Shown here one piece after another: positions 1-64,000 of a stretch of 64,000 bases of DNA. The notes under the pieces are model-generated. The model did not search any database. It had not been told where the DNA came from and saw nothing but the letters and a program-made list of their open reading frames with translations. The position numbers and the translations under genes were made by a program. The stretch's first letter is position 1. Each line of letters opens with the position of its first letter. Source of the stretch: Lachnospiraceae bacterium (GTDB taxonomy: Bacteria; Bacillota; Clostridia; Lachnospirales; Lachnospiraceae); the NCBI GenBank assembly GCA_021202075.1, contig JAJQDT010000044.1, positions 1-64,000 on the forward strand, given 5' to 3'.

Positions 1-401
1 AATTATTTTACATTTTTTCCAAATCACCCCTTGACATTTCTTAGCTGGACTTTCTCTAAAATCCGGATTCTATATAAAAATATTGTATCAGATTGTTCTG
101 CGGATAATAACGGCAGAAATGTCGAAAATTGGGAAAAGCTTTGTGCAGAATGCACTATGTCAAACGAAAACAAGAGGCCTCCATCGCATTCAGCTATATC
201 TCCTGATCTATGCCATTAAAAGTCTGTATGAATTGAGCTGTGCCGGGAGTACCTGAATTGAGTGCTGCTTAAAATTTTAGAATTGTTCACAGAAAATCCT
301 TTGACTTTGCCATAATGGGAAGGTTTACCTTCTGTGTGAAAACTTTTTATAAGTGTCCGGCAGACACTTCTGAATCGAATAACACAGGAGGGATTCTTTT
401 G
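1..401. other. Non-coding stretch upstream of the exporter operon
   Basis: No convincing gene is present. A 62-codon open frame at 31-219 has no ribosome binding site and no recognisable composition. A TTGACT box lies at 301-306, but no good -10 box sits 16-18 bp downstream, so I do not call a promoter. The promoter of the macA-like gene should lie in the last 150 bp. Confidence 0.5.
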
Positions 402-1934
402 ATGAAAGGCAAAAAAGGAAAAAAGCGTTGGTTAAAGCGGGTATTGATCGTGCTGCTGGCAGTGGCTGTACTGTTCGTGGCCGCCTTTTTTATCTTAAGC
501 AGCAGGACTTCAACCACAACATCTTTGAATACGGCGACTGCGTATATTGGTTCCATTCAGGTCGGAACAGAAGGAAGCGGGACGATTGAAGCGGCGGAAG
601 AGACGCTGGTACTGGCGGAGTATACGCTGAAAATTGACAGTGTGGAGGCAGAAGACGGGGACACTGTGGAGGAGGGAGATGTGATCGCGACGATAAATCA
701 GGATTCGATACAGGAGCAGATTGATCTTCTGGTGGAGGAGCTTTCCACGGTGGATGATTCCATTTCCTCGGCGAGTACTTCTGGATCTTCTTCCCTGACG
801 TCGCCAATTGCCGGACGGGTAAAGCGAATTTACGCCAAATCCGGAGATGTGCTCTCGGATGTGGTGGAGGAATATGGCGGCGTAATGGAGCTGTCCGTAG
901 GCGGGAAGCTGAAAGTAGAGGTCGGGACAGAGGAAACGCTGAAAATCGGGGAGACTGTGACGGTAGCGTTTTTGAGCTATGAGGTGGACGGAACCGTTCA
1001 GTCAGAAGAGGATGGCGTTTATACGATCCTGATTGACGACGGTGCGAATTATCTGGTAGACGCGGAGGCTACTGTGACCGATGCGGATGATGTCCTGATC
1101 GGGACGGGAGTTCTGCAGAGCAACCATCCGTATCTGGTCGAAGCTGCATATGGGATCGCGGATGAGATCAGTGTGGACATCGGGGATTCTGTAAGCTCCG
1201 GATCTACGCTGCTTACCAGAACGGATTATACATACAATGGCGATTATCTCGATCTGCTGACGGAGAGGGAAGAGATTATTGAGGAGCTGACGGCTCTGCG
1301 GGAGCTCTATCGGAACCCGGTACTGACTGCCTCCGGCGAGGGAATTGTCTCGAACCTGACGCTGGCCGCTGGGATGACGGTTGCGGAGAATGAGACGATG
1401 TATTCGCTGATCTCCACGGATCAGTTTTCTTTGAAGGTGGAGATTGACGAGCTGGATATTGACGGGATTGAAGTCGGGCAGACGGCGACCATTATATTTG
1501 ATGCATTTGAAACTGAGGAATATACAGGTACGGTGGAAAAGATTTCCGCGCTTGGAGAAAATACAAACGGCGTGGCAAGCTATACGGTGACGATTGCAGT
1601 GCCCGGGGCGGAAAAGCTGAAGACTGCAATGAGTGCGACGGCCACAATTATTATTGATGAGGCGGACGATGCGCTGCTGGTTCCGGTGGACGCGGTCTCT
1701 ACTGCAGACGGCCAGGACTACGTTACGGTGGTAAACAATGGCGTGGAGGAGACAAAAGAAGTCGCCGTCGGCCTGATCAACAACACGCTGGCGCAGATCA
1801 CGGAAGGCCTTTCGGAAGGAGATACGGTCGTTGTTTCTACAGAGACAGAGTCCACCAGCTGGATTGACAGCCTGATGATGGGCGGCGGTGGCGGAGACGG
1901 CGGCGACATGGGAGGAGGTCCGGACAGAGAATGA
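402..1934 (+). CDS. MacA/HlyD-type periplasmic adaptor subunit of an ABC exporter
   Basis: This is a membrane-fusion (adaptor) protein that links a MacB-type ABC exporter to the cell exterior. The N-terminus is basic, followed by one hydrophobic anchor at about residues 11-35, then repeated beta-rich and biotinyl-lipoyl-like segments typical of the HlyD/MacA family, and a short helical hairpin. The C-terminus is glycine-rich (MMGGGGGDGG), a tail often seen in clostridial members. The ATG at 402 was chosen because AGGAGGG lies at 387-393; the frame is open further upstream to 315 but without a binding site. The stop overlaps the next gene's ATG by 4 bp, so the three genes are translationally coupled. 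The cargo cannot be told from sequence; peptides, antibiotics or lipids are all possible for the family. Confidence 0.85.
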   Translation: MKGKKGKKRWLKRVLIVLLAVAVLFVAAFFILSSRTSTTTSLNTATAYIGSIQVGTEGSGTIEAAEETLVLAEYTLKIDSVEAEDGDTVEEGDVIATINQDSIQEQIDLLVEELSTVDDSISSASTSGSSSLTSPIAGRVKRIYAKSGDVLSDVVEEYGGVMELSVGGKLKVEVGTEETLKIGETVTVAFLSYEVDGTVQSEEDGVYTILIDDGANYLVDAEATVTDADDVLIGTGVLQSNHPYLVEAAYGIADEISVDIGDSVSSGSTLLTRTDYTYNGDYLDLLTEREEIIEELTALRELYRNPVLTASGEGIVSNLTLAAGMTVAENETMYSLISTDQFSLKVEIDELDIDGIEVGQTATIIFDAFETEEYTGTVEKISALGENTNGVASYTVTIAVPGAEKLKTAMSATATIIIDEADDALLVPVDAVSTADGQDYVTVVNNGVEETKEVAVGLINNTLAQITEGLSEGDTVVVSTETESTSWIDSLMMGGGGGDGGDMGGGPDRE

Positions 1935-2659
1935 TCGAGCTTGATAAGGTAAGAAAAACATATCTGGTCGGCGGCGAGGAAGTGCATGCTCTGGATGGAG
2001 TTTCCCTGCGGATACAGGATCGGGAATTTGTGGCGATCATCGGTGCGTCCGGCTCCGGGAAAAGCACGCTGATGAATATCATCGGCTGTCTGGATACGGC
2101 GGATGAGGGCGAATACCGGATCGACGGCGAGGAGGTATCGGAGCTGTCGGAGCGGGAGCAGAGTACCCTGCGGAACCGGAAGATCGGCTTTATCTTCCAG
2201 CAGTTTAACCTGCTTCCGAAGCTGACCGCTTATGAAAATGTGGAGCTTCCGCTGATCTATCAGGGTGTGCCTGCTTCTGATAGGAAGGAGCGTGTGATGG
2301 AAGCCCTGGAGAAAGTAGGACTTTCTAACCGCGTCCATCACAGGCCGAACCAGCTCTCCGGCGGCCAGCAGCAGCGCGTGGCGGTTGCGCGGGCCCTTGT
2401 CACGCACCCGACATTGATCCTCGCGGACGAGCCGACCGGGAATCTGGACTCACATTCGACCAGGGATATCATGGAGCTATTGAAGGAACTTCATGCCCAG
2501 GGAAATACACTGGTGCTGATCACACATGACAATGAGATTGCGGCGCAGGCCCCGAGACGGGTCAGGCTGATGGATGGAAGAATTATTGAGGATGACGGAG
2601 GACGCATGACGCCGCAGGAGGCTGAAAATGAATCTGAGACGGAAGGAGGCACGCTATGA
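1931..2659 (+). CDS. MacB/LolD-type ABC exporter ATP-binding protein
   Basis: This is the ATPase of the exporter, with all the nucleotide-binding motifs: Walker [10 protein letters not shown] near residue 38, Q-loop in FIFQQFN, signature [15 protein letters not shown], Walker [13 protein letters not shown] and the switch histidine in [14 protein letters not shown] is diagnostic of the MacB/LolD/FtsE branch. It overlaps the adaptor gene by 4 bp upstream and the permease gene by 4 bp downstream (ATGA in both cases), so the subunits are almost certainly made together. At 242 residues it is a normal length for a stand-alone ATPase. Confidence 0.93.
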
Positions 2660-3819
2660 AAACTTCACAGGCAGCGAAGATGGCGGTGGCGGCTGTCCTC
2701 GCGAATAAGCTGCGCTCATTTCTGACAATGCTTGGCATCATCATCGGTGTGATGGCTGTGACCCTGTTGATTTCTCTGGTGCAGGGCGCTTCCGGCACAG
2801 TTACCGATTCCTTAAGCAGCCTGGGCGGCGACCAACTGATTGTCTCAGTAACAAGCCGCTCGAAACGGATGTTGCTCTCGGAGGTGGAAGCAATTGCGGA
2901 AGAGGAATCCATCGCGCAGGTTTCTCCGACAATCGATGGCTCCGGGACGGCGAAAGCGGACGGAAATTCGACCAGTGTGTCTATTACGGGAATCACGGAA
3001 GACTATGAGAGTGTGCAGGGCTTTGACCTCCTCACAGGAAGAAATATTACACAGACGGATGTAGACTACCGGCTGAGTGTCTGCGTGATTGGCTATACGG
3101 TGGCGGAGGATCTGTTTGGGACCACGGATGTGCTTGATGAGACCGTGCGTATTTCCGGGAGGGATTACCGGATAGTTGGCGTGTTGGAAGAATCCGGTGA
3201 AACTCTTTTGGGAAGCAACGATTCGACAGTGTTTATCCCGATCACAAATGCGCAGCGTCTTTTGTCACAGGTGGCTATCACAAGCTTCTACGCGGTGGTC
3301 AGTGAAGACTCTACCACGGATGCGGGCGAAAGTGCGATCAATTCCATCCTTTATGAGAAATTCGGGGATGACGACGACTATTCGGTCATTAATATGGAAG
3401 ATGTGCTGGAAACAATCGACACGGTCATGGCGGCCATGGAGATGCTGCTCGGAGCAATAGCAGGGATTTCCCTGGTTGTCGGGGGCATAGGGATCATGAA
3501 TATCATGCTCGTCTCTGTGACAGAGCGAACCAGAGAAATCGGTATCCGAAAAGCCATTGGCGCCCAGAAATCTGACATCGTGGTACAGTTCCTGATCGAA
3601 TCCATCGTGATATCCGTGGCAGGGGGAATTATTGGAATGCTGTTAAGCCAGGGAATCCTCTCAGCGATCAATGCATTTTCCAGCTACAGCTTTGGAATTT
3701 CCCTGTCTGTAGCCGGAATCGCACTTGGCTTTTCCGCAATGGTGGGAATCGTATTCGGCATTTATCCGGCAAACAAGGCGGCGAAGCTAAAGCCCATCAA
3801 TGCGCTGCGGTATGAATGA
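2656..3819 (+). CDS. MacB/FtsX-type ABC exporter permease
   Basis: This is the membrane subunit of the exporter. It has one N-terminal transmembrane helix (about residues 20-42), a large extracytoplasmic MacB periplasmic-core-like domain (about 45-260), and an FtsX domain with three C-terminal helices (from about 262 to the end). The final segment ending in ANKAAKLKPINALRYE is the typical end of the family. The start overlaps the ATPase stop. The next gene converges from the other strand with only 6 bp between the two stop codons and no clear terminator hairpin, so transcripts probably overlap here. Confidence 0.92.
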   Translation: MKTSQAAKMAVAAVLANKLRSFLTMLGIIIGVMAVTLLISLVQGASGTVTDSLSSLGGDQLIVSVTSRSKRMLLSEVEAIAEEESIAQVSPTIDGSGTAKADGNSTSVSITGITEDYESVQGFDLLTGRNITQTDVDYRLSVCVIGYTVAEDLFGTTDVLDETVRISGRDYRIVGVLEESGETLLGSNDSTVFIPITNAQRLLSQVAITSFYAVVSEDSTTDAGESAINSILYEKFGDDDDYSVINMEDVLETIDTVMAAMEMLLGAIAGISLVVGGIGIMNIMLVSVTERTREIGIRKAIGAQKSDIVVQFLIESIVISVAGGIIGMLLSQGILSAINAFSSYSFGISLSVAGIALGFSAMVGIVFGIYPANKAAKLKPINALRYE

Positions 3820-3825
3820 TGTTGA

Positions 3826-6300
3826 TTATGGTTTTTCATCCGATATACCGCGTATGGATGGTTGGATGACAAGTAAGCGCACTTCCAATAGTTCAAGCAT
3901 GGCGCCAAGCTTCAGCACGCCGTTTTCCGCGCGGACGGTATATTTTGTCAGAGAAGGCGACGAGCGTCTTTCCAGATATGGCATCTCGTAGGGTTCGAGC
4001 TCCATCGCTCCCATGGAAACCCACTGGTCGAACGCGCTGCCGTATTTTCGGCTGACAGACTGTTCGCATATGGTATAATCCCCATCCGGAATATCTGAGA
4101 GGGTTATATCCGCCTCCATAAACTGTTTAGGAGAAAAAGGTGTATATCGGTCAGTGAAGGTCATATCAAAGCGCTCTCCCAGTGCGTAGAGGTGGGAGAA
4201 ATGCCTGTAATTATAGAGCAGGATCTGATATTCGCTGCCCCTTCTGGCTATGTACCAGCCATCCCCATGGCCGAGGCAGGTATTACCCAGACGGGAAAGA
4301 AGCGTCAGGGCGTAATAGGAGGCTTTTGGGATTCCATTCCGGGTGAAGAGCCCCAGCCCTCCGGAGAACAGCTCCGCCGCGACCGGCGCTTCCCCCATCA
4401 TGTCGGTGAGCGACCAGCAGCAAAAGCTCTCCAGGCCGTCCATATTTTCCAGAATCCCTTTGGTAAAATAGCAGGATTTGAAACAGGTATCATTTAACAG
4501 ATCCTGCTGGCTGGGTGTATTGTTCCATTCTGTCAGGTAAACCGGGTAGTTTCGTCTGTTATCGCGGTTCACCTGGCGGATAAAAGCAGCGAGTCCGTCA
4601 GGAGCTTCTCCAAGAGTCATGGAATCGGCAAAGCCAAACAGGTCCATGGCGGAGGGGCTGCTTTTCTGTACGGTGTCGTAATAATGAAAGTTCAGGAAAT
4701 CAGGCGCACAGCCGTTGTCCTCGCACCAACGCAGGAAAGGAAGGTACCAGCGGTCCTCCCGGTCAACATAATAGACAGACGGGGCCCCGAATTTCAGACT
4801 TTTTTCACAGCTTTTTACAGTCTGCCATGTCTGGCGGTAAAATTCATAGAATGCTTCATCAGAAGAAAAACCGAATAACCGGAACGGCGTGTCCGGAAGA
4901 CTCCATGGGGTAAAGAGCCAGGTACGCACAGTGGCGGTACCATAGCGTCCCATAATATGGAGAATAAATGCCCGTATCAGTTCACACCATTCGTTCACAG
5001 AACGCGGCTCGCTGGTACAGTAGTTGATAAACTTCTTTTGCGGCGATTTTGCCATTGCTTCCGGCATAAAGCTGAATTCAATGAGCGGTTTCAGGTCCGC
5101 ATTCTGAATAAAATCCAGAACCTTATCCACGTAGAGAAAACTGAATGACAGACTTCCGTCCATCTGGCGGCTTACGAGCCGCATTTCATCGGACAGAATT
5201 CCATGGAAGCGGATATATTCAAACCCAATATCCTGCTGCATCCTTCTTACCATGTCCTGTATTTCCGAAAAAAGAAGGTCCCTGGCGCTTCCTCCTGGCA
5301 TCATTCGCCGCCAGGTATGGGAAACCGGGAAACCGGGCTGTGCCGCGCTGCATTGAATCCGGCAGGGATAGACCAGCTCCGGCTGCTCTATAACGGCAGG
5401 GGGATCCAGATATTTTTTCAGTCCGGCGATATAATCGTGCTGCACAGGCTCAGAAGCGGCAGCTTCGGGGACCTTTTGGACGCGCTGCCTGCGCCGCCAG
5501 GCACTCGGAAGCATATCGTATCTTTTTTTGAAGGCCTGTGCGAACGCGTGGCTGTTTGGGAAACCGCTGTTTGCGGATACCAGCTCAATCGTATGGTCGG
5601 TCTGGGTCAGTTCTGTGACAGCATGGTTCAGGCGGATTTCTGTGAGATAGCTAAGAAATGTCATGCCGTAATGCTGCTCGAAAAATTTGGAGAGGTAGGG
5701 AGCGGAGAGGTGTATTTCCCCTGCGAGCCGGGCCAGGGTAAAATTTTCCATATAATGCTCACTGATGATATGGTTAATTTCCGACATCCGTTCCGCATAG
5801 CGCTGAAGTCTTTTGTTTTGTGCGGTTGATTCATCAAGGCGAAAATGGTTGTACAGTACGTCCATGAGGTCATAGATGATGGCCCAGTTCCGCAGCTCAT
5901 AGCCGGACTGTCCGTCAGCATTGTTTTTTACAAGCCTTGCAATCAGGCGCCGGATTGCGTCAAAAGCAGGAAGCTGCCCCTGCTGCGCGGAATTACAGAA
6001 GAAGCTGGGGCGGAACGGGTGCGGCAGTGAGTTCTCAAACAGCACCTGGTCAAACTGTACACTGATGAGCACGCATTCAGAACCGCGGAATGAGTGCGGC
6101 GTGTGGCAGTTAAAGGCGACCACATCATCTGCTTTCAGAATGGTCATCTGCTGTGCTATCGTTACGGTGCAGGAACCGCTTAAAATCATCACAACCTCAA
6201 AGAAATCGTGGATGTGCGGTTCAATTTCCCCGATCTTTTGCAGAGAGCATCGCATTGGCGCATCATCGGTAAAGTTAATAATTTCATATTTTTGCCGCAT
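3826..6300 (-). CDS. AraC-family regulator fused to a GH39-like domain
   Basis: Three parts are visible. Residues about 1-95 form a cupin-like sensor domain, about 172-272 a double helix-turn-helix AraC DNA-binding domain, and about 300-820 a GH39-like (beta-xylosidase family) TIM barrel. The barrel keeps the nucleophile motif (LTEWNN, E591), but the acid/base motif expected as WNEP reads WSLP at 466-469, so the usual catalytic glutamate is missing. I infer a sugar-sensing rather than hydrolytic role. It probably controls the ABC importer and glycosidase genes transcribed divergently from 6751. A ribosome binding site (AGGAGG in the minus-strand reading) directly precedes the start at 6300. 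Confidence 0.85.
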   Translation of the reverse strand: MRQKYEIINFTDDAPMRCSLQKIGEIEPHIHDFFEVVMILSGSCTVTIAQQMTILKADDVVAFNCHTPHSFRGSECVLISVQFDQVLFENSLPHPFRPSFFCNSAQQGQLPAFDAIRRLIARLVKNNADGQSGYELRNWAIIYDLMDVLYNHFRLDESTAQNKRLQRYAERMSEINHIISEHYMENFTLARLAGEIHLSAPYLSKFFEQHYGMTFLSYLTEIRLNHAVTELTQTDHTIELVSANSGFPNSHAFAQAFKKRYDMLPSAWRRRQRVQKVPEAAASEPVQHDYIAGLKKYLDPPAVIEQPELVYPCRIQCSAAQPGFPVSHTWRRMMPGGSARDLLFSEIQDMVRRMQQDIGFEYIRFHGILSDEMRLVSRQMDGSLSFSFLYVDKVLDFIQNADLKPLIEFSFMPEAMAKSPQKKFINYCTSEPRSVNEWCELIRAFILHIMGRYGTATVRTWLFTPWSLPDTPFRLFGFSSDEAFYEFYRQTWQTVKSCEKSLKFGAPSVYYVDREDRWYLPFLRWCEDNGCAPDFLNFHYYDTVQKSSPSAMDLFGFADSMTLGEAPDGLAAFIRQVNRDNRRNYPVYLTEWNNTPSQQDLLNDTCFKSCYFTKGILENMDGLESFCCWSLTDMMGEAPVAAELFSGGLGLFTRNGIPKASYYALTLLSRLGNTCLGHGDGWYIARRGSEYQILLYNYRHFSHLYALGERFDMTFTDRYTPFSPKQFMEADITLSDIPDGDYTICEQSVSRKYGSAFDQWVSMGAMELEPYEMPYLERRSSPSLTKYTVRAENGVLKLGAMLELLEVRLLVIQPSIRGISDEKP

Positions 6301-6750
6301 CTGAATTCCTCCTGAATTTACTACTGTAAATTATAATCGAATAAAGCAAAAATTCAAGAATATTTAAATGAAATCACTCAAAAAAAGATTAAAAATCAAA
6401 GGTTTTGAAAGCATAAAAAAGAAAATTTTATTCTTAATCCATTGACTCCGCACCGATTTAAAAACTCAAAATTTGGAAAAAACGTTGTTTTTATCGGGAA
6501 AATGCACAAAAAGACGGTCTCTGTTTTTGCTGATTTGTACAAAACATTGTTTTTTTGCTTTGAACTGGCGGAAAGGCTCCCCAAAACAGACTTTTTGATG
6601 AAAATTCTGCGGAATTCAGCAAAAATCAAAGGAAAACTGAATAAATCGCGGCCTTTGAGGAATGCGTTTCTTTTATTATAGTACAGGAAAGCAAATGGTT
6701 TGCAGTCAGGATGAAGCGTCAGAAAGACAGTATTTTGATGAGGTGGGGAT
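6301..6750. other. AT-rich divergent intergenic region, probable regulatory region
   Basis: This 450-bp stretch separates the AraC-GH39 regulator from the importer operon. It is much richer in A+T than its neighbours and holds no credible gene. Two copies of a short dyad, AAAAC-RTT-GTTTT, centre near 6485 and 6547, about 62 bp apart, roughly six helical turns. These could be operator sites, but no binding has been shown. Promoters for both directions must lie here; none is clear enough to call. Confidence 0.4.
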
Positions 6751-8247
6751 ATGAAAAAACCGATACTCGAAATGAAACAGATCACGAAGTACTTTGGCAC
6801 GACGGTAGCGCTGAAGAATGTGGATTTCACCGTTTATCCGGGAGAGGTTCGGGGGCTGATCGGAGAAAACGGTTCTGGGAAGTCGACTATTTCTTCCATT
6901 GCGGCCGGAATGCAGAAGGCCAGTGCCGGGGAGATGTTTTTTCACGGCAAGCCCTGGAATCCGGAGTCAATGATAGATGCGCTCAGCCATGGCATCGGAA
7001 TGATTGTGCAGGAAAGCGGCACGATCCAGGGGATCACAGTGGCGGAGAACCTGTTCCTCGGGGAGACAAAGCAGTTCCAGGGCCGTTTTGGGCTGGTGGA
7101 CCGTAAGAAGATGAACGCGGCTGCGGATGAGGCATTGGACTTTGTCGGAATTTCGAATGTGCGGGGAGCCATGCCGATGGCTTCCATCGATTTCCAGACA
7201 CGGAAGCTGGTCGAGATCGCGAAGGTCGTGATGAAGAAACCGGATATTCTGGTTGTGGACGAGACGACTACGGCGCTGTCACAGGATGGGCGGAAGATCT
7301 TATATGATGTCGTAAAGCAGTTTCAGGAAAATGGGAAATCGGTCATTTTTATTTCACATGATCTGGATGAGGTCATGGAGGTCTGCAGCGAACTGACGGT
7401 CCTGAGGGACGGTGTGATGGTTGCAACGCTTTCCAAAAAGGATTTCGATGCGGACGTGGTAAAACAGTTTATGGTAGGACGTGAGCTGCAGGGTGATTAT
7501 TACCGCACGGATTTTGGGACGCTGGTCTCAGAAGAGGTGGCATTGGAGCTGAAGGACGGATGCGCGGCGGATCTGGATCATTTGAACGTGACGCTGCATA
7601 AGGGTGAAATCCTCGGCGTTGGCGGACTGTCCCACTGCGGAATGCATACTCTTGGGAAAGTACTCTTCGGCGCCCAGCCGCTCAGTCAGGGGCAGGTGAT
7701 GGCCAATGGCGTGCAGGTAAGCAGCGAGAGTACCGCCATGAGCCTGGGGATTGGCTATGTGAGCAAGGATCGTGACACAGAGTCGCTCAATCTGAACGCT
7801 TCGATCGGCGACAATATCGCGATTGCGGGGCTGGACAGGTTCGCGGTCAGCCGGTTTCTGATTCTGAGCGGAAAAGAAAGGGAGTATGTCAATAAGCAGA
7901 TCGAGGATCTTTCCATTAAATGCTTTGACGGAATGCAGGAAGTAAATCAGCTCTCCGGCGGGAACAAACAGAAGGTCGTGTTTGGCAAGTGGGTCGGCCG
8001 CGACAGCGATATCCTGATCCTCGACTGCCCGACTCGTGGTGTGGATATCGGCGTCAAGCAGTTCATGTATCAGATGATGTACCGGATGCGCATGGAAGGG
8101 AAATCCATTCTGCTGATTTCCGAGGAGCTTTCCGAGCTGATTGGTATGAGTGACCGCATCATCATTATGAAGGATGGAGCGATATCGGGCGAGTTTGAGA
8201 GGAGCCGCGGCCTGACGGACAGCATGGTGATTGATTATATGATCTGA
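6751..8247 (+). CDS. Ribose-type sugar ABC importer, double ATP-binding protein
   Basis: A 498-residue protein with two fused ABC domains, as in RbsA/MglA/XylG. The first domain has a canonical Walker A (GENGSGKST, about 38-46) and Walker B (ILVVDETTTALS). The second has a degenerate Walker A region (GLSHCGMHTLGK), a good signature (LSGGNKQKVVFGKW) and Walker B (ILILDCPTRGVDIG). That asymmetry is normal for this family. It is the first gene of a run of ATPase, permease, binding protein and second permease, followed by two glycosidases. The start is supported by GAGGTGGGG just upstream. The substrate is probably a plant-type mono- or oligosaccharide, given the GH39-type regulator. Confidence 0.93.
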   Translation: MKKPILEMKQITKYFGTTVALKNVDFTVYPGEVRGLIGENGSGKSTISSIAAGMQKASAGEMFFHGKPWNPESMIDALSHGIGMIVQESGTIQGITVAENLFLGETKQFQGRFGLVDRKKMNAAADEALDFVGISNVRGAMPMASIDFQTRKLVEIAKVVMKKPDILVVDETTTALSQDGRKILYDVVKQFQENGKSVIFISHDLDEVMEVCSELTVLRDGVMVATLSKKDFDADVVKQFMVGRELQGDYYRTDFGTLVSEEVALELKDGCAADLDHLNVTLHKGEILGVGGLSHCGMHTLGKVLFGAQPLSQGQVMANGVQVSSESTAMSLGIGYVSKDRDTESLNLNASIGDNIAIAGLDRFAVSRFLILSGKEREYVNKQIEDLSIKCFDGMQEVNQLSGGNKQKVVFGKWVGRDSDILILDCPTRGVDIGVKQFMYQMMYRMRMEGKSILLISEELSELIGMSDRIIIMKDGAISGEFERSRGLTDSMVIDYMI

Positions 8248-8287
8248 TATCAGGATCTTAGAATGTTTTCACATGGAGGAGATAGCA

Positions 8288-9280
8288 ATGAAACAGGAAA
8301 AAGAGATAAAGGCGCCCTCCCGCGCGAAGGTACTTATGGAACGGAGAATCCTGAACCTTGTTCCGATTATCGGTCTGCTGGTTCTTGTCGCGGTGTATCT
8401 GTTTGTCGGATATCAGGAGGACATCCGCTTTGACAAGGGGTTTCAGGCAATTCTGAATTCCAGCGTGGTGTGTGCGGTCGTGGCAACCGGAGCGATTTTC
8501 ATTTATACGCTTGGTTCGTTTGACATCAGCCTGGGCGCGGCAACGCTGGTCAGCGCCATGATTGGCGCGATGGCGTATAACGCCACAGAATCCATTGTGG
8601 TGATGATGCTGGTATGTGTGCTGGTTGCCATTGGGATCGAGCTTGTCAGTTCTCTTCTGGCTGCGTTCCTTGACCTGCCGGTGTTTATCACGACGGTCGC
8701 CATGATGTCCATTCTCAACGCGTTTGCACTGGTGCTTATCCAGATCAATAATACCGGTGATTCCATCAGCGTTCCGTCGGAGGCGGTGGATCCCTTTGAC
8801 AACATGGCCTTCAAACTGGCGGTACTTATTATTTATCTGATTTTTGCAATCTTTATGTTTAATTTCACAAAGATTGGACGATCCCAGAAATTTCTGGGCG
8901 GCAATCCGTTGTGTGCGAAGCTGACCGGTATCTCAATGAAAAAAATGGCGGTTATCGCCTTTGTACTCTGCGGCGTTGGGATCGGCCTGGGCGCCATCCT
9001 GACTGTCACATATGCGCCGACCGTATCCAGAAATACAGCGTCCGGCGTCGGGATGAATGTCATCCTCGCGATTGTTTTTGGTGGCATGCCGGTTTCCGGC
9101 GGCGCGAAGTCGAAAATCAGCGCGGCCGTGGTCGGGGCCATTTCCATTTCTGTGCTTGACCAGATTATGTCAATCCTGCAGCTTGGCTCCGGATTCGGAC
9201 AGATGGTAAAAGCAGCCATTTTCCTGGCGGTGGTTGTACTTACATCCCTCGGTTACCGCGGGAAAATGCTGGCGAGGTAG
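8288..9280 (+). CDS. Ribose-type sugar ABC importer permease (first)
   Basis: A multi-spanning membrane protein of the RbsC/BPD_transp_2 family, with 8-10 hydrophobic helices and the family segment GMNVILAIVFGGMPVSGG near the C-terminus. I place the start at the ATG at 8288 because GGAGGAG at 8275-8281 fits it; an in-frame ATG at 8273 would lie on top of that site. It follows the ATPase gene after about 40 bp. It pairs with the second permease at 10637, so the importer is probably a heterodimer in the membrane. Confidence 0.9.
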   Translation: MKQEKEIKAPSRAKVLMERRILNLVPIIGLLVLVAVYLFVGYQEDIRFDKGFQAILNSSVVCAVVATGAIFIYTLGSFDISLGAATLVSAMIGAMAYNATESIVVMMLVCVLVAIGIELVSSLLAAFLDLPVFITTVAMMSILNAFALVLIQINNTGDSISVPSEAVDPFDNMAFKLAVLIIYLIFAIFMFNFTKIGRSQKFLGGNPLCAKLTGISMKKMAVIAFVLCGVGIGLGAILTVTYAPTVSRNTASGVGMNVILAIVFGGMPVSGGAKSKISAAVVGAISISVLDQIMSILQLGSGFGQMVKAAIFLAVVVLTSLGYRGKMLAR

Positions 9281-9347
9281 AACCAAAACAGATTTCTCAG
9301 GCAGTGATGCCGTGAAATAAAAGTAAAAAAGAAAAGGAGAAAGGAAC

Positions 9348-10526
9348 ATGAAAAAATTCAAAAAATTTACAGCACTGATTTTATCACTGGTAATGGTATT
9401 TTCACTCGCGCCCTGTGTGAGCGCGAAAGGATCGACGAAGATCGGCGTGCTGGTCTCGGACACGACATCCGGTGAGGCGCTCGGATTCCGCTCTTACTAT
9501 GAGGATTACATCGAGGAGCAGTACGATGTGACATTCATCTATTCGGACGAGCTCAGTGATGCGGCAGGTGAAAAGGATGCCATTGATACGATGGTGGCAC
9601 AGAACTGCAAGGCGATCATTTCATTCTCATCCTTTGACCGTGCGGCTCAGATCGAGCAGTGCGAGGAGGAGGGCGTCTATTATGCAGTGGCGACCGGCAC
9701 TCTGACGGACGAGGAATACGAGACCTATAAGGAGTACGAGTATTACGTTGGCGCAATCGGCCCGGACAACCAGACGGAGTATGAAGCCGGTTACAATATG
9801 GCGAAATATTATCTGGATCAGGGTATGACAAACTTCGGCATTTTCACCGGAGCGGTTCCGTATTACACAGAGATGCACATTTACCGCGTGGCAGGCATGC
9901 TCGCGGCAATGGTTGAAGCAGGCGGCGACGACGCAAGCTATAACGGCGCGACAGATGAAGCGTCCATTATTGCCCAGATTTATGCGGACGGCTGCTCGAT
10001 TTCAACGGGTTCTATCGGAACCATTAACCTGCTGAGTGTGGTAGAAGGCTACACAATGGACGATGCGTGGTATGCGTCCTGCGAATCAGCGGTAAACGTG
10101 GATGGGCTGGAAGCATTTCTGGCTGTAGGCAACGGTGCGGACTTCTTTGCGGCCTCCAAGCCTGACAGTGTGAAAATTGCTACGATTGATTCTTATGTAG
10201 ACTCTCTTGGTGAGGCGATGAGCGCAGGCTCTGTAGATTACCTTGCGGGCAAATTCAACTCCTGCATCGGACCGATCTTTATCGCGACGATGCGTGCAAT
10301 TGACGGCGACGCGCTCCGCACAGATGACGGGTATGCGCTTGCGCTTGGCCAGGGCTACTGGGTAGCGACCAGCTATGAAGAATTCGAAACATACCAGAGC
10401 GGCGACAGCGTGGAATCACCTGCTTATACAAAGGATATTCTGGATCAGTATCTCGACGCAGACTATTCGGCCTTCGCGGAATTCGTGGCAGCGTATACCT
10501 ATGAGGACATCGCGGCAATGGGATAA
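9348..10526 (+). CDS. Sugar ABC importer substrate-binding protein
   Basis: A secreted or surface-held solute-binding protein that feeds the neighbouring permeases. It has an N-terminal signal peptide (basic MKKFKKF, hydrophobic core, then VSAKG), followed by a periplasmic-binding-protein fold of type I starting IGVLVSDTTSGEALGF. The cysteine in LAPC is not a good lipobox because of the proline at -1, so whether it is a lipoprotein is unclear. At 392 residues it is longer than ribose-binding proteins. AAGGAGAAAGG precedes the ATG. It is encoded between the two permeases. Confidence 0.85.
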   Translation: MKKFKKFTALILSLVMVFSLAPCVSAKGSTKIGVLVSDTTSGEALGFRSYYEDYIEEQYDVTFIYSDELSDAAGEKDAIDTMVAQNCKAIISFSSFDRAAQIEQCEEEGVYYAVATGTLTDEEYETYKEYEYYVGAIGPDNQTEYEAGYNMAKYYLDQGMTNFGIFTGAVPYYTEMHIYRVAGMLAAMVEAGGDDASYNGATDEASIIAQIYADGCSISTGSIGTINLLSVVEGYTMDDAWYASCESAVNVDGLEAFLAVGNGADFFAASKPDSVKIATIDSYVDSLGEAMSAGSVDYLAGKFNSCIGPIFIATMRAIDGDALRTDDGYALALGQGYWVATSYEEFETYQSGDSVESPAYTKDILDQYLDADYSAFAEFVAAYTYEDIAAMG

Positions 10527-10636
10527 TGCAGTACGGATAGGAACCAAAATACGAAGACGTTCGATAGTACAGAAACGGACCCCTGCCGGCTGATAAAGTC
10601 GGCAGGGGATGCAGGAAAATTGGCAGGTGATTGGAT

Positions 10637-11617
10637 ATGAAAAATAATTTAAAACGTGTTGCAGGCACGATTACAATTCCGGTAATTGCCTTTGTGATAT
10701 GCCAGATTCTGTGTATGGCTGGCGGAGTATCTTATTTTGCAAACGCATTCTGCTGGAAAGTATTTGTGAGAGCCTCCGCATCAGTGATGCTTACAACATT
10801 TGCATTAAGTATGAACCTGAATTCCGGAAGGTTTGACTTCTCCCTCGGGGCGATCAGCCTTCTCTCGTCCGTCATCAGCGCACAGATCTGTATATCGGCG
10901 GGACTGCCGGTGTGGGTAATGCTGGCGGTATCCATTGCGGCAGGGTTTGCCCTGGGGGCAGTGTCCGGGGCGGTATACGTGGCTCTGCGGCTGCCTGCGA
11001 TCATCGTTTCCCTCGGAGTTACCCTGTTTTACGAAGGGCTTGCCTATGTCGTTACCGGAGGCTATGGGGTGTCCTTTGTGACGAACACGGAATATACCTC
11101 TGTTGGCACGATCCCATTCTATCTGGCGGTTATTGTCGTGGGTCTGGTCTTTGTGTATGTCGTTTTTGATCTCAGCAGGTTTGGCTATGATCATAAGGCT
11201 TTGATGTATGGCCAGAAGATCTCCGTGAATACCGGTATCAGGGAAATCCCGAATGCGATTATCACCTATGGGATTGCCGGAATGCTCATGGGCGTGGTTG
11301 GTTTTATCTCCGCTACGAACAACGGCACTATCCAGATGTCACTGAATTTTGGATCGATATCCGTGATGTTTACTGCGTTCTTCCCAATGTTTGTGGGCGG
11401 ATTTATCGGCCGGTTTTCGAATGACAAGCTGGGATACCTGCTCGGAGCTGTGACATCCGCATTTGTAAGCCTGCTGTACAGCCGTCTGAGCGTCGATTCT
11501 TCGATACAGCAGATCGTCACAGCATTGATCCTGGTAGGATTTGTCATCTTCCTGAGTAATGAGTACAAGATCACAACATTCTTTACAGGAAGAAGAGCGG
11601 AGCGTGCCGGTGCGTAA
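10637..11617 (+). CDS. Ribose-type sugar ABC importer permease (second)
   Basis: A second RbsC-like permease with about nine hydrophobic segments and the motif RFDFSLGAISLLSS, which matches the conserved DLSVG-type loop of the family. The ATG at 10637 is preceded by AGGTGA; a TTG codon at 10631 is also in frame but too close to that site. It lies 110 bp downstream of the binding-protein gene. The spacer holds a GC-rich inverted repeat, CCCCTGCCGGC with GCCGGCAGGGG, near 10580-10610, which may trim expression of the membrane subunit relative to the binding protein. Confidence 0.88.
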   Translation: MKNNLKRVAGTITIPVIAFVICQILCMAGGVSYFANAFCWKVFVRASASVMLTTFALSMNLNSGRFDFSLGAISLLSSVISAQICISAGLPVWVMLAVSIAAGFALGAVSGAVYVALRLPAIIVSLGVTLFYEGLAYVVTGGYGVSFVTNTEYTSVGTIPFYLAVIVVGLVFVYVVFDLSRFGYDHKALMYGQKISVNTGIREIPNAIITYGIAGMLMGVVGFISATNNGTIQMSLNFGSISVMFTAFFPMFVGGFIGRFSNDKLGYLLGAVTSAFVSLLYSRLSVDSSIQQIVTALILVGFVIFLSNEYKITTFFTGRRAERAGA

Positions 11618-11673
11618 GGGTTAAAATGGCAGGAAGACGGAATTCCGGTGTATGCGGGGAAAGGATATGGAAC

Positions 11674-13425
11674 ATGGTTGATTTGAGAAAAAAGCCGTTT
11701 TTACTGGAAGAATCGGATATTGCGTGGGTGGAGAAAACGCTCTCGCATATGACGCTTAAGGAGAAAGCGGGACAGGTGTTCTGCCCAATGGGTTTTACGG
11801 GAGATGAAAATGTGCTGCGTCATCTGGTGCAGGATGTCGGTATCGGCGGACTGATGTACCGGGCAGATTCGGCGCCGAACATTCGAAGGACGCATGAGAC
11901 GATCCAGAGGCTGGCAAAGATTCCGCTTTTGCTTGCGGCGAACACAGAGTCCGGCGGCGACGGTCTTGCTTTTGAGGGGACATCCTTTGGACAGCCGATG
12001 GCGGTTGCAGCGACGGATGACCCGGAAAACGCGTACCATATGGGATATGTGGCGGCGAAAGAAGGCGCAGCCATTGGCCTTAACTGGAGCTTTGCGCCAA
12101 TCGTGGATATTGACATGGAATTTCATAATCCGATTACAAATGTGCGGACATTCGGCAGCGACCCGGATCGCGTCATTTTGTATGCATCCCGATATATGGA
12201 GGGTGCGAAGGAAAATGGCGTTGCGGTTTCGATTAAGCATTTTCCGGGTGACGGTGTGGATGAGCGGGATCAGCATATCCTTACCAGTGTAAATTCCCTG
12301 TCTGTGGACGAATGGGACAGAACGTTCGGGAAGGTTTACGCATCCCTGATCGCGGAAGGAGCGCAGACCGTTATGGCCGGTCACATCGCGCAGCCTGCTT
12401 ACGTTTCGGAGCTTAAACCGGACGCGACGATTGAGGAAAAACTGCTTCCGGCAAGCCTGAATCCGGTTCTGCTGAACGGGCTGCTCCGCGAGAAGCTCGG
12501 CTTTAACGGGCTGATCTGTACAGATTCGACCCCGATGGTCGGATTTACGGCCGCGATGCCGAGGGAAAAGGCAATCCCGTCAGCAATCGCTGCGGGCGCG
12601 GATATGATTCTGTTTAACAAAGATCTGGAAGAGGATTTCGGATTCCTGATGGCCGGGCTTGAAAATGGCATTCTGACCGGGGAGAGGCTGGATGAGGCGG
12701 TTACACGGATTCTGGCGACCAAGGCAGCCCTCGGCCTGCATAGAAAGAAAGCGGAAGGAACGCTTGTACCGGGAGAAGAAAGGCTTTCCGATGTCGGCTG
12801 TGCGCGGCACAGGACATGGGCGAAGGAAGCCACTGAAAAATCAATCACTCTTGTACGGGATACCCAGAATCTTCTGCCGATTTCTCCGTCCAGATTCAAA
12901 CGTGTATATCTGAACGTGATCCAGCGCGATATGGATCCGAATCATCCGGTCGTAACACGATGGAAAGAATTATTTGAAAAGGAAGGCTTTGAAGTCACGG
13001 TGCGGGACCGCCGCGTCGGCATTTGTGTGGAGGACTATATGACGGATCAGCTTTCGCCTGAAAAAGCGGCTCTGATGCACGAAATGTATCGGAGTGTGGG
13101 CGAGGCAAGAGCGGCATATGATCTGTATGTTTATGTATGCAACATGGAAAACGCATCCAACAATACGACACTCCGCCTGAACTGGAACGTTGCGTTCGGG
13201 CTTGGCGATGACGCCCCCTGGCTGGTGCAAGAAGTGCCGGTAATGATGATCAGCACGGCATATCCGTATCACCTGTTTGATGCCCCGATGGTAAAGACCT
13301 ATATTAACACTTACAGCTCGAAACCAGATTTTTGCAATGCGGCTATGGAACGGATCATGGGACGGGCAGGATTTACGGGAGTAAGTCCAGTCGATCCGTT
13401 CTGCGGGAGGGATTACCTGGAATGA
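11674..13425 (+). CDS. Glycoside hydrolase family 3 enzyme
   Basis: This is a cytoplasmic GH3 glycosidase; no signal peptide is visible. The (beta/alpha)8 domain comes first, with the substrate-binding motif KHFPGDG and the nucleophile region LICTDSTPMVGF, where the Asp is the expected nucleophile. A second alpha/beta sandwich begins near KSITLVRDTQNLLPI. KHFPGDG.x5.QH is reminiscent of the NagZ-type beta-N-acetylhexosaminidase branch, but NagZ ends before a C-terminal domain, so xylosidase or glucosidase activity cannot be excluded. The ATG at 11674 has GGGAAAGGA eight bases upstream; an in-frame ATG at 11626 is the alternative. It probably hydrolyses sugars brought in by the preceding importer. 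Confidence 0.85.
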   Translation: MVDLRKKPFLLEESDIAWVEKTLSHMTLKEKAGQVFCPMGFTGDENVLRHLVQDVGIGGLMYRADSAPNIRRTHETIQRLAKIPLLLAANTESGGDGLAFEGTSFGQPMAVAATDDPENAYHMGYVAAKEGAAIGLNWSFAPIVDIDMEFHNPITNVRTFGSDPDRVILYASRYMEGAKENGVAVSIKHFPGDGVDERDQHILTSVNSLSVDEWDRTFGKVYASLIAEGAQTVMAGHIAQPAYVSELKPDATIEEKLLPASLNPVLLNGLLREKLGFNGLICTDSTPMVGFTAAMPREKAIPSAIAAGADMILFNKDLEEDFGFLMAGLENGILTGERLDEAVTRILATKAALGLHRKKAEGTLVPGEERLSDVGCARHRTWAKEATEKSITLVRDTQNLLPISPSRFKRVYLNVIQRDMDPNHPVVTRWKELFEKEGFEVTVRDRRVGICVEDYMTDQLSPEKAALMHEMYRSVGEARAAYDLYVYVCNMENASNNTTLRLNWNVAFGLGDDAPWLVQEVPVMMISTAYPYHLFDAPMVKTYINTYSSKPDFCNAAMERIMGRAGFTGVSPVDPFCGRDYLE

Positions 13426-13428
13426 GAA

Positions 13429-15051
13429 ATGAGGTGCACTTTGGAAAACAACAATTGCGTACGGAAGCATAATTTATTCATAAAGAAAGCAAAAGCCCTG
13501 TTTCCAATGCTCTTGGAAACAAACGTGTTTCCCCAAAATGATCAGGGTGATGCATTAAATACGGAAATTTTCGCGAAAACGCGTCCTGGAGACCCGATGG
13601 GAAGCGGCGAAAGCCTTCTTCTGGACTTTGGAGATCATCAGGTCGGATATCTGAAGATGAGACTCGGGTATACCGGCAGCCATCCTGATGCGCCGGTGTG
13701 GCTGCGTATCCGCTTTGCAGAGAGGCTGCAGGAGCTGAAAGAAGACGTGAATGTATATCACGGTTGGATTTCAAAGGGATGGATCCAGTCGGAGGAGGTG
13801 CACATTGATGTTCTGCCTGCCGAGTTAGTAATGCCCAGGCGGTATGCATTCCGCTATGTATTGATAGAGGTCCTTGATGTCAGCTCCAGGTTCCGCCTGA
13901 AAGTGGAAGAGGTATCATGCAGGGCTGTATCCAGCGCGGATGACAGCCGGCTGAAACCGTATGTCGGTTCCGCAGAGGATCAAAAACTGGATCAGATAGC
14001 CTGCCGTACTCTGCACGAATGTATGCAGACCGTGTTTGAAGATGGACCAAAACGAGACCGGAGGCTGTGGATTGGAGATCTGCGTCTGCAGGCTCTGGTA
14101 AATTATGAGACATACCGGCAGAATGACATGGTTCGGGCCTGCCTTTACCTGTTTGCAGGCTCTACGCTGCCGGATGGACGTGTGAGTGCGTGTATTTTTC
14201 TGAAACCGGAGATCGAGGCAGACGATACGGTGATGTTTGACTACTCCCTGTTTTTTATTGCGGCCCTTCGCGACTATTACGACGCTACCGGTGACCTTGA
14301 GACGGTGCGTGACCTCTATCCGACGGCGCAAAAGCAGTGGATACTGGCACAGGGATATTTTGACGAAACAGGTGTTGTCCGCGATTCGGATGAAGTGGGC
14401 TGGTGTTTTGTTGACTGGGATCTCAATTTAAATAAACAGGCATCCGCGCAGGGAATTTACCTTTATTGTACACGTGCGCTCATTGAGCTGACAAAAGCGC
14501 TTGATGAAGACATGGGACAGGAAAAAGAGCCGGTGAGAGCGCGGATGGATTCTCTGTCTGGTGCGGAGGCTCCGGAATATAATTTCAGGCACGAGGCAGA
14601 GAAACTGGAGCAGGATCTCGCACGGAAGATGAGAGCGGCAAAAATATGTTTTTATGATAAAAAACGCGATGTCTTTGTGAGCGGGGCTTCCCGCCAGATT
14701 TCATATGCAAGCCAGGCATGGATGGTACTTGGCGGTGTGGCGGATGGCTCGGTGCTTTCTGCGGTGGAGCGGATTCCCGAAGCTCACAGGATGGTTACCC
14801 CATATATGTACCACTATTTCATCGAGGCCTTGATGCAGGCAGGAGAAAAGGAAAAGGCATTGAACGTGATGCGAAAGTACTGGGGAGGTATGGCGTCGGC
14901 GGGGGCGGATACATTCTGGGAACTCTATAACCCGGAGAATCCGCAGGAATCCCCATATGGTGGAAGCATTGTGAACAGCTACTGCCATGCATGGAGCTGC
15001 GGACCAGCGTATTTTCTAAGAAAATATACCGGCACAAAAGGAAACGGCTGA
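13429..15051 (+). CDS. GH78-like (alpha-L-rhamnosidase-type) six-hairpin glycosidase
   Basis: The stretch from about residue 180 matches the (alpha/alpha)6 catalytic domain of family GH78, including the characteristic GPKRDRRLWIGDLR region and a second acidic region (DSDEVGWCFVDWDLN). The N-terminal 150 residues look like a beta-sandwich. No signal peptide is seen, so it should act inside the cell. Start choice is uncertain: the ATG at 13429 has no good binding site, while a TTG at 13441 has GAGGTG just upstream with short spacing. It follows the GH3 gene after 3 bp. A perfect 11-bp hairpin overlaps its stop. Confidence 0.75.
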   Translation: MRCTLENNNCVRKHNLFIKKAKALFPMLLETNVFPQNDQGDALNTEIFAKTRPGDPMGSGESLLLDFGDHQVGYLKMRLGYTGSHPDAPVWLRIRFAERLQELKEDVNVYHGWISKGWIQSEEVHIDVLPAELVMPRRYAFRYVLIEVLDVSSRFRLKVEEVSCRAVSSADDSRLKPYVGSAEDQKLDQIACRTLHECMQTVFEDGPKRDRRLWIGDLRLQALVNYETYRQNDMVRACLYLFAGSTLPDGRVSACIFLKPEIEADDTVMFDYSLFFIAALRDYYDATGDLETVRDLYPTAQKQWILAQGYFDETGVVRDSDEVGWCFVDWDLNLNKQASAQGIYLYCTRALIELTKALDEDMGQEKEPVRARMDSLSGAEAPEYNFRHEAEKLEQDLARKMRAAKICFYDKKRDVFVSGASRQISYASQAWMVLGGVADGSVLSAVERIPEAHRMVTPYMYHYFIEALMQAGEKEKALNVMRKYWGGMASAGADTFWELYNPENPQESPYGGSIVNSYCHAWSCGPAYFLRKYTGTKGNG

Positions 15052-15065
15052 TGTCGTTTCCTTTT
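15036..15065 (+). terminator. Hairpin terminator ending the first sugar operon
   Basis: AAAAGGAAACG at 15036-15046 pairs perfectly with CGTTTCCTTTT at 15055-15065 around an 8-base loop. The stem overlaps the stop codon of the GH78-like gene. The 3' arm is itself U-rich in RNA, but no long U-run follows, so termination may be partial. Confidence 0.65.
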
Positions 15066-15401
15066 GACTATTTATAAAACTGATATCCATTCCTATGTAA
15101 ACTGTGCTATAATTCATTTATATAACATCCATTTGTTTATGCGGTAACCCCTGTTGCCTTTGATTTAACCAATCTACAGTATACAGGTAAATCCGCGAAC
15201 CTGCAAATTGGGGGCGTTACTTATTGTATATCTTCTCTGTGACTGCGTGCTTCGTGATACTCTACTGAGGAGAATGCCATGCGGATTCACTCAACTCGTG
15301 TGGTGACGATTTTTACGTACTATGGTTTAATAGCCGTTGTCCTATAATAGCGGCCATAATTTTAAGAATCATGATAATTTTTCTGGGAAGTGAGAGAATG
15401 T
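15066..15401. other. Intergenic region upstream of the yesN-like gene
   Basis: No gene is visible in these 336 bp. A perfect -10 hexamer TATAAT lies at 15343-15348, about 55 bp upstream of the response-regulator start, but no good -35 box is found 16-18 bp before it. It may belong to an activator-dependent promoter. Nothing else stands out. Confidence 0.4.
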
Positions 15402-16934
15402 ATGTATAAAATTTTGATTGTAGATGATGAGCGAAATGAGAGAACAGGAATTGAGAAACTGATACGCAGATTTCATTACCCGCTGGAAATCAGACAGGCA
15501 GCCAGAGGCCAGGAGGCCCTGGAAATTATGGAACGTGAACGGGTGGATATTTTACTTACGGACATAAAAATGCCTTTTATGACGGGAATGGAATTGATAG
15601 AAAATGTTCATAAAAAGGGAATATATCCCATATGCGTCATATACAGCGCGTATGGGGAGTTTGAGTATGCTCAGAACGCAATATCTTTAGGGGTTGTCCA
15701 ATATCTTTTGAAGCCTATTAAAATCAGTGAATTCCAGGAGCTGTTTGACAGGCTTCTTTCCATGTGCGAAGAAGAAGAGAAGCAGAAGATACAAAATGAG
15801 CAATTGAAGCAAAGTATGAAAATGGCGGAAAATGAACGGTTGCATCGTCAGATCCTTCGCTATCTGGAATCAGAATCATCGGATTTGTCATATGTTGTTC
15901 AGAGTGACTTTGAACAGCATACGTGGATCCCTGTTGTTCTGTGCAATTATTCCTATCTGTTTTCCAGGTTCTGGGAAAACTATGAGAACGATATGTATAA
16001 TATTATTGGAAAAAATGCATTTATCATCAATAAAGATGATTCTCAGCTTCTGATTTTTATGAGGGCAGATGAACTGCAAAGTGGAAAAACAATAGAGAAA
16101 ATTTGCGAGGATTTGATTTCCCTTTCAAAAACGAAGTACCAGTCTGAAATTTTTATGATCGTCGGTGCGGAATGTGGAAAAATTTCAGAATTGAAGTCGG
16201 AGTATGAAAAGATGCGTGAGCAGCTGGATTATCAATTTTTCCTGACGGAAAGCAGTTATTTTATCGAAGAGGAAAACCGATTCATAAAGAAGAAAAGTGA
16301 TATGCTTCCACTTTATTTTGAAAAAATTGCTACATGCTGCAGATTGAAAGATTATTCCGGGATGAAGGCAGAATTTGAAAAGGCATTTGAATATGTTGAA
16401 AAGACAGTTGGGTTTAGCTCGATTTATATTAAATTCACTTTTTCAGAAGAGATCAAGCAATGTTGTGAGATATTGAATAACAGTGAACGCATTTTGGAGG
16501 TAGTGGAGGATATTTACGATTCTCATTCAATCAGTCAGGTGAAGAGTGCGGTCCTTCATTTGATTGATGATCTTGCGCAATCACAGACAGGATATCCAAA
16601 TGAAAGCCGCACGGTATTTCTGGCAAAGAGATTTGTCCATGATCACTTTCAGGATTGCACATTGAGCGTTTCTTCTATTGCGGATGAATTAAACTTGTCT
16701 GCAGCCTATTTGAGTACTTTATTTAAAACGGAAACGAAACAGACTCTGGTAAAATATATTTCTTCCTATCGGCTGGAAAAAGCGAAAGAACTGCTTGTTA
16801 CTACGAATATGAAGATTGTGGATGTTTCAGAAAAAGTTGGATATATGAATACTTCTTATTTTATATCCCTGTTCAGGAATAATACTGGATGTAGTCCTGC
16901 AAAATACCGAGAGAGGACATTTCGGAATGAATAA
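15402..16934 (+). CDS. YesN-type AraC-family response regulator
   Basis: The N-terminal receiver domain (about residues 1-120) has the acidic pair in VDDE, the phospho-acceptor Asp in LLTDIKMP and the Lys in LLKPIK. A central helical region of about 270 residues follows, then a C-terminal AraC-type double helix-turn-helix (about 405-505; ...AAYLSTLFKTET and ...TSYFISLFRNNTGCSPAKYR). It receives phosphate from the kinase encoded immediately downstream, whose start overlaps this gene by 8 bp. I start at the ATG at 15402; an upstream in-frame GTG at 15390 is less likely. Its most likely targets are the importer genes from 18762. Confidence 0.92.
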   Translation: MYKILIVDDERNERTGIEKLIRRFHYPLEIRQAARGQEALEIMERERVDILLTDIKMPFMTGMELIENVHKKGIYPICVIYSAYGEFEYAQNAISLGVVQYLLKPIKISEFQELFDRLLSMCEEEEKQKIQNEQLKQSMKMAENERLHRQILRYLESESSDLSYVVQSDFEQHTWIPVVLCNYSYLFSRFWENYENDMYNIIGKNAFIINKDDSQLLIFMRADELQSGKTIEKICEDLISLSKTKYQSEIFMIVGAECGKISELKSEYEKMREQLDYQFFLTESSYFIEEENRFIKKKSDMLPLYFEKIATCCRLKDYSGMKAEFEKAFEYVEKTVGFSSIYIKFTFSEEIKQCCEILNNSERILEVVEDIYDSHSISQVKSAVLHLIDDLAQSQTGYPNESRTVFLAKRFVHDHFQDCTLSVSSIADELNLSAAYLSTLFKTETKQTLVKYISSYRLEKAKELLVTTNMKIVDVSEKVGYMNTSYFISLFRNNTGCSPAKYRERTFRNE

Positions 16935-18555
16935 AAAGACAAAACCTTCTTTTTTAGAACAATTGAAAAATGCATTTATACTGATCATACTGATTCCGGT
17001 ATTATTATTTGGTGGATTCATTTTTTACAACTCTTATCGATATGTAAAAGATCAGAGACTGATCGCGAGTACCAACAGCATTGAACAAAATCTGATTGAT
17101 CTTAATAATCGAATTGAACAGTGCCAGAATTCCATCAAATATCTGGCAGCTAATTATAGTCTGCAGGAATTTCTGCAGATGGACAGTTCTGACACATTGG
17201 AGCTGAATAAAAAGGCACAGAATGCCAGTGTGCTTATCTATAATGTTCTTTTGTCAAATCAGTATTATAAAAAACTCACTCTGTATACGGAAGAAGATGT
17301 TCTGGTTTTATCGGATTTACAGAAAAGTGTGGATTCTGTGTCTGACCAACAGTGGTTTCAGGATATTCTGCTTACCAGCAATGTTTGCTGGTGGTTTGAT
17401 GATGGCACATTATATATGGGAAGAAAAATTGTTGCAACCTATTATGCGGATACCCTTGGGGTTGTTGTAGCAGAACTGAAATCAGGAATCCTTGAGAACA
17501 GCTTCTCGTTATTTGAAAACTACCCAATTCGAATTAATATATATGATGAAGACATTCTGGTTTATGAATATGAGAATGGAACATTTGCAGAAACCGGATT
17601 TGAGCAATGGGAGGAATTGGAGGGGACAGGATTTTCTATACAATACCTGATTGACAAAAGCTATTATGGAAGTATTTTTTCCAGAAATCTGTGCTACACG
17701 ATGATATTTGTCTTTGTTGTTTTTATACTGGCGTGGCTGAGTATTCAGGTGGTAGCCCGAAAGCTGTCGAAAGATTTATCAGTGCTTGTTGACGAAGTAA
17801 ATGAAGTCCAGAATGGGAACTTTGATGTTCCTTTTCAGGATACGAACACTGAAGAGGCCCGTATTCTTTCGGAAAGTATTCAGAGTATGGTAAATCGGAT
17901 TAAAAAGCTGATTCGCCAGGTTTATACAAAAGAAATAGAGCGGCAGGATCTGGAGTTAAATCTTTTGCAGTCAAAGATCAGCCCGCATTTTCTATATAAT
18001 AATTTATCTGCGATCAATTGGCTGGCTCTGGACTGCGGCGAAGAGCGGATCTCTGAAATCACTACGGAAATGGCAACTTTTTACAGGACTGCGCTGAATA
18101 AGGGCAACAACATAGACAGACTGTCGGTAGAACTGGAAAACATTCAGTCTTATGTGAAGCTTCAGCTGATTGCTCATGAAGATGCATTTTCTGTAGAATA
18201 TGATGTAGACGAATCGTTGAAGACCTGTATTATACCAATTTTTATTCTGCAGCCGCTTGTGGAAAATGCGATTGAGCATGGTATTGAGCGGATGACAGAA
18301 AAAAGAGGGAATATAATCATTCGTATTTATCAGCAGGATGCAACACTTTACCTTGTAGTACATGATAACGGAGATTCTTTGTATGAGAAAATAGGAGCAG
18401 CAGCATTACCGGTAGAAAACTATGGATATGGAACCGGAAATGTACATAAGCGAATTCAATTGCTTTATGGAAAAGAATGTGGTCTGACAGTGCTGGCAGA
18501 TGAGACTGGGACAACATCGCAGATTCGGCTGATTGCGGATCACCTAAAACTCTAG
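16927..18555 (+). CDS. YesM-type sensor histidine kinase
   Basis: A membrane sensor with two transmembrane helices (about residues 14-36 and 256-276) flanking an extracellular sensing domain of about 220 residues, then HAMP, a His-kinase domain with SPHFLYNNL (the histidine is the phosphorylation site) and an HATPase domain with LVENAIEHGI as N-box. The ending GYGTGNVHKRIQLLYG is the usual G-box region. The gene overlaps the regulator by 8 bp. Kinases of this family typically sense extracellular oligosaccharides or their binding proteins and switch on nearby importers. Confidence 0.93.
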   Translation: MNKKTKPSFLEQLKNAFILIILIPVLLFGGFIFYNSYRYVKDQRLIASTNSIEQNLIDLNNRIEQCQNSIKYLAANYSLQEFLQMDSSDTLELNKKAQNASVLIYNVLLSNQYYKKLTLYTEEDVLVLSDLQKSVDSVSDQQWFQDILLTSNVCWWFDDGTLYMGRKIVATYYADTLGVVVAELKSGILENSFSLFENYPIRINIYDEDILVYEYENGTFAETGFEQWEELEGTGFSIQYLIDKSYYGSIFSRNLCYTMIFVFVVFILAWLSIQVVARKLSKDLSVLVDEVNEVQNGNFDVPFQDTNTEEARILSESIQSMVNRIKKLIRQVYTKEIERQDLELNLLQSKISPHFLYNNLSAINWLALDCGEERISEITTEMATFYRTALNKGNNIDRLSVELENIQSYVKLQLIAHEDAFSVEYDVDESLKTCIIPIFILQPLVENAIEHGIERMTEKRGNIIIRIYQQDATLYLVVHDNGDSLYEKIGAAALPVENYGYGTGNVHKRIQLLYGKECGLTVLADETGTTSQIRLIADHLKL

Positions 18556-18626
18556 CGCATCCGCTGCATTATGCGGTGAATGTTTGTAGCATACAGTAAA
18601 AAATAGTATAAAGTCAACAAATCGGA

Positions 18627-18711
18627 ATGGAATATCTTACGTCTGTTGTAAAAAAAACAACATAAATCAAAAAAAATTAGGATGGAATATCTGCTTTCGT
18701 CTCTTTATAAT
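18627..18711 (+). promoter_or_regulatory. Candidate activator sites and promoter of the second importer operon
   Basis: The 11-mer ATGGAATATCT occurs twice in direct orientation, at 18627-18637 and 18682-18692. Each copy is followed by CGTCT (18640-18644 and 18698-18702). A perfect -10 hexamer TATAAT lies at 18706-18711, and its -35 region is replaced by the second repeat. This is the layout of an activator-dependent promoter, and the YesN-like regulator encoded just upstream is the obvious candidate. Confidence 0.5.
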
Positions 18712-18761
18712 AGCTTATAGATAAAAACTTATCGATTATCCACTGAAAGGAGAAAGAAATT

Positions 18762-20021
18762 ATGAAGAAGAGATGGGTAAGCATTATAATGTGCGCAGCG
18801 ATGACGGCTTCGCTTACGGGTGGCCTTGCATGCAGCGCATCAGCAGATGACGCAGAGACGATTACGTTAATGTGCTGGTATGAAGAAAGTATGATGGACT
18901 CGGTGATCGACGCAATTAACGAACAGCTGGATGGGGAATACGTTGTAGAATACACCTATGTGGCTACCGCGAATTATAACGATGTTTTAAGTACACAGCT
19001 GGCGGCAGGAGAAGGACCGGATGTCATAGCGGATGGAGCGAATTTCCCGGCGCGAATTAAGGCGGGGAATCTGGTGGATATTACAGATACCGGGCTGACG
19101 GACGGATTCAGTGAAGATGGACTGGCACTGTGCACTGTAGACGGTAAAAATTATGGAATCCCATGTTATGGATGGTTTGCAGGAATTTACTATAATGCAG
19201 ATTTGTTTGAGCAGTGTGGGATAGAAGAGATTCCTACTACATGGGATGAGTTCCTGGATGTTTGTGCAACTCTTCAGGAGAACGGTATTCAGCCGTTGTC
19301 GCTTGGACTTGCAGACAGTGATAATGGATTACATTCCTTAACAGGATTCCTGGAAGCAAACTTTTATGAAACCTCAGAGGAGGGGAGAGAGTTTGATACG
19401 GAGTTTGCTGAAGGAGAAGCAACCATGTCCGGCACACTGAACGAAGCAGTTGAGAAGTGGATGCAGCTGGTAGACGATGGATATATCACTGCGGAGATGG
19501 TAGGAATATCTGGGACACAGGCAGAAGAACTGTTTATTAACGGAGAAGTTGCTATGTTCTACACCGGTCCATGGGAATATGACAAAATCTCGGAAGGTGG
19601 ATTCTCCTTTGGCGTAATGCCATTTTTAGGCGAAGCTGCGGACGATGCATATCTGGTAGGAGGACCGGCCGCAAGCTGGGGCATTAACGCAAATTCGGAA
19701 AATCAGGAAGGTGCCATGGCTGTTCTGGAAGCGATTGCTTCTGTGGAGGTACAGCAGGCATTTATAGATGAAAATTCGGGAGCCAGTACCTACAGAGAGG
19801 GTGTAACGGTGGAACTGCCAGATGAATATGAGGGAGTGGAAGATGTTCTGGAAGCAGGTAAAATCGCGTGCTGTTGGGATAGATGGAGTGTGAATATGCC
19901 TTCGCAGTCTTTGATTGATGAGATCAATTCGCAGTTACAGGGCCTGGTTGCCGGAGAACTGACGGTAGATGAATTTTTACAGGCATTGGATAGTAAGGCG
20001 GATTCTATTCGGTATGAGTAA
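18762..20021 (+). CDS. Carbohydrate ABC importer solute-binding protein (MalE/CUT1 type)
   Basis: An exported binding protein of 419 residues. It has a signal peptide with a basic start (MKKRW) and a hydrophobic core, and a cysteine at residue 24 in GGLACSAS, which may be a lipid attachment site although the box is not strict. The mature part starts with ITLMCWYEESMMDSVIDAIN and has family hallmarks (DVIADGANFPARI; GPWEYDKI) of CUT1 sugar-binding proteins. AAAGGAGAAAG precedes the ATG. The two permease genes follow after a structured spacer with a terminator. No ATPase is encoded nearby, so a shared MsmK-type ATPase elsewhere is likely. Confidence 0.9.
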   Translation: MKKRWVSIIMCAAMTASLTGGLACSASADDAETITLMCWYEESMMDSVIDAINEQLDGEYVVEYTYVATANYNDVLSTQLAAGEGPDVIADGANFPARIKAGNLVDITDTGLTDGFSEDGLALCTVDGKNYGIPCYGWFAGIYYNADLFEQCGIEEIPTTWDEFLDVCATLQENGIQPLSLGLADSDNGLHSLTGFLEANFYETSEEGREFDTEFAEGEATMSGTLNEAVEKWMQLVDDGYITAEMVGISGTQAEELFINGEVAMFYTGPWEYDKISEGGFSFGVMPFLGEAADDAYLVGGPAASWGINANSENQEGAMAVLEAIASVEVQQAFIDENSGASTYREGVTVELPDEYEGVEDVLEAGKIACCWDRWSVNMPSQSLIDEINSQLQGLVAGELTVDEFLQALDSKADSIRYE

Positions 20022-20047
20022 TTCTGAAAAGGTTGAGACTGGTAAAT

Positions 20048-20136
20048 CGGACAGGCGGAAAGTATTCTCGCCCTGCCCGCCGCGCCAGGCGAGTGCGGGG
20101 CAAGCCCGGCTTCTATATCCGCCTGTGTGCATATGA
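20048..20136 (+). repeat. Dispersed nested-hairpin element, copy A
   Basis: Between binding protein and permease genes. A first hairpin pairs CGGACAGG (20048-20055) with CCTGCCCG (20072-20079) with one mismatch. The linker CCGCGCC follows (20080-20086), then an outer stem AGGCG (20087-20091) / CGCCT (20120-20124) enclosing the inner hairpin GGGC-AA-GCCC, and finally GTGTGCATATGA (20125-20136). The linker and the last 12 bases are identical to the copy at 62.7 kb although the stems are not. Confidence 0.6.
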
Positions 20137-20138
20137 TG

Positions 20139-20167
20139 AAAGGGCTGCCCAAATGGCAGCCCTTTTT
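20139..20167 (+). terminator. Intra-operon intrinsic terminator between binding protein and permeases
   Basis: AAAGGGCTGCC (20139-20149) pairs with GGCAGCCCTTT (20155-20165) around a 5-base loop, followed by Ts. It lies directly upstream of the permease ribosome binding site. Partial read-through would give much more binding protein than permease, the ratio usually needed. Confidence 0.8.
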
Positions 20168-20183
20168 ACAGGAGGCGAAAGAA

Positions 20184-21074
20184 ATGAAATCCCATACAAG
20201 AGCAAAAAGTGAATTACCTTATATCCTCATGGGAACACCGGCAGTGGTTTTGTTTGCAATATTTTTTGTTGTCCCGTTGCTTTATACGGTGAGATACAGT
20301 TTTTATAATTGGACTAATTTTTCACCTGACATTACCTGGGCGGGGCTGACAAACTATAAGAAAATTTTTTCGGATTCTACAGTTTTGAGAGGCATTAAAA
20401 ATTCACTGGTATATGCTTTCTTTACAGTGACTTTTCAGAGCCTGATTGCCCTTCCGGTTGCTTCAGTTTTAAATACAAAATTCAGAGGGCGAAATTTTTA
20501 CCGCGCTGCTTTTTTCTGCCCGGCTGTGTTGAGTACACTGGTGGTAGGATACCTGTGGAAATATATCCTTTCCGCGGGGAATTCCGGATTAATTAATTCG
20601 ATATTGACCAGTTTTGGTTTAGAAACGATTAATTTCCTTGGAAATGGAAAGCTGGCGCTCGCGTCAATTATATTTACACAGGTATGGCAGTGGTTCGGAT
20701 GGTCTATGGTCATTTATCTTGGAAATCTGCAGAGCATTAATGCTGATCTCTATGAATCTGCTTCCATTGACGGAGCCAGCACATTCAGGAAATTCTGGCA
20801 TGTTACAATTCCGGGACTGGCACCGGCGATTAAAATCAATCTGGTGTCCGGCATGATTTCCGGATTAAAGGTGTTTGACGTGGTGCTGTCTATGACTGGG
20901 GGAGGACCGGCGCACAAGACAGATACGATCCTGCTTTTGATGTATTCGAAATTTTCAGATGGAAACTACGGTTATGCAGCAGCATTTGGCATTATGTTTT
21001 TGCTTGTCAGCATGGCATTGTCGGCAGTTCTGCTGGGACTTTTTGGAAAATGGGAAAGGAGATTGGGACAGTGA
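20184..21074 (+). CDS. Carbohydrate ABC importer permease (MalF/UgpA type)
   Basis: A six-helix permease with the CUT1 EAA-type loop (ESASIDGASTFRKFWHVTIP), which contacts the ATPase. The ATG at 20184 is chosen because AGGAGG lies at 20170-20175; the frame is open upstream to 20127 but that part runs through the terminator hairpin. Its stop overlaps the start of the next permease, so the two are made together. Confidence 0.92.
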   Translation: MKSHTRAKSELPYILMGTPAVVLFAIFFVVPLLYTVRYSFYNWTNFSPDITWAGLTNYKKIFSDSTVLRGIKNSLVYAFFTVTFQSLIALPVASVLNTKFRGRNFYRAAFFCPAVLSTLVVGYLWKYILSAGNSGLINSILTSFGLETINFLGNGKLALASIIFTQVWQWFGWSMVIYLGNLQSINADLYESASIDGASTFRKFWHVTIPGLAPAIKINLVSGMISGLKVFDVVLSMTGGGPAHKTDTILLLMYSKFSDGNYGYAAAFGIMFLLVSMALSAVLLGLFGKWERRLGQ

Positions 21075-21904
21075 CAAAGAACAATCGTATAAAGTTGTTG
21101 ATGATTTACTTCTTTATGACGCTGTTATTGATCCTGGTTATGATACCGATTTACTATCTGATTGTAACCACTTTTAAGACATCTGCGGAAGCGTCGGCTG
21201 CTCCCATGGCGTTACCGACATCGTTCGACCTGAGCGGTTATATTACCGCATTTAAAGCCATGCAATATCCGCGGGCTTTTAAGAACACATTGATTATTAC
21301 AGCGGGATCCGTGCTTGGGATTATTGTTACATCCGGAATGCTTGGATATGTGCTTAACAGAAAAAGTGACTATAAAATATCGAAACTGACATTTACGGTG
21401 ATTTTGGCGGGGATGCTGTTTCCGACACAGATGTCTATTCTGGGACTTTACAAGCTGATGCGCAGCCTTGGCCTGATGAACAAATTGATTGGTGTTATTT
21501 TGCTTGATATAGCCGGGAATATCCCTTATGCGACGTTTATGTTTAGAAGCTTTGTTTCAACCATACCAAAAGAATTGGAGGATGCCGCACATATAGATGG
21601 CGCAGGAACATTTCTTACATACTGGAAGATTACGTTTCCCTTGATGAAACCAATCGTGGCTACAATTGCTATTCTTGACGCACTGACCATCTGGAATGAT
21701 TTCCTTGGGCCGCTTTATTTTTTACAGCGCAGGGAAAACGATGTTCTTCTGCAGGAAATCTACCGGAATGTGGGACAGTTTTCGACTGACTGGACCAGCT
21801 TGTTCCAGATGCTGGTTTTAGGCGCGTTGCCCCTTCTTCTGTTTTATCTCTTTATGCAGCGCTTTATTATAGGCGGAGTTATGAGTGGCTCGGTGAAGGG
21901 ATAA
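21071..21904 (+). CDS. Carbohydrate ABC importer permease (MalG/UgpE type)
   Basis: The second CUT1 permease, with six predicted helices and the EAA loop (EDAAHIDGAGTFLTYWKITFP). I start it at GTG 21071, which overlaps the upstream stop (GTGA) and has AAAGGAGA at a good distance; an in-frame ATG at 21050 would sit on top of that site. It forms the importer with the products of 18762 and 20184. Confidence 0.9.
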   Translation: MTKNNRIKLLMIYFFMTLLLILVMIPIYYLIVTTFKTSAEASAAPMALPTSFDLSGYITAFKAMQYPRAFKNTLIITAGSVLGIIVTSGMLGYVLNRKSDYKISKLTFTVILAGMLFPTQMSILGLYKLMRSLGLMNKLIGVILLDIAGNIPYATFMFRSFVSTIPKELEDAAHIDGAGTFLTYWKITFPLMKPIVATIAILDALTIWNDFLGPLYFLQRRENDVLLQEIYRNVGQFSTDWTSLFQMLVLGALPLLLFYLFMQRFIIGGVMSGSVKG

Positions 21905-22021
21905 TGCATAATTGGCGTATAGTCCGCGAGGCAGATGGTCTGTGTCCACCTGCTCAGAATAATCACAGAAATTTTTGGAAAAACCGATAACAGAGAAGCA
22001 AAAAATGAGGGAGATATTAGA

Positions 22022-23974
22022 ATGCAGATGGCAGAGATAATGTTTGCAATCCGGACGGATGAGGAAGGGCATCTTACTTTTCTTGGACATAAAAAGGATC
22101 CCGATCGGATGAACTGGGTAGATGGAAACAGAAAATGGGGAACAATACAATGTCCGTCCAATGTGAGCGCAGACTGTACGCGGCAAATAAAGCAAAACGG
22201 TATGCTGGAGGAAGTATATTTATTCAGGAATACGTCCGCATTTCCGATATTTTTGAAAAAAACGGATTTGGGAATCTATACAACTTTTAATGATGACTAT
22301 GAATGTTCCGAAATCTGTATGAAGCAGCGCTGTCATACACATATTTTCTGCGGGGGAGAAGGCTCATATGTGATGGCGCTCAGAATGGGCGGACAAGGCC
22401 CGCACCTGGGACTCAGGATGACCTGCGGCGGGTTGTCTGGCTACAGTGTAGAACGTCAAAGCAAAGCCAGCGAAAAATGGAAGGTAGTGAGCAACGATCG
22501 GGGCGATTTTATTATGCATCCGTACATACCGCTGCTGGCTCCGGGCGAAACCGTTACAATCGGGTGGGAGCTTTTCTGGTTTGATAAGCCGGAAGATTTT
22601 GAATTCAAACTGGCAGAGGGGCGCTATACTCCGGTAATTCTTGCGCAGCAATGTACTTATTTCACAGGAGAAAAAATATCCTTTGATGTGCTTTGCGGTG
22701 AGCGTGTCAGTGAGTCTCTTATTCATATTTTTTGCGATCAGGAGGAAAAGAAATTTTCAATCAGGAATGAGGATGAATTCCTGAGGCTGCATTGTACTTT
22801 CGAAGCATCAGGAACGGGCGAACATGAGATAGAAGTTATCATAAAAGATAAAAAAACAAAAGCTTTATTTTATGTATCGCCAGACCTGAGGAAGCTGGTG
22901 AGAAAACGTTGTGAATTTATAGCAGCCAGACAGCAGTATCATGGAAAAGCGAAATCGCTTAATGGTGCATATCTTATATATGATAATGAGGAAAACCGGC
23001 TTTATTATAATCATAGCTGGCATGATCACAATGCTGGAAGAGAGCGTCTGGGAATGGGGGCTTTAATTGCACTCTGGCTTCAGAAAGAAGAAGATAAATT
23101 TTTGCAGGATAGCCTGATGCAATATAAGGAATATGTTTATCGGGAATTATATGATCAGAAGAGTGGGACTGTATTTAATGATATTGGCAGAAGCCAGGAA
23201 ATACACCGATTATATAACTTTCCATGGATGGCGATATTTCAGCTTGAACTTTATAACCTTACAAAGGAAAAAAACTATCTGAACGATTCCTTTCAAACTA
23301 TGAGACGGTATTATTTGAATGGCGGAGTTGAATTTTATGCGATTGGAATTCCGGCAGAGGATTTATTTTGTACTTTGAAAAAAGCAGGCATGGAAAAGGA
23401 GGCGGAGGAATTCAGGAAATGGTTCCTCTGCCAGGCTGATTATATCTTTAAAAACAGCATTGCCTATCCACCGTCTGAGGTGAATTATGAGCAGAGCATT
23501 GTTGCCCCAGCAGTCAGCATTCTGCTTCAGGGCTTTTCTTTATCCGGAGAAGAACGGTATCTGAAAGAAGCCGAAAAACAATTGTCTGTACTTCGCCTTT
23601 TTCATGGGCGGCAGCCGAATTACCTGCAATTCGAAAATGCAATTCGGCACTGGGATGGTTACTGGTTCGGAAAACATCAGTTATTGGGAGATACCTATCC
23701 GCATTATTGGAGTGCGTTATCCGGCGTTGCGTTTCTGCAGTATGCGGATATCACTGCAGACAGCAAGTATCTTGAACTGGCCAGGGCTTCATTTCGAGGG
23801 TGTCTGAGCCTGTTTTCGGAATATGGGGAGGCTTCCTGCGCGATGATTTTTCCTGAAATGGTAAATGGAGAAAAGGCACATTGCCATGATCCATGGGCGA
23901 ATGATCAGGACTGGGCTCTTTATTTTGTGTTGAAATCGGAAAAACTAAATTTATGGAGGAAAGACTATGAATGA
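22022..23974 (+). CDS. Uncharacterised protein, probably an (alpha/alpha)-barrel carbohydrate-active enzyme
   Basis: I do not recognise a named family with confidence. The N-terminal ~310 residues look beta-rich; the C-terminal ~330 are helical with regularly spaced Trp/Tyr/His motifs (YNHSWHDHNAGRERLG, NFPWMAIFQLELY, TYPHYWSALSGVAFLQYA, HDPWANDQDWALYFVL), as in six-hairpin glycosidases and lyases. No signal peptide is present. The ATG at 22022 has GAGGGAGA at 22007-22014. The gene lies between the importer permeases and the GH112 phosphorylase, overlapping the latter by 8 bp, which suggests a role in breaking down the same imported oligosaccharide. Confidence 0.6.
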   Translation: MQMAEIMFAIRTDEEGHLTFLGHKKDPDRMNWVDGNRKWGTIQCPSNVSADCTRQIKQNGMLEEVYLFRNTSAFPIFLKKTDLGIYTTFNDDYECSEICMKQRCHTHIFCGGEGSYVMALRMGGQGPHLGLRMTCGGLSGYSVERQSKASEKWKVVSNDRGDFIMHPYIPLLAPGETVTIGWELFWFDKPEDFEFKLAEGRYTPVILAQQCTYFTGEKISFDVLCGERVSESLIHIFCDQEEKKFSIRNEDEFLRLHCTFEASGTGEHEIEVIIKDKKTKALFYVSPDLRKLVRKRCEFIAARQQYHGKAKSLNGAYLIYDNEENRLYYNHSWHDHNAGRERLGMGALIALWLQKEEDKFLQDSLMQYKEYVYRELYDQKSGTVFNDIGRSQEIHRLYNFPWMAIFQLELYNLTKEKNYLNDSFQTMRRYYLNGGVEFYAIGIPAEDLFCTLKKAGMEKEAEEFRKWFLCQADYIFKNSIAYPPSEVNYEQSIVAPAVSILLQGFSLSGEERYLKEAEKQLSVLRLFHGRQPNYLQFENAIRHWDGYWFGKHQLLGDTYPHYWSALSGVAFLQYADITADSKYLELARASFRGCLSLFSEYGEASCAMIFPEMVNGEKAHCHDPWANDQDWALYFVLKSEKLNLWRKDYE

Positions 23975-26268
23975 CACGCAAAGAGGAGGTTTCACCCTGC
24001 CAGGAGAATCCGGATATGAACAGCTGACTTTAAATATGGCAAAAAAATGGGGAGCGGATGTCATTCGGGACAGTGACGGTACAGCACTTTCGGATGAAAT
24101 TGTACACGCAGGCTATGGGATTTATTCAACCATCTGTATTATACGTGATCACAATGAGTGGGCGAAGAAAAATCCGGACAAGCTGCAGCAGACCTTTCTG
24201 TGCACGCCCCCGGCAATAGCTGTGCCAAAGAGTAAGTCGGTAGAAACGGGTACAGGTGATAGTTTGACAGTTGCAGGACAGGATAATGCGATAGCTGAAG
24301 GAAGAACCTGCGATTTGACCATTCGCTTGATGGAAAGTTTTTTTAAGGAGCAGTTCCGCGTCAATGATAGTGAAACGGCAATGAAATACTGGGAGGTCTA
24401 TGACCGGACGACGAATCAGAAGATAGAGACGGCGCAAGGAAGTGTCTCCGCACAAAGTGCGGCTTCTGGCACGCTTGACAGTGTACTACTATCACCCAAA
24501 GAGCAGACTTTTTGGAAGTATGACCGGAAGAACGTCAGTGTGACGATTCGAAATGCTGTGCCGTTCCACCGATATACAGTCAGCTTTCTGGCTTACCGGA
24601 TCTGGGAAGAGATTTCTATGTACAATCACACGACCAATCACTGGGACAAGGAGCATCTGATGCAGATCGATCCCAGATATCCTGAGACGCAGGAGTACAT
24701 GCTTGGCTGGATGGAGGAATGGTGCGAGACGCATCCGGACACGACCGTGGTTCGATTTACATCGATGTTCTATAACTTCGTCTGGATTTGGGGGAGCAGT
24801 GAGCGGAACCGGAACCTGTTTACTGACTGGGGTTCCTATGATTTTACGGTCAGCACTCTTGCACTGGATGAATTTGAAAAGAAATATCGCTATGCCATGA
24901 CCGCAGAGGATTTTATCAATAAAGGAATGCTGCATGTCACGCATATGCCTGGTAATCAGAAGAAAAAAGACTGGATGGAATTTATCAATGACTTTGTCAT
25001 TTCTTTTGGCAGGAAGCTGATTGATATTGTGCATTCTTATGGCAAAAAGGCTTATGTATTTTATGATGACAGCTGGGTAGGCGTAGAACCATACAATGGA
25101 CGCTTTGGAGAATTTGGCTTCGACGGTCTGATAAAATGCGTATTTTCCGGATTTGAGGCGAGGCTCTGTGCAGGAGTCGAAGTTCCGGTTCATGAGCTTA
25201 GGCTTCATCCATATCTGTTTCCGGTGGGGCTGGGTGGTGCGCCGACCTTCGCGGAGGGCGGAAATCCGACTCTGGATGCTAAAAAGTACTGGAACAGCGT
25301 GCGGCGTGCGCTGCTTCGTGCGAGAATAGACCGGATTGGACTGGGCGGCTATCTGCATCTGGTCGAAGGTTATCCGGATTTTTGTGATTATATTGAAAAA
25401 GTGACGGACGAGTTCCGTCTGATCCGTTCCTTCCATGATGCCGGAAAGCCATACAGCATCCGGACAAAAGCAGCAGTGCTGCACAGCTGGGGAGCGCTCC
25501 GCTCCTGGACGCTGTCCGGGCATTTTCATGAGACGTACATGCACGACCTGATTCATATTAACGAGGCGCTCTCCGGGCTGCCGGTGGATGTTTCTTTCCT
25601 TTCATTCGAGGATGTGAAAAACGGCGCTCTTTCGAATGTGGACGTCGTTATCAACGCGGGCTGCGCAGGCAGTGCGTGGAGCGGCGGCGATGCATGGAAA
25701 GATGAAGAACTGGTAACCATCCTGACACAGTGGGTTTACGAGGGCGGCACTTTTCTTGGTGTAAACGAGCCCTCAGCGGCAGAGGGCGGCGATACCTTTT
25801 TCCGTATGGCTCATGTGCTCGGCATTGATGAGGATACCGGCGCAAGAGTATGCCATGGTAAATGGACTTTCCAGGCATATGACAGCGATGGACTTTTGCC
25901 GGACGGTGTAACGCTTGTGGCAAAGGAAAATCGTTATCTGACAGATGGTACTGCTGGCGGATGGCGAAAAACCACTTGTGACAATACACGAATTTGGGAA
26001 GGGAAAAGGGATTTATCTGGCATCCTTCCAGGTCAATCCGGCAAATACGAGGATGCTGTACCAGCTGATCCGATATGCAGGCGGCGAGGGAACGACGGGG
26101 CTTTACATGACAGATAACCTGTATACGGAATGTGCATGGTATCCCGAGAGCGGAAGGCTGGTGGTGATCAATAACAGTGACAAAGAACAGCCTGCAACCA
26201 TTCCAACGAAGACTGGAGACAGGACGGTGACGGTTGCACCTTATGACATGGTTTTAATAGAAATATAA
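23967..26268 (+). pseudogene. GH112 galactosyl-hexosamine/rhamnose phosphorylase, frameshifted near the 3' end
   Basis: The protein matches family GH112 (1,3-beta-galactosyl-N-acetylhexosamine phosphorylase, or galactosyl-rhamnose phosphorylase), which splits imported disaccharides with phosphate into galactose-1-phosphate and the second sugar. Family landmarks are FYDDSWVGVEPY with the catalytic Asp, FSGFEARL, FPVGLGGAPTFAEGGNP and RIDRIGLGGYLHL. The first frame runs from 23967 to a stop at 26117 but loses family-like sequence after about 25945. The expected ending (VLLADGEKPLVTIHEFGKGK to the stop at 26268) continues in the next frame. One inserted base or two missing bases between 25942 and about 25970 explains it. 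The break removes the last ~110 residues, not the active site. A sequencing error is possible. The start overlaps the upstream gene and has GGAGGAAAG. Confidence 0.8.
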
Positions 26269-26482
26269 AAGCTGGATTTTGTTAAAAAAACGAAACATAG
26301 CAGCTTGTAAGCACGTGGATAAGAACACATTTTAAACACGATTATCTTTTATAATTTAATTTGCCAAAGGAGAGCGGAGAAAAATATGCCGGTTGGATGC
26401 AAATGTAAAGCATTTGCATTCTGAGTGAGAAGAGATTACAAATAGATTTTGCGGCGATTTCTGCCCGATATGGAGGACTCTT

Positions 26483-27220
26483 TTGGGAATTGTTATTGTC
26501 ATGGAATTTGATGATGAGAATAAGTCTGTTGTTGACGATATTATAAATCTCTTGAAGAAAGATTTTCGGGTGTTGAGTACGGATGAACAGAAAGTATTCA
26601 TGGAATACGCATTGTCCGGCAGCCCTTATTACAAGATGTATGTGGTTGCTGTTGGGACAGGGATGCGTTCCGGCGAACTCCGGGCTTTAGAATGGGATGA
26701 TGTTGATTTTAAGAACAAGCTGGTACATGTGACAGGTACTTTAAAGTTCCGTAAGGGGGATGGATACTTCAAGGATACGCCCAAATCTGCATCCAGTGAT
26801 CGCGAAATCCCAATGCTTGACGAAGTATACAAGATTCTGAAGGAACAGCGGAAAGAGCAGCTGGAGAACCGCACGCTGCTGGGAGAGGCCTGGCAGCCTC
26901 AGGAGGGGCTTGAGAATCTGGTTTTTACAAGTCCATATCATAGAAAGGGCTACGGGCTGCCGGTTGGAGAAGCTGTCCTGAATGTAGACATGAAGAAGAT
27001 CGTAAAACGGATTAATGCCGCCGGCATCGAATTCGAAGAAATCACCCCACATACTCTCCGCCACACTTTCGCGACCAGGGGCCTTGAGAATGGAATCCCG
27101 CCGAAAGTCATGCAGGAACTGCTTGGCCACACGTCAATCACGATGACTCTGGACATTTACAGCCACGTGCTGCCAGATACGAAGGCAAGCGAAATTCAGA
27201 AAATTGCAAATATGTTCTGA
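26483..27220 (+). CDS. Tyrosine recombinase/integrase, catalytic domain only (probable remnant)
   Basis: The sequence holds the catalytic domain of a Tn916/phage-type integrase with all key residues: Arg in GTGMRSGELRALEW, the HTLRH motif, His in LLGHTS and the tyrosine nucleophile in DIYSHV. At 245 residues it is much shorter than the usual ~380-400. The N-terminal arm-binding domain and most of the core-binding domain are missing. Translation could start at TTG 26483, which has GGAGG seven bases upstream, or at ATG 26501. No excisionase, relaxase or phage genes are nearby, so I read this as the scar of a lost element. Confidence 0.75.
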   Translation: MGIVIVMEFDDENKSVVDDIINLLKKDFRVLSTDEQKVFMEYALSGSPYYKMYVVAVGTGMRSGELRALEWDDVDFKNKLVHVTGTLKFRKGDGYFKDTPKSASSDREIPMLDEVYKILKEQRKEQLENRTLLGEAWQPQEGLENLVFTSPYHRKGYGLPVGEAVLNVDMKKIVKRINAAGIEFEEITPHTLRHTFATRGLENGIPPKVMQELLGHTSITMTLDIYSHVLPDTKASEIQKIANMF

Positions 27221-27824
27221 GAGATACAAGGTGTCTGCTGTATGGCAGGCACTTTGTTTTATCAGATTAAAGGTGATAAAACAGTCACTTTGAACCGGTC
27301 AGGATGCATATTTATGCATTGCTCACTGAGAATATACAGGAAAAATGCATGGGGTAAAATACGGTTTATGCGGTATGCGATTTGTTGGAAAAGCATTAGA
27401 AAATCTGGATGAAGGCTGCCAGACCCAATGGAAAAAAATCGATTTTCATTCGAAAAACAGTTTCGAAAAACCTCCAGAAAATTCATGAAATGTATAAATA
27501 TTCATTTTTCTGCATACCCAAGTGGTGTACAAATGGTGTACGGCCTTTTTGGACCGGTCTCATTTTGAATGAGAGAATCGCCCCCCGAAATGCCAAAAAA
27601 CCCAGTATTTAAGCCAAAGTGAAGACCCCGGTAGGGGAGCTACCGGGGCCTTCGAGGGGAGTATAAATAATTAATAAGGGGTTTGTAAAAAAAATTGTTT
27701 GAAGGGTAAATTCTTTTTACGAGGATGATTATAATATAGTTTCCAAAAAAATGCAATACATATTTTTAAAATTTCCTGGAAATACTACGAGCGTAACAAA
27801 AAATAAGACCAGGAGGTATTAGCA
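27221..27824. other. Non-coding stretch downstream of the integrase remnant
   Basis: No credible gene is seen in 604 bp. Two points stand out. TGGTGTAC is repeated at 27523-27530 and 27534-27541 with an 11-bp period. A perfect 9-bp hairpin CCCCGGTAG / CTACCGGGG lies at 27626-27648 but lacks a T-run. The last 170 bp are AT-rich and probably hold the promoter of the next small gene. An attachment site of a former element could lie here but cannot be defined from one copy. Confidence 0.4.
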
Positions 27825-28046
27825 ATGGCTAAGAACACAACAGAAAATACGACTTCGAACACGCAGGAGCAGAACAGCGCTCAGAACACAAACCAGTCAA
27901 ACAGCGCGAAGAATACGAGTCAGCAGAACAGACAGCAGAACAAGTCCAGAAATTCCTCGAAGGATTGCGGCAGCGACAGCACTTCGGAGCGGGACAGTTA
28001 CGAAAAGGATTGTGACTACGAGAAAAACTGCGGTTCCAGATATTAA
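27825..28046 (+). CDS. Small N/Q/S/T-rich disordered protein of unknown function
   Basis: A 73-residue protein with a strong ribosome binding site (AGGAGGT) and its own terminator downstream, so probably real and well expressed. The first ~48 residues are almost only N, Q, S, T, K and A; the C-terminal part switches to charged D/E/K/R/Y with three cysteines (KDCGSD, KDCDYEKNC). No signal peptide or membrane segment is present. It resembles gamma-type small acid-soluble spore proteins only in composition and lacks their repeat. I cannot assign a function. Confidence 0.7.
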   Translation: MAKNTTENTTSNTQEQNSAQNTNQSNSAKNTSQQNRQQNKSRNSSKDCGSDSTSERDSYEKDCDYEKNCGSRY

Positions 28047-28125
28047 AGAATCAGCAGCGGAGACTTCGGTATGGAACAATCGTGCCGTTGAGGCTTTTGG
28101 CACGAATGAATCGTTCACCGGAAAG

Positions 28126-28153
28126 GAGACGGCGGTTTTGCCGTCTCTTTTTT
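28126..28153 (+). terminator. Intrinsic terminator after the small N/Q-rich gene
   Basis: GAGACGGC (28126-28133) pairs perfectly with GCCGTCTC (28140-28147) around GGTTTT, followed by six Ts. Confidence 0.88.
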
Positions 28154-28197
28154 GCAGCCACTGTCATATCTTAATAATAAAAAGGAGATGTGGCCGG

Positions 28198-28515
28198 ATG
28201 GATACGATTCCCGCAAAGGAGCTTGACTGGTATGTGGAAAAACCAGGGTATCTGATGATTGACCTGAGATCGAACCTGGAATATGACCGGATGCATATCC
28301 GCGGGGCGATCAATGTGCCGGATGGTGAGTTTGGTTCGTTGTTGGATGGACATCGTGGATGTGTTCTCATATTATATTGTGATCGTGGTTCACGCAGTAT
28401 GACAGTTGCGCGCAGTCTGGAGCAACAGGGGTGGCAGACGAAGACTGTGGTGGGCGGAATCCACGCATACCGTGGAGGAAACATGGAGAGGTGGCCTGGC
28501 GAAAGCAGTCATTGA
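28198..28515 (+). CDS. Single-domain rhodanese-like protein
   Basis: A 105-residue rhodanese domain with the conserved start IDLRSNLEYDRMHIRGAINVP and the active-site loop CDRGSRSM, where C61 would carry the persulfide. Such small proteins move sulfane sulfur or act in thiol chemistry. The ATG at 28198 has AAAGGAGATG upstream; the open frame starts earlier, at 28012, but that part crosses the terminator of the previous gene. The stop codon lies within the first unit of a 27-bp tandem repeat that continues downstream. Confidence 0.85.
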   Translation: MDTIPAKELDWYVEKPGYLMIDLRSNLEYDRMHIRGAINVPDGEFGSLLDGHRGCVLILYCDRGSRSMTVARSLEQQGWQTKTVVGGIHAYRGGNMERWPGESSH

Positions 28516-28588
28516 GAGGCGATCAGGCGCCAACTGCCATTGAGGGCTGGTCAGGCGTCGCTGCCATTGAGAGTTCTGACAGAATAAT
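28508..28588 (+). repeat. Degenerate 27-bp tandem repeat, three units
   Basis: Units at 28508-28534, 28535-28561 and 28562-28588 share a YCATTGAG core and, in the first two, TCAGGCG. The array starts inside the last codons of the rhodanese gene. Confidence 0.65.
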
Positions 28589-28837
28589 TTCATTTTGCCG
28601 ATTGTCGGCTGCACATTTTGCATACGTTTTGCCATGCACCCGGCCAAACGCGCGGTTCATCATGTCAGGTCGTACCGTGCTTCCTGCCAAACGTGCTTCT
28701 TGCCCAAATAGCCATGCCGCGTTTCCTGCCAAAATTGGTTGACAGGGGGCGCGGCGGGCATTAATATAGAAGAGAAACAGGCAGACAGATGCCTGGCAAT
28801 AGCATAGATAAAAAAGAAAACAGGCAGGAATTTATTT
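28589..28837. other. Intergenic spacer rich in CCTGCCAAA-like words
   Basis: No gene is visible. Words of the form GCCAAA with short flanks recur at least four times between 28640 and 28740 (GGCCAAACG, TGCCAAACG, TGCCCAAAT, TGCCAAAAT), which may be decayed repeat copies. AT-rich sequence and AGGCAGGAA precede the methyltransferase start. Confidence 0.35.
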
Positions 28838-29995
28838 ATGAAAGAACGGATGGAGCTGATGGCTCCGTGTCATTTTGGGCTGGAGGCAGTGCTGAAACGG
28901 GAAATTCTGGATCTTGGATACGAGATCAGCCGTGTCGAAGATGGGCGGGTGTCGTTTGTGGGAGACGCGGAAGCCATTGCAGTTGCGAATATTTTTTTGA
29001 GATCCGCGGAGCGGGTGCTTTTGAAGGTGGGAAGTGTGCATGCCCGGAACTGGGACGAGTTATTTGATGGCGTGAAAGGGATGCCCTGGGAACGGTTCCT
29101 TCCGGTGGACGCGAAGTTCTGGGTTACAAAAGCGACAACGGTAAAGAGCAAATTGTTCAGTCCGTCCGACATTCAATCGATTGTAAAAAAAGCGATTGTG
29201 GAACGGCTGAAGGGCGTATATGGCTGCAGCTGGTTTGAGGAGGACGGGGCTGAGTATCCGATTCGCGTTTTTTTTATGAAGGATGAGGCAGTTCTGACCC
29301 TGGACACAACCGGGGAGTCCCTGCATAAAAGGGGCTACCGGAAGCTCACGGCGAAGGCGCCGATTTCTGAGACGCTGGCATCCGCGCTGATTATGCTGAC
29401 GCCATGGAAGGCGGATCGGATTCTTGTGGATCCGTTTTGCGGCAGCGGAACGATCCCGATTGAGGCAGCGATGATGGCCGCGCAGATTGCCCCGGGGATG
29501 GATCGATCCTTTCTGGCAGAGCACTGGAGCAATCTTGTGGAACGGAAATTCTGGTATGGCGCGGTGGAAGAAGCGCAGGACCTGGTGGATACTTCTGTGG
29601 ATACGGATATTCAGGGGTATGATATCGACGGGGAGGTTGTAAAAGCTGCGCGTGAGAACGCAAAACGTGCCGGCGTCGATCATCTGATTCATTTTCAGCA
29701 GCGCCCGGTGAGTGAGCTGCGGCATCCGAAAAAATATGGATTTGTGATTACCAATCCGCCTTATGGGGAACGGCTGGAGGAAAAAGCGGCTCTGCCCGGG
29801 CTGTACCGGGAAATTGGAGAGGCATTTGCCAGGCTCGATTCCTGGTCGGAGTATGTGATTACTTCTTATGAGGATGCGGAGAAATACATAGGGAAGAAGG
29901 CGGCGAAGAACCGGAAGATATATAATGGCATGATTAAGGCATATTACTATCAGTTTCCGGGGGAACGGCCGCCGAAAAGGGTCAGGGTGAACTGA
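28838..29995 (+). CDS. THUMP-domain class I SAM-dependent RNA methyltransferase (RlmL/YpsC-like)
   Basis: A 385-residue enzyme with an N-terminal ferredoxin-like/THUMP RNA-binding part (about 1-160) and a Rossmann methyltransferase domain of the UPF0020 type. Motif I reads DPFCGSGTIPIEAA and motif IV NPPYGER, as in guanine-N2 methyltransferases of 23S rRNA; the family is often mislabelled as an adenine-specific DNA methylase. The length fits the Gram-positive YpsC branch rather than the longer E. coli RlmKL fusion. The next gene starts directly after its stop. Confidence 0.9.
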   Translation: MKERMELMAPCHFGLEAVLKREILDLGYEISRVEDGRVSFVGDAEAIAVANIFLRSAERVLLKVGSVHARNWDELFDGVKGMPWERFLPVDAKFWVTKATTVKSKLFSPSDIQSIVKKAIVERLKGVYGCSWFEEDGAEYPIRVFFMKDEAVLTLDTTGESLHKRGYRKLTAKAPISETLASALIMLTPWKADRILVDPFCGSGTIPIEAAMMAAQIAPGMDRSFLAEHWSNLVERKFWYGAVEEAQDLVDTSVDTDIQGYDIDGEVVKAARENAKRAGVDHLIHFQQRPVSELRHPKKYGFVITNPPYGERLEEKAALPGLYREIGEAFARLDSWSEYVITSYEDAEKYIGKKAAKNRKIYNGMIKAYYYQFPGERPPKRVRVN

Positions 29996-31597
29996 TTGAG
30001 TTTGGGAAAATACAGCAAATACAGAAAATACAATAAATCCGGCGAACACAGCAAATATGGCGGATTTGGCAAACACAGCAAATGCAGCAAATCCGGCGAA
30101 CACAGCAAATACGGCGAATTTAGCGGACACAGCAAATGCAGCGAATACGATAAACAAAACAGCTTCAAAAACTGCAGAATCGCTTTTTTACCGTTGACTC
30201 TGCTGCTGATTGTGCTTTCTGTCAGCGTGTGCATGGGGACGTACCTGTTTGCCATGCCGGGCACATCGGCTGCAGAGACAGAAACGGCGCCTGAGGCCGA
30301 GACAGGGACAGAAAGGGTGTCTGAGGCTGAGACATTGACAGAGACGGAAACGGCGCCTGAGGCTTGTACAGAGACATTGACAGAGACGGAAACGATGCCT
30401 GAGGCTTCGGCGGAGCTTCCCTCGTACTGGTATGCTGGTGATTTCGGAAAGAAGCCAACGGTAAAAAATCAGGGTATTTATGGTACCTGCTGGGCAATTA
30501 CGGCGTCCTCCGCGCTGGAATCTATGCTGCTCCCTGCGCAGGAAATCGTTTTTTCCGCAGATCATATGACGCGGCAGAATTCTTTTACGACGGAGATCGA
30601 TGATGGCGGGGATTATCTGATGCTGATGGCATATCTGTGCGGATGGCAGGGACCGGTTCTGGAGGAAGAGGATCCCTACGGAGATGAATATTCGCCGGAT
30701 GGTCTGTCGCCGGTGGTGCATTTACAGGAGATACGCGTTTTTTTGGATTCTTCTATTGAAAAAATCAAAGAAACTGTGTATACTTATGGCTCCGTACAGA
30801 CATCTCTCTATATGGATCGTGAGAGTACAGAGGAGGATGCGGGATATTATAACGCATCGACTTCTTCCTATTATTATACAGAAGAGACAACGCAGAATCA
30901 TGATATCCTGATTCTTGGCTGGGATGATACCTGGCCGGCGGATCAGTTTGCCACATCACCCGGGCAGGACGGTGCATTTATCTGTCTGAATACCTGGGGC
31001 AGTGATTTTGGCGAGGACGGGATTTTTTATGTGTCCTATGCGGATCCGAATGTTGCGAAGGTCTGCGTTGCTTACACCCGGATCGAGAGTACGGACAATT
31101 ATGATTCCATTTATCAGTACGACGTGTGCGGCTGGCAGGGACAGCAGGGATATGACTCCAGTGTCTGCTATTTTTCGAATGTATACACGGCGAACAGCAA
31201 TGAGCTGCTTGCGGCAGTCGGATTTTACGCGACGAGTGAAAATACGTCTTATGAGATTTATCTGGTTCATGATTTTGCGGATACCAGTTCCTTTGATGGA
31301 ATGGAATATCTGGAAAGCGGCAGTTTTTCGGATGTTGGTTATTATACGGTCGACTTGGAGGAAGCGCAGGAGCTGGCCGCTGGAGAACGCTTTGCAGTGG
31401 TGATTAAAATGGACGCCCCGGGTACGACCAACCCGGCGGCGGTGGAATATCGCTCGGATGCCTACACGCAGAATGTAACGACCGAGGGCAAGGAGAGCTA
31501 CCTCAGCCAGTACGGAGAAACGTGGGAAAATACGCAGGAAAAATTTGAGACAAATGTATGCCTGAAAGTGTATACGCGGTATCGTGAAGCGGACTAA
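29996..31597 (+). CDS. Membrane-anchored C1A (papain-like) cysteine protease
   Basis: Order of parts: a basic, repeat-built N-terminal tail (residues 1-60), one transmembrane helix (about 62-88), a Thr/Glu/Pro-rich spacer (about 90-142), then a papain-fold domain. Catalytic Cys is C165 in GTCWAITA, catalytic His is in NHDILILGWDD and Asn in LNTWGSDFGEDGIFYVSY. The last ~170 residues resemble the lectin-like domain often attached to surface C1 peptidases. I infer extracellular proteolysis at the cell surface. The start is a TTG that directly follows the upstream stop and has AGGGTGA nearby; a later start just before the membrane helix cannot be excluded. Confidence 0.8.
   Translation: MSLGKYSKYRKYNKSGEHSKYGGFGKHSKCSKSGEHSKYGEFSGHSKCSEYDKQNSFKNCRIAFLPLTLLLIVLSVSVCMGTYLFAMPGTSAAETETAPEAETGTERVSEAETLTETETAPEACTETLTETETMPEASAELPSYWYAGDFGKKPTVKNQGIYGTCWAITASSALESMLLPAQEIVFSADHMTRQNSFTTEIDDGGDYLMLMAYLCGWQGPVLEEEDPYGDEYSPDGLSPVVHLQEIRVFLDSSIEKIKETVYTYGSVQTSLYMDRESTEEDAGYYNASTSSYYYTEETTQNHDILILGWDDTWPADQFATSPGQDGAFICLNTWGSDFGEDGIFYVSYADPNVAKVCVAYTRIESTDNYDSIYQYDVCGWQGQQGYDSSVCYFSNVYTANSNELLAAVGFYATSENTSYEIYLVHDFADTSSFDGMEYLESGSFSDVGYYTVDLEEAQELAAGERFAVVIKMDAPGTTNPAAVEYRSDAYTQNVTTEGKESYLSQYGETWENTQEKFETNVCLKVYTRYREAD
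30035..30142 (+). repeat. Tandem 54-bp repeat (3 x 18 bp) inside the protease gene
   Basis: Two 54-bp units at 30035-30088 and 30089-30142 are nearly identical. Each is built from three related 18-bp words ending in AGC/GGC, the first being AAATCCGGCGAACACAGC in both. They encode the basic Ser/His/Lys/Tyr tail before the membrane helix. Confidence 0.8.
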
Positions 31598-31693
31598 AAC
31601 GGCGGGCGGTTTGAGAAGGTTTTGCAGAAGCCTGACCAGGCGGGCGGCTCTGATGAGGCCAGGAGAAAGTGTTTTTTTCTTAGGAGAAAGTGA

Positions 31694-32305
31694 ATGGGAG
31701 AGAGGACGAAAAAAATAATTTTTGCCACAGGAAATGAGGATAAACTCAGAGAAATCCGTATGATCCTTAAGGACAGCGATGTAGAGGTTGTGTCAATGAA
31801 AGAAGCCGGGATTGACGCGGATATCGTGGAAGATGGCGCGACCTTTGAGGAAAACGCGGCGATTAAGGCGAAAGCAGTGATGAACCTGTCCGGGGAGATA
31901 GTACTGGCAGACGATTCCGGGCTGGAAATTGATGCTCTTGATCGTGCGCCAGGCGTGTACTCCGCGCGTTTTATGGGCACGGACACTTCGTATGAGATAA
32001 AAAACACTGCGATTCTCGAAAAGCTTTCCGGTGTGCCGGATGAGCAGCGCACTGCGCGGTTTGTCTGCGCGATTGTCTGCGCGGTGCCAGATGGGCGGAT
32101 GTTTACCTGCCGCGAGACGATGGAGGGCCGGATTGGATATGAAATCCGGGGAGAGAATGGGTTTGGCTATGATCCGATTTTTTATCTGCCGGAATGCGGC
32201 TGTTATTCCGCCGAGCTCGCACCGGAGAAGAAAAACGAACTGAGCCATCGGGGGAAAGCTTTGCGCAGTATGCGCGAGTTGTTGTGCAGGGAAGGGATTA
32301 TCTGA
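31694..32305 (+). CDS. rdgB: RdgB/HAM1-family XTP/dITP diphosphatase
   Basis: This house-cleaning pyrophosphatase removes dITP, XTP and ITP from the nucleotide pool. The family motifs are all present: FATGNEDKLREI, LADDSGLEIDAL, PGVYSARF, GFGYDPIF and the C-terminal ELSHRGKAL. At 203 residues it has the normal length. AGGAGAAAGTGA precedes the ATG. It is followed by the YfcE-like phosphoesterase after 11 bp, an arrangement common in Clostridia. Confidence 0.95.
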   Translation: MGERTKKIIFATGNEDKLREIRMILKDSDVEVVSMKEAGIDADIVEDGATFEENAAIKAKAVMNLSGEIVLADDSGLEIDALDRAPGVYSARFMGTDTSYEIKNTAILEKLSGVPDEQRTARFVCAIVCAVPDGRMFTCRETMEGRIGYEIRGENGFGYDPIFYLPECGCYSAELAPEKKNELSHRGKALRSMRELLCREGII

Positions 32306-32316
32306 GGAGAACGGTT

Positions 32317-32808
32317 ATGAAGATACTGGTCGTGAGCGATACGCATGGCTATGAGGACAATCTGAAACGTGCGCTGGATACGGTGGGACAGCCGGATTGT
32401 ATGATCCACCTGGGAGATTCGGAAAACACACTGGAGAATATGCAGAAAATTGCGAATTGCCCGGTTTATATGGTCGGAGGAAATTGCGATTATTTTACGA
32501 GACTGCCGCTGACCCGGATTGAGGAGCTGGATGGCTGCCGTATTTTCATGACTCACGGCCATTACTATTATGTTTCAGTTGGCGTCCGTGATCTTGCTGA
32601 AGAGGCCCGGACAAACAACTGTACTGTGGCGATGTTCGGCCATACGCATCGCCCGTTTATTGATGAGAGCGACCCGCAGCTTACGATCCTGAACCCTGGG
32701 AGCCTGTCCTTTCCGCGTCAGGAGGGACGCCGCCCCAGCTATATCCTGATGGAGACGGAAAAAGGGAAAAAACCGGTATTTCAGCTGTTTTTCCTGGAAA
32801 AGAAATAA
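32317..32808 (+). CDS. YfcE/MJ0936-family metallophosphoesterase
   Basis: A small phosphodiesterase (163 residues) with the full metal-binding set of the calcineurin-like fold: SDTHG, HLGDSE, GGNCD, THGH and GHTHRP. The natural substrate is unknown for this family. The ATG at 32317 has GAGGAG at 32304-32309; the frame is open further upstream only because it overlaps rdgB. Confidence 0.93.
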   Translation: MKILVVSDTHGYEDNLKRALDTVGQPDCMIHLGDSENTLENMQKIANCPVYMVGGNCDYFTRLPLTRIEELDGCRIFMTHGHYYYVSVGVRDLAEEARTNNCTVAMFGHTHRPFIDESDPQLTILNPGSLSFPRQEGRRPSYILMETEKGKKPVFQLFFLEKK

Positions 32809-32856
32809 TTTGCTTTAAAAAGTGGTAAAAAAGTGCTGCCAAAATGCAGAAAAAGC

Positions 32857-32886
32857 TTGACTTCATATTTGTGGGTGTGATACACT
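32857..32886 (+). promoter_or_regulatory. Candidate promoter of the rpmG-secE-nusG block
   Basis: TTGACT (32857-32862) and TACACT (32881-32886) are separated by 18 bp, in a region with no other role, about 120 bp upstream of rpmG. Confidence 0.55.
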
Positions 32887-33009
32887 GGACGAGCGTATGG
32901 GAGAAGGCTTTTTTTTTATGCCTAAAAGCTTTATGAGGGAATGCTGGAGATGACCGGGAACGGGCGGCTCTGGTTTCCTGCATTAACAAATGGAAGAGAG
33001 GTGGAGGTT

Positions 33010-33159
33010 GTGCGTGTTCGTATCACATTGGCATGTACGGAATGTAAACAGCGTAATTACAACATGACAAAGGATAAAAAGACCCATCCGGACCGCATGG
33101 AGACGAAGAAATATTGTCGTTTCTGCAGGCAGCACACGGTACACAAAGAAACAAAATAA
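33010..33159 (+). CDS. rpmG: 50S ribosomal protein L33
   Basis: A 49-residue ribosomal protein L33 of the zinc-binding type, with paired CxxC motifs (CTEC near residue 9 and CRFC near 36). GTG at 33010 gives exactly the usual length and N-terminus ([11 protein letters not shown]). The frame is open upstream to 32941, but that extension has no homologous appearance. GAGAGGTGG serves as ribosome binding site. Position before secE-nusG is the standard Gram-positive order. Confidence 0.95.
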
Positions 33160-33189
33160 TGGATAGAAGCGAGCAAAGGAAGTGAAGAT

Positions 33190-33408
33190 ATGGCAAAAGA
33201 AGCGAAAGCAGAGAATACTTCAAAGGTTAAAACCTGGTTCAATGGTCTGAAGGCTGAATTTAAGAAAATTATCTGGCCGGACCGGACCACACTGGCGAAA
33301 CAGACCGGTGCCGTGATTGCCGTTTCTATCGTACTTGGGGTGATCATCGCGATGCTGGATTTCATTTTCCAGTATGGCGTAGATTTCCTGGTGAACATTA
33401 GTTTCTGA
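33190..33408 (+). CDS. secE: Preprotein translocase subunit SecE
   Basis: The small SecE type of Gram-positives: 72 residues with an amphipathic stretch (WFNGLKAEFKKIIWPDR) followed by a single membrane helix at about 42-65. It clamps SecY in the general secretion channel. It lies between rpmG and nusG as expected, with AAAGGAAGTGA before the ATG. Confidence 0.96.
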   Translation: MAKEAKAENTSKVKTWFNGLKAEFKKIIWPDRTTLAKQTGAVIAVSIVLGVIIAMLDFIFQYGVDFLVNISF

Positions 33409-33434
33409 GTGAGGTAAGGGCAAAGGGTGATTGT

Positions 33435-33950
33435 ATGGCAGAGGCGAGCTGGTATGTAGTGCATACTTATTCCGGATATGAGAACAAGGTAAAAGCCAAC
33501 ATTGAGAAGACGATCGAGAACCGTCACCTGGAGGAGGAGATCCTGGAGGTGCGCGTACCGCTTCAGGATGTTGTGGAGATGAAGAACGGCGTCCAGAGGA
33601 CAGTGCAGAAAAAGATGTTTCCGGGTTATGTGCTTCTCAACATGGTGATGAACGATGACACCTGGTATGTCGTAAGGAATACGAGAGGCGTGACAGGTTT
33701 TGTCGGGCCGGGTTCTAAGCCGGTTCCTCTGACAGATGCCGAGATGTACAATCTGGGAATTCAGTCGAACAGCTTTACGGTGGATTTCGAGGTTGGAGAC
33801 ACGGTGACTGTTGTAGGCGGAGTCTGGAAGGATACAGTTGGAGTGATCCAGGCTATGAACCAGGCGAAGCAGAGCGTTACAATCAATGTCGAGTTATTTG
33901 GTCGAGAGACCCCGGTCGAAATCAATTTTGCAGAGATTCGCAAGATGTAA
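33435..33950 (+). CDS. nusG: Transcription termination/antitermination factor NusG
   Basis: A 171-residue NusG with an N-terminal NGN domain (WYVVHTYSGYENKVKANIEK) and a C-terminal KOW domain (FEVGDTVTVVGGVWKDTVGVI). It binds RNA polymerase and modulates pausing and coupling. It sits between secE and rplK in canonical order. Confidence 0.97.
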   Translation: MAEASWYVVHTYSGYENKVKANIEKTIENRHLEEEILEVRVPLQDVVEMKNGVQRTVQKKMFPGYVLLNMVMNDDTWYVVRNTRGVTGFVGPGSKPVPLTDAEMYNLGIQSNSFTVDFEVGDTVTVVGGVWKDTVGVIQAMNQAKQSVTINVELFGRETPVEINFAEIRKM

Positions 33951-34099
33951 TATCTCATGACGCACAAAATGCAGAATTCTGCAGGAGAATCAGACATCCG
34001 GGACTTTGCAGGCCGTCGGCGGACAAAGAAGACCGTCGGCCATGGTAAAATCCCATGAGCAACAGAGATGAAACAGAAAATGCGGCAGCAATGCCGCCA

Positions 34100-34188
34100 C
34101 AGTGGGAGGGAAACACTGGCCGCAGCGCCGTGGCTTCTGTCCGGGTCTGCAAAAGCGGACAATGACAGATAACTCCCGACAATACCAC
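34100..34188 (+). ncRNA. Candidate L1-binding leader upstream of rplK
   Basis: CAGTGGGAGGG at 34100-34110 can pair through GTGG with CCAC of AATACCAC at 34181-34188. GUGGGAG and AAUACCAC are also the two conserved strands of the L1 site on 23S rRNA. L1 represses its operon through such a mimic in many bacteria. The preceding part of this spacer, 33951-34099, holds no gene and no clear structure. Confidence 0.6.
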
Positions 34189-34204
34189 ATAGGAGGTTTC
34201 TGAA

Positions 34205-34630
34205 ATGGCTAAGAAAGTAACAGGATATATTAAATTGCAGATTCCTGCCGGCAAAGCGACGCCGGCTCCGCCTGTTGGCCCGGCTCTTGGTCAGCATGGT
34301 GTGAATATCGTTCAGTTTACGAAGGAGTTTAATGCGAGAACCGCGGACAAGGGCGATCTGATTATCCCGGTCGTTATCACCGTTTACGCGGATCGAAGCT
34401 TCAGCTTCATCACAAAGACTCCGCCTGCGGCAGTGCTTCTCAAGAGGGCATGCAACATTAAGTCCGGTTCCGGCGTGCCGAACAAGACGAAGGTTGCGAC
34501 GATTTCAAAGGATAAGCTTCGTGAGATTGCAGAAATGAAGATGCCGGATCTGAATGCAGGCAGCATGGAAGCGGCTATGAGCATGATCGCCGGTACCGCG
34601 CGCAGCATGGGCATTACGGTAGAAGAGTGA
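34205..34630 (+). CDS. rplK: 50S ribosomal protein L11
   Basis: Normal-length L11 (141 residues), with [26 protein letters not shown] at the N-terminus and the rRNA-binding C-terminal domain ending in [10 protein letters not shown]. It forms the GTPase-associated centre with 23S rRNA. AGGAGGT lies before the ATG. Confidence 0.97.
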
Positions 34631-34649
34631 GAACGGAGCGACAGGAGGA

Positions 34650-34680
34650 CAGTGGGAGGGTATTCCCCGCAAACACCACC
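34650..34680 (+). ncRNA. Second candidate L1-binding site, upstream of rplA
   Basis: The same word CAGTGGGAGGG recurs at 34650-34660, followed by a pairing partner ACACCACC at 34673-34680, directly before the rplA ribosome binding site AGGAGGT. Folding would hide that site. It is a shorter version of the structure upstream of rplK. Confidence 0.5.
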
Positions 34681-34695
34681 AGGAGGTAATTTAAT

Positions 34696-35388
34696 ATGAA
34701 AAGAGGAAAAAAATATAAAGAGGCTGCAAAGGCGATTGACCGTTCAGTCCTCTATGATGTAAATGATGCCATTGCTTTGGCGAAGAAATCATCTGTTGCA
34801 AAGTTTGATGAGACGATTGAAGTTCATATTCGTACCGGATGTGACGGACGTCATGCGGATCAGCAGATTCGTGGCGCGGTTGTACTTCCGCACGGAACCG
34901 GTAAGACGGTTCGCGTCCTTGTTTTTGCCAAGAACGCGAAGGCGGATGAGGCGGCAGCTGCAGGTGCGGATTATGTCGGAGGAGAAGAGCTGGTTCCCAG
35001 GATTCAGAAAGAGGGCTGGCTTGACTTTGACGTAGTGGTAGCGACACCGGATATGATGGGCGTGGTTGGACGCCTTGGCCGTATCCTCGGACCGAAGGGC
35101 CTGATGCCGAACCCGAAGGCCGGCACGGTTACCATGGACGTGACGAAAGCGATCAATGATATCAAAGCCGGTAAGATTGAATACCGACTCGACAAAACCA
35201 ATATTATTCATGTGCCAATTGGAAAGGCTTCCTTTACGGAGGAGCAGTTAGCGGACAACTTCCAGACGCTTATTGAAGCAATTATTAAGGCGAGACCGTC
35301 AGCAGTGAAGGGTCAGTTCTTAAAGAGCGTTACCATCGCGCCGACGATGGGCCCTGGCATTAAGCTGAACACGGCAAAGCTGGTATAG
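34696..35388 (+). CDS. rplA: 50S ribosomal protein L1
   Basis: A 230-residue L1 with the two-domain family pattern ([15 protein letters not shown] start, [20 protein letters not shown] signature). Besides its place in the L1 stalk it is commonly an autogenous repressor; candidate binding sites precede both rplK and rplA here. Confidence 0.97.
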
Positions 35389-35399
35389 ATTGTGATCAG

Positions 35400-35431
35400 A
35401 CTCCCGGAGGATACGCGCTCCGGGAGTTTTT
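35400..35431 (+). terminator. Intrinsic terminator after rplA
   Basis: ACTCCCGGAG (35400-35409) pairs perfectly with CTCCGGGAGT (35418-35427), followed by a T-run. It separates the rplKA unit from the rplJL unit. Confidence 0.92.
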
Positions 35432-35468
35432 CTTAAAAACAGAGCGAATAACAATTTCAGCGAAAACC

Positions 35469-35516
35469 GTGTCAGGTATTTTTAGAAAATAAGTGCCAGG
35501 TGTTTTTAGAAAAAAC
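35469..35516 (+). repeat. Tandem 24-bp repeat just upstream of the rplJ promoter
   Basis: Two 24-bp units, 35469-35492 and 35493-35516, share GTGYCAGGTRTTTTTAGAAAA. The second ends 2 bp before the -35 box of the rplJ promoter, so it could act as a duplicated upstream element. Confidence 0.7.
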
Positions 35517-35518
35517 AG

Positions 35519-35547
35519 TTGACTTTATCGCAACTGTGTAGTATAGT
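35519..35547 (+). promoter_or_regulatory. Promoter of rplJ-rplL
   Basis: TTGACT (35519-35524) and TATAGT (35542-35547) with an ideal 17-bp spacer, directly upstream of the L10 leader. Confidence 0.85.
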
Positions 35548-35554
35548 AGCGAAG

Positions 35555-35698
35555 ATGACTGCCGAAGACAGCAGGTGCCGTTTGGCGTAATACCGTTTCT
35601 GATTTGGTTTACAGATCTTTGACGAGCCTGCCGAGGAGTATAATTCCGGGGATGAATTAGAGTGCTCTTTTGTCGAATGGCGGCAGAAGAGTTTTTTT
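35555..35698 (+). ncRNA. L10 leader with terminator-type attenuator
   Basis: The leader carries the paired segments expected of the L10(L12)4 binding site (GCAGGTGCC near 35570 and GCCTGCCGAGGAG near 35626). It ends in a terminator: CTCTTTTGTCG (35665-35675) pairs, with two G-U pairs, with CGGCAGAAGAG (35681-35691), followed by seven Ts. Excess L10 should favour termination before rplJ. Confidence 0.82.
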
Positions 35699-35761
35699 GT
35701 TTCGGTGGTTGTGGGAGAACGCGCTGCGGACTCCTGAGAATCTATAAGGAGGTATGGATCC

Positions 35762-36250
35762 ATGGCAAAGGTCGAACTGAAGAAACCAGTTGTAGACGAG
35801 ATTGCAGAAAACATCAAGGATGCGGAATCGGTCATTCTCGTGCACTACAGTGGGATCACAGTGGAAGCAGACACCCAGCTTCGCAAAGAGATGCGTGAAG
35901 CGGGCATCACGTACAAGGTTTATAAGAACACGATGATGAATTTCGCGTTCAAGGATACTCCGTGCGAGCCGCTTTCCCAGCATCTGGAAGGACCGAATGC
36001 ACTCGCGATCTCGAAGACAGACGCGACTGCTCCGGCGAGAATCCTTTCCGGCTACGCGAAGAAGGCTCCTACGGTCAAGATGCTTGCCGGCGTCGTAGAA
36101 GGCAGCTACTATGATGAGAAGAGTGTTGCCGCTCTGGCGACGATCCCGTCAAGAGAAGAGCTCCTTGGCAAGCTGCTTGGAAGCATCCAGTCGCCGGTCG
36201 CAAATCTGGCTCGTGTGCTGAACCAGATCGCGGAAGCGAAGGCAGAGTAA
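35762..36250 (+). CDS. rplJ: 50S ribosomal protein L10
   Basis: A 162-residue L10 with the N-terminal rRNA-binding domain (VDEIAENIKDAESVILVHYSG) and the C-terminal helix that holds L7/L12 dimers. It is preceded by its own promoter and autoregulatory leader. AAGGAGGT precedes the ATG. Confidence 0.97.
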   Translation: MAKVELKKPVVDEIAENIKDAESVILVHYSGITVEADTQLRKEMREAGITYKVYKNTMMNFAFKDTPCEPLSQHLEGPNALAISKTDATAPARILSGYAKKAPTVKMLAGVVEGSYYDEKSVAALATIPSREELLGKLLGSIQSPVANLARVLNQIAEAKAE

Positions 36251-36353
36251 TCGTTATTTTATGGTATACCGTAAAGGGACGGAACCATTACATTCTGGAA
36301 ACGAATGAGATTCGTTTTTCAGGCAAACAAAGAATAATCAGGAGGAAAAAGAA

Positions 36354-36731
36354 ATGGCAAAGTTGACAACTGCTGAATTTATTGAAGCAATCAAAGAGTT
36401 ATCCGTGCTTGAGCTGAATGAGCTGGTGAAGGCATGTGAGGAAGAGTTTGGCGTATCGGCAGCGGCCGGCGTGGTAGTAGCTGCAGCAGGCGGCGCAGCG
36501 GCTGAGGAAGAAGAAGAAAAGACAGAATTCGACGTAGAGCTGACTGAGATCGGACCGTCCAAGGTTAAGGTTATCAAGGTTGTCCGTGAAGCGACCGGCT
36601 TAGGCCTGAAGGAAGCAAAGGATGTTGTAGACAGCGCTCCGAAGGTGATCAAGGAAGCTGTTTCCAAGGCTGAAGCGGAAGAGCTGAAGACAAAGCTGGA
36701 AGCGGAAGGCGCAAAAGTAACAATCAAATAA
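36354..36731 (+). CDS. rplL: 50S ribosomal protein L7/L12
   Basis: A 125-residue L7/L12: N-terminal dimerisation domain ([19 protein letters not shown]), Ala/Gly/Glu-rich hinge (about 40-58), and the factor-binding C-terminal domain ([20 protein letters not shown]). It follows rplJ in the usual order. Confidence 0.97.
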
Positions 36732-36773
36732 TCCCGCGTTGGATTGTTTGGATGGATGATATGGAACACTTCA

Positions 36774-36800
36774 GGGGGACTCCGGATGGGGGTCCCTTTT
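36774..36800 (+). terminator. Attenuator-like hairpin between rplL and rpoB
   Basis: GGGACTCC (36776-36783) pairs with GGGGTCCC (36789-36796), with one G-T pair, followed by TTTT. A short T-run and the known need for lower rpoBC than rplJL levels suggest partial termination. Confidence 0.65.
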
Positions 36801-36826
36801 CCTGCCAATTTCAGGTAAAATATTCC

Positions 36827-36855
36827 TTGACACGTTTTTTGTTTTGTGGTAAGTT
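36827..36855 (+). promoter_or_regulatory. Candidate internal promoter for rpoBC
   Basis: A perfect -35 box TTGACA (36827-36832) is followed 17 bp later by TAAGTT (36850-36855), a poor -10; TTATAT close by is an alternative. It would give rpoBC transcripts that bypass the upstream hairpin. Confidence 0.5.
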
Positions 36856-36990
36856 ATATGTTGCACTATTGTGCGGGATTCTATCCCGCAGCATTTCTGT
36901 GCCCAAAACAGGCAGAAAATTCCGACTGTTTGCGGCGCTTTCTATCGGATAGTGAAATGAGACTGCAGAAAGAACAGAGGTGAAACATCA

Positions 36991-39900
36991 ATGGAGAAAA
37001 ACAGAATACGCCCTATTACGAATGGTAAAGGATTCCGTATGAGTTATCAGCGGCAGAAAGAAGTTCTTGAGATGCCGAATCTTATTGAGGTTCAGAAAAA
37101 TTCCTACCAGTGGTTTCTGGATGAGGGACTGAAGGAAGCCTTTGATGACATCTCACCGATTGAAGACTATGGCGGCAAGCTGAGTCTTGAATTTGTGGAT
37201 TTCAAATTGTGCGAAGATGATGTGAAGTACTCGATTGAGGAGTGCGTGGAACGTGATACAACGTATGCTGCGCCCCTGAAGGTGCGTGTTCGTCTCCATA
37301 ATAAGGAGAATGATGAGATCAGTGAGCATGATATTTTCATGGGCGACCTTCCTCTGATGACAGCGACCGGCACATTTGTGATTAATGGCGCTGAGCGTGT
37401 CATTGTCAGCCAGCTTGTGCGTTCTCCTGGTATTTATTATGGGATCACGCGTGATAAATTTGGCAAGAAGCTGTATTCGTGTACAGTTATTCCGAACCGC
37501 GGCGCCTGGCTTGAGTATGAGACCGATTCCAATGATGTTTTTTATGTTCGTGTTGACCGGACCAGAAAGGTACCGGTGACGGTCCTCGCGCGTGCGATGG
37601 GGCTTGGTTCGAATGCAGAGATTCTGGAATTTTTCGGCGAGGAGCCGATGATGGTAGCGACGCTGGCGAAAGACACGGCGACGAACTATCAGGAAGGACT
37701 TCTGGAGCTGTACAAAAAGATTCGTCCGGGTGAGCCGCTTGCGGTGGAGAGCGCGGAAAGCCTGATCATGAGCATGTTTTTTGATCCGCGCAGATATGAT
37801 CTGGCAAAGGTTGGCCGCTATAAGTTCAATAAAAAACTGATGTTCCGCAACCGCATTGCGGGTCATATTCTTGCGGAGGATGTGTTTGATGCGTCAACCG
37901 GTGAAATCCTTGCGGAAGCCGGCACGGAGCTGACGCGTGAGCAGGCAGACGCGATTCAGAATGCAGCGGTTCCTTATGTATTGATTCGTACGGAAGAGCG
38001 GGATGTCAAGGTGATTTCCAGCATGATGGTGGATTTGCGCACTTACGTCGACTGTGAACCAAAGGAATTAGGGATTACGGAGCTGGTTTATTATCCCGCT
38101 CTGGAGAAGATTCTCGAAGAGAATGAGACCCTGGAGGAGCAGAAGGATGCGATCCGCCGTTCGGTTCACGATCTGATTCCGAAGCATATTACGAAGGAAG
38201 ATATTCTTGCTTCGATCAATTATAATGTACATCTGGCCTATGGGATTGGCAATGATGATGATATCGACCATCTGGGGAACCGCCGGATCCGTGCGGTGGG
38301 CGAGCTGCTTCAGAACCAGTATCGGATCGGCCTGTCCAGACTGGAGCGTGTGGTACGCGAACGGATGACGACCCAGGAGATTGAAGGCATCTCGCCGCAG
38401 TCTCTGATTAATATCAAGCCAGTGACCGCTGCGGTAAAGGAATTCTTCGGTTCTTCGCAGCTGTCCCAGTTCATGGATCAGAACAACCCGCTCGGCGAGC
38501 TGACGCACAAGCGCCGCCTGTCCGCTCTTGGCCCTGGTGGTCTTTCCAGAGAGAGGGCCGGGTTCGAGGTTCGCGATGTGCATTACTCCCATTATGGAAG
38601 AATGTGCCCGATTGAGACGCCTGAAGGTCCGAACATCGGCCTGATTAACTCTCTCGCGTGCTACGCGCGTATTAACGAATACGGCTTCGTGGAGGCGCCG
38701 TACCGCAAGATTGACCATTCGGATCCGAAGAATCCGCGTGTCACGAATGACGTGGTGTATATGACAGCGGATGAGGAAGATAATTACCACGTGGCGCAGG
38801 CGAATGAGGCGCTTGACGAGGAAGGGCATTTTGTCAGGAAAAATGTTTCCGGCCGCTACCGTGAGGAAACGCAGGAATATGAGCGCAATATGTTTGATTT
38901 CATGGATGTGTCGCCGAAGATGGTATTTTCTGTAGCGACCGCTTTGATTCCGTTCCTGCAGAATGATGACGCGAACCGTGCCCTGATGGGCTCCAACATG
39001 CAGCGCCAGGCAGTGCCGCTTCTGACGACGGAGGCGCCGGTGGTGGGTACCGGTCTGGAGACAAAGACAGCAGTCGACTCCGGCGTGTGTGTAGTAGCGA
39101 CCCGCTCCGGTGTTGTGGAGCGCGCAGAGTCGAACCGGATCATCGTGCGCACAGAAGACGGGCAGCGGGATGAGTATCGTCTCCGGAAGTTTGTCCGCAG
39201 CAACCAGAGCAACTGCTACAATCAGCGGCCGATCGTGAATAAAGGGGAACATGTGGAAGCGGGCGATGTGATCGCTGACGGCGCTTCGACTGCGAACGGG
39301 GAGATTGCGCTTGGCAAGAATCCGCTGATCGGATTTATGACATGGGAAGGCTACAATTACGAGGATGCCGTTCTGATCAGCGAGAAGCTCGTGATGGATG
39401 ATGTATATACCTCGGTTCATATCGAGGAATATGAGGCGGAGGCCCGTGATACGAAGCTTGGACCGGAAGAGATTACCCGTGATGTTCCGGGTGTCGGCGA
39501 TGAAGCACTCAAGGATCTGGATGAGCGCGGCATTATCCGCATTGGCGCGGAGGTGCGTGCCGGCGATATCCTGGTCGGCAAGGTGACGCCGAAGGGCGAG
39601 ACGGAGCTGACCGCAGAGGAGCGCCTGCTGCGCGCGATTTTTGGTGAAAAAGCGCGTGAGGTACGGGATACTTCCCTGAAGGTTCCGCATGGCGAGTATG
39701 GTATTGTGATCGATACGAAGGTGTTTACCCGTGAGAATGGCGATGAGCTTTCGCCCGGCGTGAATCAGGCTGTTCGTATTTACATTGCCCAGAAGAGGAA
39801 GATTTCGGTTGGCGATAAGATGGCAGGCCGCCATGGCAACAAGGGTGTTGTCTCCCGTGTGCTTCCGGTGGAGGATATGCCGTTCCTTCCGAACGGGCGT

Positions 39901-40851
39901 CCGCTGGACATTGTACTGAACCCTCTGGGTGTGCCGTCCCGTATGAATATCGGACAGGTACTGGAGATTCATCTGAGTCTGGCTGCAAAGGCACTTGGAT
40001 TTAACGTTTCGACGCCGGTATTTGACGGCGCAAATGAGAATGATATTATGGACACTCTGGAGCTTGCAAATGATTATGTAAATCTTGAGTGGGATGAGTT
40101 TAAGGAAAAGCATGGAGATGAGCTGCTACCGGAGGTGCTGGACTATCTGTGGGAGAACCGGGATCACCGGGCACTCTGGAAGGGAGTTCCGATTTCCAGA
40201 GACGGAAAGGTGCAGCTGCGCGATGGGCGCACCGGCGAGTATTTTGATGCGCCGACGACGATTGGCCATATGCATTACCTGAAGCTGCATCACCTGGTAG
40301 ACGATAAGATTCACGCGCGTTCGACCGGCCCGTATTCGCTGGTTACGCAGCAGCCGCTTGGCGGTAAGGCGCAGTTCGGCGGGCAGCGCTTTGGTGAGAT
40401 GGAGGTATGGGCGCTCGAGGCATACGGCGCGTCCTACACGCTGCAGGAAATTCTGACCGTGAAATCCGATGATGTCGTTGGCCGTGTGAAGACCTATGAG
40501 GCCATTATCAAGGGTGAGAATATTCCGGAGCCGGGTATCCCGGAATCGTTCAAGGTCCTTTTGAAAGAGCTTCAGTCTCTCGGACTGGATGTCCGGGTGC
40601 TGCGGGACGATGACACCGAAGTTGTCATCAGGGAGACATCGGATTATGGCGAGACTGATTTCCGCGCTGTGATGGGGGACGACCGCAAATTCAACGAGAA
40701 AGAAGACAAATCCCTGGGTTCCTACGGATTCAGCCGCCAGGAATTTAGCGGGGAGGAGCTGGTAGACGTTGAAGAGGAAGAGCCAAACGACGAAGACAGC
40801 ATGGATTTGTATACGGAAATGGAAATGGAAGAAGCTTTTGACGAAGAGTAG
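36991..40851 (+). CDS. rpoB: DNA-directed RNA polymerase subunit beta
   Basis: Full-length beta subunit (1286 residues). Conserved blocks are clear: the rifampicin pocket [20 protein letters not shown] followed by [10 protein letters not shown] with Asp, His and Ser at the three classic positions, so a sensitive-type sequence; [13 protein letters not shown]; and [20 protein letters not shown]. The C-terminus ends in a short acidic tail ([10 protein letters not shown], then [11 protein letters not shown]). The gene is followed by rpoC after 21 bp. Confidence 0.98.
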
Positions 40852-40872
40852 CGTGTGAAAGGAGTGCCATCA

Positions 40873-43800
40873 ATGCCTGAGACAATGAAGAACGAAGTGT
40901 ATCAGCCGATTACATTTGATAAAATCAAAATCGGTCTGGCTTCTCCTGAAAAAATCCGTGAGTGGTCCCATGGCGAGGTAAAAAAGCCGGAGACGATTAA
41001 TTACAGAACACTGAAGCCGGAAAAAGACGGCCTGTTCTGTGAGCGTATTTTCGGACCAAGCAAGGACTGGGAGTGCCATTGCGGGAAATACAAAAAGATT
41101 CGTTACAAGGGCGTCGTGTGCGACCGATGCGGTGTTGAAGTCACGAAATCCGCGGTCAGGCGGGAGCGTATGGGGCATATTGAGCTGGCGGCGCCGGTGT
41201 CTCATATCTGGTATTTTAAGGGAATTCCATCCAGAATGGGTCTGATACTGGATATCTCTCCCCGGGTTCTGGAGAAGATTCTGTATTTTGCTAACTATAT
41301 TGTGCTTGATCCCGGAGAGGAAACGGATCTGCATTACAAGCAGGTGCTGACAGAGCGCGAATATCAGGATGCGGTTGATAAATGGGGCAGAAAATTCCGC
41401 GCCGGAATGGGAGCGGAGGCGGTCAAAGAGCTTCTTGAAGCCATCGATGTAGAAAAAGAATCGGAAGAGCTGAAGGAGGCGCTTAAGAATTCAACCGGTC
41501 AGAAGCGTGCCAGGATTATCAAGCGTCTGGAGGTCGTGGAGGCATTCCGTGAATCCGGAAATAAGCCGCAGTGGATGGTCATGACCGTGATTCCGGTCAT
41601 TCCGCCGGATCTGCGCCCGATGGTGCAGCTGGATGGCGGACGTTTTGCCACCTCCGATCTGAACGATCTGTATCGCCGGATCATTAACCGGAACAATCGC
41701 CTGAAGAGGCTGCTTGAGCTCGGTGCGCCGGATATTATCGTGCGCAATGAAAAGAGAATGCTTCAGGAGGCGGTAGATGCCTTGATTGACAATGGCCGCC
41801 GCGGACGTCCGGTCACCGGACCGGGGAACCGCGCGCTGAAGTCCCTCTCTGATATGCTGAAGGGCAAGTCCGGCCGTTTCCGTCAGAATCTGCTCGGAAA
41901 GCGCGTGGACTATTCAGGCCGTTCGGTTATCGTTGTCGGACCGGAGCTGAAGATTTATCAGTGCGGTCTGCCAAAAGAGATGGCGATTGAGCTGTTTAAG
42001 CCGTTCGTTATGAAGGAACTGGTGGAAAACGGCACGTCACATAATATTAAAAATGCGAAGAAGATGGTAGAGCGCCTGCAGCCGGAGGTGTGGGACGTCC
42101 TCGAGGATGTCATCAAAGAGCACCCGGTAATGTTAAACCGCGCTCCTACTCTGCATCGTCTGGGAATTCAGGCATTTGAGCCGATTCTGGTAGAGGGTAA
42201 GGCGATTAAACTGCATCCGCTCGTGTGTACCGCGTTCAATGCGGACTTTGACGGCGACCAGATGGCAGTACATCTTCCGCTGTCCGTAGAGGCTCAGGCG
42301 GAGTGCCGGTTCCTGATGCTTTCTCCGAATAACCTGCTGAAGCCTTCGGATGGCGGTCCTGTGGCGGTTCCTTCCCAGGATATGGTACTGGGGATCTATT
42401 ACCTGACACAGGAGAGGGAAGGCGTCACTGGGGAAGGGAAATTCTTTAAGAGTGTGGCAGAGGCAATCCTGGCCTATGAAAATAAATACATTACACTTCA
42501 GTCGAAGATTAAAGTCCGTGTGAAGAAAAAGCTGCCGGACGGCAGTGTACTGATGGGAGATGTGGACTCTACGCTCGGCCGGTTCCTGTTTAATGAAATC
42601 ATCCCTCAGGATCTGGGCTTTGTAGATCGCACTGTTCCGGGTAACGAGCTGAAGCTGGAGATTGATTTCCTGGTCAATAAGAAGGGCCTCAAGAGCATTC
42701 TGGAGAAGGTCATCGATATTCACGGCTCGACCAGGACGGCAGAGGTGCTCGACGATATTAAAGCCATGGGATATAAGTATTCCACGCAGGCAGCCATGAC
42801 GGTTTCGATTTCGGACATGACCGTGCCGCCGAAGAAGCCGGAAATGATTAAAAACGCGCAGGATACGGTGGATCGCATCACAAGAAACTATAAGCGAGGC
42901 CTGATTACTGATGAGGAGCGCTATAAAGAAGTAGTTGAAACGTGGAAGAATACGGACGATCAGCTGACCACGGAGCTGCTCGATGGATTGGATAAATATA
43001 ATAATATTTTCATGATGGCAGATTCCGGTGCGCGTGGATCGAATAAGCAGATCAAGCAGCTTGCCGGTATGCGTGGTCTGATGGCAGATACGACCGGTCA
43101 CACAATCGAGCTGCCGATTAAGTCCAACTTCCGTGAAGGTCTGGACGTACTGGAATATTTCATGTCTGCGCACGGAGCACGGAAGGGTCTTTCCGATACG
43201 GCGCTTCGTACGGCGGACTCCGGATATCTGACGAGGCGTCTGGTAGATGTCTCACAGGATCTGATTGTCCGCGAGACCGACTGCTGCGAGGGCGGCGACG
43301 ACATTCCGGGTATGTATGTGAGCACGTTCTCCGACGGGAAAGAGGAGATCGAGAATATTCAGGAGCGTATCACTGGCCGGTTCTCCTGTGAGGATATCTG
43401 CGACAAAGATGGCGAGGTCATTGTAAAAGCGAACCATATGATTACGCCGCGGCGTGCAGCCCGTATTATGAAGGAAGGCGTAGATGCGGATGGGAAACCG
43501 TTTGAGAAGATCAAGATTCGTTCGATCCTGACCTGCCGTTCTCATGTGGGTATTTGTTCCAAATGCTATGGCGCTAACATGGCGACCGGTGAGCCGGTTC
43601 AGGTTGGCGAGTCGGTAGGTATTATCGCGGCGCAGTCCATTGGTGAGCCTGGTACCCAGCTGACGATGCGTACCTTCCATACCGGCGGCGTAGCCGGCGG
43701 CGATATCACACAGGGTCTTCCTCGTGTTGAGGAGCTTTTCGAGGCAAGAAAGCCGAAGGGTCTTGCGATTATCACGGAAATTGCCGGTATGGCGTCCCTG

Positions 43801-44859
43801 CGTGACACGAAGAAGAAACGCGAGATTGTTGTGACCAACGAAGAGACCGGCGAGGCAAAGACCTACCTCATTCCGTATGGCTCCCGCATTAAGCCGGTAG
43901 ACGGAACGTATCTGGAGGCAGGCGATGAGCTGACCGAAGGCAGCGTGAATCCGCATGATATCCTGAAAATCAAAGGTGTCGACGCTGTGCAGGACTATAT
44001 GCTTCGCGAAGTACAGCGTGTATACCGCCTGCAGGGTGTGGAAATCAACGACAAGCATATTGAGGTCATTGTGCGTCAGATGCTCAAAAAGGTTCGTATT
44101 GAGACCAATGGCGATACCGACTTCCTGCCGGGCAGCATGGTCGATATTCTGGAATATGAGGATAAGAACGCGCAAATGATTGCAGAACGCAAAGAGCCGG
44201 CAGAAGGCAAACGGATCATGCTTGGTATCACGAAAGCCTCCCTGGCGACAAATTCCTTCCTCTCAGCGGCATCCTTCCAGGAGACGACGAAGGTGCTGAC
44301 TGAGGCGGCCATCAAGGGCAAGGTCGATCCGCTGGTCGGATTGAAGGAGAACGTCATCATTGGCAAGCTGATTCCGGCCGGTACCGGCATGAAGCGCTAC
44401 CGCAACGTCGCCATCGATACTTCCGGCACCGACGACTATGAATACGAGCAGATGCTTCTGGAAGAGGAAGAGGAGAACGGCGAGCCGCTCGATGGCGCCA
44501 CTGAGCTTTCCTTTGGAGAATTGTCGGATGATGCTGAGTCCGGAGATTTAGAGATAAAAGAAGCAGAAGGAGAGGAAAACGAATCTGCGGAAAGCGAATC
44601 CGCAAAAAGCGATTCGGAGCTTCCGGATGCTGAAGATCTGACTCTCACGGATTCGGAACCCGAAGACATGGAATCCGGAGAACTGGATCTGGCAGCAGAG
44701 GAGACGGAATTTGATTCCTCTGTTGAAGAAGAACTGTTCGATCCGACAGAAGATCTGTTCGCGGAGGAGGATTCTTTTGAGGAGGAGGGCTCTTTTGAGG
44801 ACGAAGATCCTTTTGAGGAAGAACCCGGTGAGACGGACTTCGCTGCTCCGGAAGAGTAA
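40873..44859 (+). CDS. rpoC: DNA-directed RNA polymerase subunit beta', with long acidic C-terminal tail
   Basis: Full-length beta' with the zinc-binding motif ([20 protein letters not shown]), the catalytic NADFDGDQM, the bridge/trigger regions and a second zinc site ([13 protein letters not shown]). ATG 40873 has AAGGAG eight bases upstream; an upstream in-frame GTG at 40855 is less likely. After the normal end of the fold (about residue 1195) come some 130 residues made mostly of Glu, Asp and Ser, without family counterparts in well-studied species. The tail is probably disordered. Confidence 0.98.
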
Positions 44860-44895
44860 AGCTTTTTCGAAAACCAAATGATCTATCTGTGAAAC

Positions 44896-44938
44896 AAAAC
44901 AGGGTTTCGGCTCAACGAGCAGCCGGAACCCTGTTTTA
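44896..44938 (+). terminator. Intrinsic terminator after rpoC
   Basis: AAAACAGGGTTTCGGCT (44897-44912) pairs with AGCCGGAACCCTGTTTT (44921-44937) with one bulge and an 8-base loop. It adjoins the dispersed repeat copy B. Confidence 0.9.
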
Positions 44939-44944
44939 CGCGCA

Positions 44945-45073
44945 GGGCTGGGCAAGGTGTTTTGCGGCTAAAGCCGCACCCAGCCCGTAGTCATAAGGAA
45001 TCCTCCGACTTCGTCGGCAATCCTTATGACATACCGCGCGGCGAGTAGGAGCCGACAAGCCGCCTCCTACTCG
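44945..45073 (-). repeat. Dispersed nested-hairpin element, copy B
   Basis: Read on the minus strand the order is: hairpin CGAGTAGGAG/CTCCTACTCG, a linker with CCGCGCGG, outer stem GTCATAAGGA/TCCTTATGAC around the inner hairpin CCGAC-GAA-GTCGG, then outer stem GGGCTGGG/CCCAGCCC around GCGGCT-TT-AGCCGC with unpaired AAACACCTTG, then TGCGC. The inner hairpin GCGGCTTTAGCCGC is identical to that in copy E at 62.6 kb, though the outer stems differ. Confidence 0.65.
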
Positions 45074-45079
45074 ATTCTG

Positions 45080-46021
45080 TCAATTAGTGGAGCTGTCCTC
45101 TTTTTTAGTTGTCAGATCCCGCATTAGCTTTTTTAAAGACATATCTTCAGAAAGCCGGTCGGAATTGTTCTGTCTTTTTTTCTTCTGCTTTTTCTGATTT
45201 GTATCCGGATCTCCGTTGTATCCGTATGCAGGATATGGCTGTGAGCCTGTATAGCCCTGTTGGTACGGGGATGTCTGCCGATTCCGGTACGTCTGGCTGT
45301 TCGGGTTCGGCTGGCTTCCCTGGTAAATCTGTTGATTCTGGTACGGCTGCCCATTTTGAAAGGCCTGCGGATTCTGATACGGCTGTCTGCTTTGAAAGGC
45401 TTGCTGCCCCCGGTATGCCTGCTGACCCTGATATGACTGATTATCTGGATAACGGGGCGGATAGATTGAGTTCCGGTTATCATGGTATTCTTCAGAGGCG
45501 GCTGCCTCATTCCCTGCTTTTTTCTTCCTTTTCCCAAATGGACGGAAGATAGTTTTTCGCCCGGTCCAGCCGACGATGCGCACCAGAATAATTCCCCAGA
45601 AGATGCCGAACGAATCAATCAGCACGTCGCGCACAGTGGAGCCGCGGCCGCTTACAAAGGACTGATGGTATTCATCCGTGCAGGCAAAGGCGACACAGAA
45701 CAGTCCGGCGACGAACATCAATGGCAGCCCGTGCAGTCCGTAGACGTACAGAGGAAAAGCGACCGCAATCGCCAGGGCAAAGTATTCAGTCATATGGGCA
45801 AGCTTCCGCACAACGCCATTGAAGCGTGTCGCGAGGCTGGATATTTCGTGGGGCTGCAGCCCCGCGTCCAGCACGACATTGCCCGCCTCCACCATGGTGT
45901 AGCTCACTTCATAACTGAGAGCAGACGAAGTCTCCGCGTCCTGTGCGGAAAAGGAATAGATCATATACATAAGAAGAAGCGCCGGTACAAAGGACAGGGG
46001 CTTTAACAGCTTTACAATCAT
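45080..46021 (-). CDS. VanZ-family membrane protein with Q/Y/N-rich tail
   Basis: The first ~165 residues form a VanZ domain with four membrane helices and the conserved CTDEYHQSFVSGRGSTVRDVLID. VanZ proteins are linked to low-level teicoplanin resistance in enterococci, but most members have no known role. From about residue 195 a tail of about 90 residues repeats QPYQN/QAFQ-like units, followed by a basic segment (KKQKKKRQNN). The tail looks disordered and probably lies in the cytoplasm. A ribosome binding site (AAAGGAG on the minus strand) precedes the ATG. Confidence 0.85.
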   Translation of the reverse strand: MIVKLLKPLSFVPALLLMYMIYSFSAQDAETSSALSYEVSYTMVEAGNVVLDAGLQPHEISSLATRFNGVVRKLAHMTEYFALAIAVAFPLYVYGLHGLPLMFVAGLFCVAFACTDEYHQSFVSGRGSTVRDVLIDSFGIFWGIILVRIVGWTGRKTIFRPFGKRKKKAGNEAAASEEYHDNRNSIYPPRYPDNQSYQGQQAYRGQQAFQSRQPYQNPQAFQNGQPYQNQQIYQGSQPNPNSQTYRNRQTSPYQQGYTGSQPYPAYGYNGDPDTNQKKQKKKRQNNSDRLSEDMSLKKLMRDLTTKKEDSSTN

Positions 46022-46227
46022 ATATAACTCCTTTCATATTAAGTACTGTCTATCGTACATTCAACAGGATATTCCGGGATTCTCCATCGTATTCTGTTGA
46101 AATGGTTTTATTATGGTTATATAAGGCAATTAGAATTGTAGCATTTAAAACGGTTGGTGTCCACCCGTTTCAAAAAAATATAAGAAACCATTTAGAATTT
46201 GTTTCGAGTGATAAATCTAATCAGGCA

Positions 46228-46260
46228 GGATGCAGCTTTAGCCGCAAAATTCGTTACCAG
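46228..46260 (+). repeat. Dispersed nested-hairpin element, partial copy C
   Basis: GCAGCTTTAGCCGC (46232-46245) matches the inner hairpin of copies B and E at 13 of 14 positions. It is followed by unpaired AAAATTCGTT and GGCTCTGCGCAA, as in copy E (GGCTCTGTGCAA). The outer stem is poorly preserved. Confidence 0.5.
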
Positions 46261-46266
46261 GCTCTG

Positions 46267-46313
46267 CGCAAAAGAAATAAGAGTGGCCGGAAACCACTCT
46301 TATTTCTTTTGCG
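46267..46313. terminator. Long bidirectional terminator between the exported protein and VanZ genes
   Basis: A perfect 20-bp stem: CGCAAAAGAAATAAGAGTGG (46267-46286) with its complement at 46294-46313 around a 7-base loop. A/T-rich ends on both sides allow function in either direction. It ends the minus-strand gene at 46342. The remaining part of the 46022-46341 spacer holds only repeat copy C and the VanZ promoter region. Confidence 0.85.
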
Positions 46314-46341
46314 TATATCATGTGAAGCGTATCTGAACAGA

Positions 46342-46974
46342 TTACTTCAGGTACTTATTGCGGTTCGCACTTGTGTTTTTATAAGAAGATGAAGTAAATG
46401 TCTTTGCCTTTTTTGAACCAACCAGGTTCTTCAGCTTTTTATCGAAAGCGGCCTTTGTAAGGCTTTTGGAATCAGTATAGTAGGAATAAGTAACACCCGT
46501 AACATTGCCGCCCGAATCCAGCGTGTACTCGATTTCATACGTCATAATAAGCTTTAGCTGACCGCCAGTCAATTTATAATAGAAATAGACATCTACAGGT
46601 CCATATGAATATGACAGAACGGCGACGCCAGTCTTCTTGTAATAAGTATCAATCTGAAAGTTTTCATCATACAGCGCATCTTCGCTCAGTGCGATCACAG
46701 AGCCTTTTTTATAGGTATACAGGCATCCATTGTAATACAATTCCGGAATCGTGTCATTATTGACATATGCAAGAGCGAACTTTTTACCTTTCCCATCTGA
46801 CTTCTGGGCATTTTTGAGAAATACCTTGTACGCTTTGAGCGCGGAAGACTTCGTTGAAGCAGCCTCTGCCCTCTGCGCGGGAAGCATTGACATTGAAATC
46901 AGCAGAAATCCCAGTAAAAGTAAAAATCTCAAAATTTTTCCCTTAGAGTTTATTATAGTTTCCTGATCTTTCAT
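46342..46974 (-). CDS. Exported protein of unknown function
   Basis: A 210-residue protein with an N-terminal hydrophobic segment (about 14-32) and AEAAS as a likely signal cleavage site. The mature part is rich in Tyr, Lys and Ser and lacks motifs I know. It starts with ALKAYKVFL and contains YVNNDTIPELYYNG, a pattern seen in clostridial secreted proteins that recalls a calcium-binding DxNxDGxxE loop. AAGGAGGATATG precedes the start. It stands alone, between its own terminator and the EF-G-like gene on the other strand. Confidence 0.7.
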   Translation of the reverse strand: MKDQETIINSKGKILRFLLLLGFLLISMSMLPAQRAEAASTKSSALKAYKVFLKNAQKSDGKGKKFALAYVNNDTIPELYYNGCLYTYKKGSVIALSEDALYDENFQIDTYYKKTGVAVLSYSYGPVDVYFYYKLTGGQLKLIMTYEIEYTLDSGGNVTGVTYSYYTDSKSLTKAAFDKKLKNLVGSKKAKTFTSSSYKNTSANRNKYLK

Positions 46975-47306
46975 AACGCATATCCTCCTTCCAAATCATA
47001 TCTAAATTTCTTATAGCATAGTTGTTTGGCCTTGTCAATTGTTAGTTGAATTTTCGGTGGAAAAAAGAATTGTTAAAAATGAATAAAATGCTTGAACTGT
47101 TTGCAAATTTTTAGTAAAATGTAGCTATCTGGGATATTTCGCCGTATGGAATTTTTTGCGCAGTGAAATGGCAGCTGTATGAAGATTTTAGGAGAGCGCA
47201 GAGGTATGCGAAACGAAGCATGACTTTGTTTTTTGCTGATTGGAAGTACTTTATGTGCACAGCGGGATGTCTGACGGTGAACAAATAAATTTGGAGGATG
47301 AAGATT

Positions 47307-49379
47307 ATGAATGTTTACACCACTGACAAGATTCGCAACATCGTAATTCTCGGACATGGCGGTGCGGGAAAGACCAGCCTGACGGAGGCGATGGCCTATC
47401 TGTCCGGAATCACGAGCAGACTTGGAAACGTAGCTGACGGAAATACCATCAGCGATTATGATAAAGAGGAGATTAAGAGAAAGTTTTCAATTACGACTTC
47501 GATGGTTCCGGTCGTCTGGGGCGATACGAAGATCAATGTTCTGGATACGCCGGGCTATTTTGATTTCGCCGGCGAGGCGGTTGAGGCATGTGCGGCAGCT
47601 GACGCGGCAATTATTGTGGTAAATGGAAAAAGCGGCGTGGAGGTCGGTACGCAGAAGGCATGGGATCTGTGCGAGAAGTTCAAGCTTCCGCGTTTCTTCT
47701 ATGTGTCGAATATGGATTTTGACAATGCCAGCTACCGCAAGGTCGTTGAATCACTGACGGAGCTCTACGGCAAGAAGATTGCGCCGATCCATGTGCCGTT
47801 CCGTGAGAATGAGAAGTTTGTCGGCTATGTGAATGTGGTTAAGATGGCGGCCAGAAGATATGTGAATAAGCAGGAGAAGGTGGAGTGCCCGATTCCGGAT
47901 TATCTTCAGGAGTATGTAGACAAGTACCGTGAGAATCTGATTGAGGCGGTTGCGGAGACGAGTGAGGAGTTTATGGATCGCTATTTCAATGGGGAGGAGT
48001 TCTCAGAGGCAGAGATCAGAGCGGCGCTTCATACCAATGTCGGGGATGGCTCGATTGTTCCGGTGACGATGGGCGCCAGCGTGAACCTGCAGGGAATTCT
48101 GATTCTGCTTGATGACATCGTGAGCTACATGCCGTCGCCGGATAAACGCAAATTTGCCGGTGTGAACACGAAGACGAAGGAAGTATTTGAGGCAAATTAC
48201 GATTTCTCGAAAACAAAATCGGCTTACGTCTGGAAGACTCTTGTGGATCCGTTCATCGGAAAATATTCCTTTATCAAAGTGGCCTCCGGTGTTATCAAGG
48301 GAGACGACACACTTTACAATGACGCGAAGGGCACAGAGGATCGTGTGGGCAAGCTCTATGTGATGGAGGGTAGCAAGCCGGTCGAGGTGAAGGAACTGCA
48401 TGCGGGCGATATCGGAGCGATTGGAAAGATTGAGGCTTCGACGGGGGATACGCTCTCGACAAAGTCTGCTCCGATTGCTTACGGGAAGATTGAGGTGCCG
48501 GTTCCGTATACCTATAAGAGATATGAGCCGAAGGTGCGCGGCGAGGAAGACAAGGTCGCGCAGGCGCTGACGAAGATGGCGCAGGAGGATCTGACGCTGA
48601 AGGTGGTGAACGATGGCGAGAACCGCCAGACGCTGCTGTATGGTCTGGGCGATCAGCATCTGGACATTGTTGTGAGCCGTCTTCTGACCAAGTACAAAGT
48701 AGATGTGAATCTGGAGAAGCCGAAGGTGGCGTTCCGTGAAACCATCCGGAAGAGCTCTGATGTTGATTCCAAGTATAAGAAGCAGTCCGGCGGTCACGGG
48801 CAGTATGGTCATGTAAAGATGCGTTTTTCACCGATGGATTCGCTGGATGAGGCGTATGAGTTCTCTCAGGAGGTCGTTGGCGGAGCAGTTCCGAAGAACT
48901 ATTTCCCGGCGGTGGAGAAGGGCATTGCTGACTCCTGCCAGAAGGGACCTCTTGCCGGATATCCGGTCGTTGGTGTGAAGGCCGTGCTTTACGATGGCTC
49001 CTATCATCCGGTAGATTCCTCTGAGATGGCATTCAAGACTGCAGCATCTCAGGCGTTCAAGAAAGGCTTCATGGATGCGAGCCCGGTACTGCTTGAGCCG
49101 ATTGCTTCTGTGAAGGTCACCGTGCCGGATAAGTTCACCGGTGATGTCATGGGCGATCTGAACAAGAGACGCGGTCGTGTGCTCGGCATGAATCCGGATC
49201 ACAAGGGCAACACGATTGTCGAGGCGGATGTGCCGATGTCCGAGCTGTATGGCTATTCAACGCAGCTGCGATCCATGACCGGCGGCTCCGGAGATTTCAC
49301 TTACGAATTCGCACGCTATGAGCAGGCTCCGAACGATGTGCAGGAGCGCGAGATCGCGGCAAGAAAGAGCGAAGAGTAA
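47307..49379 (+). CDS. EF-G-like translational GTPase (second-type EF-G)
   Basis: A 691-residue protein with the five EF-G domains. The GTPase motifs deviate from housekeeping EF-G: G1 is GHGGAGKT instead of AHIDAGKT, G3 is DTPG, and the G4 position reads SNMD instead of NKMD. This, with the absence of rpsL, rpsG and tuf nearby, points to the EF-G-II/EF-G-like branch rather than the main fusA product. The paralogue may act in ribosome recycling, stress or late translocation. I start at ATG 47307 because GGAGG (47293-47297) abuts the ATG at 47298. Confidence 0.85.
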   Translation: MNVYTTDKIRNIVILGHGGAGKTSLTEAMAYLSGITSRLGNVADGNTISDYDKEEIKRKFSITTSMVPVVWGDTKINVLDTPGYFDFAGEAVEACAAADAAIIVVNGKSGVEVGTQKAWDLCEKFKLPRFFYVSNMDFDNASYRKVVESLTELYGKKIAPIHVPFRENEKFVGYVNVVKMAARRYVNKQEKVECPIPDYLQEYVDKYRENLIEAVAETSEEFMDRYFNGEEFSEAEIRAALHTNVGDGSIVPVTMGASVNLQGILILLDDIVSYMPSPDKRKFAGVNTKTKEVFEANYDFSKTKSAYVWKTLVDPFIGKYSFIKVASGVIKGDDTLYNDAKGTEDRVGKLYVMEGSKPVEVKELHAGDIGAIGKIEASTGDTLSTKSAPIAYGKIEVPVPYTYKRYEPKVRGEEDKVAQALTKMAQEDLTLKVVNDGENRQTLLYGLGDQHLDIVVSRLLTKYKVDVNLEKPKVAFRETIRKSSDVDSKYKKQSGGHGQYGHVKMRFSPMDSLDEAYEFSQEVVGGAVPKNYFPAVEKGIADSCQKGPLAGYPVVGVKAVLYDGSYHPVDSSEMAFKTAASQAFKKGFMDASPVLLEPIASVKVTVPDKFTGDVMGDLNKRRGRVLGMNPDHKGNTIVEADVPMSELYGYSTQLRSMTGGSGDFTYEFARYEQAPNDVQEREIAARKSEE

Positions 49380-49411
49380 GTGATTCAAAATTGTTCCATT
49401 ATATTGAATTT

Positions 49412-49450
49412 AAACGGGCGGGAGACTTCGATTGTCTTCTGCCCGTTTTT
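49412..49450 (+). terminator. Intrinsic terminator after the EF-G-like gene
   Basis: AAACGGGC (49412-49419) pairs with GCCCGTTT (49441-49448), extended inside by GAGAC/GTCTTC, followed by Ts. Confidence 0.85.
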
Positions 49451-49551
49451 CTTCGTTGAACAACAGACACTTTTTGGATATATACGCCCCCGGCGAGACG
49501 AAGGCCGTTTTTTGCCAAAAAAAATGTTGTCAGGCTTTTGTGTGTAAAATG

Positions 49552-49599
49552 AAAAAGACCGCGGCAGAATGTGAATGACACATTCCACCGCGGTCTTTT
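49552..49599. terminator. Bidirectional terminator at the end of the rnf operon
   Basis: AAAAAGACCGCGG...GAATGTG pairs with CACATTC...CCGCGGTCTTTT in a long stem with one small internal loop. It stops the minus-strand rnf transcript directly after rnfB, and A/T tracts on both sides allow function in both directions. Confidence 0.88.
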
Positions 49600-49617
49600 C
49601 ATAGAATTCCTAAAAAC

Positions 49618-50406
49618 TTACCTCATCACAATCGCTTTTGCCGGACATTTTTCCGCGCATTTTCCGCATCCAACACATTTCTCATAATCGATATGCGCGA
49701 TGTTGTTTTCTACTGTGATGGCGTCGTGTTCGCACTGTTTCATACAGAGCTTACAGCCAATGCAGCCAATGTCGCAGCTCTTCTTCACGGCGGGACCTCT
49801 GTCCTTGCTGGAGCAGCGCACAGCATAGACTGCTTTGTCCGGAATCAGCTCAATCAGATGCTTCGGGCAGGCGGAAACGCATTTGCCGCAGGCTTTGCAC
49901 AGACTGCGGTCGACAACGGCTACTCCGTTCTGGACGCTGATGGCGCCAAACTGACAGGCTTTTACGCAGGAGCCAAGACCCAGACAGCCGTAGTCGCAGG
50001 CCCATGGAGAGAGGCCGCTCGCGACCGCGGCAGCGCAGTCGTGGATGCCGATGTAATTGCTCTGCTGTGTGGTGTGCTCACAGGAACCGGAGCATTTGAC
50101 AAACGCAACCTGCTTTTCCTGCGCGTCCGCACTCACGCCCATGACCTGGCTGATTTTTTCTGCAACTGGAGCGCCGCCGACCGGACAGCCGTTGACCGGC
50201 GCTTCCCCTTTCGCAATGGCAGCCGCCATCGCGTCACAGCCGGCGTAGCCGCACCCGCCGCAGTTGTTTCCCGGCAGGTATTCGCGGACCGCGAGCTGTT
50301 TTTCATCTACTTCTACTTTAAATTTTTTTCCGACATTGATCAGGAGCATACCCATCACAAAGCCGATCACCGCTACGGTTACCGTAGCGATCAGTACAGG
50401 ATACAT
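49618..50406 (-). CDS. rnfB: Rnf complex subunit B, multi-cluster ferredoxin
   Basis: RnfB takes electrons from reduced ferredoxin. One N-terminal membrane helix (about 5-25) is followed by the Fe-S motif CGGCGYAGCDAMAAAI and then ferredoxin-type motifs CKACGKCVSACP, CIGCKLCMKQCEHD and CVGCGKCAEKCP. This is the last gene of the operon, which ends at a strong terminator. A spacer of 168 bp with repeat copy D1 separates it from rnfA. Confidence 0.95.
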   Translation of the reverse strand: MYPVLIATVTVAVIGFVMGMLLINVGKKFKVEVDEKQLAVREYLPGNNCGGCGYAGCDAMAAAIAKGEAPVNGCPVGGAPVAEKISQVMGVSADAQEKQVAFVKCSGSCEHTTQQSNYIGIHDCAAAVASGLSPWACDYGCLGLGSCVKACQFGAISVQNGVAVVDRSLCKACGKCVSACPKHLIELIPDKAVYAVRCSSKDRGPAVKKSCDIGCIGCKLCMKQCEHDAITVENNIAHIDYEKCVGCGKCAEKCPAKAIVMR

Positions 50407-50480
50407 ATTCTACCTCCTTGCTGGAATTCTTATTTCTTATTCGGCAGGAAAGCTCTCCGAACCTCCCTGTCGAACAAAGA

Positions 50481-50532
50481 CTTATGCGCACGGAAGCGTA
50501 AGGTATTTTATTGCTTCACAATACGCAATCCG
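50481..50532 (-). repeat. Dispersed nested-hairpin element, copy D1, between rnfA and rnfB
   Basis: On the minus strand: outer stem CGGATTGCGT / ACGCTTCCG (one bulge), inner hairpin ATTG-TGAAG-CAAT, unpaired AAAATACCTT, then GTGCGCATAAG. The unpaired strand and the 3' flank match copy E (AAATTTCCTT and GTGTGCATATGA). Confidence 0.55.
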
Positions 50533-50574
50533 AAGGCTCAAAACCGGAGACGCTTCGCTGCTCATTGCTGCTCA

Positions 50575-51153
50575 TCAGAGTGACAGCCCGCTAAAGCCCA
50601 TAAACGCGATGGACATCAGGGCAGCAGAGAGCAGAACTACCGGCGCCCCGCGGAACGGAGCCGGAATGGCAGATTCGTCGATGCGCTCACGGATACCGGC
50701 GAGCACGACAATCGCGATGGTGTACCCAACTGCGGTTCCGAAACCGGCGAATACGCTTTCAACGAAATTGTAGCCATCCTGCACATTGGTCAGAGCCACG
50801 CCGAGCACGGCGCAGTTCGTGGTAATCAGCGGGAGATAGATGCCCAGTGCCTGATAGAGAGGCGGAGCGACTTTTTTCAGGAACATTTCAACGATCTGCA
50901 CCAGGGTCGCGATGACCAGGATAAATACGATGGTGTTCAGATACGTCAGATCCAGAGGCTCCAGGATGAATGTATACAGCAGGTTCGCGACGGCTGAGGC
51001 GATCGTGATGACAAAGATAACCGCCGCGCCGAGGCTGGCTGAGGTTTTTATTTGCTTTGAGACGCCGAGGAATGAGCAGATTCCAAGGAACTGACTCAGC
51101 ACAACGTTATCAATCAAAGCGGTCGTGATAATGATTAAAAACAGAGAATTCAT
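50575..51153 (-). CDS. rnfA: Rnf complex membrane subunit A
   Basis: A 192-residue protein with six membrane helices of the RnfA/NqrE family. The N-terminus contains DNVVLSQFLGICSFLGVS with the conserved Cys region that, together with RnfE, binds an intramembrane Fe-S cluster. It overlaps the rnfE stop by 4 bp. Confidence 0.95.
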   Translation of the reverse strand: MNSLFLIIITTALIDNVVLSQFLGICSFLGVSKQIKTSASLGAAVIFVITIASAVANLLYTFILEPLDLTYLNTIVFILVIATLVQIVEMFLKKVAPPLYQALGIYLPLITTNCAVLGVALTNVQDGYNFVESVFAGFGTAVGYTIAIVVLAGIRERIDESAIPAPFRGAPVVLLSAALMSIAFMGFSGLSL

Positions 51154-51839
51154 GCTTTGGTCGCCTCCTTGTTATCTGTAGTGTCCCCGTGAGTGATGGA
51201 ACAGGTCGCGCAGCAGCCGTCACATCCTTCTACTTTTTTGTTTGCTTCGGTATGAATATGTACAGCATTCATAATGGCGATGATGAACGCGATCACGAGG
51301 AATGCGCCCGGAGCCTTTACGAATATGGCGATGGGCGGTACCGAATCCGGCAGAAGTGTGTATCCGAACGCGGTTCCCGCTCCGACCAGCTCCCGGACCA
51401 GACCGATGACGGTCAGGGCGATGGTAAATCCAAGCCCCATGCCGATGCCGTCGAATACCGCGAGATCAGGGGTGTGCTTATTTGCATATGCTTCCGCGCG
51501 GCCGAGGATGATGCAGTTAACTACAATCAGTGGAATGTAAATGCCCAGCGCGTCGTAGAGCCCGGGTGTGTACGCCTGCATCAGCAGGTCGACAATGGTC
51601 ACGAGCGAGGCCGTGATCACAATGTAGGCCGGGAGCCGCACTTCGTCCGGTATGACATTGCGCAGCGCTGAGATGATCAGGTTTGAAAAAATCAGGACGA
51701 TCATGGAGGAGATGCCCATGCCGATTCCGTTGATGGCGGACGTCGTCACCGCGAGGGTAGGACACATACCAAGCATCAGGATCAGCGAGGGGTTTTCCTT
51801 CACAACGCCATTATAAATCCGTTCCAGATATTGGTTCAT
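51150..51839 (-). CDS. rnfE: Rnf complex membrane subunit E, with Cys-rich tail
   Basis: RnfE/NqrD family, six membrane helices, with GMCPTLAVTTSAINGIGMG containing the conserved Cys. It is 229 residues, slightly longer than usual, because of a C-terminal extension with four cysteines (CDGCCATC). This could bind a metal or form disulfides. Coupled to rnfA by a 4-bp overlap. Confidence 0.95.
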   Translation of the reverse strand: MNQYLERIYNGVVKENPSLILMLGMCPTLAVTTSAINGIGMGISSMIVLIFSNLIISALRNVIPDEVRLPAYIVITASLVTIVDLLMQAYTPGLYDALGIYIPLIVVNCIILGRAEAYANKHTPDLAVFDGIGMGLGFTIALTVIGLVRELVGAGTAFGYTLLPDSVPPIAIFVKAPGAFLVIAFIIAIMNAVHIHTEANKKVEGCDGCCATCSITHGDTTDNKEATKA

Positions 51840-51862
51840 TCTTTGTTCTCTCCTTTATATAT

Positions 51863-51967
51863 CCTGCATCGGTTTTTGATGCAGGAAATATTCCGATTTG
51901 CAAAGCAAATCGAGAATGGTACTGCAGGCCACGTCTTGCGCTTCAGCGCAATTATAAATGACGTGGC
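51863..51967 (+). repeat. Dispersed nested-hairpin element, copy D2, between rnfDG and rnfE
   Basis: Three hairpins in a row: CCTGCATC/GATGCAGG (51863-51885), CGATTTGC-AAA-GCAAATCG (51894-51912), and outer stem GCCACGTC/GACGTGGC (51928-51935 and 51960-51967) enclosing TTGCGCT-TC-AGCGCAA and unpaired TTATAAAT. The last hairpin has the same architecture as copies B and E with unrelated stems. Confidence 0.55.
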
Positions 51968-52058
51968 TTACCTTTTTATGTCCCGCAGCTTATTGACAGT
52001 GGATATGCAGCGGTCTGCAGAATATGCCCAAAGAGCGGCCGCAAACCGGGCATACTCG

Positions 52059-53606
52059 TTATCCAATATTTGCCGCGAAGAAAGCGAGTGCGGTATTGAC
52101 CGCGTTGACGACAGCTCCGGAGGAGGTGGAAGCACCGGATACGGTGTCGATTTCATTCTCTTCGGTGGATCCGCCGGATTTGTTCAGGATGAATGCATCG
52201 GTATTGACACCCTCAAACTGGCTCTTGAAGGCGTCCTCGTCGACACGCATGCCCATGCCGGCCGTTTCGTTCAGGGTGGTGAAAGCAATCTTAACCACTG
52301 TACCATCCGTGGTGAGGCCGACAGAGAGGGTGATATCGCCGTCAAAGCCATCTCCGCTTGTGACGCTGATGACGTATCCGACGATTTCGCCGTTCGCGTC
52401 ATATCCGACGACTGCGTCATTGATATAGGTCTTGCCAAAAGCAGAATCATAGATCTCTTCACCGAGTGCTTCAATTGCCGCGTCCAGATCGGAGTCATAT
52501 TTGAAGGATTCCGCATCCGGGCAAACTTCCTGGTAAGAAGCCAGACTGTCTGCCATTTCCTGCTCCTCAATTTTGGATTTGGTCATCGCGTAGACACCGC
52601 TTAACAGCAGGCCTGCGACGAGGGTAATTACCGTCAGGTTGATGGCAGCCTTCGGGAATTCGCGCTCCTTATATTCGCCGCCCTTGTAGCCGAGAGGCTT
52701 CGGGATCGGCAGCTTGTCAATGAACGGAACGAGCATATTGGAGATAATGATTGCATAGCTGAAGGAGTCAGCGGAAGAACCGTATACACGGAACAGGCCG
52801 CCGAGAATACCGATGATCGCGCCATAGACGATGTGTCCGCGCGAGGTCACCGGACTGGTCACCGGGTCGGTTGCCATGAAGAAGGCTCCCATCAGAAGTC
52901 CGCCGCCGCAGATCTGGGCGATCAGGTAAGCCGGGACAAATCCGCCCTCGCCGAAAATCCCCATAAATAAGGTGAAGGCGACGATACAGGAAACCGGAAT
53001 TTCCAGTGTGATCCCTCCGGCTGCCCACAGGTACATACCGCCGATCAGCAGTGCCAGTGCCGAACCGCCGATCACACCGTTTGTGGTGCCCAGGTAAATC
53101 CTTGCGACGTTGACGGCATCGCCGGCATTCAGTGCGGCGAGCGGGGTCGCGGAGCTGACGCCGTCTACGCTGAAGTTCGTCATGGCAGTGCCGAACGAAA
53201 TCAGCAGGAAGCAGCGTGCTGCGAGCGCAGGGTTCAAAAAGTTCTTTCCAAGTCCGCCAAAAAAGCATTTCACAACCAGAATCGCAAACATGGAGCCGAG
53301 AATCGGCAGATAGAGCGGCGCTTCCGGCGGAAGAGAGAGCGCCAGCAGCAGGCCGGTCACGACCGCGCTTCCGTCCTTAACGGTGTTGGGCCGCTTTGCG
53401 ATGTAGTCAAATACGTATTCTGACAGCACGGCGGTAAGGACGGAGAGCAGAACCACGAGAAACGCGTGCAGTCCGTATCGCACAATGCCAAAAACAGTAG
53501 CCGGCATCAGAGCCAGTACGACATCCAGCATGACCTGTCCGGTTGTGAGCTTACTGCTTCGGATATGAGGGCTGGAAGAAATATTTAAAAGCTGTTTTTC
53601 ATTCAT
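52059..53606 (-). CDS. rnfD: Rnf complex fused subunits D and G
   Basis: One 515-residue frame contains RnfD (about 1-315: membrane helices, FMN-threonine motif SSATPL with T154) directly followed by RnfG (about 318-515: one membrane helix, then an extracytoplasmic FMN domain). Normally these are separate genes. In the RnfG part the flavin-attachment motif reads VSGASTSS, so the attachment residue would be Ser493 instead of the usual Thr. Both FMNs lie on the path by which electrons cross or face the membrane outside. The gene lies between rnfC (10 bp upstream) and rnfE. Confidence 0.93.
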   Translation of the reverse strand: MNEKQLLNISSSPHIRSSKLTTGQVMLDVVLALMPATVFGIVRYGLHAFLVVLLSVLTAVLSEYVFDYIAKRPNTVKDGSAVVTGLLLALSLPPEAPLYLPILGSMFAILVVKCFFGGLGKNFLNPALAARCFLLISFGTAMTNFSVDGVSSATPLAALNAGDAVNVARIYLGTTNGVIGGSALALLIGGMYLWAAGGITLEIPVSCIVAFTLFMGIFGEGGFVPAYLIAQICGGGLLMGAFFMATDPVTSPVTSRGHIVYGAIIGILGGLFRVYGSSADSFSYAIIISNMLVPFIDKLPIPKPLGYKGGEYKEREFPKAAINLTVITLVAGLLLSGVYAMTKSKIEEQEMADSLASYQEVCPDAESFKYDSDLDAAIEALGEEIYDSAFGKTYINDAVVGYDANGEIVGYVISVTSGDGFDGDITLSVGLTTDGTVVKIAFTTLNETAGMGMRVDEDAFKSQFEGVNTDAFILNKSGGSTEENEIDTVSGASTSSGAVVNAVNTALAFFAANIG

Positions 53607-53616
53607 GTCTCATCCC

Positions 53617-54951
53617 TCACTTTCTCTTAGCCGCAAGGATCTCGGCCTTGGCCTGCTTGAACAGCTGCATCAGCGGGCGCTTTGCCGGACAGATCCAGGT
53701 ACAGGAGCCGCAGGCAATGCAGTCGAGGCCGTACAGCCGTTTTTCATACTGCTCGTAGTCTTTTTTCTCAGCCGCGTCCGCCATCATCTGCGGAATCAGA
53801 TGGATCGGACATACGCGGGAACAGCGCCCGCAGCGGATACAGGCGGTCTGCTGTGCCTGGGCAAGCTCCACCTCATCCTCGGAAAGAAGCGTCATTGCGT
53901 TGCTGGCTTTGGTGGTCGGAGCATCGAGGGAGGGCATGGCGATGCCCATCATTGGTCCGCCGCTCAATGCCTTTTTCAGAGTCACCTCCGGCCGTATTCC
54001 TCCGGCAGCCTCCACGAGCTCTGCATATGAGGTGCCGATGGGAACTTCAAACGTAGCGGGAGCGGCAACCGCATCTCCGGAAACCGTGAAATAGCGCTTC
54101 ATCAGCGGCTCAGAATAATAGGTGGCGCGGTAAATTGCGTAAAGTGTGGCGACGTTGCAGACCACGCAGCCGACATCCGCAGGGAGCTGTCCGAACTTAA
54201 GGTCTCGTCCGCTGACGACAGAAATCAGGTTGCGCTCGCCGCCTTCCGGATATTTAGCCTTGACCGGCTGTACCATGACGCCTTTTTCACCGGCACAGAC
54301 CGCTTCCATGGCTTTGAGGGCTTCCGGCTTGTTATCTTCAATCGCGATGACGCCCATTGCGTCCGGAAACAGCTGGAGCACCAGCCGCAGGCCGTCGAGA
54401 ATTCCGCGGCTCTGATCCTGCATCAGACGGTCGTCGCAGGTAATGTACGGTTCGCACTCGGAACCGTTTGCAATGACAAAATCGATGGATTCCGGTTTTT
54501 TGACGGAAAGCTTTACATGGGTCGGGAAGCCTGCTCCGCCCATGCCGACGATGCCGGCCTTCTGAATCGCATCGAGAATGTCCTTATTGGAAAAAGTACC
54601 GGCGTGATGCTTTTTGCCGATTCCCTCTGCAAGGGTATAATTGCCGTCATTTTCTATGACAATGCACATCGCCTTCGCGCCGGAAGCAACGCGCCGCTCC
54701 TCGATGGCCTTTACCTTGCCGGAGCAGGAGCTGACGATATTCGCAGAGACAAAGCCATCTGCTTCCGCAATCGTCTGCCCTGCCAGCACGAGATCGCCCT
54801 TTGCCACGACTGGTTTTGCCGGCTTGCCGATGTGCTGGTTGACAGGGAATACAAGGTCTCCTTTCGGAAGATACGGCTGCACCGGCGTCCCCAGCGAGAG
54901 CTCTTTGTATCCCTCGGGATGAATGCCACCCCGGAATGTTTTAAGCTTCAT
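53617..54951 (-). CDS. rnfC: Rnf complex subunit C, NADH-linked Fe-S flavoprotein
   Basis: RnfC is the soluble NAD(H)-reactive subunit. It has a nucleotide/FMN-binding core (GIVGMGGAGFPTHVKL) and two [4Fe-4S] motifs near the C-terminus, CIRCGRCSRVCP and CIACGSCTWICP. At 444 residues it is typical. First rnf gene of the run, 101 bp downstream of the five-FMN protein gene. AAGGAGGA precedes the ATG on the minus strand. Confidence 0.96.
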   Translation of the reverse strand: MKLKTFRGGIHPEGYKELSLGTPVQPYLPKGDLVFPVNQHIGKPAKPVVAKGDLVLAGQTIAEADGFVSANIVSSCSGKVKAIEERRVASGAKAMCIVIENDGNYTLAEGIGKKHHAGTFSNKDILDAIQKAGIVGMGGAGFPTHVKLSVKKPESIDFVIANGSECEPYITCDDRLMQDQSRGILDGLRLVLQLFPDAMGVIAIEDNKPEALKAMEAVCAGEKGVMVQPVKAKYPEGGERNLISVVSGRDLKFGQLPADVGCVVCNVATLYAIYRATYYSEPLMKRYFTVSGDAVAAPATFEVPIGTSYAELVEAAGGIRPEVTLKKALSGGPMMGIAMPSLDAPTTKASNAMTLLSEDEVELAQAQQTACIRCGRCSRVCPIHLIPQMMADAAEKKDYEQYEKRLYGLDCIACGSCTWICPAKRPLMQLFKQAKAEILAAKRK

Positions 54952-55052
54952 ATGTAAATCCTCCTTGACGGATTAGTATTGACTGAAAATACGTCCTCCG
55001 GACTTGGCCCGTTCCGTCCATATTCAATGGGGAGAAAAGCGGGCGCAGATGA

Positions 55053-57488
55053 TTATTCTGCGTCGGAGAGCGCCTGCGTGATGCAGTCTTCGACTGCGGA
55101 CTTTACAGCGTCAGAGGTGACAGTGGCTCCGGAAACACCATCTACATCCGTCGACTGCGCATCCAGGATCCGGCTGGTGAGCTCCGGCCCGATCGCGGCG
55201 CCAATGTCTTCCGTTTCACCGGAAAGGTCGTAATCAATTCGATACATTCTGTTTTCATCGAAGGTAACAGAAACGGTGATGGTGCTGCTGATGCCCTCGG
55301 CAGTAGCGGTATAGGTGCCCGGGATATACGCTGCGGCAGCTGCTTCGCCGGAGGATGCAGTGCCGTCTGTTTCTTCCTCACTTTCGGCTTCATCCTCTTC
55401 CTTGCCTGCAAGGAAAATTTCGGTTGCATCATCTGCTCCGCCAATGATGGTCACGGTAGAATCGCTCTGCGCCTGTGCAATGCAGTCCGCGGCGGCTTCC
55501 AGGATCGCGTCTGTCGTAACAGTCGCGCTGGAAATGCCATCGACTTCAACAGACTGTGCTGCAAGAATCCGGGCGATCACGTCCTCGTCGATCAGTGCAT
55601 AGGTCGACGTTTCGCCGGAGGTGTCTACGTCCATCTCAAGGATACTCGTTTCGTCAAAGGTCATCGTTACGGTGATCTCTGTTGAATAGCCTTCCGCCGT
55701 GGCGGTATACGTGCCGGCAACATAGGATGCGGCATATTCGGTTTCGATTTCGTCCGTGGAGGTTAATTCTGTTTCCGGCTCGTCAGCTTCGGCTTCTGTT
55801 TCACTCTCGGTTTCCGTCTCAGCTTCGGCGTCTGTTTCGCTCTCGGCTTCAGACTCAGCTTCGGCGTCCGTCTCGCTCTCAGGCTCTGCGGCGTCTTCCG
55901 TCTCAGCCGTGGATTCGCCGGATTCGGCAGAAGTACCAGCCTGCGCCTGCGCGATGCAGTCCGCAATGGCGGCTTTCACAGCATCCGAGGTAACGGTCGC
56001 GCCGGAGACGCCATCTACGTCCGCGGACTGTGCGGCAAGAATCTGCTCGCTGATTTCCGGTCCGATATCCGCGCCGATGCCGTCGGTCTCACCGGATAAG
56101 TCATAGCCAACCGAAAGAATGCTGTCTTCATCTACGATAATCGTGACGGTCACGTCACTGGAAATACCGGAGGCGCTTGCCGAATAAATGCCCGGTGTGT
56201 AAGCTCCGGAGCCGACATCTGCTGCTTCGGATGTATCTTCACTGGCTTCCGTCTCAGCTTCAGTATTTGCCTCAGTCTCTTCTTCGGTATCTGCGGCCTC
56301 TGTAGTTATTTCTGTTTCAACAGCGTCGGTATCCGCCTCCGTTTCCGCTTCTGTTTCGACAGCTGCGACATCGGATTCGACTTCCGCATCTTCCGTATCA
56401 GTTTCCGCGATTTCTGTTTCGACTTCTGCATCCTCCGTGTCAGCTTCCGCCATCTCGGTTTCAGCTTCCGCTTCTTCTGTGTCTGCTTCTGCGATTTCGG
56501 TTTCATCGGTATCTTCTTCGGATGGATCAGACAGATCGCTGGCGGCCTGGGAGAGTGCGTCAGCTGTCGCTGCTTTTACAGCATCGGAGGTGATGGTCGC
56601 GCCGGAGACGCCATCCACATCTGCGGACTGCGCGGCCAGAATCTGATCAATCATTTCCGGGCCTATGACTCCTCCAATACTTTCTGTCTCACCTGAGACA
56701 TCGCAGCTGATGGAAAGAATGTTGGTTTCATCAACGGTGATGGTTACGGTCACGTCGCTTGATATGCCTGCCGCAGTCGCGGTGTAGGTGCCAGGGGTAT
56801 AGGAAACGCCGGATCCAGTGCTTCCTGTATCAGCCCCGGCTGCATCCTCAGAATCTGCTTCCGCAGCTTCATCTGTTTCAGCTTCTGCAGAATCCGCTTC
56901 CGCAGCTTCATCTGTCTCAGCCTTCGCAGAATCCTCTGCGGCATTTTCATCTGCTTCCGTCAGACCCTCTGTTTCCGTCTCGGCTGCTTCGTCAGACTCT
57001 GTTTCGCCGGCTTCTGTCTCTTCGGATTCTTCGGTAATCGCTTCTTCTCCCTCGTCAGACGAACCTCCGGTCGCCTGTGCGATACAATCCTCCAGAGCCG
57101 CTTTCAGGGCATCCGAAGTAATTGTCGCGCCTGATACGCCGTCTACGGAGGAACTCTGAGCGGCCATGAACTGTTCAATCATTTCATCGCCGATCGCCGC
57201 GCCGATGTCAGCGGTCTCGCCTGAGACATCGATCTCGATGGCGGTGATGCTGCTCTCATCAAATGTACAGGTCACCGAGACATCGCTCGATATGCCCGCT
57301 GAGGTAGCCGTATAGGTGCCGGGCGTATAGCTTGCGCTGCCTGTGGTGGCCGATGTGGTGGTCGCAGTTTCTTCGGAAGAGCTGACTGCGTATTCGCCAA
57401 TCTGAATGATTCCCAGACTGGCGGCTACCACTACACAGGCGGTCACACCCTTCACGAAGGTTGTCCGTGAAACAATTTCTTTACCCAT
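55053..57488 (-). CDS. Cell-surface protein with five FMN-binding domains
   Basis: An 811-residue protein. A hydrophobic anchor lies at about residues 11-33, so the rest should face outside. Five FMN_bind (PF04205-type) domains follow at about 53-140, 229-315, 429-517, 589-675 and 721-811. Each starts Y-x-x-G-x-Y and carries the flavin-transferase motif: DGVSGAT with T122, T298, T498 and T789, and the variant DGISSAT with T656 in domain 4. Linkers of 45-115 residues are almost only Glu, Asp, Ala and Thr. The set-up recalls the two-domain PplA of flavin-based extracellular electron transfer but is longer. Placement between tatC and rnfC suggests it takes electrons from Rnf. An ApbE-type transferase, needed to attach FMN, is not encoded in this window. 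Confidence 0.9.
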   Translation of the reverse strand: MGKEIVSRTTFVKGVTACVVVAASLGIIQIGEYAVSSSEETATTTSATTGSASYTPGTYTATSAGISSDVSVTCTFDESSITAIEIDVSGETADIGAAIGDEMIEQFMAAQSSSVDGVSGATITSDALKAALEDCIAQATGGSSDEGEEAITEESEETEAGETESDEAAETETEGLTEADENAAEDSAKAETDEAAEADSAEAETDEAAEADSEDAAGADTGSTGSGVSYTPGTYTATAAGISSDVTVTITVDETNILSISCDVSGETESIGGVIGPEMIDQILAAQSADVDGVSGATITSDAVKAATADALSQAASDLSDPSEEDTDETEIAEADTEEAEAETEMAEADTEDAEVETEIAETDTEDAEVESDVAAVETEAETEADTDAVETEITTEAADTEEETEANTEAETEASEDTSEAADVGSGAYTPGIYSASASGISSDVTVTIIVDEDSILSVGYDLSGETDGIGADIGPEISEQILAAQSADVDGVSGATVTSDAVKAAIADCIAQAQAGTSAESGESTAETEDAAEPESETDAEAESEAESETDAEAETETESETEAEADEPETELTSTDEIETEYAASYVAGTYTATAEGYSTEITVTMTFDETSILEMDVDTSGETSTYALIDEDVIARILAAQSVEVDGISSATVTTDAILEAAADCIAQAQSDSTVTIIGGADDATEIFLAGKEEDEAESEEETDGTASSGEAAAAAYIPGTYTATAEGISSTITVSVTFDENRMYRIDYDLSGETEDIGAAIGPELTSRILDAQSTDVDGVSGATVTSDAVKSAVEDCITQALSDAE

Positions 57489-57559
57489 ACTGAATTCCTT
57501 TCTTTCCTTAGAATAATGTGTTATTTATAGCAAACGAAGGATTCGTTCACTTACTGGTT

Positions 57560-58327
57560 TTAAGTTTCGTCTTCCTCACTTTGTTCCGCTTTCTTTTTCC
57601 GCCGAAACCGGAGCAGGAAAGAGGAGAGGAGAATACTGAGCTCATAAAGTCCGATCATCGGGAGAGCGACCATGGTCTGTGATACAATATCCGGAGGCGT
57701 CACGACAGCGGCAATCAGAAAAATGACGATAATCGCCCCCTTGAATGCTTTTTTCATCCATTCGACCTTCAGAAGTCCGATCTGTGTCAGAAGAACCGAG
57801 ACGACCGGCAGTTCAAAAATCACCCCGAAAATCAGAAAGATTGTGAGCAGAAAGGACACATATTTTTCCACACTGATTGTAGCGGTAATTCCGCTGCCCG
57901 CACTGATTCCAATCAGAAACCTCAGCATAAACGGAAGCATGACCTTATAAGCGAACAAAATACCAATGACAAAGCAGATCAATCCGGATATAAGAACCGC
58001 TGCAAACAAGGAGTTCTCATTTTTCTTTAATCCGGGCTGAATAAATGCCCAGATATGATAAACGAGAATCGGTGAAACAATGCAGATCGCCGCTACCAGT
58101 GAGACCGAAAACTGTTCCAGAAGCAGCTCCTGTGGAGAAATATACACGAACTCATAGCCGTATACATCGCCCATACCAGTCAGAAAGGTGATGATATCCT
58201 GAGAAAAATAAAGAGCGGCGAGGAACGCGACAACCAGGCTGACGATACAGATGGCCAGCCGGTTCCGCAGCTCCCGCAGATGACCGGAAAGGGGCATTTC
58301 GCCGGTTGTTTCTTTTTGTGTTTTCAT
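57560..58327 (-). CDS. tatC: Twin-arginine translocase subunit TatC
   Basis: TatC, the receptor for twin-arginine signal peptides. The family N-terminus (MPLSGHLRELRNRLAI) and six membrane helices are visible; the C-terminal tail is basic and short. Its start overlaps the tatA stop by 4 bp. Its substrate is very likely the Tat-signal flavoprotein encoded divergently at 59422. Confidence 0.95.
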   Translation of the reverse strand: MKTQKETTGEMPLSGHLRELRNRLAICIVSLVVAFLAALYFSQDIITFLTGMGDVYGYEFVYISPQELLLEQFSVSLVAAICIVSPILVYHIWAFIQPGLKKNENSLFAAVLISGLICFVIGILFAYKVMLPFMLRFLIGISAGSGITATISVEKYVSFLLTIFLIFGVIFELPVVSVLLTQIGLLKVEWMKKAFKGAIIVIFLIAAVVTPPDIVSQTMVALPMIGLYELSILLSSFLLRFRRKKKAEQSEEDET

Positions 58328-58503
58328 CCCTGCTCCGTTGTGTCTGATTTGCTGTCTGTCTGTGCGTCGGCCTCATTCATTCCATCGCGAAAGCTTTTCG
58401 CGCTCTTGCCAAACATTTTCGTCAGCTTCGGAATCTGGCTCGGTCCAAACAGGACGATGACGATTGCAAGTATGATCAGTAACTCTGTAGTTCCCAGTTT
58501 CAT
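58324..58503 (-). CDS. tatA: Twin-arginine translocase subunit TatA
   Basis: A 59-residue TatA/E: a short membrane helix (LGTTELLIILAIVIVLFGPSQ), hinge FGPSQIPKL and an amphipathic helix (FGKSAKSFRDGMNEA). ATG 58503 has AGGAGGA at 58511-58517; the frame is open further upstream without a site. Overlaps tatC by 4 bp. Confidence 0.93.
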   Translation of the reverse strand: MKLGTTELLIILAIVIVLFGPSQIPKLTKMFGKSAKSFRDGMNEADAQTDSKSDTTEQG

Positions 58504-58559
58504 GGAAAATTCCTCCTTAATTGTCTGAAAAGTATGTGATATGGTAACAAAAAAACTCA

Positions 58560-59123
58560 TTATACAGCCAGGACGGAATCGTCTGTGTCTGCCACAGAAG
58601 AAGCATCTGCGGGATTGTCAGATGCCGGATCGTCGGTGCGCTCTCCCGTTGGAGCAGATGGCTGTGCATTCGCGGAGCTATCCTCCGTTGGGGCAGATGG
58701 CTGTGCATTCACGGAGATATCCTCCGTTGCCGCAGCGGGTGGCTGCGCTTCCGCGGCATTTCCTTCCGCGGGCGTTGCAGAGACAGCCGCATCGTCCCCG
58801 GCGTCATCCGTCTTTGCTTTGACCGGCTCCGCTTTTAGCGGTTTGCTAAGATCGGTAAAAGACTTTTTGATTTCTCTTACGTTGCTGTTGACCTCTTTTG
58901 TCATTTCCGTGACCGGTTCCATCGCTTCCCGAAGAGGCTTTTGCGCCTCATTTAGCGGTTCTACGACATTTTCACGGATTTCCTTTGTGGCCTCCGACGA
59001 GATATCCCTTATGGAGCGCAGAGCTTCGCCAAACTTTTTCATATAATAAGGAAGCTTGTCGGGACCGGCGACAAACAGAGCAACAATCAAAATAAGAAGA
59101 ATCTCTGTCATGCCGATTTTCAT
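58560..59123 (-). CDS. TatB/TatA-like translocase subunit with long Ala/Pro-rich tail
   Basis: A 187-residue protein: N-terminal membrane helix (IGMTEILLILIVALFVAGPD), hinge GPDKLPYY, then a long amphipathic/coiled region (about 28-110) longer than in TatA, as in TatB. The tail from about 120 is Ala/Pro/Asp-rich and partly encoded by 39-bp tandem repeats. The start at 59123 is supported by GGGAGG. It is the first gene of the run tatB/A, tatA, tatC, five-FMN protein, rnf. Whether it acts as TatB or a second TatA cannot be decided; many Gram-positive systems use only TatA. Confidence 0.85.
   Translation of the reverse strand: MKIGMTEILLILIVALFVAGPDKLPYYMKKFGEALRSIRDISSEATKEIRENVVEPLNEAQKPLREAMEPVTEMTKEVNSNVREIKKSFTDLSKPLKAEPVKAKTDDAGDDAAVSATPAEGNAAEAQPPAAATEDISVNAQPSAPTEDSSANAQPSAPTGERTDDPASDNPADASSVADTDDSVLAV
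58649..58726 (+). repeat. 39-bp tandem repeat in the TatB-like gene
   Basis: Two near-identical 39-bp units (58649-58687, 58688-58726) and a decayed third unit follow one another in frame, encoding the repeated word NAQPSAPTEDSS in the tail. Confidence 0.8.
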
Positions 59124-59147
59124 GGATTCGCCTCCCTTCTTTTTAAA

Positions 59148-59179
59148 ATTATAGTAAACGACTTTAGTCGTTTTTACAA
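59148..59179 (-). promoter_or_regulatory. Promoter of the tat-FMN-rnf operon with dyad in a 20-bp spacer
   Basis: On the minus strand TTGTAA (59174-59179) and a perfect TATAAT (59148-59153) are 20 bp apart. The spacer contains a perfect dyad AAACGACT-TT-AGTCGTTT (plus-strand reading, 59156-59173). A long spacer filled by a dyad is the typical arrangement for MerR-family activation. The start codon lies 25 bp downstream of the -10 box, so the leader is very short. Confidence 0.65.
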
Positions 59180-59337
59180 ATAAGAAAATTGCATAAAACT
59201 CCTGTTTAAGAATAACAGTTTTTTGCCAATCTTTCAGCGGACAATTTTTAGTTTTTTTTGGATTAACTTTAGCTATATAAAATTTACAGAGATACCAAAG
59301 AATGTGAAAATTTACAAAAAGAAAATGCAAAACGCTC

Positions 59338-59366
59338 TGGACGTGGTGAAATTCCTATGATATACT
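59338..59366 (+). promoter_or_regulatory. Candidate promoter of the Tat-exported flavoprotein
   Basis: TGGACG (59338-59343) and TATACT (59361-59366) with a 17-bp spacer; TGA two bases before the -10 gives a partial extended -10. The gene starts 56 bp further, after AAAAGGAGG. Confidence 0.6.
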
Positions 59367-59421
59367 AATTGAGAACTGCTATTTTTTTGTAAAAAATTTG
59401 TAAAAGGAGGAGCACATTAGA

Positions 59422-61497
59422 ATGGAAGGAGAAAAAAAACAACACAGTACGCTTTCCCGCCGTGATTTTCTGAGGGGGACGGCTGCCGGGGCGCTTGGTG
59501 CTGCGGCAGCGGGAATTCTTGGCTCCGGGATGACAGCATTTGCGGAGGAGTCCGGTACGTACACGCCTGGTACCTACAGTGCCACGGCACAGGGCATTGG
59601 TACCGTGACGGTGACGATGACATTTGACGCGGAGAGCATCACGGATGTTGTGGTTGATGTATCAGAAGAGACAGAAACCATCGGCGCCCTGTATGGGGAA
59701 GAGCTGGCACAGCAGATTCTGGATGCGCAGAATTCAGAGATTGACGGCGTCAGCGGGGCGACAACGACCTCTACGGCGGCGGCAAAAGCAGCGGCGGCGT
59801 GTATCGCGCAGGCAAAAGGAGAGACGGTTGAGATCTCCTCGAATGCGGCTTCTTCTGAGTATGAGGTGCCGGATTCCCTGACCGCCGAGGAGGTGGACGA
59901 TTCCGACTGCGAGCTTGGAGAAGTGACGCCGGATGAGACGAAGGATTTTGATGTGGTTGTCGTCGGCGCGGGCGCGGCAGGCGTTGTTGCGGCTGGTTTT
60001 GCGGCGGAAGCCGGTGTTTCGGTAGCCCTCCTTCAGAAGGAAGCGAGCGTTGTATCACAGGGGAACTGCGGCTCTGCGATTATCAAATCCAAATCGACGG
60101 AGGCCGGTATCCAGAAGTGGATTCACCACACGAATGCCCTGGATGACTGGAGAGCGGACACGAAGCTTTTGCAGGCCTATGCGGACAACTCGGAGGAAGC
60201 TCTGATGTGGTATCTGAACCGCGCCGGCCTGACTTCTGAGACGGAATATGGCGATGGCACAAAGGTCGATGACAATACAAACTGTGCGGAGCTTTTGAAC
60301 AACGGCGACGGGCTGTATGCGTATATGAGCACGAGCCAGGATCTGACCGGCGTCTGGAGCGACCGCCTGGACAGCTATGCGTATGGCGATGATCACTGCT
60401 ATTTCATGGCTCCCTGGATCGGCCCGAAGCCGCAGAATGTCGGCACAGTGCTGCAGATTGTCCTTGACAATGTAGCGGAGGCGAATTCAAATCTCGAAGT
60501 ATTTTACAATACGCCGGCAGTGCAGCTCGTGATGGACGGCGACAAGGTGACCGGCGTGATTGGCAAGGATTCGGACGGAAAATACATACAGTACAACGCG
60601 TCGAAGGGCGTGATCCTGGCGACCGGCGATTATATGAATAACGATGCGATGGTAGAGCGCTGGTGTCCGGATATTGCGGATTTTGATAAGAAGCAGTATC
60701 ATAAGACCGGCGACGGCTATGTGCTCGCGCTCAGCGCCGGCGGGAAGATGGAGCCGCTCGGACATACAAAGATGATGCACGACTTTGATTCCGGACTGAT
60801 GTATGAGGAGCCGTTCCTCTATGTAAATATGGACGGAGAGCGTTTCACGAATGAATACACCGGATTTGTCTACATGGGCAACATCCTGAAATTCCAGGGC
60901 CGCTACAATGGAAACAATGTGGACTCGAACCATCCGGATGGCTCGAAAGGCTGGTATTGCACGATCTATGACAGCGATTATGAGAACTGGCCGTCGGATG
61001 AGTTTGTCAGCTCAATGGTTCCGGCTGCGGCGATGCAGAAGTACATCCCGGGCGCGGTGGAGAATCCGGAGGGCGTGTTTGATTACCTGATTGACAGCTA
61101 TTGCTGCGATACGCTTGAGGAGCTGGCGGAGAATCTTGGCATTCCGTACGATGCTCTGCAGGCGAGCGTGGACCGCTACAATGAGCTCTGTGAGACCGGC
61201 GACGACGTGGATTTCGGAAAGCCTGCGAAGTACATGCATCCGATCAAGACCGCTCCGTTCTGGGGCGTGCGCAAGCATATTCGTGTGTCTGCGGTATGCT
61301 CCGGTGTGATGATCAATGAAAATGGTCAGGCTCTGAACGCGGACGGCGAGGTGATTGAGGGGCTTTACTGCGTCGGTAACCTTGGCGGACCGTTCTACGG
61401 CGGCAATGATTACCCGTTCCATCAGACTGGCCTGTCGCTCGGGCGCTGCTATACGTTTGGCATGATTGCCGGGAAGCACGCGGCTTCACAGGAATAA
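59422..61497 (+). CDS. Tat-exported flavoprotein reductase (FMN_bind plus fumarate-reductase-like FAD domain)
   Basis: A 691-residue protein with a clear twin-arginine signal (SRRDFLRG at 12-19, then a hydrophobic Ala/Gly segment and AFAEE). Next is one FMN-binding domain (about 46-132, DGVSGAT with T114), very similar to those in the five-FMN protein, then a FAD_binding_2 domain (from about 175, VVVGAGAAG) of the fumarate/urocanate/flavocytochrome c reductase family, ending with EGLYCVGNLGGPFYGG. I infer an extracellular terminal reductase that receives electrons through its FMN. The substrate cannot be told; fumarate, urocanate, cinnamate-like enoates and others are reduced by relatives. 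It is divergent from the tat-FMN-rnf operon. Confidence 0.92.
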   Translation: MEGEKKQHSTLSRRDFLRGTAAGALGAAAAGILGSGMTAFAEESGTYTPGTYSATAQGIGTVTVTMTFDAESITDVVVDVSEETETIGALYGEELAQQILDAQNSEIDGVSGATTTSTAAAKAAAACIAQAKGETVEISSNAASSEYEVPDSLTAEEVDDSDCELGEVTPDETKDFDVVVVGAGAAGVVAAGFAAEAGVSVALLQKEASVVSQGNCGSAIIKSKSTEAGIQKWIHHTNALDDWRADTKLLQAYADNSEEALMWYLNRAGLTSETEYGDGTKVDDNTNCAELLNNGDGLYAYMSTSQDLTGVWSDRLDSYAYGDDHCYFMAPWIGPKPQNVGTVLQIVLDNVAEANSNLEVFYNTPAVQLVMDGDKVTGVIGKDSDGKYIQYNASKGVILATGDYMNNDAMVERWCPDIADFDKKQYHKTGDGYVLALSAGGKMEPLGHTKMMHDFDSGLMYEEPFLYVNMDGERFTNEYTGFVYMGNILKFQGRYNGNNVDSNHPDGSKGWYCTIYDSDYENWPSDEFVSSMVPAAAMQKYIPGAVENPEGVFDYLIDSYCCDTLEELAENLGIPYDALQASVDRYNELCETGDDVDFGKPAKYMHPIKTAPFWGVRKHIRVSAVCSGVMINENGQALNADGEVIEGLYCVGNLGGPFYGGNDYPFHQTGLSLGRCYTFGMIAGKHAASQE

Positions 61498-61547
61498 TCC
61501 GGGTCAGGAAAATGCTGCGGGAACGGATGAGGGCACAGGGATAAGGC

Positions 61548-62282
61548 ATGAACGAAGAACAAATTCAGCAGCGATATGAACTCCAGGACCGGATCTGCTA
61601 CAGTGTCTGTGTGGGAAATGAGTATCAGACCCAAAAAGCAGTGCGGGAGCTGACAGATATGGGAACCATAAGTCGTGTTTCGGATAACCTGACGGGGTGG
61701 AAATACGACCTGATCTGGTTGATGGCTCTTATGATACAGAGCCTTCGCGAGGTCGGGGTTCCCGAACTGTCGCTCGAAGAGGTGCGCGCGGAATTTACGA
61801 CAAAGATTTTTGAAGCTTCCGACGCAGACGGCTGCAGGATGCTGCTTGAAGAGATCGCCCTCCGCCTCTGCCGCATGAATTCTCTCAAAGAGATCCGGAG
61901 CTATTCCATGCTTGTGCAGACCGTGCTCCGGCTCATCGATCAGGATTTGAGCCAGCCGCTGACGCTTGCCTATTTTGCGAAAATGCTGAATGTGAACAGC
62001 TCTTATCTTTCGAACCTTTTCAGCAGGGAGGTCGGCATGCCGCTGACCGAGTATGTCACAGCACAGCGGATTTCCTATGCGGCGGACTTACTTATGACGA
62101 CTGCGCAGCCGATTAAGACTATTGCCAAAAAAGCGGGTATTTCGGACGTGCAGTATTTCAGCAGGCTCTTTAAACGTCGGACCGGGCAGACCCCGAGCCA
62201 GTATCGCTTAAGGCCCATCCGGCAGCCGGATGATCCGGATGCGCAGCAGGAGGCCGAGGTAGCAGAAAGAGAAGCCAGATAA
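61548..62282 (+). CDS. AraC-family transcriptional regulator
   Basis: A 244-residue regulator. The C-terminal ~105 residues form the AraC double helix-turn-helix (LAYFAKMLNVNSSYLSNLF and DVQYFSRLFKRRTGQTPSQYR). The N-terminal ~130 residues are helical and resemble the central part of YesN proteins rather than a cupin sensor; there is no receiver domain. It lies 50 bp downstream of the flavoprotein gene, so it probably controls that gene and perhaps the divergent operon, likely in response to the electron acceptor. Confidence 0.88.
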   Translation: MNEEQIQQRYELQDRICYSVCVGNEYQTQKAVRELTDMGTISRVSDNLTGWKYDLIWLMALMIQSLREVGVPELSLEEVRAEFTTKIFEASDADGCRMLLEEIALRLCRMNSLKEIRSYSMLVQTVLRLIDQDLSQPLTLAYFAKMLNVNSSYLSNLFSREVGMPLTEYVTAQRISYAADLLMTTAQPIKTIAKKAGISDVQYFSRLFKRRTGQTPSQYRLRPIRQPDDPDAQQEAEVAEREAR

Positions 62283-62462
62283 GAAATACAAAGATAAAAG
62301 TACAGAGATTAAGAAGCATAAAGCAGGAAGTACAAAGAAAAGTACAAAAAGAATTTTAAAAAAATGAAAATTTTAAAAATTCAGCTTTTATTTTCCCGGC
62401 TTCTGTGGTAATATGGCGAGTGGCACATGCACCTGATATTACATTCAAGGAGGATATGGACG
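62283..62462. other. AT-rich spacer upstream of the SCIFF gene
   Basis: AAGTACA-like words recur (four copies of AAGTACA or AAATACA between 62283 and 62350). A possible -10 TAATAT is at 62409-62414 without a good -35. No gene is visible. Confidence 0.35.
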
Positions 62463-62606
62463 ATGAAGCATATCAAGACATTAAATACGAAACCTTTGCA
62501 GAGCACCCTTAAAAAGGGCGGCTGCGGCGAATGCCAGACTTCCTGCCAGTCAGCATGCAAGACCAGCTGCACGGTAGGCAATCAGTCCTGCGAGAGCAAT
62601 AAATAG
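62463..62606 (+). CDS. SCIFF precursor peptide (six cysteines in forty-five residues)
   Basis: A 47-residue peptide with the invariant SCIFF N-terminus (MKHIKTLNTKP) and six cysteines at 21, 24, 28, 32, 36 and 43 in the core. SCIFF peptides are ranthipeptide precursors in which a radical SAM enzyme makes thioether bridges. A strong ribosome binding site, AAGGAGG at 62447-62453, lies nine bases before the ATG. The maturase gene follows after a 242-bp spacer that contains repeat copy E. The biological role of the mature peptide is unknown, although the pair is found in nearly all Clostridia. Confidence 0.95.
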   Translation: MKHIKTLNTKPLQSTLKKGGCGECQTSCQSACKTSCTVGNQSCESNK

Positions 62607-62616
62607 AAATTATGAG

Positions 62617-62756
62617 AGAGCCGGATGCGGCTTTAGCCGCAAAGTCTCTTTATCCGGCTCTGTGCAATCGGATAGGGGAGTCTTCCCCCTATCCGCCGCG
62701 CCGGGCCGCGTCCAGCGTAAGCTGGAAATTTCCTTACGCGGCCCGTGTGCATATGA
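62617..62756 (+). repeat. Dispersed nested-hairpin element, copy E (most complete)
   Basis: Order: outer stem AGAGCCGGAT / ATCCGGCTCT enclosing GCGGCT-TT-AGCCGC and unpaired AAAGTCTCTTT; linker GTGCAAT; plain hairpin CGGATAGGGGA / TCCCCCTATCCG; linker CCGCGCC; outer stem GGGCCGCGT / ACGCGGCCC enclosing CCAGC-GTAA-GCTGG and unpaired AAATTTCCTT; then GTGTGCATATGA. Stems are perfect or nearly so. It fills the spacer between SCIFF peptide and maturase genes. Confidence 0.7.
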
Positions 62757-62848
62757 ACAGAACCGTGCCGCGCGGATTCCTGTGCTGCACGGTTTTGTTA
62801 CGTGTTTTTTTTCTGTGATTTCAATTAATAGCAGCGAGGTACGAATTT

Positions 62849-64000
62849 GTGATTCACCAGTATCGAAACAATGGTTATAATATTGTACTGGATGTCAACA
62901 GCGGCGCGGTTCATGTTGTTGATGATGTGACTTATGATGTGATCGCCCTGCTGGACGCGAAGCGCTCCGGCAGGGAGGAATCCTTCATTCGCGGCGGCGC
63001 GGGCGCCTCTTTTGTATGTGCTCCGACGGATTGTGGGGATTGTGCAGATGGTTCCCGGGCATCCGGCAAAGAGGAATGCAGCAGCGCGGAAGCAGGCGCT
63101 GTATGGACTGCGGAAATTGAGAATGCGATCAAAAGTGAGCTTGCCGGACGATATCCCGAGGAAGAGATCCGGGAGGCGCTTGGGGAATGTGAGGAGCTCG
63201 CCCGGTCCGGCGTTCTGTTTACGGAAGACATTTATGAAAACCCGATTATGGATTACAAAGCCCGGAAGACAGTTGTGAAAGCGCTCTGCCTGCATATTGC
63301 GCATGATTGCAACCTTGCCTGCCGCTATTGCTTTGCCGAAGAGGGCGAGTACCATGGCAGACGGGCACTGATGAGCTTTGAGGTGGGGAAAAAGGCGCTG
63401 GATTTCCTGATTGCGAATTCCGGTTCGCGGCGCAACCTTGAAGTGGATTTTTTTGGCGGGGAGCCTCTGTTGAACTGGCAGGTCGTGAAGGATCTTGTCC
63501 GGTATGGCAGGGAGCAGGAAAAAACCCATAATAAAAACTTCCGCTTCACGATGACAACGAACGGTGTACTTTTGAATGACGAGATCATGGACTTTCTAAA
63601 CCGTGAGATGGCAAATGTTGTCCTCAGCATTGACGGCCGTCCCGAGGTGCATGATTATATGCGCCCGTTCCGAAACGGAAAGGGCAGCTATGATCTGGTC
63701 ATGCCAAAGTTCAAACGGTTTGTAGAGCTTCGGACGGGAACCGCTTTTTCAGATCCTGTATGGCCGGATGCGCAAGTGGCAGATGCGCAGGTGGACGCGA
63801 AGGAGGCATATGGCGCTAAGGGGAAGTCGGCTTCGTCCGGCACGAAGCCGGAAGGCGCGGCATATACGGCTTCTGAAAAGACCTGGTATGTGCGTGGCAC
63901 GTTCACGCACCATAATCTGGATTTCTGCAATGATGTGCTGCATCTGGCGGATGAAGGGTTTGAACGGATTTCCGTGGAACCGGTCGTAGCGGACGAGGCG
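62849..64000 (+). CDS. SCIFF radical SAM maturase, 3' end cut by the window
   Basis: The frame is open from GTG 62849 to the window end (384 codons). The start VIHQYRNNGYNIVLDVNSG matches the leader-binding N-terminus of SCIFF maturases, and GAGGT lies at the right distance. The radical SAM cluster motif is CNLACRYC (C154, C158, C161), followed by the SAM-binding FFGGEPLLNW. The SPASM/twitch Fe-S region should follow beyond the window. Two unusual low-complexity insertions are seen: about residues 40-90 (with four Cys) and about 299-344 (Ala/Lys/Asp-rich, with WPDAQVADAQVDAKEA). Confidence 0.93.
   Translation, partial: MIHQYRNNGYNIVLDVNSGAVHVVDDVTYDVIALLDAKRSGREESFIRGGAGASFVCAPTDCGDCADGSRASGKEECSSAEAGAVWTAEIENAIKSELAGRYPEEEIREALGECEELARSGVLFTEDIYENPIMDYKARKTVVKALCLHIAHDCNLACRYCFAEEGEYHGRRALMSFEVGKKALDFLIANSGSRRNLEVDFFGGEPLLNWQVVKDLVRYGREQEKTHNKNFRFTMTTNGVLLNDEIMDFLNREMANVVLSIDGRPEVHDYMRPFRNGKGSYDLVMPKFKRFVELRTGTAFSDPVWPDAQVADAQVDAKEAYGAKGKSASSGTKPEGAAYTASEKTWYVRGTFTHHNLDFCNDVLHLADEGFERISVEPVVADEA

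Follow-up and report, generated by a model that had tools for sequence, protein, structure and literature searches.

A Tat, flavoprotein and Rnf gene unit in a Lachnospiraceae bacterium as a candidate quinone-free respiratory module

The locus at 49618-62282 of the window (the whole 64-kb stretch of DNA that was analysed) raises the question whether electrons handled by an Rnf complex may leave it through a string of covalent flavins and reach reductases outside the membrane. One unit here encodes the pump together with a flavin carrier, an exporter for folded proteins and the terminal enzymes. If such an electron flow takes place, Rnf would be more than a ferredoxin:NAD valve: a quinone-free respiratory chain would start at it, and cells could couple ferredoxin oxidation to acceptors on the outside while pumping ions. 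The question is testable since all parts lie in one unit and natural relatives without the unit can serve as controls.

The genes rnfC, rnfDG (fused), rnfE, rnfA and rnfB, a gene with five FMN_bind domains (referred to as the wire), tatC, tatA and a tatB-like gene are all located on one strand; the genes of a Tat-signal reductase with FMN_bind and FAD_binding_2 domains and of an AraC-type regulator are divergent from them (Table 1). The original prediction had named these genes on these strands, and all were recovered: they were called by Pfam with the curated cut-offs passed for each except the AraC type, which has NCBIfam matches below cut-off only. Homologues of this regulator adjoin the module in relatives. 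The source assembly is in draft form, with 173 contigs, 95.1% completeness and 5.5% contamination. The minus-strand genes tatC and tatA overlap, and further spacings on that strand are 71 bp (FMN5-TatC), 101 bp (RnfC-FMN5), 10 bp (RnfDG-RnfC), 219 bp (RnfE-RnfDG) and 168 bp (RnfB-RnfA). The two last gaps are long and were counted against the respiratory-module explanation given below. The terminator-like hairpin after rnfB is probably the operon end, a pattern match being no proof of function.

Table 1 Features of the locus, in window coordinates
Feature	Position	Strand	Basis
Terminator-like hairpin 3' of rnfB	49554..49598	-	pattern match, 20 counted pairs
rnfB	49618..50406	-	Pfam; TIGR01944 105.1 bits, above cut-off
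rnfA, Rnf-Nqr membrane subunit	50575..51153	-	PF02508; A by gene order
rnfE, Rnf-Nqr membrane subunit	51150..51839	-	PF02508; E by gene order
rnfD-rnfG fusion, FMN_bind C-terminal	52059..53606	-	NQR2_RnfD_RnfE 5.8e-98, FMN_bind 2.1e-14
rnfC	53617..54951	-	Pfam; TIGR01945 491.8 bits
Five-FMN_bind wire protein, 811 aa	55053..57488	-	five Pfam FMN_bind stretches
tatC	57560..58327	-	Pfam and NCBIfam above cut-offs
tatA	58324..58503	-	TIGR01411 55.6 bits, above cut-off
tatB-like gene	58560..59123	-	Pfam TatA_B_E above cut-off; TIGR01410 tatB 51.4 bits (cut-off 56.5); tatAE 30.9 bits
Tat-signal reductase, FMN_bind and FAD_binding_2 (flavocytochrome c / fumarate reductase-like superfamily)	59422..61497	+	
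AraC-type regulator	61548..62282	+	NCBIfam AraC-family models, none above own cut-off

All Rnf subunits (C, D, G, E, A and B) are present. In the D-G fusion NCBIfam rnfD scores above its cut-off and rnfG reaches 94 bits against a cut-off of 102, with putative flavin-site motifs SSAT in the RnfD part and SGASTS in the RnfG part. The RnfG part gives one FMN_bind match; extra FMN domains were not found in RnfG itself, the repeats being carried by a separate gene. No second complete Rnf was found in the genome by an RnfC search, and two further RnfC matches were rejected as such: C77, 680 aa long, where the 13.8 kb examined carry no label for another Rnf subunit, and C54, a 444-aa protein with an RnfC-like label and no other, in a 3.9-kb stretch. 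A quinone pathway was not detected in the genome either (MenD below cut-off, no match to PF02621). By sequence the Tat translocase has TatC and TatA/TatB-type subunits, and its tatC is the sole TatC match in the genome.

TatC matches were obtained in 11 of 250 genomes of a family sample, 17 of 391 of a class sample and 30 of the 47 genomes of the GTDB genus, the last figure including G257 (only a TatA-TatC fragment with a stop inside it) and G282 (match cut at a contig end). A housekeeping Tat system lying nearby by chance was rejected on the rarity in the family and class samples. Wherever one contig stretch of a genus genome spans both tatC and rnfC (22 genomes) an FMN_bind gene stands between them, on the same strand and with gaps of 11-249 bp; the remaining eight of the 30 (G152, G257, G277, G280, G282, G287, G288 and G293) do not have both genes on one stretch and are outside this count. 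Among the 17 Tat-less genus genomes, an FMN_bind gene preceded rnfC in none of the 10 informative ones; five others have no RnfDG match (G250, G251, G260, G278 and G281) and two are uninformative, with rnfC off the contig (G254) or a contig end about 140 bp past rnfC (G272). Tat and the gene upstream of rnfC were both present in 25 genomes and both absent in 10, with no discordant case, in a count that drops G257 from the Tat trait, takes G288 as positive by a 119-aa FAD-type fragment upstream of rnfC with no FMN_bind match, and holds G152 and G277 on unlinked or split contigs. On a tree built by a quick method the two traits change together in five of five independent pairs (p = 0.0625). The p value reached with five pairs was counted against the respiratory-module explanation.

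Outside the genus, L025, from one other genus of the same family, has the permuted order rnfCDGEAB-tatBAC followed by a Tat-signal FMN+FAD reductase, all on the same strand. Because the gene order recurs across the genus and, permuted, in L025, it is more than chance, and the conservation in relatives on which the original prediction had staked itself was thus found. In seven of the nine other TatC-bearing family genomes outside the genus no Rnf was labelled in the stretch examined, the labels of relatives coming from profiles of the window proteins, by which divergent genes can be missed. Tat, the FMN gene and Rnf are a conserved unit varying together in the genus, and this gut-type Lachnospiraceae group seems to retain or lose the unit in one piece.

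The window reductase carries SRRDFLRG near its N-terminus and matches the signal profile with 2.1e-17, the profile having been built including the same sequence. The exporter had been proposed to be dedicated to this enzyme; it is not, because the profile finds eight twin-arginine proteins in the genome, six of them with FAD_binding_2. Within the genus twin arginines occur in all 21 FAD-containing proteins and in none of the 24 FMN-only ones, a count that leaves out three proteins with a cut N-terminus (G257, G277 and G288) and scores a 174-aa piece from G287 as FAD-type through similarity to 690-aa proteins. FAD_binding_2 in the operon-type proteins is Pfam-confirmed for L031 and L025 and assigned by phmmer similarity for the rest. 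This cofactor-sorted rule (a twin arginine only with FAD) is new here and would give a natural experiment on what defines a Tat substrate. The wire begins with SRTTFVKG, without twin arginine, and therefore Tat probably does not carry it; a Tat route was rejected with the 24 FMN-only N-termini.

The wire protein has one N-terminal hydrophobic segment and is very acidic, with a net charge of -193. Four of its five FMN attachment motifs read SGAT.T and the fourth SSATVT, which is SGAT in four aligned relatives. With more than one motif-bearing FMN_bind domain and the N-terminal segment it is predicted to be an extracytosolic multi-flavinylated protein; the wires of the genus have from 3 to 7 FMN domains. 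The only ApbE found is encoded about 46 kb beyond the window end, so that the module cannot be called self-contained, as had been thought.

The sequence matches of the window reductase include flavocytochrome c3 and urocanate reductase. Positions 402, 504, 505 and 544 of the flavocytochrome c3 chain, which we take to have catalytic roles, align with Phe, Ser, Ala and Asp. In this active-site comparison the aligned catalytic or substrate-binding residues differ, and neither fumarate nor urocanate was retained as the acceptor. Among the genus genomes the terminal reductases replace one another (about 25% identity) next to an Rnf that stays 87-94% identical; such swapping beside a near-constant Rnf is new here. 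In 16 of the 22 linked genomes a Tat-signal FAD enzyme is encoded within the unit or next to it, two more being cut by contig ends. The multi-FMN wire is absent in four of the 22, which have the FMN+FAD reductase only. On the reductase the original prediction is borne out in part: a Tat-signal FMN+FAD reductase is placed between tatC and rnfC in 4/22, and in four others of the 22 (G275, G279, G284 and G291) no FAD reductase was seen in the stretch examined.

The apparent joint keeping or loss of Rnf, wire, Tat and reductase suggests quinone-free respiration onto outside substances, and we put the probability that the locus is an anaerobic respiratory module of this kind, running from Rnf over the flavin wire to Tat-exported reductases, at roughly 60%. 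Electrons from reduced ferredoxin (or from NADH, via RnfC) would enter Rnf, and part of them would leave the normal NAD path on the outer face of the membrane, at the FMN held covalently by the RnfG part. The RnfG FMN is the outside way-station in published Rnf structures (PMC12174285). From there electrons would pass to the membrane-anchored protein with its string of covalent FMNs and on to flavin reductases outside the membrane, which would reduce soluble organic acceptors. The reductases would have to fold around FAD in the cytoplasm and would therefore need the Tat exporter of their own unit; the wire would receive its FMN outside from ApbE, and could therefore be exported unfolded and have lost the twin arginine. 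If sodium moves on reduction of RnfA/E, as in one published model, the outlet would let the ion pump go on working without consuming NAD. The genes, their linkage, their joint occurrence and the signal rule are read from sequence; export routes, flavin loading and the flow of electrons, with its direction and energy coupling, are inferred. A stronger version, a modular quinone-free chain of anaerobic gut bacteria in which Rnf is the primary dehydrogenase and ion pump, a wire of 3-7 FMNs the carrier and the Tat-exported FAD enzymes interchangeable terminal reductases, is in our judgement somewhat short of an even chance; if true, a lineage would change its respiratory acceptor by a one-gene swap with the ferredoxin-driven pump unchanged.

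The arrangement might also reflect co-regulation only, with Tat, FMN protein and reductase forming an export cassette that draws on another donor and stands near rnf through shared conditions. Three other Clostridia (L096, L098 and L112) do have Tat with FAD_binding_2 and small FMN_bind genes and no labelled Rnf, and in G152 about 36 kb separate tat from rnf, but the same-strand, short-gap linkage in 22/22, the joint variation and the reductase inside the operon of some genomes make this account unlikely. We give still less credit to extracellular electron transfer in which metals, humics or soluble flavins take the electrons of the wire and Tat exports the encoded reductases for another pathway. 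A comparison of multi-flavin proteins with multi-heme wires has been drawn (PMC8238504) and the four linked genomes with tat, wire and rnf but no reductase in the stretch examined would fit; against it stand the Tat-signal FAD enzymes at 16 of the 22 units (two cut by contig ends) and the window's wire, in which the LPXTG cell-wall anchor motif was not found.

That the wire does not conduct at all, and instead stores electrons, serves as an oxygen sink or extends Rnf structurally, appears very improbable to us: the varying FMN domain number agrees with it, as does a reduced three-FMN protein with one redox potential, -184 mV, which uses oxygen as acceptor (PMC10339131), but the Tat genes and reductases of the unit are left unexplained. 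Equally slight is the chance of inward flow, with exported flavoenzymes oxidising substrates and driving Rnf in reverse to give reduced ferredoxin. Rnf is reversible (PMC12174285) and FAD_binding_2 matches also include dehydrogenases, e.g. 3-ketosteroid dehydrogenases; flavins near -184 mV, however, would probably reduce ferredoxin only with a strong push from the ion gradient.

Among known systems, Methanosarcina Rnf with the multi-heme cytochrome MmcA has, as proposed here, a protein with several cofactors that branches off Rnf on the outside; the MmcA system is haem-based, archaeal and not known to include a Tat unit, whereas the wire is of the flavin type. Flavin-based extracellular electron transfer of Listeria combines a flavinylated surface carrier with a quinone-linked donor system, whereas the donor here would be Rnf, and no Listeria-type genes (EetA/EetB, NDH-2, PplA) are annotated among the 11 genes of the locus. 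The Listeria system is named in PMC8238504, which also mentions the MmcA case as a methanogen RNF study; PMC12174285 has it as a cited title.

No Tat-Rnf-flavin locus is described in the open-access literature searched, and to that extent the novelty claimed in the original prediction holds; its electron outlet is not without precedent, as a branching of electrons towards further extracytosolic acceptors has been proposed for RNF with extra flavin domains (Méheust et al. 2021, PMC8238504). Multi-flavinylated proteins are often encoded near transmembrane electron-transfer genes and some near fumarate reductase-like domains (PMC8238504). The multi-flavinylated RnfG clusters of that study share with our locus Rnf and extra FMN_bind domains, but here a separate wire lies beside an RnfG with one FMN domain, which is joined to RnfD, and the unit also takes in tatBAC and Tat-exported reductases that can be swapped; the word 'Tat' is absent from the main text of that study. 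The one paper found with both 'tatC' and 'rnfC', PMC6895022, concerns an organism said to be without the Rnf complex, and PMC12934955 (riboflavin degradation) has no bearing on Tat or the locus. Extracytosolic flavinylated fumarate- and urocanate-reductase-like enzymes resemble the window reductase in combining FMN_bind and FAD_binding_2; the donor components of the characterised ones are encoded elsewhere (PMC8238504), whereas here Rnf is adjacent and would be the donor. SaFMN3 and CbFMN4 (PMC10339131) have, like the wire, repeated FMN_bind domains behind an N-terminal secretion or membrane segment, but their genes are flanked by putative flavin transferase genes, and the wire has Tat and Rnf neighbours with ApbE elsewhere. 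At E 0.001 the wire matches a single solved structure by sequence, domain 1 of CbFMN4 (8p2b).

The genes named in the original prediction were found in the window in the predicted order and strands, with the starts of tatA and tatB (inferred from family alignment) both later than the mechanical ORF starts. Pattern matching revealed a strong hairpin, ending in a T-rich tail, 3' of rnfB; terminator-like sites as a class exceeded the shuffles in the window (21 versus a shuffled mean of 13.1) and promoter-like sites showed no excess (9 versus 9.7). The five-FMN_bind protein is referred to here as the wire, as are the multi-FMN_bind proteins of relatives.

Features of the tat-rnf locus and of related stretches
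Feature	Stretch	Coordinates	Strand	Remarks
Nine-gene run	window	49618-59123	-	5'->3': tatB-like, tatA, tatC, five-FMN_bind gene, rnfC, rnfD-rnfG fusion, rnfE, rnfA, rnfB
tatB-like gene, start	window	59123	-	
tatA, start	window	58503	-	
Five-FMN_bind gene (wire)	window	55053-57488	-	
Tat-signal FMN_bind + FAD_binding_2 protein (reductase)	window	59422-61497	+	divergent from tat-rnf run
AraC-type gene	window	61548-62282	+	follows reductase gene
ORF start with CxxxCxxC-type motif	window	62849-64000	+	by eye, resembles radical SAM peptide-maturing enzyme
Second Rnf-like set	L095 (genome G294)	5010-8337		RnfC, RnfD, two-FMN_bind protein
680-aa protein with RnfC part	L063 (own genome, contig C77)	8763-10805	+	preceded by a different N-terminal portion

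TatC scored over the cut-off in 17 of 391 class-sample genomes (the draft carrying the window, hereafter own genome, among them), in 11 of 250 family-sample genomes (two of them being the own genome and a member of its genus) and in 30 of the 47 genomes of its GTDB genus (16/25 among the better ones), each genus genome being counted once. A TatC match of a short-ORF type with an internal TAA was present in six genus genomes. In four stretches (L056-L059, from G263, G267, G266 and G257, respectively) a short ORF that joins TatA-like to truncated TatC-like sequence lies away from the module, the Pfam run covering L056 only.

The genus comparison covered the main tat and rnf stretches, leaving out a few secondary partial hits, and genes of relatives were labelled by profiles of the window proteins. 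tatC and rnfC lay on one fetched stretch in 22 genomes, and in all 22 the interval held one or two FMN_bind genes in the same orientation as both, separated by gaps of 11-249 bp. A protein with three to seven FMN_bind domains was present in 18 of the linked genomes; in G283, G285, G286 and G290 only an FMN_bind protein of 690-705 aa, of the FAD_binding_2 type, separates tatC from rnfC. In L043, L047 and L048 a small protein with one FMN_bind domain and a TM-like N-terminus was seen between the four-FMN wire and rnfC. No FMN_bind gene was found upstream of rnfC in the 10 Tat-less genomes having that region in view. In Tat-less G252 and G271 the AraC-type gene and rnfC are divergent immediate neighbours, an arrangement resembling the site without the cassette, whether before its gain or after its loss.

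Scored for Tat anywhere in the genome and, upstream of rnfC, for a gene of FMN or FAD type, 25 genomes were positive for both and 10 negative for both, with no discordant case (Fisher p = 5e-9, relatedness ignored), all genus genomes being drafts in which assembly gaps may account for some absences. In a tree built from concatenated Rnf subunits, the joint state takes at least five changes, as compared with a shuffled mean of 8.7, and is thus clustered; the two traits agree in five of five independent pairs on this tree (p = 0.0625). Such conservation and joint variation strengthen the proposal of a joint Tat-wire-Rnf-reductase unit.

Nine other TatC-bearing genomes of the family were considered outside the genus. 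In G234 (L025) rnfCDGEAB, tatBAC and an FMN+FAD reductase gene are all on one strand, and in G245 (L027) the rnf genes are about 6 kb away from a divergent TatC. Rnf was unlabelled in the fetched stretch of seven, two of which (G024 and G055) have a two-FMN_bind gene near tatC. Fifteen further class genomes were represented by 17 fetched stretches (Pfam run on L098 only). In three of them (G517 L096, G455 L098 and G408 L112) tatB, tatA and tatC are accompanied by a gene of the FAD_binding_2 type with a Tat signal and by a small FMN_bind protein whose signal is lipoprotein-like; a stop interrupts tatC of G408. G401 and G424 combine tatA and tatC with a small FMN_bind protein, G369 has a gene with two FMN_bind domains close by, and in G560 RnfC/RnfD-like genes lie some 4 kb away. 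Labelling of the remaining eight gave no relevant flavin or Rnf gene, save a weak RnfB-like ferredoxin match in L101. The association of Tat with flavin reductases is thus a wider theme, to which the own genus and L025 add the link to Rnf.

Wires and reductases have similar N-termini (about S-R-x-x-F-x-K-G), and the reductase-signal profile also matches the wire N-terminus (E 8.6e-4). Twin arginine was present in all 21 FAD-containing proteins (18 genomes) and in none of the 24 FMN-only proteins (21 genomes). In our reading, FAD-containing proteins use Tat because FAD must be bound before export, whereas FMN-only proteins do not need it because ApbE attaches FMN outside. Export of the wire probably does not go through Tat. 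One ApbE, checked with Pfam and export-like by eye at its N-terminus, was found in the own genome about 46 kb past the window end, so the module is not self-contained as had been supposed. Nor is Tat dedicated to one reductase: the profile, built from reductase signals so that other Tat substrates may escape it, detected eight twin-arginine proteins in the own genome, namely six with FAD_binding_2, one alkylsulfatase-like and one 4Fe-4S protein. Because of this composition, and because five other FMN_bind proteins (L064, L066, L068, L069, L070) do not start with twin arginine, Tat in this genome appears to serve a set of mostly flavin reductases.

The terminal enzymes of the module seem to be interchangeable. 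Identity to the window in G263, G266, G267 and G269 is 87-94% for the Rnf subunits and 68-69% for the AraC-type gene, yet no more than 25-26% for the divergent reductase, which lacks an FMN_bind domain. Both reductase kinds are carried by G292. A Tat-signal FAD enzyme was found in the fetched stretch of 16 of the 22 linked genomes and not in that of four (G275, G279, G284, G291), contigs of the remaining two (G253, G268) ending too early to judge. Wires have 5-7 FMN domains beside the reductase without FMN_bind (L050, L051, L052, L054) and 4-5 beside FMN+FAD reductases (L038, L039, L044, L049), in genomes too few and too closely related for a test. Among NCBIfam models the best matches of the window reductase (vinyl phenol reductase, flavocytochrome c) were far under the cut-offs, and flavocytochrome c3 active-site positions are not conserved in it.

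According to published Rnf structures, electrons cross the membrane via RnfA-E to the outer-side FMN of RnfG and return through RnfD and RnfC to NAD, with Na+ movement at the RnfA-E step in the A. woodii model (PMC12174285); RnfG of the window is fused to RnfD. On this basis, an outlet at RnfG could keep the pump running. Electrons are proposed to flow from Rnf through the wire to the reductase, and the Rnf-wire outlet could act as a bus feeding Tat-exported flavin reductases. A 2021 proposal has it that Rnf complexes whose RnfG is multi-flavinylated may pass electrons to alternative acceptors outside the cytosol (PMC8238504), a scheme that the second Rnf-like set of L095, from a Tat-less genome, resembles. 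No description of a Tat-Rnf-flavin arrangement was found in the open-access library searched, though the 2021 supplementary cluster lists may hold one uncommented; the word 'tat' is absent from the main texts of PMC8238504, PMC11334425 and PMC10339131.

The window wire is very acidic (net charge -193), has a single hydrophobic segment, at the N-terminus, and lacks an LPXTG motif; the 20 other multi-FMN proteins measured are likewise acidic (net -41 to -229). The fourth FMN domain of the window wire has SSAT (within residues 649-658) in place of the SGAT of four aligned relatives, and may or may not carry FMN. Seven of the sixteen FMN_bind matches of the own genome are within the window. The draft showed no evidence of a quinone pathway, MenD matches all being below the cut-off and PF02621 giving no match. 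The RnfC search of the genome gave no second complete Rnf; the 680-aa protein of contig C77 may be of the methylene-THF reductase-associated RnfC2 type.
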